Origin: Gautieria morchelliformis
Taxonomy: Eukaryota; Basidiomycota; Agaricomycetes; Gomphales; Gomphaceae
Length of the DNA: 64,000 nucleotides
Reading direction: 5' to 3'
Assembly: GCA_015179125.1 (NCBI GenBank)
Contig: WHVA01000274.1
Location: 1-64,000 of the forward strand
A program made the translations under genes and the position numbers. Shown piece by piece: positions 1 to 64,000 of the stretch (within the stretch, counting starts at the first letter, position 1; every line of letters starts with the position of its first letter). The notes under the pieces were generated by a model, which did not search any database, had not been told where the DNA came from, and saw only the letters and a list, made by a program, of their open reading frames with translations.

Positions 1-2
1 GA

Positions 3-745
3 GTGTTGGCCATGCATGCGCGCCATGGGTTTCAATGTGGGGTGTGCAGCAGGGCCTGTGATTCTAGGAAGGCCCAGTGGCTTCATGTGGTCAATTCCTG
101 TCAATGCCAGAAAGCCCTGGATAAGAAAAAGAAGCATTTCAAGATGGTACAGATGCGCCTTACTGCACCTCATGATGGCCTCTCCGATGATCCACCTATG
201 GATTGGGAGGCAGAGCTAGATGCTTGTGGGCAGGCCACCTTGCAAGAAGAGGCGCATGAGCACCATGAAAGTCGATGGGGGCATGGTGCCATGGGGGAAG
301 CCCCGCTCAACACACCCTCTCCTCAGACACACCCCCAGAAGTCTGATGAACAGGCTAAGGAGGTTGGGGATGATGTTGATGAGCTGTTTCGCCGAGCTTT
401 TGATGATCCTGCGGGGACATCATTAGGTATGCACCATATGGTGTTTGAGCAATTGCAACAGCAGCAGAAAGGTGGCGATTTTGGGATGTTCGGACGTTTC
501 CTGGACCAACAGGAATGGGAATTAGCTGACTGGCTGATGACAAGCAGTGCCAGTCAAACAAAGGTAGACCGCTTCTAAATCTGGATATTGTGGGTCTTGT
601 GGTGCATGAAATATACAATATGGCATAACTTACCCCTTCTGCAGACATGCCAGTGCATGGGTCCTTCGTACAAGGATAACCAAACACTGTTACAAAAGAT
701 AGATAAGTTACCCCAAGTCCCCACATGGAAGTGCCGCACAATCAC
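3..745 (+). pseudogene. Plavaka-type transposase, N-terminal fragment
   Basis: N-terminal part of a Plavaka (CACTA-like) DNA transposase of basidiomycetes. It opens with a C2H2-like finger (CGVCSRACDSRKAQWLH), then an acidic linker, then the family block ending FLDQQEWELADWLMTSSAS. A one-base loss near 575 stops the frame inside the expected FLNLDIV. Next comes a probable GT-AG intron at about 590-644, and the frame resumes with SYKDNQTLLQKIDKLP and TWKC around 664-735. The protein is then cut off by unrelated LTR-element sequence near 750. The core of the same protein resumes near 3691 on the same strand, so the two parts were probably one element. The left end lies outside the window. The family call rests on remembered motifs, not on a search. 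Confidence 0.7.
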
Positions 746-992
746 TGGCAAAGGTGTCATGACGTGTGTATTTCCCATACTCAGATGCTCTGTTCTCCCA
801 TTTCTCACTCCACCTTCATGTTCATTCCGATCGCCCTTGCCGTGTTTGGCAACCGATCCTCGCTGTTCGCGCCATTTACCATAGCCATGCTGTCGAAGCA
901 CGATCGACGCCCTTGGACTGACTTGGCAGTCATCACTGGGCCTATCACCTCCTCTGCTCAACCCTCTTTCGATGGTGTTCCTATGATCAGAC

Positions 993-1566
993 TGTCATGA
1001 CTTCTATTTCCTGGACCTTGTTATCCCCATTTCCCCTTTCGCCACTCCTCCCCTGTGTTTGCTCGGCTTTGCCCTCCACTTCAACTACTTCTCCCCTACG
1101 TCATCTCCGTTCGCCCTTCCTCGCATTTCTCCGAACCGCTATTCGCTGCTCGCGCATTTCGCCAGCAGGATGCCATCAAATACGATCAATACCATTTATC
1201 CGGCATGATGGTTCATCACTAACCCCATCATCTTCTTAATCCAACCCCTTTGGGTGTTCTTATGGCCAAAGTGTGTTCGCAGGGCGTCCCTTCCGTAGGT
1301 CGTGCGCGATTAACCCAGTAGACGAAGAGTCCATGCAGGGTAGCATGTATGCAGGTCCCAAGACATGGTTTTGTACATGAGTGCCTTCGCCACCTTTACT
1401 CTCCGTCATTTCATGTTCGCACTCTTCCCTCACTCTATTGTATGTTTCTTCCATCTACTTAGTATCATGACTGCGCACCCCTATCCAACCCTGACTCACA
1501 ACGGCCTCTTTCCTATTCGCTGATGCCTTACGAGCATTCGATATAAGTAGTTTACATTCACATGCA
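993..1566 (+). repeat. Dispersed LTR-like repeat, copy 1
   Basis: This segment matches 50760-51338 along its whole length in the same orientation, for example at the TGTCATGAC start, CTCCGAACCGCTATTC, the GGGTGTTC block and ATTCGATATAAGTAGTTT. It begins TGTCATGAC and the shared part ends at CATGCA or CATGTA, so it looks like an LTR or most of one. A shorter stretch from 754 starts with the same TGTCATGAC and may be a truncated relative. It abuts a copia gag fragment on its right. I saw no target duplication here, so the LTR identity is an inference. Confidence 0.5.
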
Positions 1567-2073
1567 ATTTCACCCATTCTGGCCAGCTGACTCCTGAACT
1601 CTTTCATCGTGGTGAGGTACGCCGAGACCGATTGGCCCTCGGTCATGTGATAGTTTTCGTACCTCGTTCTGACTATACTTATTTTGCTAGGGTCATTTGA
1701 TTCGAATTTTCTTGTGAGTATTTTCCACACCCTCTTCGCATTTCTCTGTGGAGTCGATCGCCGTCTGAAGCTCTGGTGATATGCACAGGAGTATCTGACT
1801 GTACGCGGTGTTATTCCTGTCGTCCCACTCGTCTTGGAGCTGTTGTAGGTTGTTGATGCCGGTTCCAGTGGTGACTAGAGTCTGCTGGTTAGCTGCGGTG
1901 GGGTATGGTTCCATACCAGTAATGATCTTATGTAGTCCCCTGTCCCTCGCCATTGCTAACAGTTCCATTTTCCAGGACATCCAATTGTCCTTTCCTAACT
2001 TGGGTTTGATGTCGCGGAATTTGTGGATGTCGTGTTTCGGTGTAATATGTGCCGGGGCCATTGCTTGTGCCAT
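1567..2073 (-). mobile_element. Ty1/copia gag fragment (fossil)
   Basis: Minus-strand remnant of a copia-type Gag (UBN2 family). Visible blocks include LGKDNWMSWKMELLAMARDR near the N terminus, then the middle block around SVSAYLTTMKEFRSQL. Only the front half of a gag is present; no protease, integrase or reverse transcriptase is attached. It is broken and old, and cut off on its left by the LTR-like repeat. It belongs to the cluster of LTR-element debris that interrupts the Plavaka transposase. Confidence 0.65.
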
Positions 2074-2931
2074 GGTGAGTCCGTGAGACTCTTAATCTGA
2101 AAAGAATAAGAGTTGAGTTTTTGGATTGGAAGGTGTTATAATTCAGACTTCAACGTGAAGTCGAATCGAGTGTATGATCGCTCCAATGTGAGCGGATCCT
2201 GTGGGATATGTGAGCGGTGAGATGTATGCGGTGCAGGAGAATGATATCCAAGCTGAGTAACTATGTCTGGGGATAATGAGTTCGATTGACTGACTATTTA
2301 GCATACGTGCGGCAGCTATTTATCCTCTATACATGATGCGCTAGATCGAAAGGAGTGCTACCGGCGCCGGTAGGTGGATGTGTGAGGCATGTGCTACGGA
2401 GATCGGGGTGCCGGTTGCCATGACGCATGTGTGTTCTATCTATCGAGTAGGAATGGAGGCATAGGGAATGGGATATCAGAAGTATGTGATGTGTGGGGGG
2501 AGAGGGAAGGGAAGCATGTGATCAAGAAATATCAGAATCGAAATGTATCTACTCGAAGGTGAACGTGTGATGGAATGATCATCGTACTGATCCGCGGAGG
2601 CGTCTCGGTTTCGGGGTTCAGGGGCAGATCCGCTGATGGCTGGGTTGTCTATGTGTTCGTGGATCGGTGGGATGTCGTGGTGTAGCGAGTGGACATATGT
2701 GCGTTGGAGGGGGGGGGCTGATGATTAGTGGCACTGGTTATGATATGGGGTTTTGGACGGGAGGAATGGGGATATGGCTGGTGTTGGAATTGTAACATAG
2801 AGGATGTCCAGATGGCCCTCCGCTCGTGTGGGCAACGTGGGATACCACATCAAAGCTCATGACAGTCCGCAGCCAGCGAACGTGGCCATGACGCAGAAGA
2901 CCTGCGGTGAAAAGAACTAGACCGGCAGCGA
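2074..2931. other. No gene seen; probable LTR-element debris
   Basis: This stretch lies between the start of the minus-strand copia gag piece and the plus-strand gypsy gag piece. It probably holds leader or LTR sequence of one or both, but I could not define LTR ends or a target duplication. No convincing reading frame is present. A short G-run lies near 2710. Confidence 0.4.
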
Positions 2932-3690
2932 ATGCCACCACCAGCTGCCCCAGTCGAACAGGACATGCAGTTCAGATATGAACCACAAGGAGAACCGGCT
3001 GCCCCCACGGACAGCCGTAAGACGATCCAACAGATCGTCAGAGAGCAGGTCGCCTCAGAGCCAGACTCTGAGACAACAATGGAGAGCTTGGAGCTTGAAG
3101 CTGTGCACTGGGAGCAAAAAGAGGCTGCAGCCACGCGCCGCCATATGCGGGCCCTCGAACTGCTAGCAAAGAATGCTGAGGAAGAGGTGGCCCAAAGCCA
3201 TGCTACTCAGCAGCCCGACAAGCAGCTCGCACGCGTCGTGCAGGACACGCGACAAGCGCCCACAGCCTACAACAGCAGGCCGCGCATCTGCAATACGGGG
3301 CTGACGGGGGACACCAGGGACAGAATGCCCCCAGATCTCAGAGCACAAAATGCTCCCGATCCCAGGCCCGGGGCCCACCAGGATATACAACAGCCTGCAC
3401 CACGTGGCGTCACAGCTGCGCAAACGATCCATGGCCCTGACAGAGGGCCAGGGCATACCAGATCAGGCTGACATCGGAGCCGTGCGATGGGATCACATGG
3501 ATGATCCACGTAGCGCTAGCAGACACCGCCAACACAGACCCAGAAAAGTCTATGCTTGCAAAAGCCGGCGTGAAGCTGGCTCACCCCAAGCCATACACCG
3601 GGGGATCTGACCTCGAAGAGTTTGAAATCTTCGTTGCAGCCATCTTACAATGGCTGAAAATGAACTGCCTCCTGGGCCCAACCAGCATAG
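2932..3690 (+). mobile_element. Ty3/gypsy gag N-terminal fragment (fossil)
   Basis: Remnant of a gypsy-type Gag. The first part is a charged, helical leader (QIVREQVASEPDSETTMESL onward). It is followed by the recognisable start of the retrotransposon gag domain, PKPYTGGSDLEEFEIFV, with WLKMNCLLG just after. The piece is broken, stops well short of a zinc knuckle or pol, and is directly followed by Plavaka sequence. No LTRs could be assigned to it. Confidence 0.6.
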
Positions 3691-5588
3691 AACAACCTCC
3701 CTGTTGCGAAACTCAAGTGTCTCCATGAACATTCCCGGAAAGGAGCTGGGTTTTGACTCTTTCACTATGTTATGTCCATCCTCCTGGAACCATTAATTGA
3801 GGCTGGCAAAAAAGGAGTCCAAATGACCTGTGCTGACCAGGACATTCGCATGGTCTACCCAATCTTGGCCACATATATTGCTGAATTCCCTGAGCAATGC
3901 CTCATTGTTGGGGTCCAGCCCACTGATTGCCCCATCTGCGAAATTGACTCTGATGACTGGGGGGAACCCAGCCATGCATCATTTCGTGACTCTGTTTGTA
4001 CCCTGAGTGCTCTCAAGGACTGGGTTGCCGAAGTCTCTTCAGAAGAATATACACGGCTAGGCCTCTGACCAATCCCCAAATCATTCTGGGCCGAACTGCC
4101 TCATATGGACATTTTTTCATGCCTCACGCCTGACCTCCTACACCAACTTCACAAGGGTGTATTCAAATATCATCTTGTGAAATGGTGTCTCACACATGCG
4201 GGTGCAGCAGACATTGATCAAAGGTTCCAGTGCATGCCAGATCATCCGAGTCTGCGATACCTCAAGAAAGGAATATCTATTATTACGCAGTGGACAGGGT
4301 GTGAATTCAAGGAGATGCAGCGCATCTTTGCAAGCCTGACAGATGGTGCAGTCCATTCAGAAGTGACCGCAGTTGCTTGCGCTGTCATTGATTTCATTTA
4401 TTACACATCATATCCCTCACAGTCTACCGAGAGTTTGCATATGCTCCAAGATGCCCTCGATACCTTCCACCAGCACAAAGAGATCTTTGTGAAGCTAGGG
4501 ATCCGCAAGCACTTCCGAATCCCAAAGATTCATATGATGGAGCATTATATTGCTCTCATCCAAGCGAAAGGGATTAGGGACACCTGATGGGTTTAATACA
4601 GAACTTTCAGAGTGTCTGCACATTGACTTTGCCAAAGAGGGCTATCGGGCCAGTAACAAGAAAAATTACATCAAAAAAATGGTGACATACCTTACACATT
4701 GTGATGCCATTCACAAATTCACAGCATTTCTCATTTGGACACACACCATCCCATATAGTCAGTCCAATTCCAATAAAGCAGACGAACCATTACATGTCCA
4801 GGAGCCAGTGGAACAAGTACCAGCCACTACGGTCGCTGCCGGTGCACCCACATGGAGTATCGCCAAGCGTGCACCATGGCCAAAAACCCCTGTTCAAACT
4901 CTCATCAAGAACCATGGAGCCATGGATTTTGTGCCAGCACTCCAGGCATACCTGAATGCTCATGTCCCAAAGGGCTGTGTCACCGCCTCTGTATATGACT
5001 TCGTGGATGTCTACAAACAAATCACCATTGACCTTCCATTGCCCCAACGACATACTGATGAGACCCAATGCGACACGATCCGAGCAACACCAGGTCATCC
5101 GAATCCTGGATGGAAGACGTCGGAGCCAGACCATTTTGATTGTGTTCTTGTCCATGAAGACGGTTTGGCAGAGGATGTTGGAATCAAAGGTGTGTCTCGG
5201 ACCCAGGGAATGTGATCATGGTCTAACACCCACGTCTGTTTAGGGTATCCTGCAGCGCGTGTCCGTGCTCTGTTCCGCCTACCTTCCTGGTTTGGGTGTG
5301 CTGATACTCTTGCATACATTGAATGGTTCACACCTGTCACACCGCCGGTTGTCCCATTGCGTATGTCACGAGTGTCATACGCCATGCACCAAGGTCACCG
5401 TCAAGCCGCTGTTATTCCGATCTCATCCATTCGGTGCAGTTGTGCTCTGACTCCCATCTTTAGCAAGCCACACCAGCGAGACAGAGGTTGAACTGCACGA
5501 ACAGTGCTTGAAAAATGCAGCCACTTTTTCTTAAATTCGCACCAGATATCACAGAGGTCGCTCACTGAGGTTTGCAGCCTCACTTGAG
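3691..5588 (+). pseudogene. Plavaka-type transposase, core and C-terminal part
   Basis: Core of a Plavaka transposase. Ordered family blocks are LPVAKLKCLHEHS, ILLEPLIEAGKKGV, PILATYIAEFPEQCL with a CPIC pair, FWAELPHMDIF, CLTPDLLHQLHKGVF, then the DGFNTELSECLHIDFAKEGY block and a C-terminal LAYIEWFTPV. A phase-1 GT-AG intron at 5190-5243 joins IKG to YPAARVRALFRLP. The gene is dead: in-frame TGA at 3754 and 4066, a frameshift near 4570, and another after about 5480, beyond which TVLEKCSHFFLN lies in a new frame. Compared with the family, roughly 90-120 residues between this and the fragment at 3-745 are missing or replaced by inserted LTR-element sequence. No terminal inverted repeat was identified. 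Confidence 0.75.
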
Positions 5589-6055
5589 CAGAATGCAGGT
5601 CAGTCGCCGAGCATTCGTGCCGTCTCCTCATCCATATATTTCCTCCTCGCTTGGCACCCACTTCCGAGGAAGTGGGTGAGCGAAGAGGAAATTTCCCACC
5701 TAGATACGTTTGAAAGATCTAACGTGGAACGCAGCCCATCTGAATGGGTTCCACAAGCTTCAAACAGGAAGAACTCTGGGGAGTATCGTGGCGAATCGAA
5801 GAGGAGGAGTATGACAGCTTCCGGACTCAAGAAAGGGAGTCTAAGCATGTCAGCGTCCATTGCGGCGCCGCGCGAGGTTGTAAAGCCAGAAACAATCAAC
5901 GCGTGGCGGCGGAGGGAAGGGATGTAAGCGTCTCAATCAGTCGAACGGAACCACGGCACTCGTACAACAATCGGTCTTGAGCTGGTGGCGAAGTGCAGCA
6001 ATGAACGCGAACCACATGCACCCGGGCCGCTGCCATAAGAGCATGACACTCGTAT
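5589..6055. other. No recognisable gene
   Basis: Sequence between the end of the Plavaka relic and the hAT element. Short open frames exist on both strands (for example 5676-5927 plus and 5600-5899 minus), but none has a domain, an intron pattern or a neighbour that supports it. Confidence 0.4.
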
Positions 6056-6063
6056 ATGATACG

Positions 6064-7438
6064 TAGTGGTCTCCCGGGTCGGGCTTAAGCCCGGGCTGAG
6101 CCCGAGCCCGGCCCAAGCCTCAGAAAGCCCGCTGGAAGGGCCGGGCTTGAGATCTGGGAAGCCCGAGCCCGGCCCTTAAGCCCGAGGCTTTTGGGTGGGA
6201 ACCTCCATTGTTGCCGCCATCGAGGATTGTCGTTTGACACCAGCAAATATACACATATATATACTATATGTATACCCAAATGCACTGAATTTGCTATACC
6301 TTTGCTTTCATCCTCCACCACACGCAGCCCACCTGGGATCCACGCGGTCACATACTTCCCCCTATTTTCATGCGCCCGCACCCACACGCGCACGCGCACA
6401 CGTACGCCCGCCTTCTAAATACGTCCCGTTAAATAATACGTCGCACTGCGACCTCGACCGGTGCGTCCTCGGCGACTGCTCGACGGTGCATCCTTTGCGT
6501 GTACCATTATACATACCCCACCTCAACCGTCCTCCCTCCGTTCTCGCAATTCGTGCCAAATCGTCTGCCAGAAGCGCCCGTCAGAGTCCGTCTCCATGCA
6601 AGCACGCCCGCTTGCCGTCTCGCGCTGCGCTCAGTACTCGCTGCCGAAAGCCTGGGATGCACTCGCGCTCGAGTCGCTGTGGCGGTGGTACAGCGTGTCC
6701 TGTTGGTGGTGGTGTTGCGGGTGCCCCTGGTGCTGCTGTTACATCGGCGAGGGGTGCACATCCGCCGGCGGTGAGAGCGTGCGTTACTCGAGACGCTGCT
6801 CGACGTCAGGCTCGGTCTGGTGCTCATCAAAATGCCCTTGGGGGCACGAGGCCGAGGTCGAGGTCGGTAGGCATGTGGCCCGTGTGGTGCGCAACAGTGA
6901 GTGAGAGTCTCATTGATCTCGCTCAGGCGCGTGACCTGCGCCTCCAGCGCGCGCGGGGAGAATCTTGCTCGACTGATCGAGGTTGGCGATGTAGCTGGTG
7001 GCTGCGAGCAGCACGCGCGTGAGTGAGCTGCGCGCAAGGAATCAGGACGGAAGATATACCCCGTTCGAGAAGCGAGACCTTGCTTAGAGGCACCTCCCAC
7101 TATGGTCCACAGGCACCCAGAACGGTCCATAGGCGCGCGATGTACGCCTCCTCTCTGTATGGTGTCTACGCACCCTCCACCCCCCCTCCCACAAATATGG
7201 TGCACAAGTACGTAATCCCACCTCAACTTACGGTGTGGATGCACATTCCACCGCCTCCCAGTACGGTCCAAATTCACCACAGCGAGTCCCACCCACAGGC
7301 CCGGGCTTTAGCCCGGCCGAGCCTGAGCCCGGCCCGAGCCCTCGTCCTGGGCCGGGCTTCAATTTTGGTGGGCCCGAGCCCTCCAAAGCCCGGCCCTGAC
7401 CCGGGCTTTCCAGCCCGGCCCGAGCCCGGAGAACACTA
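6064..7438. mobile_element. Non-autonomous hAT element with 8-bp target duplication
   Basis: A 1,375-bp element flanked by a perfect 8-bp duplication ATGATACG (6056-6063 and 7439-7446), the size made by hAT transposases. Its ends are inverted: TAGTGGTCTCCCGGG on the left, and TAGTGTTCTCCGGGC when the right end is read inward. Both ends, for about 120-140 bp, consist of very GC-rich runs of GCCCGAGCCCGGCCC words that can pair with each other. Long open frames inside (for example 6195-7022 plus and 6507-7292 minus) overlap on opposite strands and show no hAT dimerisation domain or zinc finger, so I regard them as chance frames. It would need a transposase supplied in trans. Confidence 0.85.
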
Positions 7439-7446
7439 ATGATACG

Positions 7447-8140
7447 CAACAATCAGGCGGCCGTTCGAGAGAAGAGGCTACCTTGACGATTAGGCGTTTT
7501 TCGTCAGTTACTAGTTGAGTCCAGAGTAAAAAGAACGTGGTACTTATCGGATGTCTATGTGGTATCGACTTACACTCCTTGACCTTATCCAAGTAACTTG
7601 CACCTGACATAGCTCGCCAATATTGGTTAGCAGGGGTGTTGCCGCTGCCGTATGGGAGTTATAGAAAGGTAGAAAGCTGTAGGTCTACCTAGTGTGGGGA
7701 GCAGCGCCACATAACGATCTGTGGCGCTACGTGGAACCCAGAGTCAGCTACGTAGTTGACGTAGTCTACTAGTAGCGCCGGTGGCGCTGCGTAAATATGG
7801 CCGAATTACAAGCCGGAATCGGCCGTTCCTGATGGGGTCTCGCAACACTGATCCTCCCTCGTTTGCTGAGATGATTTCTTGGGAGCGTGCTTAGTATCTA
7901 ATACTCAAGGCGGGGGAGTCCTACACCTACGTACTAGAGTAAGAGGATATAAATCACTACTTGTACATCTTAGTCGTCGCCCCATATATGCCCTTGAAGC
8001 TCGAGTTGATTCAGCTCCTGGTGAAGCTGAAATAGCGCCCATCATTAAAGTTTGCCTGAACATCGAAAGCAGCAATCGGACAACATTGGTATGTTTCACA
8101 TAGTATTTATCATGTTACAAGCAATTCATGAACCTCACAG
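7447..8140. other. Intergenic; short inverted words only
   Basis: No gene seen. Around 7706-7800 there are repeated and inverted copies of a short word (CAGCGCCAC, GTGGCGCTACG, AGCGCCGGTGGCGCT) that could form small hairpins. The acyltransferase gene ends at the right edge of this stretch on the minus strand, so part may be its 3' untranslated region. Confidence 0.4.
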
Positions 8141-9860
8141 CTATGCCGTGAGAGTAAGCAAAATGGCAGCCCACTGCTCCATGAACCCTTGGGTAACATC
8201 GGCCGGCATTGCTGCCACATTTGTATCAACACTGAGCATGAGTCTTCCTTTCCACGATGTTACACGGAAGAATCTATGCGACGGTTTAAGGAATAATCTC
8301 AGGAATTTATGATGGAAGTGACTTACGGCCCAGGATCGGTTTTATTTAATGCGACGAAGAAATCGTCAAGCTCGAGCACGACCTCGCTCCGGCTATTCTT
8401 ATGCACTGGGTCGAGATAAGTCTCACCTCTACCATCGCCTCCGTACCACGGACACATCCAAGGTGGTGGAGGCCTACGAGAATCTGGGCCATCGATAATG
8501 CACGGGCAGGGTATCAGCAGCTTACGGTGCGCCAGAACGCGGACCCGCCAGCATCATCTCAACCTGTTGCCCGTCGATTGCGAGAAGAGAAGGATACGCT
8601 TTCTGTTTCAGGTACTGATCCTTGACAATGTTCGCCACCTTGACCAGATATCCCCGGGTCTCATCTGTGGATATCGACAAGGAGGAGGGGCAGAGGCGTA
8701 ATGGAACTTGGATCACTGACATTCCCAAACAGTATCCTGGGTAAGCGTTTCGAGCGTTGTAAGGAGCTGAGAGGCGAGAACGGGTATCCACGAGACCATA
8801 GTATACGATGGCTGCGTCGGCGGGAGTGGACTCTTGCGCAGGGTTGTCGAACGCCGTGACAAGCGTCAGGGCTGCATGAGCTGCAAGTTCATTGTCTGTG
8901 AGCGAAAGGTTAACGTAGATAGCAACAGGTCCACCCACCGATATGGTTCAATGTAAAGCCAAGTACACGAGCGCTCTCAAGAATCTTATCGCTATCGGAG
9001 GCGGAAAACGTGTAGTCTAGACGGCGAGTGGGCCCAGGTCCAACCTTGCGCACTTTGAATCCGTGCAGACGCTGCAAGACGTGTTAGTTCCTTCATGGGG
9101 TGACAGATAGGCGATACGCAACCGGCAAGGCAGCTCCGATGTCCCCCAGTACTTCGGTCAACGTCTGGGTGTATCTGTCTCCTTCCCGGTCTTCGTATGG
9201 ACCCAAGATCTCAGTGACGCATGGCAATAAATTCTTTCCTTCCTCCCCCCAATGCAATGGCGGAGCTTTCCCACCGTCCGTGAAACGCTCTGCCAAGAGG
9301 GCGAGGAGTTTATTCCCCAGAACCTTTATTCCCACTCCATCGAAAGGCACGTGCGAAGTGTGGAGTAGTAGGGAGTAAGAAGTTTCAGAAGAGCCTGGGA
9401 GGACATAAAGGAGAGTCAGAGTGCCGTTCTCATCAGGAATATGGGCCTTGCTAAGCTCGAATCGGAGCTGATCGAGGCCTTGGGGTTCATTCGAAAGACG
9501 GACAGTCCGGTGCGCCCATTCTGCAGCTTCCTGGCTAGAAGCTGCCTGACGATAAGTCAAGAGGGTGTTTCCTGCAGCGTCATAGGCGATCTTCACTGCT
9601 ACCAGAGGAACTTGATGGCGGAGGACTTTCCATGCCTCACGAGCTTGCGAAAGAAAGTTGCTAGGCAAAATCGCACTGTGAAGGGTAACATGGAGTCCTA
9701 AGTAAAGGGTCTGCTCGCCATGGTTGAATCTGCTAAAGAAATCTTCTATGACCTCGCCCCCAAATGCTTCACGGAGGAAAACGTTGGTGTCATCTGGAGA
9801 CTGGCGCCACTGGAAGCGGGAATAGTCCAACGGAGGGATAGCGGGTGCAGCGCCAGCCAT
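8141..9860 (-). CDS. CoA-dependent acyltransferase / condensation-fold protein
   Basis: Five exons read cleanly on the minus strand: 9860-9123, 9071-8939, 8880-8526, 8473-8327 and 8273-8141, giving about 501 residues. Introns are 51, 58, 52 and 53 bp; the last three have good GT-AG signals and restore NHIAHAALTLV, PPPPPWMCPWYGGDG and DPGPFFRVTSW. The first donor (GTTGCG) is weak and least certain. Exon 1 holds HVPFDG (H170, D174), the HxxxDG catalytic motif of the chloramphenicol-acetyltransferase-like superfamily (condensation domains, TRI3-type trichothecene acetyltransferases). I saw no DFGWG motif. The C-terminal GRLMLSVDTNVAAMPADV resembles the last strand and helix of that fold. Likely role: transfer of an acyl group from CoA to a hydroxyl or amino group in secondary metabolism; the substrate is unknown and no cluster neighbours are visible. 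Start chosen as the first ATG of the open exon. It appears intact. Confidence 0.75.
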
Positions 9861-10163
9861 TATGTCTGCAGGTCTGGCTGGTGTTGGTTATAAATCACCG
9901 ATCACGTAGCGCTCTCGGCGCCTTGAATGATAGATGTTATGCATTGTGTGTTGTTTTGGCGGTTACAGGAAGTACAGCATGCAATGAATTTGCCGGTCTT
10001 CTCATGGACACCCCTGCGACTTTCAGTCCAGAGATACTTGGCTGAGGGCTGCAAGTCGAGCTCTCCTTGGATACGGTGTGTGAACGTGTTACGCGCAGTA
10101 ACTGAGTTCGAGGAAGAACATATTAGATTCTTATTGATATGGTGCGTATCTAGTCCTACGTAC

Positions 10164-10208
10164 CTGAGTTCGAGGAAGAACAGATTAAGGTTCTTCCTTC
10201 GAACTCAG
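10164..10208. repeat. Hairpin upstream of the acyltransferase gene
   Basis: CTGAGTTCGAGGAAGAAC and its near-perfect reverse complement are separated by a 7-8 base loop. A direct copy of the left arm lies at 10102-10120. The structure is about 300 bp upstream of the acyltransferase start, so it could be a regulatory site or simply a footprint of a small inverted element. Confidence 0.55.
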
Positions 10209-10213
10209 ACTAC

Positions 10214-10700
10214 CTAACCGGATGCCTGCGTCACGGAACAAAATGTCACATAAGCGACTCGAACGAGCGGAGTTTGACTGATCAAGGCATCCCTAGACTT
10301 CTTTTCCCATGTGACCGTCCTTATAGAGGTTAACGTTGACGCCAATCCACATGCCAGAATTTGCAACCGCTCGGATTGTAATGGTGGAAGTCCCATCCAG
10401 GTATCGCGATACCTCTGGCACTCAACTTCAGAGGCATTGGGAACAAATATTCTCTGAGAAATGATGATTGGGGGAAGGAGTGAGGATACTTCATTACACA
10501 ACCCGTGTTCGAGCGCAGCTTCCATAACTGGGAACGTTTTCAAGGTGTCTTCAAATCACTATGGTATACCTGACTACTCGATCCATTTTCGAATGTCTGC
10601 CAAGGCATCATCTGGGCCTCCCGGATCCCCGCCGTTTCCAATAAAGGCAAGTCAATCGGCATCCCAGCTACAGTGCCTACCGCTCAAAACCGACAACCGG
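10214..10700 (-). pseudogene. Unrecognised gene remnant
   Basis: A 109-codon open frame (10543-10214) reads as an ordinary globular protein (SSLLPPIIISQRIFVPNASE, TWMGLPPLQSERLQILACGL). Upstream on the same strand, at about 10690-10580, a second exon-like stretch reads DADWLAFIGNGGDPGGPDDA followed by IRKWIE and a stop. The two could be exons of one gene, but I could not find a join that keeps the frame. I do not recognise the family. It may be a relic. Confidence 0.3.
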
Positions 10701-10816
10701 GTCATAGGGGAGACGCGGATTGGATCTCATCCCAGGGAAAACAATTTCAAGTGAAATAAACTGGTGGAATTGGTTCCTTGGGAGGATAGCTTCATTTCTA
10801 TCTCATTACTGTGTCC

Positions 10817-11035
10817 TAGGGATACACACCATGCTGTACACCCACAGCTGTATGGTGCCATATTATGGCCACAGCACCTGTGCCATCAAGAGTCTGTGTG
10901 CTGTGCTGATGGTATGGTATATGGTATGGTTTGACACTGTATGATCACCTGATGGGCCCTACTGCTGGCACGTACATCAGGTCTGCCTAATTAGTCTGCA
11001 TAGGCTGACATGAAGAGCAGCTACCTGTGTAGGCT
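10817..11035 (+). mobile_element. hAT MITE, 5' half only
   Basis: Starts TAGGGATACACACCATG and follows the first half of the complete MITE at 16923-17450, including TGTATGGTGCCATATTATGG, ATGGTATGGTATATGGTATG and the GATGGGCCCTACTGCTGG block. It then runs into other repeat sequence without a right terminal repeat. It is a truncated copy. Confidence 0.65.
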
Positions 11036-11039
11036 GATA

Positions 11040-11700
11040 GGCCAACATACTAACACAGGAGACATGGTGAAATTTGCTGACTTTGGAAATCTACTGGAAA
11101 TCCTGAGGATCTTCCACATTTCTTCAAAATTTCCAAGTTCAGGAAATTTGATGAAAATTTATAGTTTTGTCAGGGTTTTTAGACTTTAGGAAATCGTTCA
11201 AAAATTGTAAAATTATCACCTCAAAATCTTCAAGAAACTCTCAGAAAACATTGAACTTCCTATTCTATGAAACTAAATGTTTAATAAAGTTTCCTCAGTT
11301 TGGAAATTCTATGAAAATGTTAGTTTCCCGAATATTTGACAGGGAAACTTTGTAGAAATCAGTCTTTTTACAGAATTTCCTGACTGGGGAATTTTTATTA
11401 AATATTTAGTTTCACAGAAGAGGAAATTCAATGTTTCATGAGTGTTTCTTGAAAATTTTTAGGTGATAATTTTACTATTTTTGAAGGATTTCCTGCAGCT
11501 GAAAAACTCTGACAAAACATTACACCTGTTTGCAGTACGCAAGGCACGCGTCAGGTTTGCCTCCGTTTTAGTGCGCAAGACTCGAACAAGGATTTCTCGC
11601 TAGTTTCTACTCGGATTGCCATGAGATTTTGTACCTGAACATAAGTTGACCATAGCTAGGGCACAGAAGTATAAAATCCAAACAAAACCAACTTTTTATA
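11040..11700 (+). repeat. Dispersed repeat, copy 1 (second copy at 47944-48190)
   Basis: Shares with 47944-48190 the start GGAGACATGG, the block around TTGCCTCCGTTTTAG, GAACAAGGATTTCTCGC and CATAAGTTGACCATAGCTAG. The middle (about 11100-11520) is AT-rich, with reiterated AAATTT and GGAAATT words, and is mostly absent from the second copy. No coding capacity was seen. In both places it follows a hAT MITE fragment, so the two may belong to one larger element. Confidence 0.6.
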
Positions 11701-13072
11701 TTTTGCATTTTGGCGCTGAGGGGTGGCAGCATTGTCAAGTTTGGCTTGTTGTACTTTCAATACAAGCTTTATTGCTACTTGGTACTAATGTTAAGACCCA
11801 CTATTACTACAAAGTGAAAAAAATAGGCATAGATCCCGGGACGTCAGCGGACTGACTACATCGCAGCCTGCCCCCCGACGCCTTCTCATCGAGCTCGCTC
11901 TCGCACGCATCCCTGAGCCCTGCGACCACCGCCACCTTGCTGAACATGCTCTGTAAAAAAAAAAAAAAGTGCGTAAGCATGGCTGGAGGCAGCTGAGGTG
12001 AGGCGGCGCACGCCAGGACTGACTGATTGAATATGAGTGCCACGGTGATCGTGAAGTTGAAGATATTGAACCCCTTAACTACTTCCACATCTAAGACACC
12101 GGATGGAGGGTGATCACTCGCCGCTCGGGCTGGCAAGGATTGGTAATGGCCGTTTGGCCATGGCACGGCAAGGTCCACTGCGTGCACCACTCCATTGTGC
12201 AGCGATACCGCGACCCGGTGGTATTCGTGGAGGCCGAGGAGGGTGGCCAATGGGAGGCAGGGGAGGCTTGGGATTCCGGGGAAGGGGTTGGGGCGGTAGG
12301 GGCATATGAGCCAGGTGCAGGACCAGCAGGCGGGTAAGGGAAGGGGCCAGGGCCAAGGGACGCAGGCGCAGAATGGGACAGTGAGTGGGACCCAGAGGGT
12401 CAACGTCAGGGGGTTGCTTACTGCAGCGTTTGACGGAGGCGCGACACTCCCCGCGCAGGAGAGGAGGAAGAGGCGGTGGCACCTGGCATGGTCGCAGAGG
12501 AAAGACACACCGAGCGCCCAGGCGGGTGTCGCGGAGAAGGGGTCCTGGTGTACGCTTGGGTGGGGCATGGAAGGCCATATAGCGTATTAGACACTCCTTT
12601 GGGAGGATTGTATCCTTCAAACAATGATATTGGTGACAATAATGCGGGCAAACAGGTATAGGTGAAATCTAAGATCATAATATGATTGCGGCGATGAGAA
12701 TAAACACGCGTCATATCGTAAAGAATGCGCACCTTAGCTTTGGGACGGGAATTGACAATAATCCTAAGCTGGGTAATTGAGTCCAACGCTCCGACTGGCG
12801 TAGGGGGCTTCCATTATTCTGCACAGGACTTGCTATTTTAAAAAAGATAGAAAAAAGCCTGCAGCGAGCACTCTCGAGGGCACAATGCAACAAAGGACAG
12901 ATCCAGTCAGAACCATGAATGAAGATTCAAAGAAGAAAAACTTACCTCCACTGTGTCTGCAGGTGCACGAAGATACGTGTCAGAGCAGAAAGGAACAAGC
13001 GAGCATGAAGTACTCACATGTAAAAAGGCCTCAGTCGGCGTTATCCGATTCGACTTTCTGTGCCGCTGCAAC
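11701..13072. other. No firm gene; one exon-like segment
   Basis: Mostly unassigned. A plus-strand frame at about 12096-12337 reads WRVITRRSGWQGLVMAVWPW and later VQRYRDPVVFVEAEEGG; it has the look of a real exon, perhaps a small beta-barrel such as KOW, but has no start, and the G-rich continuation is low complexity. The large minus-strand frame 11807-12568 overlaps it and is proline- and leucine-rich with no domain; I regard it as chance. A 13-A run lies at about 11956. Confidence 0.3.
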
Positions 13073-14714
13073 GATGGGGAATGGTAAGAACAAAAGGAAG
13101 GCTTCTAAGTTAACCAGAGATAATACAGTCAATGAATCACTGGAAAGAATATTACCTGGTCAGTATCCTAATAATGGAATTTCATCAAGAACTGACAAAA
13201 TGATCTTCCAGCTGATGAAACCGGCACTTCTCAACCAAAGCGTCAGGCAGCAAAAAAGGTCCAATTCGCTGACATGATGGAACTGGCCTCGGATGAAGAG
13301 GATTTTCAACCAGAAACCATATCCGAGGCCGAGTCCAATGAGCTATCGGATGGCTCAGAATCTGAGGAGCCAGTAGATGTCATTCACAAACAGGTAAAGG
13401 ATGAGCCTAGTATGTATTTTAATATTTTTATTATATATATGCTCATGTTTTATCTAGAAATTGTCTTGCATGTTCCGGATTGTACCAAAGCAGAAGGATT
13501 CATTGAATGTGTCAAAATCCCAGCTAGTGCGCGTTTCGATGACGTGGAGGAGCACATTTCAAAGCCATTGGGTGCTACAAAAGTGTGAAAAAAATGCCCC
13601 AGCTAGCTTACCGTCTCAAAGGAGTGCATGACAAGCATCTCTCAAAGCTTGCCAAGGAAGATGACTGGGCGACTCTCAAGGATGACATGACAAGTGCTCA
13701 GAAAAAGAAGAAAAAGGGTGATGCGAGTGGGATAGAAGTAGAGATCGTCCTGGATGAAGATGTAAGTGTGCATATGGTTTGTCATGGCAGCTGTATCTGA
13801 TATTGTAGTACTTTAGTACATGGCATCACTTCGGCACACACTTTCTGGCAAAAAAGGAAAAACCGTGGCAAATACAGGTGGCAGGGGCAGAAAGAAGAGA
13901 GAAGCTCGGATCCAAGATTTGAACGCTGATTCTGATGCCGACTCAGGGTCTGACATCAAAGAGGGTGGCCAATTGACAAAACGGGAAAAGGATTACATGG
14001 AGGCGTTGAAGGCCGAATACTCTAACTGCGGCAAGAGCACTTGCATTTTGAATGTTTGCAAGCTAACTAAGAACGGAGAGCATGCACATTTGTCCTGGAA
14101 TCAACTGCAATCCTGGGTGGCGGCCTTGGTATGTCCATACACTGTAGCCATGTTACTCACTGCTAATAATCCACAAATAGGCTTCTGAGATGCATGGTGT
14201 CACTCTGAAAAATCCACCAAACAATTCACATTTCAGAGACTTCCATTACCGTAAAGAAGAAAACTCGATGCCTAAAGAAAAGTTCGAAGAGACTCCAATG
14301 CAGAACATGCCCGGTCATGCCGCACTGGGCGTTCAAGGCTCTTTTCCCATAATGCATTTTCCTGGATTTGTCCCACCATATGACTATCGAGTGTTTGGTC
14401 AAAACATCCGTCCGGTCCATCCTGCCACTCCACCCAATTCTGGAAAGAGTGAGCCCATTCCTGCAACACCTGGGGGCATTGATTTTCCTAGCATGAATGA
14501 ATTTTGTGAGGAGGTTCGTACCTGGCCCAAAGCCAGAGGCCAAAACATCGATTCTCTCAAAGAAAAATCTGAAATGAACCAGGTTTAGTTTCTAAACGAA
14601 CTAAAGGACGTAGCAGTAGACACTATCATGGCAAACATTGGATTATCATGGGGCGATGCCAATTCTATCACACGGGCTGTCAGGAAAGCTATTAGGAATT
14701 TTGTCAAGGAATAG
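13073..14714 (+). pseudogene. Decayed multi-exon gene of unknown function
   Basis: Several exons of an acidic and basic, probably nuclear protein follow one another. The start may be ATG at 13073 (MGNGKNKRKASK). Supported introns are 13410-13457, 13762-13816 and 14129-14180; they join DEP to KIVLHVPDC, VLDED to YMASLRHTLSGKKGK, and WVAAL to ASEMHGVTLKNPP. A block NCGKSTCILNVCKLTKNGEH near 14025-14085 looks like a cysteine cluster that could bind metal. Two lesions are visible: a 2-bp GT duplication near 13583 shifts the frame before KKMPQLAYRLKG, and an in-frame TAG at 14586 precedes FLNELKDVAVDTIMANIGLS, which stays open to 14714. I recall similar proteins of unknown function in agaricomycete genomes but cannot name the family. 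Confidence 0.5.
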
Positions 14715-16215
14715 GTGGGAGACGGGCATGCATCATTATGAGGATCGGTAGAACACGAGTCAATACAATAGATTTAGCACATGCGGTATTGACGAATGAG
14801 TGGAGTGTACTCCCAATACTTCACGGCGTGAGCTACTCCTCCGACGCTATAGAAGATGGGCCAGAACGGTGGCTGCGACTGATGAATCCTGACCATAGTT
14901 GGTCGGAGTCTGAGGTGGGGGGGGCAATGGCGGAGGGGGATGCAGCGCGGCGCAGCATCATGGCCTTGCGCTAGATCAATCAACAGAGAACCATGGTTTG
15001 CCAAAGGTGGCTGTCGACAAGGAGGCCGTGCCAGGGCGGTCGCACGATGGATGGGCAGGGACGGGCTGGAGCTGGAGCCAGAGCTGGAGATTGAGCAGAT
15101 CATGTCATGCCAGTACAGTGCAAAGTGGTGATGGAGGTTGACATCTTCTGTGACAAACTGAAGCCAGGCTGTCACATGGCTTTCAATGCGAATTGTTGAG
15201 CGAGAAACCGCTGGCACCACAGGGAATCGAGTCCAGGCATCATGGAGACAATCAATAAGGCTGTTGTGCTGGGTATAAGCCGGTGTACTTGCTTTATACT
15301 CGTCCCTTCCACCTTGCCGTTGGAACATGAACTCCGAGCTTGTCGGGTAATGTGTAGAGACACGGACTGGAACTTATGGCATGATGACAAGAGCACCAGG
15401 GCATGTACTACATTTCGCTGAGCCAGTGACGTGATGCTGAAGGAAGTCAGTTGGATATCAGGAAGATCCACCTCAAGACCCGGGTTAGAGCCAAATGATT
15501 CCCAGTGATACAGCCTGGCGCAAAATAGGCCTTTGTGCTGCTCAACAAGGCAGGCCCCATCTGGAGTTGAGAAAATTGCCGAGGGCTGTTGAATCAGATG
15601 TAGGGTGGCAGGTCACCATTGCTGAGTGATGAAAGAATATATGTGACCCTCTCGATCGTCGACCAGAAATATTTCTTCTTTTCCGGAGACAAAACACACG
15701 TGGGTAAGTACGTGGAAGATCTGGCCCCAGCGGCGGATCCATACTTTGACACAGTCTAGAGTTGATGTTGCTGGTGCAATGGCACAGGTGAATACTACTT
15801 TCCCTTTACAGTAGCTGTCATGCTTCACAGCATGTTTCCGTTGAATTTACGAGAGTATGCGACGCAACAGGAGGAGGTACTACCCACGTGGGATTGCGGT
15901 GAGTTACAAATGCAAGAGTAAATATACTTACTCTTACTATGTGTAGAAAGCAAGTATTTGTCCCTGATGCCAGGCGGGATAGTTGATGATCGTTGAATAT
16001 GCTTGGTCAAGCAAGACGGTAGCACCGCACTGGTACATATATGCATGTGGCTTCCTGCTTGATCGAGCCGCACGGCAAGAGAGAGTCTATGCAAATCATA
16101 AGTGAATGATATGAACTTGAACTTCCGGGCTTCATGTACAAGATGTGTATGCCAGGATCGCCGGCGACGAAACGCCATCGCAATGACACCAGCAACAGAT
16201 AATATGATAGGATCC
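14715..16215. other. No recognisable gene
   Basis: Open frames on the minus strand (15328-14774 and 15471-15172) contain protein-like stretches such as TQHNSLIDCLHDAWTRFPVV, but they are in different frames, have no joinable exons that I could find, and have no known domain. They may be remains of a host gene. Nothing else was seen. Confidence 0.35.
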
Positions 16216-16260
16216 TACCATCACTTCTATTGTACCACTGGTACAATGGAAGTGATGGTA
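16216..16260. repeat. Near-perfect 45-bp hairpin
   Basis: TACCATCACTTCTATTGTAC on the left is mirrored by its reverse complement on the right, with one mismatch and almost no loop. It stands alone in a region without genes. It could be a recombination footprint or a cruciform-prone site. Confidence 0.7.
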
Positions 16261-16508
16261 TGGCACGATGTGACACACAGTCTCTCAGGCTGACCACTGA
16301 GCAGTATAGGTATCATGCCATAAACTGTCGGAGTCGGCGACGAAGATGGATGACAGGCAGAGGTCCAAGAAAGCCAGATATTAGATGTTTTGGTAATACA
16401 TTTTGATACAGCACAAACCTGTGACTTGGTATTTAGATGAAAATATCAGTTGGGGCTTTCAGGGAATGAGTGTGATGATGTGCACCTTGGTACATGATAT
16501 ATGCATGA

Positions 16509-16577
16509 AAAGAAAAAAAATAATAATAAAAATAATAAAAATAAAATAAAATAAATAAAAATAAATAAAAATAAAAA
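16509..16577. repeat. A-rich simple repeat
   Basis: A run of AATAA and AAATA words on the plus strand (reiterated ATAAA units). It could be a poly-A-like tail of a retroposed sequence, but no element body was recognised upstream. Confidence 0.8.
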
Positions 16578-16922
16578 GTTGCATCTGTCAGCGTTCGGCA
16601 TCAGCCACATGACTAAGTTGACGAGGAAACAGTGGTCATCAGTGGAAAGGAACTCCTAAAGCTTTCACTTTTGGAGCAGTGTAGAGTATCAAGTAATAGT
16701 AGTAAAAGTGTTGCAAGCTAAGTCATACAGTGATAAAATAGCATATATGCAGGCACTTGGCAAGGAGTTCACTGTCTCTGTGCCGGTCTCCTGAGGCAGC
16801 CAATTGGTATGTTCATCCAGGGAGCTATTATCAGGATTCCCAGATAGAGTCTGAAGAAATCATTATCCCTGGTGGTCTTGTAGGATCATGGATAACGCAG
16901 CGGTTGGTTATGGAGTTGCTCA

Positions 16923-17450
16923 TAGGGCTCCACACTGTGCCGTACAACCACGGCTGTATGGTGCCATATTATGGCCATGGCACCTGTATCGTCAAGGGTC
17001 TGTGTGTGCTGCTGACGGTATGGTATATGGTATGCAATGGGAAAACCCCGAAAACCTTGTAGCTGAGCCCAAAAATACATCCACCGATGGGCGCTACTGC
17101 TGGTAGGCAGGCCAGATTTACGTGGCGCTCATGCTCCCATTCACCCCCTGCTGACATTCCACCATGCGTGCACACACCGTAGCGAGCAGCTGGGTGTGAT
17201 ATTATCAATATAGTTTTGCTGCCGGTCGCATGCAGTAAGGAATTCTCATAACTGCTCTAAGTTTAGGCCAAGCTATAATAGATCAGCCATATGAATCCAT
17301 CAACCATAATACGGACGGTACAGTACCTGTACCGTACATACCGTCAGAGGGGTGAGGTGTTGATCTATGGACAGTATACAGTCTGCCATATCTGTCAACT
17401 TGCTGTACATTATATGGCCGTAGCTGTAATACGGATGGTGTGCAGCCCTA
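16923..17450. mobile_element. Complete hAT MITE with 8-bp target duplication
   Basis: A 528-bp element with inverted ends TAGGGCTCCACACTGTGCCG and, read inward from the right, TAGGGCTGCACACCATCCG. It is flanked by a perfect 8-bp duplication GTTGCTCA (16915-16922 and 17451-17458). No coding capacity. Related partial copies lie at 10817-11035 and 47148-47900, so this is the type copy of the family in this window. The ends differ in sequence from the hAT element at 6064-7438, so it is a separate family. Confidence 0.88.
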
Positions 17451-17458
17451 GTTGCTCA

Positions 17459-18800
17459 TGGCCTTCATCTTTGCAAATTCACATGATCCCTCTTTGACAA
17501 AATCATTGAAGCCTCCGGCAAGCATGACTTTGGCTTTACTGCTAAGTATGCAATGTCAAGGGATTGCAGAGCCATTACACTGAATATATTTCAATGATAT
17601 GTGCACCAGACTTCAAACCCAACATTGTGTTCTGCATGACGGGTGCCTAAATTATGTTCCTAGGCAATCCCATTGCCTGACAGGTGCTTATATAAATGGC
17701 CAGAACCAAGTACATGCAAGTGAAACAGGCCCATGCGCAGCCTCCCCTCCGCAGTGTTGACTATCACTGAGGAGGTGAGTTTATTAGTGTATCTTCGTAA
17801 AATAGGTAGCTTTCCCTTATATTACTAGTGTTGATTATAGAACACTAAATAGTCTCCTGAAGGTTCCATCCATTGAACTACTGGTCTATAATATTCCACT
17901 GTGTCCATACCGAGTTATTACATGAATATGCTGAATCTATCCATATATACAAGAACATACCAAGCACCAATGGGAATCTTGATAGGACCTGCAGGCCAAA
18001 GCAGAAGCATATTACCTCGCTACAGTATTGATAAAGCTGTCCCATAAGCATCAGTATGCATTGATCAAAGGCTAGCATAAGAGCACAGATGTCTCCTGTA
18101 GTATACCCTTCTGTACTTCAAGCTCCTCCCTACAATATTTGAACATGGTGGCAATGCTAGCCATTCCTCTCATACCACCAATACTGGACACAATTTCAGA
18201 GGGATGAACATATTTGTACAGCTTATATGGGTCAGTGATCCTGGACATAATCAGTACATATTACATGTATGGGTGGTTTCTGCCTTTTTTGGATGAACAT
18301 GTCGTGTTGTCTTCCTTGTGTCAGGTGATTTGTGTACCACAGCATGTGGTGTTGGCATATTTTCTGCTTTTGTCAACAGTCTTACTGCCACACCTTCATC
18401 ACCTCATGTGGGTGGCTTTACCATGTGGCTGCTCCTCGTGGTGGCATACTTAGCCATACCATACCAGCAGCACCTAGGTGCATTACCAGCAATGCAGACA
18501 CCTCAGCTCTGGTCTGGGGGGCTGGAGGCTATGTGGGGGCCGTGAGGCCCATGTTGGTATGTTGTCTTCATGAACATACTGTTCTGAGAGCAGAAGTGGC
18601 CAGATGGGAAGCAGAAGCAGAACTGGAGAGGAGGGCATCCCCTGATAATCCTTGCTAATCTATCCTAGCACAAATACTGAGCTGACAAGCACACTATTCA
18701 TTGCACCATCACATAAAGCATCATATAACAAGTATGCTGTACAGTTACACATTATAACAACAAATATTGTCACAATGTTTCTACAGCAGGATACTTATTT
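17459..18800. other. No gene seen upstream of the Helitron stack
   Basis: No supported reading frame. The last bases (18801-18807, CTACAAA) are the displaced end of the Tc1-like transposase whose body lies at 31048-32264, so the right part of this stretch should be that element's 3' flank. I could not recognise its terminal inverted repeat. Confidence 0.45.
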
Positions 18801-18807
18801 CTACAAA

Positions 18808-18850
18808 CTAGGTGGGTACCCGCGCTTCGCGTGGGGGTGTAGGTCAAACG
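18808..18850 (-). other. Helitron 3' terminal hairpin and CTAG end
   Basis: On the minus strand a GC-rich hairpin is followed by ACCCACCTAG. The same terminus occurs at 24871 (GCGAAGCGCAGG hairpin, CTAG end), in weakened form at 25259 (CTGG instead of CTAG), and at 28388. The four copies identify one Helitron family and fix the element boundaries. Confidence 0.85.
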
Positions 18851-19008
18851 CCTTGGTAAGGTCAAACGCATCAGTAAGTCTAACACATCGGTAAGTCTAA
18901 CATATCAGTAAGGTCAAGTACATTGGGGAAAATCAAAGTAATCAATTTGCATCAAGTACAATGAAGTAAAACACATAAATCATATCAAGAGAAGTGGATA
19001 TAACAAAA

Positions 19009-21755
19009 TCAAGGAGATCTAAGTAATACATCTTTATATACAATGTTGGTTGTGTCCAAACCCTCCTCAAGCAAGACCTTCACTCTGTTACAGTTGGTCC
19101 CTCTTGATACACCAACATACAACTAACCATGTCCAAACACTGGATATCTCAGGTCCAGCCCAACCATACCCAAAGACTGTCCTGGAGACTTGTTGATAGT
19201 CATTGCAAATGCCAAACGCACTGGAAACTGCCTCCTTTGCAGCACAAATGGCAACTCTCCCTCTGATGGCTTAATGATGATCCTGGGGATGAAAGCAATA
19301 TTGCCTGCACATGGAACTGAGATGATCCTGACCTCCAACACTCTAATGCTTATCCTCACCAACTGCAACCTTGTCCCATTGCATAGTCCTTGCTTCTGAT
19401 CCAAATTGCGCAAAGCATCAGAGGCACTCCAGGCTTGACTTCCAAGCGAGCAGGAGGAAGACAGCCCATCTCTATGGAATTCAGATACTCCACAGGATAC
19501 CGATCTATATCGTCGGATTCTTCAATGGAATTTGCGCAGTGCAAGACCTGAGCATCACCTGGAAACTTCCTAAACACCATGGAATTGATCTCATTGACCT
19601 CAGTGTTTCTGGCACAGAGGATGGCACGCTCCAGAAAGTAATTGTCCTGGGCAGGGACTTGATTGCCACTGCCAGGGTATATTTCCTGGATCAGATCTTC
19701 AATTCCAGGGCCACAAACCATGTGAGGAGGGAGTGAGAACATATGATCTAGTGGGAGATCCTTTCCCTCGCCCACATTCTGCAGCCATTCTGCAAACCTG
19801 GCTCTGTCAGGGTCATTTCTCACCCGCATGTTCTCTGTCAGATGGAGGACCCTGATCTTTGGCCACAGATATGACTTCTGAAGGGTAGCTCCCACGATAT
19901 CCTCCTTGGAGCCTTTAGGGACAATTGGGAGAGTCTGCTGAAAGTCACCTCCAAAGGCGACTGTGATGCCACCAAAGGGTCTGTCAGGCTGGTCAAGGAA
20001 ATCCCTCAGTGTCCTGTCAATGGCCTCTATGGCATGGCGATGCTGCATTGCAGCCTCATCCCAGATGAGGAGACTGGCCTGTCTCAGCATATCAGCCTTG
20101 TCAGAGTTCTTTGTGATGAAGGAGAGAGAGCGCTCATGGACAGGAATGGGAATTCCAAGCATGCTATGAGAGGTTGTACCCTTAGTGAGGATAAGGGCAG
20201 CCATTGCAGATGAGGCTACTGCAATCACAATGAGGCTCTCCGCTCTACAGGAGTGGATTAGAGTGTTCCATGTGAATGATTTCCCAGCACCACCTGAGCC
20301 AGTGACAAAAAACATTTGTCCATCAGGTTTCCCATGAGCATCTCTGGTCAGTGCCGACCGTAATATCTGATCATGCGCAGACCTTTGCCCCTCATTCAGC
20401 CTGGGAACCTCCTCATCAGCTATGTCCCTCTCTGCAACAGGGTCATAGTCCCTCTGCTCAGCTATGAACCTGTTTCCAATGAGGGCCTCCCACTCGCCTG
20501 CCACCCGAGGCATATCATCAAAGCTGCTCAAGGACATTCCACCCTGCTGGAGGATTTTTTCCAAGAGAAAGAGGCCAAAATCATAAACCTGATCGTCCTG
20601 TGGATCCTGCATACCATGTCTGATTTGGAGCTGATGTCTGAGATCATCATATATGTGCTCCCTGAAGCCATCCCATAGTCTTCCGGGGCCTGATGGATTG
20701 CAATGGCCAAGGATGGTGGCAAAGAGATGTCTGAGCTGAGCACCTGTTTTCATGCCACTGGCTTCCTGGAGACACAACCTCAACTCCTGATCATCATCCA
20801 AAAGTCCCCTTGCATGACAGGCCTCCTTGTAAGTAGCATATTGTATGCCATCCACCGACCTAAGCTCCTCAAAGGATCTAGCCCCCTTGACCACTGTGAG
20901 GAGAGTGCGCACACAAAATCTCTCTCCTGATCTAGGGTTTGCAAAGTGAAGGCGACCGATGCTATAACCTCCTTGGCGTGGTGTCCATACCTTTTCCTGT
21001 GAGTGCCAGGTAAAATGCTCAGGAAACTCCACATAGAGCAGATCACGTGCTTCAGGGTAGATATCATTGGCCTCAAAGTAAGCCATGAGCGGTGTCTTTT
21101 TCGCCTCAGCCCTTTCCAGGATGTTGTCCACATCCTGGTTGGGATCAAAGATGATTGTGTGATGGTCCTTTTCATGGACTGGCAGTGCCATGACTGCAGG
21201 CACCTGGGTGTGGATTTCCCGCTCCAGCAACCTCCAACAGGCCTCATGAGCACTGACATAGCGAGCGTCCAGGTACTGCTTAATTTCATCCTGGGTGCGA
21301 CCAAACTCCATGGTTGTCCGATCATGGCCCTTGTAGAGATACTTGTGGATATACTTGATACACCTCACATTGATGGTGAGTTCAGGGTTGATGTGACACC
21401 AGAATTTGAGCAAGGGCAGAGCAGAGTATGGCACAACCCATCTGTTGTCCAGCATGTCACCTCTGACATTGTGCAGCCTTCCATCATTGCGACGACGAGA
21501 TTTTGGATATCCATCTACATTCACAACGGTCTCCTCACAGAATGGCTTTGGGAAGCCTTTCTTGCACTTGCCATTTTCCATGCAGGGTGCATTTGGATTC
21601 ATTTGTCCACAGGGACCATGTGTCATCAGCTCACAGACCAACTGGTAGAGGACAGGATGTGTCTCTGGATCAGGGAACTCTGCTGAAATCATAGAATCCA
21701 CCTCATGTGGATGTCTGATCTTGGAATCTCGTTCAAACCAGATAAGAATATGCAT
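19009..21755 (-). pseudogene. Helitron PIF1-type helicase (with the Rep C-terminal part)
   Basis: A 799-codon open frame (21755-19356) begins at the MHIL of the Rep HUH motif. It carries the Rep tyrosine region KYIHKYLYKGHD about 130 residues in, followed by a superfamily 1B helicase: Walker A GSGGAGKS, Walker B LLIWDEAAM, FGGDFQQTLPIV, and a late block RRQFPVRLAFAMTINKSPGQ. The helicase unwinds DNA during rolling-circle transposition. A one-base loss near 19415 moves the last block to another frame. An in-frame TAG at about 19123 follows FGHG, and the frame then stays open (LYVGVSRGTNCNRVKVLLEE) to a TGA at 19009. The front half of Rep lies upstream in a different frame. No introns seen. Confidence 0.85.
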
Positions 21756-24151
21756 GTGTGGGAGTCCCCTTTTCGGAATTCAATGGTGTGGACGCGAGCG
21801 ACGGTTTCCCCAAAAATCTTTTCCTTGACGATCAAGTCAATGAGGTATTTCTTTTTGAGCTGGAACACCCGCGACACCAGGTCAGGCCTGTCCTGAGGAG
21901 TTTGTCCAGGCAACAATGCATCCAATACCTCCTGCCAGTTGGGATTGGCAGTCATGGTAATAAAGAGATCTGCCACACCATGCTTCCTTGAAATGGCCAG
22001 AGAGTTCTGCAGGTTTTCCTGCATGTCCCGTGTCCCCCCCTGAAATGTGGCAGGCAGAATGGATCTTGTGCCCAAGTTGTTTGGATCTCTGTCATTGTCA
22101 TTGCGATGAAAGGCATCCATCATCTGGTTATACATCTCAGCACGGAGAGTGTGTTGATTTGTCCTGATCCACCACAGCCTGCTTTGCTCTGCAGCGGCCC
22201 AAGAATCTACAATGTACTGCTGGAATAATTTGCCAGCGCGCAGGAGTGTTGTAGGTTCTTCTGTTCTCTGGAAGAGACGATAGGAATGGAACTGAATTTG
22301 GGTGACACGCCCACTTCGCTCATGCCCGTCTGGTAATTGGCGATAGCGAATACCAGGTTGCTACCCCAACTCTCCCCTGGGAAAGAGCAAGACATAGTGA
22401 AGAGAGGCATAGTTTGGATTCATATCGGATACCCTTTTAAAACGTCCACCTTTGAGCTGGACAATAATATCCCTAGGTTCAGGGATGATGCCATCTCCAG
22501 GAAGAACCACCGCAATCTCATCTGCAGTAGGGATATTATACCTCCTAGGATCCCTGTGTTCCCTGTACGTGAGCCTAGCCCGGATCTCACCATTCTGTCC
22601 CTGAGATCTGAGCCTCTCAGCCGCTTGTCTATATATGGGAACATGAGGATTGCATAAGAGGAGCATTTCCTGCAAGTCTCCCATGATAGTTGGAGACAGA
22701 CCTGGGTTACGGGTGTTCCTCTGTGCCAAAGCCAATGCTGGATCATATATATAAAGTTGGGCATACTGTATCCGCCTCCCAGGGTTAGGGATGAGAGAGC
22801 CATGAATATGATACAGTTCGCCCTGCAGCTTGAGGACATATGGACCACGACCCTCCTGAAGCAAATCTAGATCAAAGTCGGCTCCCAAGGAAGTGAATGC
22901 AAATGCAGCATTGTACTGCCTGATGTTCTGGCGAAACTATTTGGCCTCAGGGTCCTGGCCCTCTAAGAGCTGTCTCAATGGCTGAGGGAGCACTGGCAGC
23001 TCTGGAAGCTGCACCTCTCCTTCCATACAGCAATCACCAAATCTGGGCCGCCAATTTGAGGATCTCTGCAGGCGTTCTGCCATCCAGTGTAATGCTCCAC
23101 AGTCAGGGCAGGGAATAACCATGGGACCCAGATCATGACGCTGCACATCTGCCTCAATTATTCTAGAGCGACCAAGTGGAACAGGAGGAGGAGGTCGCTG
23201 AGGACGCTGCCGAGGTACAGGGAGTGGCTGAGGAGGCTGAGGAGGTGCAAGGAGTGGCTGAAGAGGCTGTGGAGGTGCAGGGAGTGGCTGAGGAGGCTGA
23301 GGAGGAGCAGGGAGTGGCTGAGGAGGCTGAGGAGGTGCAGGCAGTCGCTGAAGAGGCTGCAGAAGTGCAGGGAGTAGCCGAGGCATTGGTCTTACTGCAT
23401 TATCCTGAGCCCGCAATGCTGCGACCACTGCAGAACCTACTACAGGAGGTCTAGGAGCTGGTTGTAAAGGTGCCTGCCTGTGTCTTCCCAAGGGCTGTGC
23501 TGGGATAGGCTGTATACCAGCAGCATGAGCATGCAAATCTGCCACCGCTGTAGAGCCTACTACAGGTTGTCCAATTCCAGCCGCCTGAGCATGCAACTGA
23601 GCAATTGCTGCAGAACCTACTACAGGAGCTGGCTGTACAGGGTCTGGCCTATTTCTTCTCAGGGGCTGTAATGGTGGGATACCTGCTAACTGTGCACAAA
23701 GGGCTGCCACCTGCTCTCCAGGACTGGGATCAGGTGGATATGATGGCCCCGCAAGCATAGGAAGGTGCAATGGAGCTGGCTGTACAGGGTCTGGCCTATG
23801 TCCTCTCAGGGGCTGCCATGGTGTGATAACTGCTAACTGAGCACGAAGGGCTGCCACCTGCTCTGTAGGACTGGGATCAGGAGCAAGTGATTGCCCCGCA
23901 GGCATTGGTGGACGTGATGGCCCTGCCACAGGTTGTTGAAAAGGATCGGCTGCACTGCTTCTAGAAGGAGGGTGAGGGATGGCAAAAGGCGGTGGTGGAG
24001 GGGGTGGCTGGTTCTGAGCTCCAATATGCGCTCTCCGACGCGCTCTCCGATGACTGGGTGGTGTCATCACCTCCTGCCCCTCCCTCGCACTTTCACGCAC
24101 CCGCCGACGGTTGCTCTCTGGGGTAGATGGATCCCTGAGAAATGCAGGCAT
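21689..24151 (-). pseudogene. Helitron N-terminal and Rep (HUH endonuclease) region
   Basis: One frame runs from ATG at 24151 to 21689. Residues 1-330 or so are proline-rich with internal repeats (PPQPPQPLPA units), followed by a CPDC...CC cluster that may bind zinc. After an in-frame TAG at 22937 come FRQNIRQYNAAFAFTSLG and the Helitron helicase-like N-terminal domain (YNIPTADEIAVVLPGDG, ASLHYVLLFPRGE). A second in-frame TAG at 22361 precedes RYRQLPDGHERSG. A one-base loss near 21755 then breaks the frame exactly at the HUH motif (GLPHMHIL), whose second half opens the helicase frame. Rep normally nicks and joins single strands at the Helitron ends. Losing continuity at its catalytic histidines means this copy cannot supply it. 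Confidence 0.8.
23178..23400 (-). repeat. Coding minisatellite, proline/glutamine-rich
   Basis: Tandem units of about 30-36 bp (plus-strand core GGAGTGGCTGAGGAGGCTGA) encode repeated PAPPQPPQPL on the minus strand, inside the N-terminal linker of the Helitron protein. The unit length is a multiple of three, so the frame is kept. Opposite-strand frames through it are shadows. Confidence 0.8.
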
Positions 24152-24327
24152 AAGAGTAGAGAGAGGATAAAGATATCAATATCAGACTTACATCGCAAGC
24201 AGACTAAGGCAAACTCAGGGAAAACAGGCTGTGCGGGTATCTCAGATGGATTGCAAAGCCACTGATCCTAATATAAATACTGCAATAGCAGATACAGTTA
24301 CAAAAATGTACCAGAAAGGGGATAATA

Positions 24328-24590
24328 CCCAGGTAGGGTATGCAGTAGTGACTGGACAAATGCACTTGAAAAGTGCCTACAAAATGCCAAAAAAGCAAAG
24401 TTATAGCAAATAAGGACACAATAAGCATCAGGAAAAGGCAGATACAACAGCATAACACTCACCAGAAACACCCAGGTACTCAGTGCACCAGTGACAGGAC
24501 AAATATCACTTGAAAAGTGCCTAAAAAAGGCCAAAAAAGCGAAATTATAAATAACCAACATAAAAAGGCAGTTTTAGTAGCATCAAACTC
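24328..24590. repeat. Two-copy tandem repeat, about 143-bp period
   Basis: The block CACTTGAAAAGTGCCTA with surrounding words (ACTGGACAAAT or ACAGGACAAAT, GCCAAAAAAGC) occurs twice, starting near 24328 and 24471. It lies in the 5' leader of Helitron A, upstream of its first ATG. Confidence 0.65.
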
Positions 24591-25050
24591 ACCAGAAAGA
24601 ACCTAGACAGGATGTTAATGGAAGGGATACAGGTGGTGGGAGGGATGGGATGGGATGGGATGATGGTAGAAGGAGGGCAGAGGGGACTGGCTGCGCAGCG
24701 TCTGCCAGGTCAGCCAGCGCTGTACCGGCAAGCCCCAGAGACCGGTTGGTCTGGGCTGGGCCAGGGCCTAGGGCTCACGGCTGCGCCGCTCGCTCCGCTG
24801 ACCTAATTTTTACGTAACATTATTTGTCAGCGGTGCGCCCACAACCCACTGAGCGCGTTTCACTCTTAGACTAGGTGGATACCTGCGCTTCGCGTGGGGG
24901 TGCAAGTCAAATGCCTCGGTAAGGTCAAACACATCAGCAAAGTCAACCACCTTGGGTAAATCAAACTTGGGATAAGTCAAAGACATTCAGATAAGTAAAA
25001 TGCATCTTATTGATTAAAAGTAGCTCTAAGTAACACATTGAGGTAGGTAA

Positions 25051-25255
25051 TGTTATGACCATGCTGCTTGACCAACTCTGGTACCTCTGCACCTCCTCTG
25101 ACTCTATTCCGCAATGTCCACACTTCGACCTTTTGATCTCCTGTTCTTTCCTATTCACATATTTCCCCTTATGACTCTATTCACCAGCCTTCCTTACTTA
25201 ACCCTTAACATAGCAATTCCGGAGCATCAGGAGTTCCATTTTTTCCGCTATCAAT
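25051..25255 (+). mobile_element. LTR fragment inside a Helitron (fossil)
   Basis: The first roughly 200 bp of an LTR (TGTTATGACCATGCTGCTTG onward), sitting behind the same flank GGTAGGTAA as the complete solo LTR at 25440. It ends where the next Helitron 3' end begins. It is a partial copy made with the Helitron, not an independent insertion. Confidence 0.7.
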
Positions 25256-25439
25256 TCCCTGGGTGGGTACCCACACTTAACATGGGGGTGCAAGTCAAAT
25301 GCATCGGTAAGGTCAAACACATTGGGTGAATCAAACTTGGGATAAGTCAAACACATTCGGATAAGAAATTTTCATTCAGATAAGTCAAACTCTTCTTATT
25401 GATTGAAAGTAACTCTAAATAACACATCAAGGTAGGTAA

Positions 25440-26080
25440 TGTTATGACCATGCTCAACCAACTCCGGTACCCCCGCACCTCTGACTCTATTCCACAATGT
25501 CTGCACTTCAACCTTGTGATCCCCTTGTTCTTCACATATTTCCCCTAATGACTCTTTTCACCAGCATTCCATACTTGACCCTCAGCACAGCAAGTCCAGA
25601 GCGTCAGGAGTTCCATTTGTTCCGCTACCAATTAGACCCTTGGTCTTTTGCCTATTGTTCTTAGTTCTACACTGCACCCCCTTGTAGTTCCTCTTGTTTC
25701 GCATTAGGTACTTTTATTCTAGTTACTTGCACTGGAATTGCTTACCTCTACCTTCTGACATGTTGTCTCAGCTCTTTGTATAAAACCCAGTCATGTGTGC
25801 CTCTGTTCAGCAATCAGATAATCGACTTTGATATGTCACTCCCTTTGCACTGTCTCCGGTTCTTAGACCTGCAAGGCCTCTGTCTCTCTGACCTCCGTCT
25901 TCCAACTTGATTTCTCATATCCAACTTAACTCAATTCTTGAACCCTTACTACTTCAGTTACAATACTCAACCTCTTCCAACTTCCAATCTCAGATCTCCA
26001 AAATACTTAGGATGATAGTTGGGGGTGCAACATATAAGTTGGAGCTGCAGTCCTTTTAGATCCAAACCTGATACATAACA
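25440..26080 (+). mobile_element. Solo LTR in Helitron B (fossil)
   Basis: A 641-bp LTR, TGTTATGACC...GATACATAACA, with a 5-bp target duplication GGTAA (25435-25439 and 26081-26085). No internal retroelement sequence remains. Probably Ty3/gypsy type from its TGTTA-TAACA ends and 5-bp duplication. The same LTR at the same Helitron position in the other copies shows it was inserted before those Helitrons spread. Confidence 0.85.
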
Positions 26081-26099
26081 GGTAATGACTCTACACATT

Positions 26100-27060
26100 T
26101 CTCCCATGTCTCATGTCCCCTACCTCACATGTAGTGTGTCCTTGCCTGTAGTGTGTCATCACACTTTATCTGTCCTCACACGTATTGCATCCTCACATGT
26201 GGCATGTCCCCACACGTAGTGTGTCCCAAAGCATAGTGTGCGTAGTGTGTCTCCACATGTAGCATGTCTCCATATGTAGTGTGTCCCCACATGTAGTGTG
26301 TCCCCACATGCAGTACAGTGTGCATGGCATGTCCCACATGCATAACATGTCCCTCAAGTATTCTGTGTGTAGCATGTCCCTGGTTTGTAGCATGTTCCCA
26401 AACATAGCGTGTCCCTAAATTATAGCATGTGTGTCCCCCATGCATAGTGTGTCCACATGTGTAGCATGTCCCTACATGTAGTGTGTGTAGCGTGTCCCCC
26501 AAGTATAGCTTGTGTAGAATGTCCCTTGTTTGTAGTGTTTTCCCCTGTAGTGTGTCCCCTGTTTGTACCATGTCCCCCAAGCATAGTGTGTCCCCACATA
26601 TAGTGTGCACATCCCCATGCATAGCATGTGTGTCCCCATGCATAACATGCGTGTCTCCACGCATAACATGAGTGTCCCCAAGTATAGTGTGTGTGTCTCC
26701 ACGCATAACATGGGTGTCCCCAAGCATAGTGTGCGTGTCCCCAAGCATAGCGTGCGTGTCCCCACGCATAACATGCATGTCTCCATGCATAGCGTGCGTG
26801 TCCCCACGCATAACATGCATGTCTCCATGCATAGCGTGCGTGTCCCCAAGCATAGTGTGCGTGTCCCCACGCATAACATGAGTGTCTCCATGCATACCAT
26901 GAGTGTCTCCACACATAGCATGCGTGTCCCCAAGCATAGCGTGTGTGTCGCATCCCATGCATGTCTCCACGCATATGCATGTCCCCATGCATAGTGTGTG
27001 TAGCATGCCCCTCAAGTATAGCATGCATAGCATGTCCCAATGGCATGTGTAGCATATCCC
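26100..27060. repeat. 21-bp minisatellite, Helitron B
   Basis: Tandem array with unit close to GCATAGCGTGCGTGTCCCCA plus one base; units are regular from about 26600 to 26960 and more degenerate to the left. Because 21 is a multiple of three and the unit lacks stops, long open frames run through it in several frames on both strands (for example 27072-26176 minus, reading MHGDTHVMRGDTH). These are not genes. Confidence 0.9.
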
Positions 27061-27194
27061 CAAGGGCCTCAAAGTGAAGCAAGCAGAGGCTGTTACTGCT
27101 TATTAACTTTTAGCAAGCTCAGGGACATGTATCAATATCTATTTTGTGACATATACAGACATAAATAAAATAGTCAAGGAATCTATATTTAAGC

Positions 27195-27470
27195 AGCTCC
27201 TGTCATTAATTTTTAGCAAAGTCAGGATTATCTATTTTCGAAAAAATGTCAAGAAAATGTCCAGTACATGTAAGCTGAAGCTGTTATTAATTTTAGCAAA
27301 GTTAGGATTATCTATTTTTCGAAAAATGTCAAGAAAATGCACTGTACATTTAACCTGGAGCTGTTGTCAATTTTCACAAAGTCAGGATAATTTATTGATA
27401 TATATTTGCGAAAAAATGTCAAAAAAGCACAGTACATTGAAGCAGAAGCTGTTATTAATGCCCAGCCAAA
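27195..27470. repeat. AT-rich tandem units of about 75 bp
   Basis: Three to four units, each with TTAGCAAAGTCAGGATTATC, then a gap and AAAAAATGTCAAGAAAATG, then GAAGCTGTTATTAAT. The same array is at 30130-30400 in Helitron C. It lies just 5' of the minisatellite in the Helitron's own orientation. Non-coding. Confidence 0.8.
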
Positions 27471-28586
27471 GCCAGAGAAGCCCAGAGACTGACAGAGAAA
27501 CCCAGAGCCCAGCCAAAGCCATAGTAAGCCAGCCACCAGTATAGCCAGAGAGGAGTGGCTGGTAAGTGGCTTTACAGTAAATAAAACAATAAAACAAACC
27601 ACATTTAAAAGCAGAATCTCATTAATTTTAGAGGGAACTTATTGATGTCTATTTTCGAAAAAAAACCTGAAAAATATTGATATTAAAATACTTTTTTTTC
27701 AGCAGTCTTTGGATTTTATTTAAATCTATTTTCGCAAAAAAATAACAAAAATATAAAGCACATGTGAATGCAATATGATAAAAAAAAAGGAACCAATAAA
27801 ATTATAAACACAAATCAAATCAAATACATTGGAATGCATTAAAAAAGAGATATTACTTACCAATAGATAGCCAGCCAAGCCAATAGATAGTCAGCCAACC
27901 AAAGCCATAGACAGCCAGCCAGCTAAAGGAGGAGACAGCAGACAGAGCTGACAGCAGACAGCACCCAGATCAGACAGAGCACAGAGCAGACAGCGGACAG
28001 AGCAGACAGCGCAGAGCACAGGGCACAGGGCACAGAGCACATAGCGGACAGCAGACAGAGGAATCGCCGGTTGGGCAGGTTCCTGGCGTTATGTCCTTAC
28101 CGTTCGGCCTTTATACCGTGCGCGCGTGTCGTGCACGGACCACACTCGCGTATGCGCGCTCTGGTCGCGAACGGGTCACGTGACCACTGCGCAGCGTTCT
28201 CTCGCGGCTGCGCCGCTCGCCGCTGACCTAATTTGGAACGCAAACGGTCATGTGACCATGCTGCCCAGCGTTCTTGGCTCGCGGCTGCGCCGCTCGCGCG
28301 CTCCGCTGACAAACTAATGACCAAGCATTGGTCAGCATTTGTCAGCACGCCCACAACCTCCCACCTAGGCGCTTTCATATAGTGTAACTAGGTGGATACC
28401 CGCGCTTCGCGCGGGGGTGCAAGTCAAACGCCTCGGTAAGGTCAAACGCATCAGCAAGGTCAAACACCTTGGGTAAATCAAACTTGGGATAAGTCAAACA
28501 CATTTGGATAAGAAAATTTCATTCAGATAAGTAAAACACATTTTATTGATTGAAAGTAGCTCTAAGTAACACATCAAGGTAGGTAA

Positions 28587-29644
28587 TGTTATGACCATGC
28601 TGCTTGACCAACTCTGGTACCTCCATGCCTCCTCTGGCTCTATTCCACAATGTCCACACTTTGACCTTTTGATCCCCTTGTTCTTTACTATTCACATACT
28701 TCCCCTTTTGACTCTATTCACCGGCCTTCCCTACTTGACCCTTAGCATAGCAAGTCCGGAGCATCAGGAGATCCATTTGTTCCACTATCAATGTTACGAC
28801 TGTTCTGCTCAACCATCTCCACCATATCCACATATCCTCCGCACCACCTCTGCACCGCCTCCGCACCATCCGCAACCCTCTACCTCGACCCTTGTGATTT
28901 CAGTACCCCTGGCCACCTCCAGATACCGGCCCCCGTACTCGACCCTGAATACAGCAAGATACCATGTCCATAATTCCGTTTCTTCCGAGGCCTATTGTAC
29001 TTACTCGCCTTGTTCTTTGCCATTGTACTTACCCTACCCTGCACCCCCCTTGTCATCCCATTGTTCCGCATTAGTTACTTGCCCCATATGTCTATCCGAT
29101 TCTTGCACTCTCCGGAATTTGCTTAGTACCATACCATTACCTGTTGCTTCAGCTCTTTGTATAAACCCCCCTCATGTATGTCTCCGTTCCTGCAATCAGA
29201 TAATCAACTTCGATACGTGATTCCCTTCGCACTGTCTCCTGTTCTTAGCACAGCGGGTTTTGCTAGTCTTGTCTCCTTCCGCTCTCAACCCTCTGTCCTC
29301 CGCCTCTTCCGCCTCTTCCGACCTTTGTTCTCCGACCTTCGAACCTGGACTCTCAGTACTCTGTTCCTGACTTCTGCCTTCTCCGATATCCGCAAGTCAA
29401 TCCCGAAATACTTAGGACGGTAGTTCATCAGGGGTGCAACACATAAGTTGAAGCCGTTGTCCTTTCCAGTTCCGACCTCTGGGAATTCCAATACGTAACA
29501 ATCAATTAGACCCACATTCCCCTTGTTCTTTTGCCTATTGATTGTTCTTAGTTCTACCCGGCACCCCCTTGTAGTTCCTCTTGTTCGGTATTAGTTACTT
29601 ACTCCATTTATCCTAGTTACTTTGCTTGCACTGGAATTGCTTAC
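28587..29644 (+). mobile_element. Old LTR carried by Helitron C, split by a younger LTR (fossil)
   Basis: An LTR start TGTTATGACCATGCTGC follows the same flank GGTAA seen in Helitron B. It runs to 28791, is interrupted by the younger solo LTR, and continues from about 29506 to 29644, where the minisatellite begins. Broken; the older of two layers. Confidence 0.7.
28792..29500 (+). mobile_element. Younger solo LTR nested in Helitron C (fossil)
   Basis: A 709-bp LTR, TGTTACGACTG...AATACGTAACA, with a perfect 5-bp target duplication ATCAA (28787-28791 and 29501-29505). It is related to the older LTR around it (shared CAGCTCTTTGTATAAA and AATCAGATAATC). No internal region remains, so it arose by recombination between the two LTRs of a full element. 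Confidence 0.88.
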
Positions 29645-29965
29645 CACGCATAACATGCATGTCCCCAAGCATAGCGTGTATGTCCCCATGGATAGCATGC
29701 TTGTCCCCACGCATAACATGCGTGTCTCCACACATGCTGCATGCATAAAATGTGTGTCTCCAAGCATAACATGCGTGTCACCATGCATAGCATGCATGTC
29801 CCCAAGCATAGCGTGTGTGTCCCCACACATAACATGTGTGTCTCCATGCATAACATGAGTGTCTCCACACATAGCATGCATGTCCCCAAGCATAGCATGC
29901 ATGTCTCCACACATAACATGCATGTCTCCACGCATAACATGCGTGTCCCCATGCATAGTGTGTGT
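29645..29965. repeat. 21-bp minisatellite, Helitron C
   Basis: Units such as GCATAACATGCGTGTCTCCA plus one base, about 15 copies, followed by GCATAGTGTGTGTAGCATGCCC as in Helitron B. Frames through it on both strands are artefacts of the 21-bp period. Confidence 0.9.
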
Positions 29966-31047
29966 AGCATGCCCCTGAAGTATAGCATGCATAGCATATC
30001 CCCAAGGGCCCCAAAGTGAAGCAAGCAGAGGCTGTTACTACTTATTAACTTTTAGCAAACTCAGGGACATGTATCAATATCTATTTTGTGACATATACAG
30101 ACATAAATAAAATAGTCAAGGAAACCATATTTAAGCAGCTGCTGTCATTAATTTTTAGCAAAATCAGGATTATCTATTTTGCGAAAAAATGTCAAGAAAA
30201 TGTCCAGTACATGTAAGCTGAAGCTGTTATTAATTTTAGCAAAGTTAGGATTATCTATTTTTCGAAAAATGTCAAAAAAATGCACTGTACATTTAACCTG
30301 GAGCTGTTGTCAATTTCACAAAGTCAGGATAATTTATTGATATCTATTTGCGAAAAAATGTCAAAAAAGTACAGTACATTGAAGCAGAAGCTGTTATTAA
30401 TGCCCAGCCAAAACCAGAGAACCCAGAGACTGACAGAGAAACCCAGGGCCCAGCCAAAGCCATAGTAACAGCCACCAGTATAGCCAGAGAAGGAGTGCCT
30501 GGCAGCTTTACAGTAAATAAAACAACAAAAAAAACCACATTTAAAACTAGAACCTATTGTCAATAGGAACGAATAAAATTACCAACACAAATAAAATAAA
30601 ATACATGGCAATGCATTAACAAACAGATATTACCTACCAATAGATAGCCAGCCAGCCAAAGCAATAGACATCCAGCCAGCTAAAGGAGGAGACAGCAGAC
30701 AGCAGCCAGCAGCCAGAGCAGACAGCAGAGAGAGGAATCGGCGGTTGGGCAGGTTCCTGGCGTTACCTCCTTACCGTTCGGCCTTTATACCGCGCGCGCG
30801 TGTCGTGCACGGACCACGCTCGCGTATGCGCGCTCTGGTCGCGAACGGGTCACGTGACCGCTGCGCAGCGTTCTATGCTCGCGGCTGACCTAATTTGGAA
30901 CGCAAAGGGTCACGTGACCATGCTGCGCAGCGTTCTTGGCTCGCGGCTGCGCCGCTCGCGTCCGATTGGCCAGCTGACTAAGGCTGACCTAAAACCTGAC
31001 ATAAGCTCGACGCCCACAACCCACCGAGCTGTTTTCATATAGTGTAA

Positions 31048-32264
31048 TACCTTGAATGTGTCATCCAGCCCTTGCAATGCTCTGCAGTAATGGTGGCAAG
31101 GGCACTGTGAAAGAACAATAGTACAGAACCTTGGTCTTTAGCATCAACCGCCTGCCGAAAGGTATCCCCATGACGCCTGAGGTAAGATTTCAGATATGAA
31201 AAGGCTTCTTCAATTGGGTTGAGGTCCGGTGAATAAGGCGGCAAGTAGTATCGCCATACACCACTGTTAAAATGCTTAGCCTCCATTGAAACATAAAAAA
31301 CAACAGTAAATGACTTACCGCTCCTGGCAAATTTCTGAGACTTCTGCTGCATGGTGAATAGCGCAATTGTCCATGACAAGCACACTGCGGCGCTTAGGCC
31401 ATGGTTCATATGAGGCATGAGGTTGGTGATGAACTGGATAAACGAGGCTGAATCATAAGCCCCTTCCCACACATCCGAGTATATTATACCCTCTGCACTA
31501 AGGGCCGGTAAGAGAGATTACCTATATAATCCAAATGAATCAACAGTAGATGCACAAAGGAATATACACTCACCCAGTACCTTGTACAAACTTAGCTTTC
31601 ACTGAAGCTCTCTTTCCCTTGGGAGCCCATCCATTCAGACGATATGTGGTGCGACAATCAATACGGCTCTCGTCGATAAACACAAGACGCTCCGGGGACT
31701 CATGACCAATTTTGAAACCAAATAGAGTGCGCAAATTTTCATTGCGCTCGGCAGCGACCTTGGACAGCTGTGGAAAGCATGAGTAGACTAGAAGAGGGCG
31801 AAGCATTAGAACATACCTTTTTGCGGGTGAGACCAAGGTCTGTCATTGTGTCCCATAAGGTGCTGATTCCAACTGTTATCCCATACAGGCGCTGCATGAT
31901 TGTTTGTATCTCGTCCAAGTATAGGTCAGGGAACTGCTCTGTAAGCCGAAGAAGAAACTACAGTAATATACAAAGTGAGAAAATATGATCATCTTCACTC
32001 TGTAGTGGAAATGCTTACCTCCATTTCCTCTGGAGTCATAATCTTCCTTCTATTTCCCGTCTTTCCATGTCCCTGCATAACTACCTCACCAGTAGTACGC
32101 CACAATTGGAGGATGCGCTCGACAACACGTTTCGACATGTTCAGATCAAGTGCGATGTCATCGATCTTCTTCTCCCGTGTGAACCATTGGTAAATTACAC
32201 GCTTCCGGAGGTCTTCAGAGTACGTTTGACGCTCCCTTTGGTGTTCATGCATGTAGCGAGGCAT
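31048..32264 (-). CDS. Tc1-like transposase (IS630-Tc1-mariner), last codons displaced
   Basis: Transposase of about 340 residues on the minus strand, starting at ATG 32264 ([20 protein letters not shown]). An N-terminal helix-turn-helix ([20 protein letters not shown]) is followed by the DDE domain: first Asp in [10 protein letters not shown], second in [12 protein letters not shown], and Glu in [13 protein letters not shown] about 34 residues later. Short GT-AG introns separate the blocks, for example one after EEME near 32020-31955, one after TRKK near 31818-31770, one after KFVQG near 31580-31510, and one after EICQER near 31315-31263. No lesion was noted in the exons. The reading frame ends in the Helitron stack: the sequence stops after SRY, and the missing end (TTG TAG) is found beyond the stack at 18801-18807, giving GWMTHSRYL, which matches the GWMKDSGYL end of the second Tc1-like copy. 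Confidence 0.8.
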
Positions 32265-32289
32265 CCAGTACAAGTACAAGTATGTAATA

Positions 32290-32330
32290 TCACGTGAGCG
32301 TCACGTGTCACGTGACGTGTTACGCGTCAA
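32290..32330. repeat. Palindrome-rich CACGTG segment
   Basis: Three overlapping CACGTGA/TCACGTG words form inverted repeats just upstream of the Tc1-like transposase start. They could be part of its terminal repeat or E-box-like promoter sites. No further support. Confidence 0.4.
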
Positions 32331-32365
32331 AGAGAATAGTGTGTGCAGAGATAGGAAGTCCAGGT

Positions 32366-32588
32366 TGTGGAACGAAGGAGATATAATAATCTGATATACT
32401 ACGATCTCAAGTAGATCGTTCTGCCTTTATATACAAAATATGATGTTCATTGTATTACCAATCTCTTCGAGCTGCTGTGCCGATGCGATGCCGGTGCACC
32501 AGCAACCCGGGGTCGAGAGCGATCTCGAACCTCCGGCTAAGTGCGTGCTGGCTCTGCCTCGGCGGTGTCATCGTCCCGATTACTAACA
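32366..32588 (-). repeat. Copia 1, 3' LTR
   Basis: 223-bp LTR, matching 36649-36868 almost base for base. Its outer end adjoins the CAGGT target duplication. Confidence 0.92.
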
Positions 32589-35500
32589 CTCCCCCTCAGC
32601 GAGAAGTCCCTTCGACAAAATCCTAATTTCCCTAATAGATACCTGTGTTGGTGTAAATCCAATCCCTTTGTAAATATGTCCGCTACGTTCTCCTTCGTCG
32701 GTACGTACGTAAGTGATGCCTCGTGAGAGGCCACTTTCTCACGGATGAAATGATATGCGACATTGATGTGTTTGGTACGCGCATGATATGTTGCGTCATG
32801 CGATAGTGTAATGGCGCCTAGATTGTCTGATCGAAGTGACGTGGGCTGGGTTTGATCGATTCCTAGTTCCTCGATGAAATGCCTCAGCCAGATTAATTGC
32901 TTGGCGCCCTCGGTAAGTGCCATGTATTCGGCCTCCGTGGTAGATAGCGCGATCGTTCGCTGCTTCTTCGAGCTCCATGCGATAGTTCCCCCTCCTAGTA
33001 TAGCTACATAGCCACTAATAGATAGTGCGTCGTTTCTATTAGCATAATCTGAGTCAACGAATATTTCGAGGTCGAGACCAGCGTCTTGTCGGAAGGTTAT
33101 GCCGTCGTCACGTGACCCCTTGAGGTACCTGAGCGCGTGCTTGATCGCGCCGTCCAGTGCTCGGTTCCATAAGTAGTAGTGAATTGGCTCAGATGTTGTA
33201 CGGTAAAGGCCAAATCAGGTCGCGTGCTGAGTGCTGCATACATTAATGATCCGATCGCTTTGGCATAGGGTACTTCGGCAGTTGGACCTGTTGAGTCCAT
33301 GGGTGTCATGAGTTTGATCATTTTATGCAGAGGTGTAGATACCGAATGAGCCGTTGTCATGTTGAATCGATCGAGTATGATGTCAATGTAATGTCCTTGA
33401 GACATGATCAGTGTTCCCTCATCCCTATTCCTCTCAACTCTAATTCCCAAGATTTTCTTCATTTCTCCTAAATCTGTTAAAGGGAATTTTCCATGGAGCT
33501 CCCCCTTGAGCTTAATCATCCCTCCCTTGGAGTCAGCAAATAGTCCGAAGTCGTCCACATATACTGATATGACTTCAATTGAATCCTTATCTTGTCTGAT
33601 GTAGACGCATTCATCGGCTGTACTTTGATGGAAGCCGAGATCGAGTAGTAATTTGCGTAAGCGCTGATGCCAAGCTCGTCCCGATTGCTTGAGTCCGTAG
33701 AGCGCTCTGTATATTCTTAGAATGCGTCCAGATCCATCATCAAAACCGTCGGGCTGGCGCATGTAGATCTCCTCATCTATGGTTGAATTGAGGTAGGCGC
33801 CTTTGACATCCATCATTTCGATTTCCCAATCAAGTGTGTTTGCGATCGCTAATAGAACACGTAGTGAATCGAATTTGACCACGGGTGAGGTTATCTCGTA
33901 GTAATCCATCCCTGGCCTCTGTGTGAATCCTTGAGCCACAACCCTTGCTTTGGCCTTATCGAATTGTCCGTCCGGTTGTGTTTTGACAGTGTATACCCAT
34001 CGGCAACCGATAGCTACTCGTCCGGGTGGTAGTTCTGTTAATTCCCATGTTCCTAATGTCTTGTGTTGATCCATCTCAATTTCCATTGCTTTCTCCCAGA
34101 TCGGCGCATCATCACGTGATACCGCCGCTCTGTAATTCTCAGGTTCAGTGACGATTTCTTTCGTTATGTAAACCTGCTCGGTGCGTCCTGAATCATTCAG
34201 CTTCCGGTAATCCGGTCTTTGGGTGATACGCGCGCTCCGTCGAATCTGTGGAGCTGGCGCTTGTTCAGGTGGATCAGGAACGGGCGTTGTCTGGGGTGAT
34301 GACGTCTGTGGGGTAGATGTCATTGGGTCTGGCACATGCTCGCGCGGTGAGTGCTCCCCCTCGAGCGGTGCCGTGTCGTCATCGTCGTTATCTGGGATGG
34401 GGTAGAGTCGGTTGTCATTTTCATCAAATGTAATGTTCCTAGAGACTTGAACGTGCTTTGAGGCTTTATTGTAATACCTCCAGGCTTTTGCATGTTCTGC
34501 TACTCCGACGAAGATATGTTCTTCTGCCTTTGGATCAAGTTTGGCTCGACGTTGATCCGGCACCATAACCCAACAATTTGTTCCGAATTCCTCTAGACGT
34601 GCTATGTTTGGCTTCTTGCCGAATAGTGCTTGGAACGGCGTTGCGTCATCTCCAAGCGCTCGCGTGGGTGATCTATTTTTGATATAGCACGCGTAAGCCA
34701 CGGCCTCGGGCCAGAGTATTTTTGGCAGGTTCTTGGCAAATATCATTGCCCGTGCGTGCTCGAGTAAGGTCTGGTTGAGTCGTTCGGCGATTCCATTCTG
34801 GGCTGGGGAGTATGGAGCTGTGGTCTCCATGATAATGCCATATTTTGCACAAAAATCCTTGAAATTTTTATTGACATATTCCCCTCCATTATCCGAGCGA
34901 AACCTCTTTAGTTTCTGACCTGTTTGGGTCTCGAGGAATGCCTTGTACGTCTCGAAGTGTTTGAGCGCTTCATCTTTGGTGCTCCCAAAATAGATTACGG
35001 TGTACCTCGATTTGATGTCCGTGAAAGAATAAAAGTATTTCTCACGCGATGGTCCCTCGGTCTGGGCAGGTCCCCATACATCGGATACTGTTAGGTCACC
35101 GACCTGTTCTACAGTGTCCTCGGCTCTTTTGGGGAACGGCTCCACATGCCGTTTGCCTTGTATGCACGCATTCTGGCTCAGCTCGTTTGACTCGTCGATC
35201 TCAAGTCCAGTAACTAGATCGTTAGATTTCAACATCTTTATAGAATTTATGTTGACGTGCCCGAGTATCCTGTGCCATTTGTCCCATGACCGTCCTTTTG
35301 CCGCTGCGGCAAAGTCCCGTGCCTTGACTGATCGAGTGACCCGTGCCTTCATACAGAACAGCCGCCCGCGCTTCTGTCCCTGTGCGAAGGTAACTCCGGT
35401 GCACGTTTTGAATTCGACGCCGGTGCCTGAAAATGTGGCCGCGTTACCCTTATCAGTTAGACGCCCTACACTGATAAGGTTGTTCGGCGCATCTGGTGCG

Positions 35501-36648
35501 TGTTTGACATCACGTAGCTCGATCGTGTTCGTCTTGGCGCCGATCTTGAATTCCATGTATATAGTGCCTCGGCCTTGTGTATGTAGTACCGCACCGGGTG
35601 AAATTCCTTCGATTTCCGATGGATCCTCGGCATAGCTAGCGAAATCATTTCGGCTTCTAGCTATGTGTGTTGTTGCCGCTGAATCGGCTAGCCAGTCGGA
35701 TGCGGATATAGCACTGTATGCTACCTCCTTAGATACAAACGCGAAGTCTTTTTCTTCCGCTTGTTTAACCGTTTCTTTGTTCCCTGATTTGAACCACTTC
35801 GGTGCTTGGCCCTCCTTGCCGCCACCTTTCGCCCAGCAGTCCTTCACGTAATGACCTTTCTTGCCGCAATTTCGGCACTTTCCCTTTGTTGCTCCTGAGT
35901 CGTCTTTCTTGGGCCTGTGACATTGTTGCGCTTTAAGCGCCGTTTGCCGTGCCGATCCAGCTTTCCGTGCTCAATTCTCATCGAGGACCCGAGCTATTAA
36001 TATATCAGCTGTTGTCCCGGCTCCACTGGCGTTTACTGCCGTAATAAACGCCGACCAAGAATCTGGTAATGACGTCAGCAACGTGTTCGAGAACTCGGTG
36101 TCACTGATGTAATGTCCCCGCGCATTCAGTTCCTGTTGAATGCCGCGGAGCTTGCGTACGTGCTCCTCCATGTTCGCGCCATCCTCGGCAAGCATCCTGA
36201 AGAAATCTCTTCGGAGATTTACAATCCCCACTTCTCCCTTTGATTCAAATATTGCTTGTAGACTAGTCCATACAGCAAATGCAGACATCGTCTGATTGAT
36301 GTAAACTAGTTGTTCATCGGCAACTCTGAGGCAAATCTCTTTTCTAGCTTTCTTGTCCTTCCTTCTCCAATCGTCGATTTCCTGCTGCTCGGTCACAGTG
36401 ATGTTGTCGGCATCTGCCAGTCTCGGTTCCGTCTCCCTGCCGATAGCCACGTCCCACAGATCTAAATCATCGAGTATCCACTCGAGCCGCCGGCGCCACG
36501 CCGCGTAATTATCCCCGTTCAAGGGGTCGATCTTGTACGTGTTGTTGCTACTCGACATCGTCGATCAGTTATTGAGTCATTGGAGTATAGAGCGTAGTTG
36601 GAGTAAGCTAGATGTGTAATAGTTTAGTTATGGCCGGGGCCCATAACC

Positions 36649-36868
36649 TGTGGAACGAAGGAGATATAATAATCTGATATACTACGATCTCAAGTAGATC
36701 GTTCTGCCTTTATATACAAAATATGATGTTCATTGTATTACCAATCTCTTCGAGCTGCTGTGCCGATGCGATGCCGGTGCACCAGCAACCCGGGGTCGAG
36801 AGCGATCTCGAACCTCCGGCTAAGTGCCCGGCTCTGCCTCGGCGGTGTCATCGTCCCGATTACTAACA
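36649..36868 (-). repeat. Copia 1, 5' LTR
   Basis: 220-bp LTR; differs from the other end only by one short indel/substitution patch. Its inner edge is followed by the primer-site-like sequence. Confidence 0.92.
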
Positions 36869-36873
36869 CAGGT

Positions 36874-38601
36874 AGCCCTGAAAAAATACATTACATGTAA
36901 TTATTGTAAATATACGTTATATACAATAGTTTAGAGTGTCACAATCAGCATTTATGGCCTTGTAGAAAGCTAAAAGGCTGGAAAGGTGCCAAATTAGTAT
37001 GCAGCCCTCCCCCTTCCCTAAACCATTCAGTATACAATTCCATTAGTTTTCAAACATTTATACATGTATATTACTCTAGTCTGAGAATGCTACATCCTCT
37101 GCTTATGCTATATTGGTATCATAATGGTGCATATAAGCCTATTTTTTCGAATATTAGAATCTGAATAATAAGCTATATATCTTGTACTAAATGGTATATA
37201 CTATATCATATATAGTTATTACAAAACATCAGGTCTTATTATCCACTAGTTATCGAGGTATACATGTTTCTTTCTGAACGGCTGTCACGGAGTCAAAATT
37301 CAGACTCCGCCTTATGTACCCGGAACAGCTGTAAAGGTTACTCAGCGAAATACCTCAAGCTCCCGTCGATCACGTGGGTAATGTACAGAAGTCAGGACCC
37401 GAAGGAGCTTAACAGTAATTGTCTTCCGCAGGGCCGCATCATTGAGTAAAATCAACACCAATCAGAGGTACGCGGAGCAGAGATCTAGGGTTAACTGAAA
37501 ATGACTTGAGTGACGTTCAGGTGAATAATAAGGACACGACAAGTGTACCTTAGGAAATAGTACAGGAACCTTCAAAGGCACACTTAAGCCACAGTCCCCG
37601 AACCAAGAAGACAGATTCAACGAAGAAACAATTCCCAGACCCAAGGGGGCTCTAGCAAGGCCATCACGTGGTGGTTATTCTCTGACTGACTGGAAGACCT
37701 ACGTCCACGGAACCATATTGCTCTGTATGTATTTCTCACATATTCCCATGACAGTAAATATTAGCTGTTGCGCAACCATTTTACGCCCTTTCCTTGTTTG
37801 TCCCTTCTATCAGTAAGTTATCCCCCGGCTTGTACGCGGATACCAATCAATCTTTCCCCGGAAGTTACCGCGCTAGGCTTTACCAATGCCGGTGCGAATC
37901 TTCTCTTGGCCGCGCCCTACATTATTGTCTGATTCCACTGCTGTATATCTTGCTGACCAGTCAAATACCTTCATCATATAACCACTTTCTTGGTTGACCC
38001 TTAATCAGGATGTTATTATGTATTGTCGGATACGCCATCTTACTATGCAATGTATCCCTAGCTGCGAAATTTGTCGCCGTGTTCATTCATCGCTGTTGCC
38101 GGTGTTAACCCCTCAATCGCAACTGCCATCACTTTCGTCGTGCGTATTTCTTTATTTGACCCCCAGCCTGCTTCTTAATTCTTACCATCTTATTAGGGTA
38201 ACCAGTATGTAAAGCAACAGTCTTTATGCATGCGAGATCAATATGAAGTACAGCTCCGGACCTATGTACACACGTGCAACTGTTATGGGTACGGTCCACC
38301 CAGTTCGGGAAGTCTAACGAGGATTAAAGGGGTAGTTTTCAGCATGCATCGATATTTTTTTAATCATAAAAAAGAACGCGAACTTGCGTTTCACGCGGTG
38401 ACAGTACTTTAGGGGCTGTAGCCGGTCACCTGGCTCGCCGGTTTTGGGTTGATTCGCGCCCGCCGCTATAAGGCAGATTACTTTGATCGTAGCCTTCTTG
38501 AACCCGAACTACGACTGGTTATCCACTTGTCATCTCTTGAATGCGAAGTCGCTTCAAAGTCTGTTTCACCTTGGCTTCTTACCGATCAGACGCCGTCCAT
38601 C
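36874..38601. other. No gene seen
   Basis: The left part (36874-37260) is AT-rich and may be the rest of the Tc1-like element's flank. No terminal repeat, exon chain or domain was found. Just before 38602 there is a TATA-like CTATAAGG at about 38466, in a position suited to the short gene that follows. Confidence 0.4.
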
Positions 38602-39024
38602 ATGTCTCAAACTACAACGTCTCTATCCACAAGTGAGGATGTCGACAAGGAGACTCGTGTAAAAGATATCCTTGAAGCCGTGGCTTGGTCTGAGATGGCT
38701 AACCGTGTCTGCCCACTCGATAGAACCGAGTCGTGCGAGTGGGGAGAAGTCGGCGCGGGACGATACAATGTCGTCAGCTTCCTCGCGGCGGCGGGAGGGG
38801 GGGGGGCCGCGCGCACGCCGCCTGATCCTGGTCCGGGGTGGGAGCCGGGGAGACTGGGTGGAGGCGACGCTGGTGAGGGACGTGTGGCGGAGCGTGATGG
38901 ACGCGCGGAGGGGATGACGGTGGGAGGAGGAAGGAAGGAGGCCATTACACAATATGTGGCGTGTGATCTACACTTGAGTTGTGGCGCATGGGCAGCGAGT
39001 GTAGAGAGAGGCAGAACAGAGTGA
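38602..39024 (+). CDS. Unrecognised short protein, possibly a truncated gene start
   Basis: ATG at 38602 opens MSQTTTSLSTSEDVDKETRV, followed by ILEAVAWSEMANRVCPLDR and GEVGAGRYNVVSFL, which read like a real N terminus (the GRYNVV segment recalls the start of fungal aminoglycoside-phosphotransferase-like kinases, but this is weak). From about 38790 the composition changes abruptly to a glycine- and arginine-rich, G-run-bearing sequence that looks non-coding. The gene may be cut off there or continue by an intron I could not place. A TATA-like box lies about 135 bp upstream. Confidence 0.3.
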   Translation: MSQTTTSLSTSEDVDKETRVKDILEAVAWSEMANRVCPLDRTESCEWGEVGAGRYNVVSFLAAAGGGGAARTPPDPGPGWEPGRLGGGDAGEGRVAERDGRAEGMTVGGGRKEAITQYVACDLHLSCGAWAASVERGRTE

Positions 39025-40919
39025 GCGAGAGAAGAGTTGCGAGGATGTGGTTATAAATAGACCAATTACGCACACTAGACTAATCCTCGATCCTGACGCG
39101 CTAAATCCTAACATTCAATATCTGCTCCCCGCATCCCGGGGTCTGGCGGCGAATGCGGGTGCCTGACACTAGCACGTGTCCAACACGTCACTGCTTCGCC
39201 ATGTGCGCCAAGAGCGCTTCCCCGCTCGATCAATTCGCCATCCCACGCGACGCTTCTGCCTAGTGTCTGTAATTTTGAGGTTAGTCCCATTCCTATGCGG
39301 CGTGTTTAATTCGCCGCGTTCGAAGCGTCGCTTCCACTCATTCTGGTCCATCTCGTACCGCCGCGCTCCGACCCGCCCCCGCCAGCCTCCCGGCCAGATC
39401 GAACCTCGACGCTCACCTCCACGTGCCCTCAGCAAACCCCGCATCGGCGATCTTCGCCCTCCATTCCATCATTGACCATGCTTGATCCATCGGTGAATAG
39501 TTGAGTTACCGTATTTTGCCGGGTGTGCCAATGATCTGCCGGCTAATTCACGATTCTCCCAGGATCTGATAAGCGTAAGTGCGACTACAGTCATGGCTAG
39601 TCGGAAAGATCCACGGCGTCTTGCCAATGGCACAGAGGGACGTGCGCTCAGAAAGTGTCCTGTGCGTTGCCGTTGAGACAGTACCGTCGACGAGCCCACA
39701 GTAGCTGCAGTTATTTAACAAAAATCTAGGTATATACGACGAGCGCGTAACGATATTCCGTGGGGACCGGGCCGGAAACACTGACAGCAACCTATATTAA
39801 GAACCCGCTACCGGTGTCAAGTCCGGTGAAGTGCGTTGTGAAGCATCTGAAGCGAAAAATTGATGTTGAATCGTATGCGCTTCAAGATAAGCTCCGAGGT
39901 TGCGATGCATCGATAGCTACCGTACTATCACTGTCTGGAGTATGATCGGAGCGTCCAAAGGTTTCTGAGCATAGATAGATCAACACGCGGTGTGGAAACA
40001 GCGCACAGAATTGTGGGCGAAACTCCAAGCGAGTACGGATCAGGCCAACAATAGAAGGCTCCGCTTGGATGGCACACAGACACGTTGCAATTGACTGTTG
40101 AAATAATACCCTGATGCCGAGGATCGGAGGCGTGACGAGGCGAGATGAGATGAAGGCCGCCAGTCATGAACATGGCTTTACTGGGCGCAAGACCGGACGC
40201 ATATCACCTATTGTGGCCGCTACACGAACATCAAACATCTACCAGGACAAAAGCCGTTACATGGCACTCTCCAGTATTCTATTCAGATAAATGCAGATTG
40301 ATGAGATTCCAACGCTCGATGAGTTCTAATGAGTGCTTCCCCACCTGGGGTTCCTCTGGCCCTGGAGGTGGGCCGCGACCTGCGCAACTTGGACAACACG
40401 AGGATACGGCATGGCTTGGATTATTGGTAAAAGGGGCGCACTTTCGTAACTCAATGTTCAACACGAAATGGCAGGATGTCGATAACGAAGCCGTCCGACT
40501 ATAAATCAAACCAATATACCTCTAATAAGGCCTTACACTGTGGATTGGAACCGTGGCGCTGATAGGGATTGAAGTCACAGTGCCGGCAGAAATGTAGAAG
40601 TGCGATATCGCGTACGTGGAGATTGCCGGGATCACAAAGGAAAGCAACAGGCTTCCAGATAAATTTGATCCCCAAGATTAATTGTACCTGAAAGCGCGGA
40701 AAATTCGGCCGAACATGGGCGATCAAAGGCAGATCCCGTTAGCTGGGAGCATGTTGGTTCGTGGTTCACTATACTAGACCAGGCCTCGAAAGAAAGACAA
40801 TGGCCATACCGAATGGTACATTATTAGGGAGCACTCCTCGAAAGTATCACTGCGTCACTGGATCATTAATTTACAGTGTGAACTTGTACTTGCTCACTTT
40901 CTGGAGGGAACCAAGACGA
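39025..40919. other. No recognisable gene
   Basis: Open frames here (39176-39475 plus, 40166-40504 plus, 40726-40499 minus) are short, overlap on both strands and show no domain. Nothing else is supported. Confidence 0.4.
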
Positions 40920-41130
40920 TGGCTGGCAAACGCTAATCCGGTACGGATCGCTGTTACGTTTTACTGTAACGGCCTGAAATGAAAATTGGCGGGACACATC
41001 CACAACTTTCTGCTGTACCTCGATGGCTCCCAAACGCTAATCCGGTACAGATCGCTGTTACGTTTTACTGTAGTAACGGCCTGAAATGAAAATTAGCGGG
41101 GCACATCCACAACTTTCTGCTGTACCTCCT
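40920..41130. repeat. Tandem duplication, unit about 104 bp
   Basis: Two copies in a row, both starting near CGATGGCT and carrying AAACGCTAATCCGGTAC, GATCGCTGTTACGTTTTACT, CCTGAAATGAAAATT and CACAACTTTCTGCTGTACCT. They differ by a few substitutions and a 3-bp insertion. The pair ends about 290 bp upstream of the SAP-like gene. Confidence 0.85.
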
Positions 41131-41420
41131 AGTTGTACGTTTAAAATTCAGAAAAAGAGAGTGGACAATACGCGGATAAAAGTAACATTTTATGAGGAGA
41201 ACCAATCATTCTTCTTACAGTAACCGATGTCAGCGGAGTTGCAACAATTGTTTGATGTTTAAATAGGCTCACGTGACTGTTCGCCTTTGTTTCGACTCTT
41301 GTCTTTCAACCACCACCATCACCACCAACGCTCCACCGTGTCGAACAAGACACACATCGAAACGCTTGCTAGTCGAAACCTCCACCACCTCTTACCATCA
41401 ACAGCCCCCCAGCTACTACG

Positions 41421-44099
41421 ATGAATCAAATACCCGACCGTAAAAACCTCCAGTCGCTGTCGCGGATGCAGATCCAGACACTATGCAAGGTAGACGTCGA
41501 TTTCTCTTGTGCAACAGGATCATCGTCCTGAACCGTGATATACCTTCTAGGACAATAACATCAAGGCCAACATGAAAACCGATGACATGATCAACGCTCT
41601 TTGTGACCTCGTGAAGTAAGCTAATCTTCGTGTTATCCTTTAACGACGCATCCGCTCATCCTATTCCCAGTGGGAAGGACGTTCCGCGCCCGCTTCGTGC
41701 AGCATCGGAGCGTGTCGCCTCCCAGCCACCCCCCAAAGGCCGTGTCGCCTCCGTACCGGTCCTGGCGCGTGCCAGGGGGGCCAGGAACGTGAGCAAGGCC
41801 ATCACGCGTAGCACAGGACGCCGGACTAGAGCCAGTGCCACACTGCAGGAAGAGCACATCACCGAGGAAACAGGTACGTTGACGGCAAGCTCTACCTCGA
41901 CATAAGCTGACGCTTTTTTTATTGGTAGACGAGGCCGCCGAGCACGCCAACACAGACAAAGGTACTATCGATCGCATCTACCCGACAACAATGGAATCTG
42001 ACATAGCGACGCGACTCTCCTCAGCCCACCGTATTGCTCCGATTAACGGTGTTGCTCGCGGGTCACGAGATGAGCCGCGCCTACAGGTTCACACCCCCAC
42101 CGGTTCCCACCCGTCCTACGCAACTCCCTCCGCCCAACTCGCTGCAATTCAGTCACGGATCACTCAGCTCGAGGACGAGGCCAAAGTTCAGAAATCCCAG
42201 GCGGATGTGTCTCATGCAGAATTGCAGGCTCGAGTCGCTCGCCTGGAGATACAAGCGAAAGAGATGGCGGTGGAGAATGGAAATTTGAAGCATAGTATCA
42301 GTGAACTCGAGACGATGCTGCTTAATCGCGAGGAGGCCCGGGACCCCTCCATGGCCATCGAGATTAGTCATCCTCCCGAAGACAACGACACGAGTGACCA
42401 TGGGAAGGATGGCGAGACAGATGCAAACCCCCAAGTCGTTGCCGCCTCTGGCGTGGCTGTTCCGTGAGTTGTTTCCGCTACCACACGGCGGCCATTACTA
42501 ACTGTCGTGCTTTTGCCAGAGCCAAAGTTATTGATGCCTGTGAGCTGCCTAATCCGTCACCATCGCGGCCTACACTGGGCAAGCGCACACGCCCCCTTGT
42601 GGATACGCCTGATGTGAGCGTTATGGAAGACGGCGAGCAACTGCACGAGGGGGGTGACCTCGCAGCCGCCGATCGTGCGACTAGGCCCTTGAGAAAGCGA
42701 CGTCGGCTTGATATCAACCCTGAAGAGGACGCAGGGCCATCTCCTTTGGTTAGGCCAGGGCCCGACAGCCAGTCGTCACCGTGTAGCGAGCTTCCACCTT
42801 TTCCCTCGGAATTCGACACGAGCACTTGGGATGATTCACAAACGAATGCAATCCCCGGAGCCGCTGGGGGGTCTGGCGTGGCTGCTCCGTGAGTTGTTTC
42901 CGCTGTCACCCGGCGGGCATTACTAACTGTCGTGATTTTGCCAGGGCCAAAGTGATTGACCCCGCAGAGCTCCCGGACCCTTCACCGTCGCAGCCTATCC
43001 TTGGGAAGCGCACACGCGGGCTTGTGGATACGCCTGATGTCAGCGCGACGGGAGATGGCGCGCAAGAGCACGAGGGGGGTGACCTCGCAGCCGCCGATCG
43101 TATGACTAAGCCTTTGAGAAAGCGACGTCGGCTTGATCTCGAGCCTGAAGAGGACGCAGGGCATATCCTTTGATGAGGCCAGGGCCCGACGGTCCGTGGT
43201 CAACGTCTACGCCACAGCATCGGTCGAAATCGCCTGCGGGATTTTTCACCGCTGGCAGCCAAGCTCCCCCGCCGCTTGCGAGAACGGGTGATGCCGATGT
43301 GTACCTCCGCCTGGAAGGTGACGATTTGGCCATGCCAAGGGCTGGCACATCGACACCGACCAACATCGCTGGACCTTCGAATACCCGAGCGATGACGCCT
43401 GCTGAGGGTGCGCCATGCACTCCGCCACCCAGACGAGCAGATGCGGGCCCGTCCTCCAACACGAGGAACCCCCGTGACTCGGTGGGCCCTACGCGGTACC
43501 AGTGGTTTTTCGATGCCCTGCCGCCGCCTGCTCACTATGAGCAGCATTCTTTCCTCCCCATCCCGCTGGTCCCTACCACGCCTTCCAACGGACAGGACAT
43601 CCCGGAGCGGTCAGCTCAGTTCGGTACCCCGGTGGTGGGCTCACCCTGGAAATTAGAGGCAGCTGGGAGCCCAGGCACCATCTCGCAAGGGGTGCCTTTA
43701 CCTCGAACGCCCACCCACATTCGTGACCGTCTACCGTCGTTCAATGCCGTACCACCCGAATCCCCAGGGAGCACCACCTCCCGTGCCGGTGGCCGTAGGG
43801 AACGTAACGACACGTATGATCCCTTCTCCACGCCTCAGCGGGGTTCTGGTTCCAGACATCGCACGGCTATAACCCCGGCCCGTGGACTCTCGCTCTCCTT
43901 GCAGGGTTCCCCGAGGCTGCCGACAGTGGAAGAGGAGAGCACGGAGCCCGGCAGGCCCGAGGTGGATGAGGATGGGATCGCCCGTTCTCCGCCCCCGCTG
44001 AGAACCCTTTACGGGACAGAGCTTGCTGGTCATACTAGGTTTGGGGATTACGGGAGGGATGTCGGTCGACATGATTGGGGAAAGGCTATCCCGCGGTAA
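41421..44099 (+). CDS. SAP-like, coiled-coil nuclear protein with a duplicated exon
   Basis: Exons: 41421-41489, 41551-41615, 41671-41873, 41929-42463, 42520-42888, 42945 onward, running to 44099. Introns of 55-61 bp have clean GT-AG ends and keep phase through exon 5. Residues 1-45 form a SAP-like helix-extended-loop-helix (LQSLSRMQIQTLCKDNNIKA, then MKTDDMINAL), which usually binds AT-rich DNA. An Arg/Ala-rich linker follows, then a heptad coiled coil in exon 4 (ITQLEDEAKVQ...VARLEIQ...ISELETML). A basic LRKRRRLD nuclear-localisation-like motif occurs in exons 5 and 6. The last about 310 residues are Ser/Pro-rich and probably disordered. Exon 6 is a copy of exon 5; relative to it, one base is lost near 43163, which puts a TGA at 43171 before the long last frame (43170-44099). 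Either the gene is truncated, or the base is a sequence error, or a splice I did not find restores the frame. Confidence 0.6.
42464..43180 (+). repeat. Tandem intron-plus-exon duplication in the SAP-like gene
   Basis: Intron 42464-42519 plus the front of exon 5 is repeated as intron 42889-42944 plus exon 6. Shared landmarks are GTGAGTTGTTTCCGCT at each donor, CATTACTAACTGTCGTG before each acceptor, GCCAAAGT, TGGATACGCCTGATGT and GAAAGCGACGTCGGCTTGAT. Both introns are 56 bp with the same phase, so the duplication adds an exon without changing frame. Confidence 0.85.
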
Positions 44100-44116
44100 T
44101 GCGGTTTGGCACTATT

Positions 44117-44540
44117 TATCGGGTCTCAACCCCAAGCGCACCAACACAGACACAGGTATTATCGCTCTCATCTACCCCACACGAGTGGAATATTAGATGA
44201 CGCTTTTCTTATCGGTAGCCGAGGGGGCTGGATCCGTAGTGTTTTATCGGATCAAAACCCCAAGCGCACGAACACAGACACAGGTACGGTCTCATCTACC
44301 CCACACTAGTGGAATATAGCTGACGCTTTTCTTATTGGTAGCCGAGGGGGCTGGATCCGTAGTGTTTATCGGGTCAAAACCCCAAGCGCACCAACACAGA
44401 CACAGGTACGGTCTCATCTTCCCCACACCAGTGGAATATAGCTGACGCTTTTCTTATTGGTAGCCGAGGGGGCTGGATCCGTAGTGTTTATCGGGTCAAA
44501 ACCCCAAGCGCACCAACACAGACAACGGTATTATCGGTCT
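44117..44540 (+). repeat. Tandem repeat, about 122-bp unit, four copies
   Basis: Each unit contains CCCCAAGCGCACCAACACAG, a TCATCT-CCCCACAC block, GCTGACGCTTTTCTTATTGG and TAGCCGAGGGGGCTGGATCC. Copies start near 44132, 44260, 44382 and 44504. The unit resembles the intron 3 to exon 4 junction of the SAP-like gene (41905-41960), so it carries a repeated splice acceptor with a little coding sequence. Confidence 0.85.
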
Positions 44541-44556
44541 TATCTACCCGACAACG

Positions 44557-44907
44557 ATGGAATCTGACTTAGTGACACGACTCTTCTCAGCCCGCCCTAT
44601 ATCTCCGCTTAACGGTGTTACTGGCAGCTCACGAGATGAGCAACCCTTACAGCCTCCCACCCCCACCCCTTCCTATATGCCTCGTTCTCTCCTCCCCTTC
44701 CCGCTGATCCCTACCATGCCTTCCAACCCACATGACATCCTGGAGGGGTCAGCTCAGTTCGCTACCCCGATGTTGGGCGAACCCTCAAAATTAGAGGCAG
44801 CTGTGGACCCAGGCACCATCTCGCAAGGTGTGGCTTTACCTACTACGCCAGCCCACCTGCGTGACCGTTCTTCGTCGTCCAATGCCGTACCGCCCGAATC
44901 CAGATAG
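44557..44907 (+). pseudogene. Truncated second copy of the SAP-like gene
   Basis: This 116-codon frame fuses two separate parts of the SAP-like protein. Its first 30 residues (MESDLVTRLFSARPISPLNG) match the start of exon 4 (MESDIATRLSSAHRIAPING). The rest (PLIPTMPSNPHDILEGSAQF, then SNAVPPES) matches the last exon (PLVPTTPSNGQDIPERSAQF, FNAVPPES). The coiled coil, nuclear-localisation motif and N terminus are missing. It looks like an internally deleted tandem copy; no promoter or SAP region is in front, only the tandem repeat. Confidence 0.75.
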
Positions 44908-45756
44908 TGTTTTCTGATGTAAAGTCAAGTGTCCTGTAGTGTTTCAGTATTTTGTCTTTGTCTCAGTCTGAGTCTCTTTCTTGTTTTGGCCTTTTTCTTG
45001 ACCGTTTCTTGACCGTATCTTTGTCTGCTCTGGCTTTGTATCTTGACCGTTGTTGATGTACCCTCGATGCAATGCTAAAGGCTGTGTTTGTTGGCGTGCA
45101 AGCAAAGTTACACCAATCGGCAGTTTGTCTGTTTGTATGTCCGCTTCATGCTTCTCGGCGCATTATGGTGTTCATGTGAATGGACACCAATACGCTGGAA
45201 TTTATAGGAACAATGTGGTGCACAGGTGCCCAAATCCATCACCGGTATGGGGTAACACCATGGTGAAGTACGCGGCTGTAGGGAATCATGCCTCGGACTC
45301 CAATTTCCCCAATGGGACCACCTTGGCAGTAAGGGTCATCCAGTGACGAGGAATCTGTATTTGATGTGATCGAGTACGTCAGAACATCTTCCTGAGCACT
45401 GAGAACAGGATGGCGATCTGACATCTGAGCAGCCAATTCGGGGAGGACACTGTCCACGCTGTCTGTAGGATCGACGTGTTATTTTTCATTTTCATTATTT
45501 CTTTCTAGCCTCATTCAATCCCCTCTCACTCGCTAACTCTCTCCTGTGGTACACCCCTCCCCTTGTGTAAATACCCTATTTACCCACATCGCCCTTAAGG
45601 CAATGCATGCTACTGGATGGATTAGTCAATGCCAGTGGATCCCTGTGGATCCACTGTATAGTTCTTGCATGGGAACCATGCCACGGTTCCCCAGATCATC
45701 TTACCTTACATGGTCACTACATAGCATATGGAATAACCACATATTGGTCGAGTTCT
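44908..45756. other. No gene seen; two small adjacent hairpins
   Basis: T-rich sequence follows the truncated copy (a possible 3' untranslated region). Two perfect short hairpins sit close together: CAGTGGATCC-CTGT-GGATCCACTG at about 45632-45655, and GGGAACC-ATGCCA-CGGTTCCC at about 45670-45691. No supported reading frame. Confidence 0.4.
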
Positions 45757-45915
45757 GCTTGCCCTTGTGATGCAAGGTTCTAAGATCCCTACTGATTTAC
45801 ATACAGTGCCACCCACCTCAGACCAATTGCCATTTGAGCTCCAGCATTGCCAGTTTCCTATCAGACTGGCCTTTGCCATGACTATCAACAAGTCCAAGGG
45901 CAGTCTCTTGGCAAG
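45757..45915 (+). pseudogene. Helitron helicase C-terminal fragment
   Basis: The plus strand reads LPFELQHCQFPIRLAFAMTI followed by NKSKG, which matches the RRQFPVRLAFAMTINKSPGQ block of the Helitron A helicase. Upstream residues KIPTDLHTVPPTSDQ fit the same region. It ends at a stop soon after. An orphan fragment with no terminal hairpin nearby; it differs enough from Helitron A to come from another Helitron lineage. Confidence 0.75.
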
Positions 45916-46027
45916 GTAGGAATAGACTTGTGATATGCAAGATTTTCCCATGGTCAGTCTTATGTTGCTGTTACCTATTGCAAATCCTGGAGATCAGATC
46001 TGAGAGGATGGTGGCTCAAATGTATAT

Positions 46028-46708
46028 GTTGTGCCCCCCCAATATCGTCCTAAGTATTTCAGAGATCAGAAGTTGGAAGTCAGAAGATGTTGAACTATTG
46101 TAACTGAGGTAGATAAGGGTTCAAGAATTGATCTAAGTTGAAATGTTGGAAGTTGAGTTGGAAGTCAGAGGTCAGAAGTCGGAAGTTGGAAGACAGATAG
46201 GAAGACAGAGGCATAGAGTTCTTGCAAGTACTCACTGTGCTAAGAACAGGAGACAATGCAAAGAAGTCAAGTATCAAAGTTGATTATCTGATTGCCGAAA
46301 CAGAGAGCATACATGACTGGGTTTTATACAAAGAGCTGGGACAACATGTCAAGAGGTGGAAGTAAGCAATTCCAATGTGAGCGGAAGTAACTATGATAAA
46401 CGGAGTAAGTAACTAATCTGGAAAAAAAAAACTACAAGGGGGTGCAGGGTAGGGTAAAGAACAATGGGCAAAGAACAAGGGGATTGTAAGTCTAAGTGAC
46501 AATGGTACAATGGGACTCCTGATGGTTTGGACTTAGGGTCTTGCTGTTCTTTGAGTCGAGTCCGAGGGGTCTGATTAATGGAGTAGTAAGGGGGACATAG
46601 ATGATGAGGAAAGAACAAGGGGCAAAGGTTGGAGGTTGCAGAGGTTGCGGGTGAGGGTCAGAGGTTGTGCAGAAGTGGTGCTGTTACTCAAGCAGCATGG
46701 TCATAACA
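46028..46708 (-). mobile_element. LTR fragment related to the Helitron-borne LTRs (fossil)
   Basis: Read on the minus strand it starts TGTTATGACCATGCTGCTTG at 46708 and follows the LTR at 25440-26080 through CAGCTCTTTGTATAAAACCC, CAATCAGATAATC and CCTAAGTATTT-GGGGGGTGCAACATA-like words. The far end is missing. No target duplication was seen. It is a separate, truncated copy outside any Helitron. Confidence 0.7.
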
Positions 46709-47147
46709 GTTGCAGTATCAAGAGGCACTAATTGGAGTGGAGTCCATGTTATTTTAGGGGAGGGGAACAAAACATCTAATGTTGTATACAAAGAGATCTT
46801 TCTAAAGGCTAATTAAATATGTATTTTCATATTTAATGTACACAAAATAGGTAGTTTCATTTTGCCAGATAATTCTGTGATACTCTTAACTACCACTGTG
46901 CGATGTGAACCTTAACTAACCCCATGCAAAGCACCGGTCTACTGGCTAGTAAATCTAAAATACCGTTTTTTGGCCACTTATGTAATCATCCAGATATTCA
47001 CCAGAATTGGGACAGGGAGCACGACGGGTCTCAATGTAAGGAAGCACCCCATGGCTTGATGAGTCAGCCCAATTTAAACTCTGACATCTCTGCTTGAAGT
47101 CCAGATGTGATGGGGAAGTTTTCACATTTTCATCAAATTAGGACACA
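46709..47147. other. No gene seen
   Basis: AT-rich, with no reading frame or repeat that I could assign. Confidence 0.4.
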
Positions 47148-47900
47148 GTACAGATGCACACTGTCCGTAGTATGGCTAAGGCCATATAATATACGGCAAG
47201 TTGATGGATACTGCAGACCATATACCTGTTACGATACGATCCGTCGTAAGGTTGGCCGAGGTTGGGAACGAAACCCGAGGCAAGGTCCGAGGTTACGGGG
47301 CGAGGTCTGGATGGGGAAGTCGGAGAGGGACTTGGCTTCAGCTTATGTGCTGCGCCGACCCTACGCACAAGTCCCAACTTTGGAGGCAAACGAATAAGAG
47401 GCGAGGTTTGGCTTAAGAGGCGAGGCTTAGAAACTAGCTAGGGATCGAAGGGATACGATAGTTGATTTTCAGACTGAGGAGTAGGAATGCATACAAGGGG
47501 GTTATATATGAGCGAGGGTACGAGTCAGGGGTGAACATATTAGTGGAGGTCAGGGCGAGGTCAGGAGACCGAGGTCAGGGCGAGGTAATATACGAATGAT
47601 GCGTGATGGAGCGGAACCAGTAACTAAGGGGATACGGGCATGGGATCAAGGTCGGATATGAACTCAAGCTCGGGCTCGGGCTCGGGCTCGGATAAGGATC
47701 ATATGTACTCGGGCACGAATATCACACGGCTCAGGCTCAGAAGAAGGTTTTACCGGTAAGTAACCGGCCAAAGGCTGGGTCCTTACAATACTGTCCATAT
47801 GATCGGTACCTCACCCCTCTGACAGTACAGTACAGGTACTGTACTGGCCATATTACAGTTGACGGCAATATTATACGGTCAAGCTATTGGAGGATCGGTT
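47148..47900 (-). mobile_element. hAT MITE copy, split by an LTR
   Basis: The reverse complement of the right half of the MITE at 16923-17450. It starts with a decayed terminal repeat (TACAGATGCACACTGTCCGT), runs through GGCCATATAATATACGGCAA to 47226, resumes after the LTR at 47788 with ACTGTCCATATGATC and CTCACCCCTCTGAC, and fades near 47900. Incomplete on the right. Confidence 0.65.
47227..47787 (+). mobile_element. Probable solo LTR inside the MITE copy (fossil)
   Basis: A 561-bp segment, TGTTACGATACG...GTCCTTACA, interrupts the MITE. The flanks ATACC (47222-47226) and ATACT (47788-47792) fit a 5-bp target duplication with one later change; the intact MITE reads ATACT there. It has no coding capacity and contains GAGGT-rich and GGGCTC-repeat patches. 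Not obviously related to the Helitron-borne LTRs apart from the TGTTACGA start. Confidence 0.7.
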
Positions 47901-47943
47901 AGAGACCGATCCACATAGACTATGATATTGTATGGCATTACAC

Positions 47944-48190
47944 TGGAGACATGGCAAAATTTCCTGACCTTGAAAATCATTTCTTCAAAATTTCCCAGTG
48001 CAGGAAATTGGATGGAAATTTACACCTGTTTCCAGTATGTAAGGCGCGCGTCAAGTTTGCCTCCGTTTTAGCGCGCAAAACTTGAACAAGGATTTCTCGC
48101 CAGTTTCTGCTCGGATTGCCTTGAGATCTTGTACCTGAACATAAGTTGACCATAGCTAGGGCACAGAACTATGAAATCCAAGCAAAACAA
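47944..48190 (+). repeat. Dispersed repeat, copy 2
   Basis: Matches the two ends of 11040-11700 (GGAGACATGG; TTGCCTCCGTTTTAG; CATAAGTTGACCATAGCTAG), with most of the AT-rich middle missing. It again follows a hAT MITE copy. Confidence 0.6.
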
Positions 48191-48388
48191 TCTTTTGAGT
48201 TTTGGATTTTTGGCCACTAGGCTGGGTGATCAAACACCCTTTTGTGAGCATCCCCAGGTTTGCATTAATAAATAACTACATATTTTTCATAGGTACCAGT
48301 CTAGATAGAGTAATGGCTAGTCATTGATGATACATAGCTCTTTGAAATCAAAGTTTGATCATTGTTTCGGGAACTTCCGGAAACAGTC

Positions 48389-49582
48389 ATGCCTCGCCCT
48401 CTCAACCCTCATCCTGTTCGCCACCACTACAGCAAGGACTTGCGGGATCGGGTCATACACCAGAAATTCACGCTTCAAAAGAAATCAACTCAGATTGCAA
48501 TTGACCTTGACATGTCATTGCGCGTAGTTAAGCGCACAATCAAGCTCTGGCACGATATCGGAGATGTTGTAACAGAGCCAAGACGGCTCTCTCGTGGTCC
48601 AAAGATGTCACCAACTCAGATCGAAGTAAGCTGTTTGTACCTGAGTTTAACTATAGCTTATTTTATAATAGTTTCTTCTCACACTTCTTGAATGCTCACC
48701 GGACCTTTACCTTGATGAGCTCGTTGAAGAGCTAGAAGTGCAGCATGGCATTACAGTAAGTATTTCAACTGTATGGAGGACACTCCATAACCGTGGTTTG
48801 CAAAGAAAGGTGAGTTCTTAAATCTTGCAGGAGCTCACAATCTTTATTGCTTCCAATCCAGCTTTCCTGAGCAGCATCAGAGCACTGCAAAGGTTCACAG
48901 ACGGCTTTCCAGTTATGCATCGGTGCTGAGCCACCCGAATACATAGTTTTTACAGATGAAAGTGCGATAGATCTTCGCACAACTTACAGGCTAATGGGAT
49001 GGGCTCCTAAGGGCTGCAGACCTCAGGTTCGGGCACGCTTCCAAAGAGGCGAAAGGTCACAATCTGTATACACTTCTCTTTTATGTATCACTGACATTGC
49101 TTTAGATTTTCAATCCTTCCGGCACTATCCCAAGACAGCATTATATATAGTGACATTAAGTTGGGCGCATACGATGGCGACACATTTCTTGCGTTTCTTG
49201 AAGGTCTGTTAGAGGTCATGAACCCTTATCCCGCACCTCGAAGTGTTCTTGTCATGGATAATTGCGCCATACACCACGTACCAGAGGTCGAGGTCCTGTG
49301 TGCCAAAAGGTATCTTACCGACTGTCCGTTTGTGCATGTCTAATAACATCATATGGTCGCAGAGTCAAGCTAGTATATCTTCTGCCATACTCACCCGATC
49401 TCAACCCCATAGAAGAATCATTTTCCTTTATCAAAGCTCACCTCAGATGTCACGGCGCTGAGTTCCGCGCCTGCATTGCAAGTAAAGAGAAGGCTCGACC
49501 ATTTATGTTTCTGTATGAGGCACTGGATGAGATTACACCGAGACATGCGCAAGGGTGGATGAAGGACTCGGGTTATCTGTAA
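48389..49582 (+). pseudogene. Tc1-like transposase, second copy
   Basis: Starts at ATG 48389 (MPRPLNPHPVRHHYSKDLRD). An N-terminal helix-turn-helix (IAIDLDMSLRVVKRTIKLWH) is followed by the DDE domain: [20 protein letters not shown] and [13 protein letters not shown] about 33 residues later, ending GWMKDSGYL. GT-AG introns include 48628-48672 after PTQIE, one after GLQRK (about 48811-48860), one after QRGE (about 49057-49107) and one after CAKR (about 49310-49361). Block order and intron positions match the transposase at 31048-32264, so they are one family at different ages. A TGA in AASE-type sequence just after the second intron (LS, stop, AASEH) is probably a decayed CGA, so the copy is likely dead. 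Terminal repeats were not recognised. Confidence 0.78.
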
Positions 49583-49816
49583 GGACTGGAGGATATGCTA
49601 CTATGAGTCTGTAACTGCAGTGTACTCGATCTTTGTTGTATTTGCTCACGTTATCTGAGCAGTATATGACGAGTTTTGCTGTCATAGATATGACGACATG
49701 TCACCTCTTTCTAAGACACAGACTGGGACAGGAACATTCACCTTGGGGAAGAGCTTGATGATGAGGGCCTAGGAATTCTTTCAGATCTTGGCCTCGGACG
49801 ATGATTCTCCGCCGCC

Positions 49817-50584
49817 GTGACGAAATGGAAGCAGCAAAATGAAGAATCGAATTCGAGATTGAAAGACGTTACCAAGCGCGCTGAAGCAGAATCTAAACTC
49901 CATGAACATTGTGGAAAGGTTGAAGTTGGGCTGGAGAATACTGCTATTCAGCAGATTCTCAAAGGCTACGGGTGCGTGTGCAGAAAAGAGGGTTACTGCC
50001 TGTCTAAACTCCTCCTCAGTGATGTCTTCAGCGCAAGGGACCTCAGTGATACACTATGGAAACTCAATCAAGAAGAGGTCAATGCATCAATGGGTGACTA
50101 GTTTTCGTTGTGCTCCTTATTCTGTCTGATCCTTGATATCAATGCTATAGAACTCTTAGGATCGCTTGGTAAAATGTCCCCACAACTTCATAAGGTGAAA
50201 ATCGACGGACTTCAAAACATAAAGCCTCAGCAGTTGCCGGACGAGTCTCTATACAAGCGGTGCAAGAATAAGTTCCTGATTGCCACTCACATTCTAGATT
50301 CTGATGATAGATGGACTGACTCGGAGAAACAGAAGCTTGTGGCCGCTATTTGTGATCAGGATGAGCTCCGAGCTGTGCTTCCCAGATGGTTGGTGGACAA
50401 CTTGAAATGGATGGTCGAAAAGGCCGTGCGTAAGGTATACGCTGAGCTGCACCGCACGGAATTAGATCTAATCCGAGATCAACTACGTCTGGAAGCCAAG
50501 ATTACAGCTGACAATGAGAAACGCTCCTCCCGTGCTGTTCTTATGCAGGAGATCAACCAGTCATACGGTTCAGAGCCCACGTAG
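49817..50584 (+). CDS. Unrecognised helical protein, two exons seen
   Basis: Exon 49817-50093 (KWKQQNEESNSRLKDVTKRA, ending NASM) joins exon 50151-50584 (ELLGSLGKMSPQLHKVKIDG) across a 57-bp GT-AG intron in phase 1. Both exons are rich in charged helical sequence, with likely coiled coil at the start (QNEESNSRLKDVTKRAEAES) and near the end (ELHRTELDLIRDQLRLEAKI). An acidic exon-like stretch upstream (IHLGEELDDEGLGILSDLGL, near 49735-49800) may belong to it. The true start was not found. I do not recognise the family; it could be a host gene or cargo of a nearby element. Confidence 0.4.
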
Positions 50585-50759
50585 GTTTTCATTTAATATT
50601 GAGTTGCGTGAGATAACACTCAACAGTGCTGGTGTCACCTTGGAGAATATTTCAGTAGCATGTGGTTCCGGCTGGAGTAAGTGATGCCTTACGCTAAGGT
50701 AGAATTGTTCATTGACTGGGTTTGCAGATAAAGGCTATGAGGTATCTTGGAAAGAAAGG

Positions 50760-51338
50760 TGTCATGACCGGTTTATTTCTCCTACCGCACTACCTCTATG
50801 TTCCCCCTCGTCACTCCCTAGCATCTTCGCCAGAGTTCGCCGCACCTACCAACCACTTCCCCTCTACATCCACTCTATCCGCTGTTCACCCCATTCTCCG
50901 AACCGCTATTCACTGCTCGCACATTTCGTCAGCAGGCACGCCATCGAATATGATCGATACCATTCACCCGGAATGATGGTTCATCATTAACCCCATCATC
51001 TTCTTAATCCAACCCCATTGGGTGTTCGTATGGCCAAAGTGTGATCGCAGGACATCTATTCCATAGGCCGTGTGGGATCAACCCAGTAAACGAAGAGCCC
51101 GTGCAGGGTAGCATGTATGCGGGTCCCAAGACATGGTTTTGTCCATAAGTGCCTTCGCTCCCTTTACCCTCCGTCGTTTCATGTTCGCATTCTCCCCTCA
51201 CTCTATTGTATGTTTATTCCATCTACCTAGTATCATGACTGCGCACCCCTATCCAACCCTGACTTGTGACGGCCTCTTTCCTATTCGCTGATACCTTACG
51301 AGCATTCGATATAAGTAGTTTCCATTCGCATGTATATT
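50760..51338 (+). repeat. Dispersed LTR-like repeat, copy 2
   Basis: Full-length match to 993-1566, starting TGTCATGACC. The shared part ends near CATTCGCATGTA. Sequence to its right (51339-51780) could be the rest of the same LTR, since copy 1 is cut off at this point by other material. No target duplication was identified. Confidence 0.5.
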
Positions 51339-52018
51339 CCCCAGTTCAATTATCATACGTCGTCCATCTTGTGCAAACTTGACCTCGCTGTGATCATTGT
51401 CTTGAGCCTCCCCTTGAAGATTTCTATCTTCAACCAGCCAAGGACTTAGGCATCACTGGTGAGTTCTCATACTTCATCTTCATTACCTTACCCTTCGAAC
51501 TACTTTCTGTGCTGTTGGCGAAGGGCTCTGAAGGAGCACCTTCGCCAGCGAAGGGACCATTGAAACTTAGACAGCCCTTCTGCGATATCTTGCACGTTAC
51601 GTCGTCAAGTGCTGCGAGCTATTTCGCTACGACTGTAGATAGGGCAAGCCCCGTTCGGGCTACCCTCTTGTTTCATGAACATCCATCGGTTCACTTATTC
51701 GCCGAACGGCATACTTATTCGCACAAGTTATTCGGGCATTCGCTGTGTTCACTAATACACGATATTAACGCCTAAAAACCAATCTTGACAAAAGGGTCCA
51801 GACCCCAGTGCATCTGCATTATACTGCCTACCTCCTAGCCTTGACAGCAGATGACAAACATAAACTTTTCTCTTGACACCGGATATGACTACGCTCCTCG
51901 CCCACAGTTTCGCCCCCATCCCCCGAAATTCTCGCTACCGGTTGGACATTATATCGGGTTCATTTCAACCTCCAGATTATCGTGTGACAATTAGACTTCT
52001 AATTTTTTTTCAAGTCAT
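51339..52018. other. No gene seen; possible LTR continuation
   Basis: Contains repeated GCGAAGG/CCTTCGC words around 51520-51550 and several TTCG-rich words (ATTCGCCGAACGG, TTATTCGCAC). No supported reading frame. Confidence 0.35.
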
Positions 52019-52288
52019 ATGCAACTGTTTCAGAATGACCGATGTCTTCTGATTGTCAGAGACGAAATTGGAAATCTCAAAGTCTTCTTAGAGCATGTAG
52101 ATGCTCTGGACAATGCAATCCAGAATGATCGCACAAAATCTCAATCCAGTCACACAAAGCTGGGATCAGTTGTGAGGAGGAGCATGCACCATTGTCTGGC
52201 TATGTTGAGCATCACCCAGGCCAGGGCAAGGGCAGAAAACATGAAAACAAAGGGTGCCAGTCCTAGTCGTGAAAGAAGAAAGGTATGA
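52019..52288 (+). CDS. Unrecognised exon-like helical segment
   Basis: An open frame reads as an amphipathic helical protein (GNLKVFLEHVDALDNAIQND; AMLSITQARARAENMKTKGA) and ends at GTATGAG, a good intron donor. It resembles one exon of a larger gene. I found no partner exon and no family. Confidence 0.25.
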   Translation: MQLFQNDRCLLIVRDEIGNLKVFLEHVDALDNAIQNDRTKSQSSHTKLGSVVRRSMHHCLAMLSITQARARAENMKTKGASPSRERRKV

Positions 52289-52799
52289 GTTCCTATTTTA
52301 AAAACTTGACGACATACTTATAATAAGCTCCTGAGGTGATATGCAAAGTGCTGAGCGCCACATGCACATTACCGCCTCGGGAATAAGGCACAAGTACCGT
52401 AGGATCGAGTTCAATAATGGGAAAAATATGTAGTATGGAGTACTTTGCCAGCTGTAAGACAAACTTGAGGAAGAAAAACTCCATTGTGCATCTGCCTTAC
52501 TTGCATGTTTCGGAACGCTTGTCAGACTATTTAGTATTTGGAATTTCACTGATCGAATTCTAGATTGATCAGCCTAGAAGCCACAAGTGACCATATGGTT
52601 TCTGTGTGCTCTGGGCGATCATGGTCGCTGTCCATTGCTTGATCATCAGGATGGTGTCTGGCACATCTCTTGTGGAAAACTGTGGCGTGTGATGAAAGTA
52701 AGTACAGGTGCTTACTTGGTGACTCCAATCGGACTCACAGTAAGGCCACCAATCTGATTGTCCATAATCCTCAGTGCCCAAGCTTCAAGGCTCACGGTG

Positions 52800-53146
52800 T
52801 GACGGCAGGCTGGTTATGTAATACAGCATATATGAGTATATAATATATACTATAAGAGTATTAATAACAACATATAGGAATATATAGTAGTATTTATAAG
52901 GAGAATAATAGATGTTATTAGATGATTCTGTATATATTTAAACATCTCGAAGATATATATACATATGAGAGAGTATTAGACTACAAGATAGAGTAACAGA
53001 TACTTGGAGAGATACTTGTAACAGATATGAGTAGGAGTATTAGTATGACTAGTTATAATGAGAGAGTATTAGACTACCATATGGAGTAATAGTAGTTGTC
53101 TAGATATTTGTAATATATATGAGTAGTTATAATGATATAGTGTATA
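52800..53146. repeat. AT-rich low-complexity tract with a duplicated segment
   Basis: Dense ATATA, AGTATTA and GAGAGAGTATTAGACTA words. The block GAGAGAGTATTAGACTAC followed by GAGTAACAG- or GAGTAATAG-like words occurs near 52965 and again near 53061, an imperfect duplication of about 95 bp. Non-coding. Confidence 0.6.
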
Positions 53147-53742
53147 TTAAAAGTGGGTAGAAAAAATAAGAAGAGGCATTCTTGTTGGCGGAGCCGCCAC
53201 TCGGGGAGGGACAAAAGAAAATTTATTTATATCCCAACAATAAGATTGGCATGTACTTTCGTCCTCTTCTTTTCTATAATCTGAGAATAAAATGGGTGAA
53301 GCTACAGGTAATAAAAAGTTGTGAGCATCCGCCCTAGATGAACCAGAAAGCATGACACCGGCACTTGCCTCTGGCACTGAAAAGGCCTCCTGAGACACTG
53401 CAGCTTTCCCCGCATGCCGTTTCATAAAGCAATAGACCATATCCATCAGGGACATGGCCCAATACAGAGCCTTACCTTCATGGCCTATTATATCTATCTC
53501 GTATGCACATGAAAAGTGTTTCACCCAGTCCTTTCCACGCACCGTCTCCTTGTAGTATGTGTTAGAATAAATGGGATAGTTATATCACATACTATTATAA
53601 GGTCTAAACAACGTCTAATTGAGCTAACTACCTGGGAGAAATGATCCATGCACCAGTAACAGTGCCTGCCCTGGAAAGCAGGCACCTGGGCCCTGGTCAG
53701 AAGAAATATTGCCATGGGACTAATAGTCCCATACAGGGACAT
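53147..53742 (-). pseudogene. Unrecognised gene fragment, two exon-like blocks
   Basis: On the minus strand an upstream block (53742-53640) reads MSLYGTISPMAIFLLTRAQV then FQGRHCYWCMDHFSQ and meets a good GTAGTT donor. After about 80 bp the frame KDWVKHFSCAYEIDIIGHEG followed by YWAMSLMDMVYCFMKRHAGK runs 53530-53147. The composition looks protein-like and the CYWCMD block might be a metal site, but I do not recognise it and have no start or end. A perfect hairpin GTGCCTGC-CCTGGAAA-GCAGGCAC sits inside the first block (53661-53684). Confidence 0.35.
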
Positions 53743-55119
53743 CGGACACGATGGAAATTACAGTATACAGTCCTATCTATGGACGTACTGAATAGCTACC
53801 TCAGGAGAGAGGTGCAGAGATGGCAAATGCCTTGCCAAGGCTGCTGTAGGCACACAGCACAGGAGATACACAAGATTCTTTTCTATTCTATTCCCCTGAC
53901 CAGCTCCACTGATTACGAACTGTATTATATGTTGAAAGGGGCTTTGTATGATGCTCCAAGGTCCCATCTTAGATACTCGTCAGTAGGACAAGTATCCCCA
54001 TCATTGTTCCTGCCCCACAGCTGTATGCAGCCTGTGGAGCATTTCCACATTATCCTGACCCATTCACTCACTATCTTGAACACTGGTAGTCACTACTATT
54101 TTAGTATAAGTAGCTACCATAAATGTACGAACAAAACATCCAGAAAAATATCCAGAATTCACTGTTTCACCCCCTAAAGTTATTGTAGACTTGTTTGATA
54201 GCTACAGAGCTTATTTCTTGATAGTTTTCTCTAATTCTTTGTTGAGAGTCTACTATAACTGGCTACACTATACTGCTCTGAAAGCGAAAGCTTCGGACCC
54301 CTTGTTCCTCTGTTCTCACTTGTTTCTTCCTTGACTCGGTCACGTGACCTACGTCAAACAGTGACGCACTCGCTCCACAGAGCTTAGTCAGCTCACGCAT
54401 ATACCATGCACAGGGGTGCACAAAGGATTCCCACTCCCTCAGTTATCAGAATATCTATCCTGATATTTCTGATATTATTCCTCAAAGTATGCTCGCTTGA
54501 CTGCAATAGACTCATATGGGATCAATCCTAGTGCCGGAGGGACCAATGTCTTTGGGGTGTCAAGGGATAATCGTCCTGGATGGGCAGTTTTGAATGACCC
54601 CGGGGGCGCCAGATCGGTCTGCGGGTCAGTATACAAGTGGCCATGGTATGCATGGACAGAGAAGTCAGGGAAATTTCTTCTCACATCCCAGGCATACTCG
54701 GTCGATCTAGCTTGGTGGGTATTACGTTGTGCCCGGTCTCATATCTGATAGCTCGATGGTTCAAGGCCGTGATATGATAATCCGATATATGATATCCAGA
54801 GAATACGAAGGGGGACAAGCGGGAAGAACGCGAGGTATAATTGGGTGCCTGCGCGGATTACATGGATAGGGTCGAATAGGCTGGTGCTGAAGATGGAATG
54901 AGCATACTGTAAACGTAAGCTTGGGCGGCGAATATGTTGCCGCAACTCACTTATGACGGCAAACCATTTATTGTCCTCCTCTCCCGATGCTCTCCATTCA
55001 CAGGCGGTTGCGGATGCTTTTGGCCCTCCTCCGCTCTTCCATCAAGCGAATTCCTCACCGTCGAACTCCTTAGCATCCTCATATTCGACAACCTCGCTGT
55101 GTCCCCATCACCAGACTCA
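53743..55119. other. No recognisable gene
   Basis: Short frames on both strands (54684-54475 minus is the most protein-like, MRRNFPDFSVHAYHGHLYTD) have no domain. No repeat element was assigned. Confidence 0.35.
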
Positions 55120-55440
55120 CCGTAATACTCAGACTCCGCTTCCGCACATCCTTCTCCTTACGGTTCTTTCAACCCAACCAGCGCACTCCCTGGTGATGCC
55201 TCCCCCCTTACAAACGGAAATGTCGTGACCTCCCCCGCCGCACTCACTGTTTGTGCGGACACTGCGGTTGTGGCCCCGGACGAGGGCACGGGAGGGAAGA
55301 TCGATGTCCCGCGTACGGTTGAGTTAGAGGTGTTATTGAATTTGCCGCCGCGGCGGGTGGAGCCCCTGCGGTCTAAGGACTTGGAGGGGAGCGGGGGAAG
55401 GGGCGGGGGGACAGTGAGGCAGGGTAGGTTGCGGCGCTGA
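55120..55440 (+). CDS. Unrecognised Ser/Pro-rich C-terminal exon
   Basis: The frame AHPSPYGSFNPTSALPGDAS, SPAALTVCADTAVVAPDEGT, PRTVELEVLLNLPPRRVEPL runs to a stop at 55440. It reads like the disordered tail of a host regulatory protein, but no start or upstream exon could be joined with confidence (a stop lies upstream in frame near 55120). Confidence 0.25.
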
Positions 55441-56585
55441 TCACGGATATCACGGTCACGGTCCACGGAGATGCCCAAGGTTGAGCTGGGCGATGGATAA
55501 TTGGGGTATGGAGGATGTTGCGATGAGGGTGAAGCATTTACAACGCGCGGGGTGAACATTCATCGAATAGATAAGCGGTCCAGTGCTGACGAATGCTCCT
55601 TATCGCGCACTGTTTCTTCGCCATCTTCCCTTGTTAGTCCCCGGCCTCTATCCCTGTCCCTCCCCCGGTCCCGCGTCAGGGTCTGAGACGTCGAAGGACG
55701 ACTATTCAGCTCCACTCTCGCCGCCGTCCGTCGTGCCGACGCCTCTGTACCTTCCCAGCTCCGCGGGGCCTCACGATACACAGACCCCTCGGTGCTACGG
55801 CCCTCATCGACAACCGCATTCCTCCTCCTTGCCCTCGCCGGTCTGTCTCCCCCATCCATACTCGACCGCCCACTCCCCTCCCCCAACCAAGGTCCGGCGA
55901 GTCCATCCCACGCTCTTACACCGCCTCTCTCACAAGCCTTCCAACATGCTGTGGTTTGTATTGGTGGCATTGTTGCCTCTGATAACACGTATTGTTGGAT
56001 AAAGCGGCACTTCGGCATGCTGATGTAAGCCGATGACGCATGCGCTGATGACGCGTATAGGACACAAAAGAGAGAACGGACAAAGGAGCGCAGTAAGATA
56101 CAAGGAACTATAGAACAAGGAACTTAATACAATTAGGATAGAACGTGTATTTAGGACAGCGACGAGAGTCGCTGTCAGGACATTGAATCTACTATCAAAA
56201 CACCGTACTCTAATTCTACTTCGACCTATACGTATGACAATCGATACGTGCGCAGCGGAGTCATGCGAGGTCCCCCCTCATCTGCACCATACGACCCGAG
56301 CGATCTGCATGCTCTTCAGGAACCGCTAGACGACACGCTGTGAATATTCCGTGCAGCCCCATACCGCACAGAGCCAGACGGAAGGTGGTGTGTTCGTGGA
56401 TCCTGTCCCCTCGGGCAGCCCAATCCAACATGCGCAATCCCGCCCTGAATTCGTCTGGGTCTCCATCTCTGAGTGCATACTCTGCCAGTGAACCGAAGAT
56501 TCTAAATCGTGAGCAGGACAGTCGTCGGAGCTTGAATATGGCGTTCTGTGCGGCGTCAGCTTCCTATGAGCAGAAGTTCCGCGCC
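55441..56585. other. No gene seen; possible LTR-like segment
   Basis: A segment from about 55993 (TGTTGGATAAAGCGGCACTT) to about 56243 (ATACGTATGACA) has the TG...CA ends and style of a gypsy LTR, but I found no target duplication and no second copy, so it stays a guess. Frames at 55560-56018 on opposite strands overlap and lack domains. Confidence 0.3.
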
Positions 56586-56635
56586 GCTGGGAGACAGGTC
56601 TATGGACCGCGGTCCATAGGTCCATAGACCACATG
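56586..56635. repeat. Left inverted repeat with a perfect palindrome
   Basis: CTGGGAGACAGGTCTATGGA starts a block that contains the 18-bp perfect palindrome TATGGACCGCGGTCCATA and a second GGTCCATAGACC. Read inward, the sequence at 59155-59120 begins CTGGGAGCAAGGTCTATAGA, an inverted relative. The two face each other across the RTC4-like gene. Confidence 0.6.
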
Positions 56636-56736
56636 CACCATAGACCTCCCGGCCCACTAGCACCCATTCCCACACAGATAGATACATAACGCGTACACAG
56701 ATCAATACGCTAATGTGTATATAATTAGTATACATT

Positions 56737-57993
56737 GTGGAACTGGGTAAAAAAATTTCATTCTTCAAGTGTTTTGGCACTACTCAGCACCTCACAAGCT
56801 ATGAAACTACTATGGTTTGCGGTACCTCAATCGGTCTCAAAAATGATCCCAAGAAAGTCGGCAAGGTCGTTCTACCCAAGACACGCGATGCATTATCTTT
56901 GGACGCAAAGGAACGCGTATGGCCAGGTGATTGGACCGTCAAAGAAATTACGGATGGCTTCGTAAAGCACGGATGCTGAAACCTCCTCAGACCCAAAAGG
57001 ACTTGTTTCCAGAGATCTTTGGTCGTCCATATCACAAGGCCACTGTCTGGCTTGTCCGCAAAAAGCTTGACAGTGCCCACGAAGTCGTTCAAGAGCAATT
57101 CATTGGCTATGGGCGAACTCCACGGGGCCTTTGGGGTAAATTTGTTGCTGCACTCCGTGCGTCAGATATTGTATCCTCTAGCGATGAAGGCAGTGATGTC
57201 CGCAGCCCATCCAGAGATGAGAATGGGCTACCGATTGCACTACGGGACACGGCACGAAGCATCTCCCCTCCCAAGGATGTATGTCCTTACTGCGAGGGAC
57301 AATTACCTGATTTACCGTCGGCAATGCTTCAAATGTTACGCACGGAGCTGGATCTCAATTCAAACAGCATACCTATGCCCACATTGACCTGCGCGTATGG
57401 ACGTCTGCCAAAACATGGCCGGCTGGTTCTCCTGGGACGTCATTGTAGCCAGCATGTTTTCGAAACTCAGCACCTTAGTCGTGCTCGCGCTGAGAATTGG
57501 CCCACAAATATCGATTTCACTTCTCTTCATGAACGCGTTGAGGGCTTCTATAACGAACTCACTAAATACATATTGGACCCACTTCAAGTATTCATTTTCA
57601 ACGCGTGAAGGAGCAGTTCCACGAGTTTGGCATACTGAAGGCACGTGGGATAGACGGCCAATATGCTCGTCTCAGCACTTCTCATGCTGGCTAGTAAGTG
57701 ACATACCGTTGCTATTCCCGTGCGTGTTAACCGTCCTTGACAGCTATGGGGAAACAGGAGCTCTACTGATCTTTCAGGCCCTGCAGAACATGTTTCCGGA
57801 GGCGGCACTGGGCCTCGACGGTCCAACGCTCCAGCTTGAGCGTATACGGCCACTGTTACACAAGGAATTCCTTGAGCGGGTCTTAGTGCCTGAGGTTTCA
57901 ATGCTGCTCATTGCTTCTGATCTTGACCTCGATCCTGACGGCGCGGTGGAGACATGGGAGTCAAGTGCCGAGTATGGGCGTCAAACCTTGTAG
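56737..57993 (+). pseudogene. RTC4-like domain protein
   Basis: The family is named for yeast Rtc4 (restriction of telomere capping); basidiomycetes carry expanded, poorly understood sets. Order: an N-terminal region ending RVWPGDWTVKEITDGFVKHG; LKPPQTQKDLFPEIFGRPY; the RTC4-like start CPYCEGQLPDLPSAMLQML; WPTNIDFTSLHERV; KEQFHEFGILKARGIDGQYA; then, after a GT-AG intron at 57694-57743 that restores HAGYYGETGALLIFQALQ, the end block VLVPEVSMLLIASDLDLDPD and WESSAEYG. Frameshifts near 56972 and near 57590 break the chain, so as sequenced it cannot make one protein, although every domain block is present. It lies between two inverted repeats and may be cargo of a mobile element. Confidence 0.65.
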
Positions 57994-59130
57994 CCTCCGA
58001 CGATGATATTCAACAAGCGGTATCACAAGGAAAAGGGAAAGGAAAGGCGAAGGTACATGGGAAAGGGGAATGGAGCTAGGGACGTGTGAAGGAGGAATCA
58101 GAAGAAATACCATACCGAGTGCTGATCCAGGATGACCAGGAAATTCTGATTGTTGATTAATTAGATGCTAGATGTATCCGCCCAACATCACTACTGGAGA
58201 CTGGCCTTACCTTCCATTTGCGCAACTTGCTTGATGAGACGCTCCCTGCCTTTCCTTGTTCCGTTTTATGCTTGTCTTCGAGTTCTCAAGTGAAAGGTTC
58301 GGCATCGCACGACGCATATCGCTGGTTTGTGTTTGTGGGGGGCTCGGATCCCTATAACTTAAAGTCTTCCGTCTCAAGTGTAGCCGAACAGTCCTTTTCT
58401 CTCAAGCGAGCCGGCGTCACAGAAAGAGTTCTCAATTTGGGTGGGCGTCCACGACCACGGCCCAGAGGATCATCTTCTATCGCGCAAAGAATATTAGCCA
58501 TTGGCACTTCAGCGTTATCATGTATAACACATACCCGGATGTTCTAGCATGATTTGATTGTCATCTGGAAGGTTGGAGAGGGGACTGTCAGACCTTGAGT
58601 ATCCTGGAATATGGAGGCCGGAAGGGATGTGTATCTGGGTCCCATAGACCACTGTTTCTAACTTTGGCGCATCGAAGCCATGATGCTGAAGGTATTCGTC
58701 AGTCTCTTCCATTGGCGGGTTCTTCACCGTGGTCCCATAGGACACATGGTTGTTACCTCGAAAGTGGGGTAGCAAGGTTACAAGCTGCCCTGCATTTATT
58801 GATCGTTCGGAGTGCCTTCCTGTAATTGCCGTGGTACGCAAACTTCGCTGCCTCAAAGAAAACGTTCTCTGACTCAGACACGGAACGACATGCCCGTTTA
58901 TTACAAGTCACTGGCCCGCTGAGCGAGACATAAACCCAATGCTTGAACCACTGGCAAAATGTTTGACGGGTGAGCCAAGCTGTTGCTAATAGGAGAACAC
59001 ACATGGTCGTCATTTATGATCTTACTGACTGCCAGGTTTGCCAACCAACGGAGCGTCTTGAACGTGGGATATATTTGCGCGGCACGTGTAACCTCACCGT
59101 TCCTTCAGCGCCCATAGTGGTCCAGGTCCA
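57994..59130. other. No recognisable gene
   Basis: Just after the RTC4-like gene comes a Lys/Gly-rich stretch (GGAAAAGGGAAAGGAAAGG). Frames at 58218-58547 plus and 58856-58518 minus overlap and show no domain. An exon-like minus-strand phrase (ETVVYGTQIHIPSGLHIPGY) near 58600-58660 is unassigned. Confidence 0.35.
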
Positions 59131-59155
59131 CAGGTCTATAGACCTTGCTCCCAGT
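59131..59155. repeat. Right inverted repeat
   Basis: Contains the 14-bp perfect palindrome AGGTCTATAGACCT followed by TGCTCCCAG. Its reverse complement resembles 56586-56608. Confidence 0.55.
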
Positions 59156-59349
59156 AACGCCAACGTCCTCCCTATGAGCCTCTATCGCGCGACGCCCTCA
59201 AGTCAAAATCGTGCCACCGCCTTTGATCTGGTGATGTGCTGTGCACTGGCAATGTACGTACTCCTCCAATGCCTGCTGGTTGGAGTCCCATTGTGGTGTC
59301 TGTCAGAGAGCGGGGAAGAACCTATCACAGGTCGCCTTGCTGCAGCAAT

Positions 59350-59514
59350 TGTTGTGAATCCGATTGACCAGTCGCCGAGTCGGCACCACCTTCTCTTTTT
59401 GGACAATATTACTAAGCAACTAGTATAGCTACCCAACTCGTGTAAGACGGCGCTTCAGACTTTCTTCTGACGCCGTCCAGGTTCTGATACTGCCTATAGA
59501 GCTTGCTCACAATA
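59350..59514 (+). repeat. Copia 2, 5' LTR
   Basis: 165 bp. Identical to the 3' LTR apart from one base and the absence of a 51-bp internal segment. Confidence 0.9.
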
Positions 59515-62500
59515 GGTTATGGGCCCCGCTCCCTGAAAACTTATTTTTAACCTAACGGTCGACGCAAAACGCACGAGAGTCTCACTACCCTACACCCATA
59601 TCATGGGCGACACAACGACCTCGAAACTCCTATCGACTATCGAGAAGTTCGATGGAACGAACTGGGAAACGTGGTCCTTCTCACTGAAGGCCGCGCTGAT
59701 GTTCATCGACGCACTGCGCATCGCTGAAGGAACTGAGACAGCCCCTTCACAGAGCATGATTCCCACCGACGAAGAACGCAGACGACTTGACGACTGGGAG
59801 AAACGTTCTCGCCAAGGTCTCTCACTGCTACTCGTCTCGGTCAAACCCTCGGTCCACCAGTCCCTCGACATGGCGAAAACCCTAGAACAGAATTGGGGCA
59901 ATCTCAAAACGACCTACGGGACGAGGACCGGTCTGAACTTATGGGTCGACTACCGAAAGTACACTACCATGACCTTCTCGCACGACGCCCAGCTCACTCA
60001 ACAGATCGACGAAATGTCTGAGCTAAAGAATCGAATTGTCGCCGCTGGACTAGCAATCAGCGATCCCCTACATACCCTCAACGTCCTCCAAGCCCTACCC
60101 GCATCGTACGAGATCGTACAACAGACGATCCTTGCTACCATCACGGACTTCTCCAAGATCGACTGGGTGAGCACTCGAAGTCGCATTCTATCCGAAGAAC
60201 TGCGACAGGGCTCACAACCGAACGTAAACGCGATCCGTACGAAGTCGAAGTCCAGCAAGGACAAGTGCAATTACTGTGGGGGTACCGGGCATTGGGAAAA
60301 GGACTGCAGGCGCAAGACACGCGGCCTATCTCGTGAAGAGGCGCAGTCAGAGAGAAAAAGGGGGACAGGCGACAGGAAGGGAAAGGCGAAGGGAAAAGAG
60401 AAGAGTGACGCGAAAGAAGCAACACCCACCGTGAATGCCGCCATCACGGGAGACTCTACAAACACGCCCGATAGCACTAACAATGTAACATCCGGCACCT
60501 CAATTGATTCAATTTGCTTCTATATCGCAAGAACAAGTAAGTGGATGATTGACTCGGGATGCACCGACCACATAACGCACGACATCGCCGATTACTCCAC
60601 GTATCAATTGCTCAAAACCCCTTGCACCGTGTTCCTAGCCGACAAAAAGAAGGCAGTGTCTTACATTGGCATCGGTACAGTCGCAACGAAAACATGGGTA
60701 AACGGAAGAGAGAAGAAAATAGAACTCCAAAACGTGCTCCACTCACCGGACATTGGAGGCCGCTTCATCTCGATACTCAGAATCGGAGAAAAAGGGATTT
60801 CCGTCATTTTCGAAGGCCCTAGAGTGATATTCAGCAAAGATAGAGTGGAATACGCAGTAGGACAACTCGACGGACGACACTACTGGCTTGCACTAAGCTC
60901 AGCGTCGCCCTCCGTCCACTCAGCACAAACAGAAATCCCCATCGACACCCTTCATGCTCGCCTCGGTCACCTATCTTGGTCATCCTTGAAACGGATTAAT
61001 GACCAAATCGATCCAAATTCACGATGCGCACTATCGACGTGCGAAGGCTGTCTATTATGGAAATCCACAAGGAGGAAATTCAAATCCTCAACTCACCGCC
61101 GCACTCAACCGTTCGAGTTAGTCCACATGGACCTCGCGGGCCCCATGCGAACGCGCTCCATCCAGGGCCATAGCTACCACTACGTACTGGTGGATGACTA
61201 CACGCGCTACAAATGGGTATTCTTCTTGCAAACGAAGGCCGACACCTTTGGTTGCTTCAAGAAGTACCATGCGCTCGTCTCCACACACTACAAAAGTACG
61301 CTCCGAGCCATACGCTCAGATCGCGGGGGGGAATTCCTATCGACGGAATTCATCCAGTACATCGCAGAAAACGGAATAAAGCACGGACTTACCGCGCCAC
61401 ACACACCGCAACAGAACGGCGTCGCTGAAAGAGCGAACCGAACAATCGCGGAAGCCGCGCGTGCCATGCTACAGAGTGCCGGCATGTCCCACGGATTCTG
61501 GGAGAGCGCTGTTGCCACAGCTGTACATGTAAGAAATCGTGCTCTCTCACGTGCAAGCAATTACCTCTCCCCACATGAATGCCTTTTTGAACGCGCACCC
61601 GACCTCAGCTATCTCCGAACCTTTGGTTGCCTCGCCTATGCGCACACCACATCGCAGCGCACCAAATTTGACCCAACGTCAAAGAAACTGATTTTCATAG
61701 GATATGATGGATCCACCAAGGGGTACAAGCTGTGGGATCCATCTACACACAAAATCCTAGTATCCACCGATGTTACCTTTGAGGAAAACGTATATCCTCT
61801 CCGTGCCCCAACCGTCCTGATCGCGCAGCCAAACCCCAACTTTTCGCAACCCCCGCAGCCGACGCCTGAACTAGTCGAGTTGGCGATGCCAGAGAGCGAC
61901 GACGAAGATCTCGAAGACCACGCACCAGCACACGGTCCACCGCCGCCTCCAGGGTCACCAGTCCCAGGCCACGTCCCACAACCGGCTCCACCACGCCTAC
62001 CAGCACCTCCGCGAAGATCTGCACGCATCGTCGGGAGGTCCCTGCGCCCCGATCCAACGAACGCTAGCCCAGACAGGGCTCAGCGCTGGGTACCCGCGGT
62101 ATGGACGAACACGATTACGGCGTTCCTAGCTGCTGCGGACACGACACCCACGGGAGACCAACATCGTACCAGGCCGCGATGTCCTTCGCAGAAGCCGAAT
62201 TCTGGCATCGAGCCATGACAGAAGAGATAAAGTGCTTACTGGATAACGGGACTTGGGAGCTAACCGACCTACCAAAAGACAGACGCACGGTGAAATGCAG
62301 ATGGGTGTACCTAACGAAGCGCGACACTCAAGGAAAAATCGCCAGGTACCGGGCTCGACTCGTCGCCAAAGGTTTTCTGCAAACCTTGGGCATTGATTAT
62401 GAAGAGACCTTCGCGCCAGTCGCCAGGCTCGACTCCCTGAGGCTACTGCTAGCACTTGCAGCGAGTTTCGACCTAGATGTACACCAAATCGACATAAAAT

Positions 62501-63723
62501 AAGCCTACCTCAACGGCAACCTGGATGAAGAACTGTACATGGACCAACCGGAAGGTTTTGCAGTCCCAGGGAAGGAAAACAAGGTGTGCAAACTGTCGAA
62601 GGCGATCTACGGGTTAAAGCAAGCAGGACGGCAATGGCACGCGCACCTGCAAGAGACGCTCGACAACCTAGGATTCCAAAAAAACATCGCCAGCGACGTA
62701 TCCATTTTCATCAAACGTGACGACGGGGGAGACCACCCCACCATCATGCTCGTATATGTGGATGATATAGCGATAATTGGAGTCCTTGCAGCTGTCAACG
62801 ATCTTAAAGCGAAAATTGGGACGCGCTACAAGATCACTGACCTAGGGGAGATAAACCACTTCTTAGGAATCCACATCACGCGCGATCGCCCAAAAAAAAC
62901 GATAAGCATAGATCAATCCCATTATATCGAACGCATGCTGACCAGGTACGATATGCTGGAGTGTAGACCGGTGTACACGCCATTCGCGCCGGGCACAAAG
63001 CTTGTACCCAACACCGAAAAGTTCTCCGACTCAGCCGTCACCTCACGCTACCAACAAATAGTGGGATCACTCATGTACGCCATGCTTGGCTCGAGACCGG
63101 ACATATGCTTCGCGGTCAACTGGCTCTCGCAATTTGGCGCAAACCCCACGGCAGACCACTTACTCGCCACCCAACACGTCCTCTGTTACCTGTTCACAAC
63201 GCAAACGCACGCCCTGACGTACGGAAGGAACGACTCCACTGAACTCGTCAGCTACAGCGACTCGGATTGGGCCGCTGGCACTGACTGCCGACGATCGACA
63301 ACCGGCTACGTGTTCATACTATCAGGAAGCTCCATAGCATGGGCCGCGCAAAAACAGAGGACCGTCGCACTGTCATCGACGGAAGCAGAGTACATGGCGT
63401 TGACGGAGTGCACAAAGCACGCGCAGTGGACCATCTCCCTGCTCCAACAACTCGACTTCGAAGTAGAACTCCCACTCGACGTATATTCAGACTCACTAGG
63501 TGCTCGCGCTATCGCCGCAAACGCCGTGTTTCACAAACGAACGAAACACATCGATGTCAAACATCACTATATTCGAGAATGTATCAACAAGGGAACTATC
63601 GAAGTCTCACCTGTATCCACGAAGGACAACGTCGCCGATCTCCTAACCAAATCCCTGCCCCGCTATCAGCACCAGAAGCTACGCTTGAAACTCGGACTCG
63701 ACGATGGTTCAATCGCGGGGGAG

Positions 63724-63939
63724 TGTTGTGAATCCGATTGACCAGTCGCCGAGTCGGCACCACCTTCTCTTTTTGGACAATATTACTAAGCAACTAGTAT
63801 GGCTACCCAACTCGTGTAAGACGGCGCTTCAGACTTTCTTCTGACGCCGTCCAGGTATTTACAGTTGGACTCCTTAATAACAGACTTTCTTCTGACGCCG
63901 TCCAGGTTCTGATACTGCCTATAGAGCTTGCTCACAATA
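63724..63939 (+). repeat. Copia 2, 3' LTR
   Basis: 216 bp; carries a 51-bp internal segment bounded by direct repeats of CAGACTTTCTTCTGACGCCG that is missing from the 5' LTR. Confidence 0.9.
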
Positions 63940-64000
63940 GCAATCAGAATGGAGACTAGCTTTTCTAGCTTCAAGGTGAAGTGCTCCTATATCGTGTTCT

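Follow-up and report, generated by a model that had tools for sequence, protein, structure and literature searches.

Stacked Helitrons at a single A^T site in Gautieria morchelliformis and their probable insertion on the 5' side of resident elements

Three Helitrons, here called C, B and A, lie on the minus strand of a 64,000-nucleotide stretch of contig WHVA01000274.1 of Gautieria morchelliformis (the window), abutting with no bases between them, at one A^T site in the end of a Tc1-like transposase gene. This stack is typical of the genome, being one of hundreds. We observe precise abutment at a single A^T site, the same arrangement on a genome-wide scale, and 5' ends of resident elements that are split by newcomers. 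It is quite probable that the stack consists of separate Helitrons that inserted successively at one A^T site, each on the 5' side of the resident, and from this we infer that A is the oldest, followed by B, with C the youngest.

The stack and its empty site

Read along the minus strand, the sequence runs AGGTA / TTACACTATATG...CACCTAG (C) / TTACACTATATG...CACCTAG (B) and continues after B with TCTAAGAGTG...CACCTAG (A) / TTTGTAG. The element boundaries proposed in an earlier note on this DNA are correct to the base (Table 1). A 3'-end pattern with up to three mismatches has three matches in the window, namely the three claimed ends, where 0.03 would be expected. The terminus CCACCTAG is common to the 3' ends of A, B and C and follows a GC-rich hairpin region in each of them. 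The earlier note had described every element as ending in a hairpin plus CTAG. CTAG, a 3' terminus of the CTRR type, is present in all three, and the hairpin of C is strong (-9.6 kcal/mol, with 0 of 200 shuffles equally good), whereas those of A and B are weak (11 and 20 of 200 shuffles equally good, respectively). At the 5' end, A starts with TC, as canonical Helitrons do, while B and C start with TT.

Table 1. Features of the stack and its flanks (positions in the window)
Feature	Position	Strand	Remarks
Tc1-like transposase gene remnant 5' of the stack	31048..32260	-	DDE_3 (PF13358) in last exon; upstream extent judged by eye
Helitron C	28388..31047	-	non-coding, 2660 bp; 5' end TTACACTATATGAAAACAGC, 3' end ...CACCTAG; outermost 5' member; 5' flank AGGTA of the empty site
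3' end of C	28388..28416	-	hairpin CCCGCGC-GAA-GCGCGGG, spacer, CTAG
Helitron B	24871..28387	-	non-coding, 3517 bp; 5' end TTACACTATATGAAAGCGCC; decayed 3' end in interior
Degenerate internal 3' end in B	25240..25300	-	...CACCCAG; second copy of 3' region then follows
3' end of B	24871..24899	-	base changes weaken hairpin; CTAG
Helitron A	18808..24870	-	6063 bp, remains of a Rep-helicase element; 5' end TCTAAGAGTGAAACG
A: piece of Rep region	21689..22360	-	Helitron_like_N (PF14214), E 3.4e-50; contains FITMTANPNWQE
A: Rep continuation in a different frame	20901..21770	-	starts RGLPHMHILIWFER; without Pfam match by itself
A: open frame with PIF1-like helicase domain	19356..21779	-	PF05970, E 1.9e-65
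3' end of A	18808..18836	-	weaker hairpin, CTAG, then host T
Other half of the target: last Tc1-like codons and downstream flank	18748..18807	-	used in empty-site comparison

The Rep endonuclease and PIF1-type helicase that characterize canonical Helitrons are both found in A, through PF14214 and PF05970. Its Rep-helicase gene consists of remains in several frames, split by stops and at least one frame shift. We take RGLPHMHILIWFER in the Rep continuation to be an HUH-like HMH motif. In the list of open frames, no large Helitron frame was found in B or C. A relative of B on contig C188 is 96.5% identical over a 3530-bp alignment. Within B itself (25240-25640, minus strand) a decayed inner 3' end comes before a stretch of about 370 bp in which the 3' region of B is repeated; the relative on contig C188 has kept CTAG at this inner end, with GG as the next bases. 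The inner end looks like an old 3'-end bypass or the result of nesting. B and C have a 21-bp minisatellite in common (26532-27009 and 29677-30049), in differing copy numbers.

The earlier note had proposed that the outer flanks rejoin to an intact Tc1-like end at a single A^T site, and had pointed to other copies of this Tc1 family for comparison. Uninterrupted copies do exist, and they bear the proposal out. A search with the Tc1 tail gave 40 scored matches, from which 30 loci were fetched; one was the window itself and 29 were compared. Of these 29 paralogous copies, 26 have the empty site AGGTA^TTTGTAG uninterrupted, 17 of them exactly as AGGTATTTGTAG and 9 with one or two base changes, and the other three (L056, L058, L059) yielded no site. 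The downstream flank of the window is matched at 50 or more of 60 bases by 18 of the 26 read-through copies. In the window, 12,240 bp lie between one A and one T, with 0 bases lost and 0 duplicated, and on reading the sequence the last transposase residues appear altered, not truncated, by the 5' end of C. Insertion between A and T without target duplication is that of canonical Helitrons; Helentrons insert at TT and the FoHelis of Fusarium oxysporum between T and A (PMC4067079, PMC5148889), and neither kind of site is found here.

Other features were noted along the window, among them short introns and domains of fungal type. A copia-type retrotransposon (33097-36564, minus strand) lies near the 5' end of the Tc1-like remnant, and another is found at 59537-63741 (plus strand). 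A fragment at 4069-4587 (plus strand) matches the end of the Plavaka transposase family (E 1.4e-15), and a frame at 9093-9887 (minus strand), perhaps a host gene, matches PF07428 (Tri3-type acetyltransferase, E 2.5e-14).

Junctions across the genome

The earlier note had also suggested a genome search for tandem junctions. A pattern that joins the last 3'-end bases to the 5'-end core occurs 540 times in the 122-Mb genome and 0 times in the reversed control; these are pattern counts, in which diverged ends are missed and duplicate contigs (L031/L037) are counted twice. Under a rough chance model of random A^T insertion, 0.02 junctions would be expected. The 5' core alone has 814 matches genome-wide (control: 3) and the 3' end 1024 (control: 0). 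Among the first 100 matches listed of the 814 5' cores, 65 abut the CTAG of another element. On contig C182, 11 same-strand junctions (pattern matches) stretch over some 48 kb, at intervals of 2 to 7 kb. A subtelomeric or telomeric array was considered, as several junctions are found on short contigs or close to contig ends, but is not proposed here. Junctions with about 11-46 extra bases number 0, and a few of those listed are offset by 2 to 8 bases. Given 540 junctions of the same kind, an assembly join as the origin of the stack appears very unlikely.

For an estimate of independence, 32 junctions (30 loci and the two of the window) were compared pairwise, giving 496 pairs with 700 bp per side; the pairs of L021, which has 180 bp upstream only, are incompletely compared. 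At 90% identity or more, 2 of the 496 pairs share both neighbours, 51 the upstream one only and 21 the downstream one only. The corresponding figures are 15, 64 and 55 at 85% identity, and 27, 60 and 111 at 80%. Several of the pairs added at lower thresholds are unequal, with 98% identity on one side and 85-86% on the other, which is not expected from a copied unit. L031 and L037 are 100% identical on both sides and lie on short contigs; some junctions are thus duplicate contigs. By these comparisons the sampled junctions would mostly not be copied units, and copied tandem units are mostly ruled out as their origin by the 2 of 496 pairs that share both sides at 90%, with the proviso that the result depends on the threshold.

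Polarity of insertion and rival explanations

Genome-wide there are 111 occurrences of the 5' end TTCCTATAGGTGAAAG with A, C or T just before it; ends preceded by G were left out by design, as junctions give G. In the 100 listed, the preceding base is A in 96 cases, T in 4 and C in 0. On the other side, 34 of 35 distinct 3' ends precede T, in a sample enriched in junctions, and the exception is an internal end. If the A^T rule holds, a newcomer is barred from the position between a resident's CTAG and the next T and is allowed after the host A, ahead of the resident's first T, so that newcomers come to lie on the 5' side.

Two types of resident 5' end have an internal A^T a few bases in. A search for CTAG fused to an inner segment of such 5' ends gave 8 matches, of which 7 are at the expected internal A^T. 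Three of the 7 split loci (contigs C656, C723 and C1103) are near-identical over 4 kb (96.7-98.4%), which leaves about 5 independent splitting events. On contig C188 (L072) the outer stump of the split end lies upstream of the newcomer and the remainder downstream. Contig C1070 (L077, L089) reads CTAG, the stump TTCCTA, a 6.3-kb element, a 3-kb element and then the remainder TAGGTGAAAG. On contig C78 the stump TTACACTA precedes a newcomer whose own 3' end is in turn followed by a third element; this fits a stack within a split end, which runs off the contig.

The stump TTCCTA is repeated before a full 5' end in 15 of 18 matches. At nine inspected loci with such stumps, the remainder was found downstream in two (contigs C188 and C1070). 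A different full 5' end after the stump is clear on contigs C471, C353, C364 and C743 and probable on C152 and C164; on contig C452 the 3' end was not seen in the stretch read. Contig C188 has four stumps and a single remainder. With a remainder at 2 of the 9 inspected loci, TTCCTA stumps are ruled out as a simple proof of insertion in place. The remaining stumps would be explained by composite transposition from an outer stump, as in the FoHelis, or by slippage. At positions 1-110 of L072 on contig C188, partial 5' ends of two types follow one another (TTACACTATA, the longer TTACACTATATGAAAACAGCTCG, and TTACACTATA again), with four TTCCTA and then one full element. At L086 (contig C353, minus strand) a unit of about 50 bp, made of a type II 5' end and TTCCTA, is present in two copies ahead of a full type III element.

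The earlier note had left open whether the stack arose by repeated insertion or by rolling-circle read-through. Repeated insertion, on the 5' side of the resident, is better supported. In read-through, a 3' end is bypassed or the circle is traversed more than once, and the array is inserted as one unit. This is the published account of tandem Helitrons in bat and silkworm (PMC4067079), and the internal 3' end of B is such as a bypassed terminus would leave; the similarity of C656, C723 and C1103 and of L031 and L037 further points to copying of some composites, whether by transposition or as duplicate contigs. However, the neighbours in a rolling-circle array are copies of one element, whereas A, B and C are unlike in length, in content and partly in their 5' ends. 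Pairs of junctions that share one neighbour (72 at 90% or more over 700 bp) stand against 2 of 496 that share both, and resident 5' ends split at an internal A^T are left unexplained by read-through, which we regard as an unlikely origin. That B and C share a 5' end while A has a different one had been taken by the earlier note to indicate at least two events; the argument is weak alone, since the 5' ends have a core in common and most differences between them fall in the outermost bases.

Insertion of the newcomer on the 3' side, just after the resident's CTAG at G^T, would make C the oldest element. While this directly fits maize lines in which, of two abutting Helitrons, the left one alone is present (PMC2267711), it requires G^T as a target, and in the listed TTCCTATAGGTGAAAG ends outside junctions the base before is A (96 of 100) or T (4). 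Splits inside 3' ends, in a search with at most one mismatch that covers one dinucleotide found in part of the 3' ends, number 0 as against 7 inside 5' ends, and 3'-side insertion appears decidedly unlikely. In a fusion before insertion, the 3' end of one element, already excised, would be linked in trans to another element's 5' end, and the resulting chimera would insert once. This would yield precise and heterogeneous junctions, each independent and with no A between the elements; it does not predict the stump and remainder that flank newcomers on contigs C188 and C1070, and we consider it highly improbable.

Known tandem Helitrons and a possible mechanism

Tandem or adjacent Helitrons are already in print for bat, silkworm, maize and fungi. 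A close case is a pair in maize (PMC2267711), in which, as here, dissimilar Helitrons abut, with CTAG followed by TC and a G/T junction. Maize lines with both Helitrons, the left one only, or neither are described; the left-only lines suggest that the right Helitron came later at G^T or was excised. The authors of this work name two routes, a 3'-side insertion at G^T and the use of the A^T that the resident's 5' T forms with the host A. Their report concerns one case, with the polarity left open and the PCR data leaning the other way, whereas here 540 junctions and split 5' ends are available. In fungi, one FoHeli of Fusarium oxysporum is inserted 2 bp upstream of another, three elements are stacked in Metarhizium acridum, with 5'-end insertion as one of the readings offered, and several short 5' termini are repeated in the elements described; for the Fusarium composites a start of transposition at the outer stump is proposed (PMC5148889). 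Unlike the elements studied here, the FoHelis are of the Helitron2-like kind, with T/A as their insertion site, and the published passages report them as single cases, not genome-wide (PMC5148889).

Head-to-tail junctions are likewise known from tandem Helitrons of bat, silkworm and plants (PMC4067079, PMC5876387), and distantly related Helitrons are directly adjacent in bat and maize (PMC4067079). These tandems are mainly attributed to bypass of the termination signal (PMC4067079, PMC5876387), whereas in G. morchelliformis the neighbours are mostly dissimilar and the junctions mostly independent. Maize Helitrons with multiple termini, which resemble the present elements in having several 3' or 5' ends each, are explained by nesting and subsequent transposition of the composite (PMC3288121), and we propose that the extra 3' end of B and the TTCCTA stumps may have arisen in the same way; the nesting in these maize elements is inside elements, not at the 5' border (PMC3288121). 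Relative to these sources, what is new here is the scale, the precision and the evidence on polarity, while the idea of 5'-side insertion at A^T had been stated for the maize case (PMC2267711). No report of a genome-wide preference for resident 5' ends was found among the titles, opening parts of abstracts and passages of the literature searched.

Under successive insertion on the 5' side, A would have entered the Tc1-like gene first, with a host A on one side and a host T on the other. Together with the first T of A, that host A would restore an A^T, where B could insert, and C would have followed between the host A and B, so lengthening the stack on its 5' side. If this process is common in the genome, the resident 5' end must be a strongly preferred target. 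A shared Rep-helicase would most likely recognise the common 5' core GTGGG...TTGTGGGCG and nick at or just inside the resident 5' end, as it would in starting transposition; the incoming strand would then be joined into the nick, its 5' end to the host A and its 3' CTAG to the resident's 5' T. We tentatively hypothesize that the initiation nick of the resident is itself the target: the Rep-helicase may bind the 5' core of any family member and open A^T, and incoming single strands may be joined there, possibly aided by pairing of the incoming CCACCTAG with CTNGGTGG of the resident (about +18 to +26). Asymmetric terminal inverted repeats mark Helitron2 elements and Helentrons. In the present sample of 31 distinct 5' ends, 29 contain at least 6 of 8 bases of the complement of CCACCTAG, for the most part between +18 and +22, as compared with a mean of 9.0 and a maximum of 15 in mononucleotide shuffles, the ends being related and not independent. 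As a lead, this near-complement could guide the incoming end.

The choice of target and the origin of head-to-tail Helitrons have so far been argued from single cases, in terms of read-through, 3'-side insertion and 5'-side insertion. With about two thirds of the 5' ends of one group abutting another 3' end, the question becomes countable. If the resident 5' end is the preferred target, the start site of the enzyme would double as its landing site, and mixed arrays would be explained without breaking the A^T rule; the family would also possess a built-in means of keeping copies out of genes. With the initiation nick as the target, these Helitrons would be self-targeting transposons, each new copy settling on an older one, so that host genes are spared and arrays form in which members of the family are mixed.
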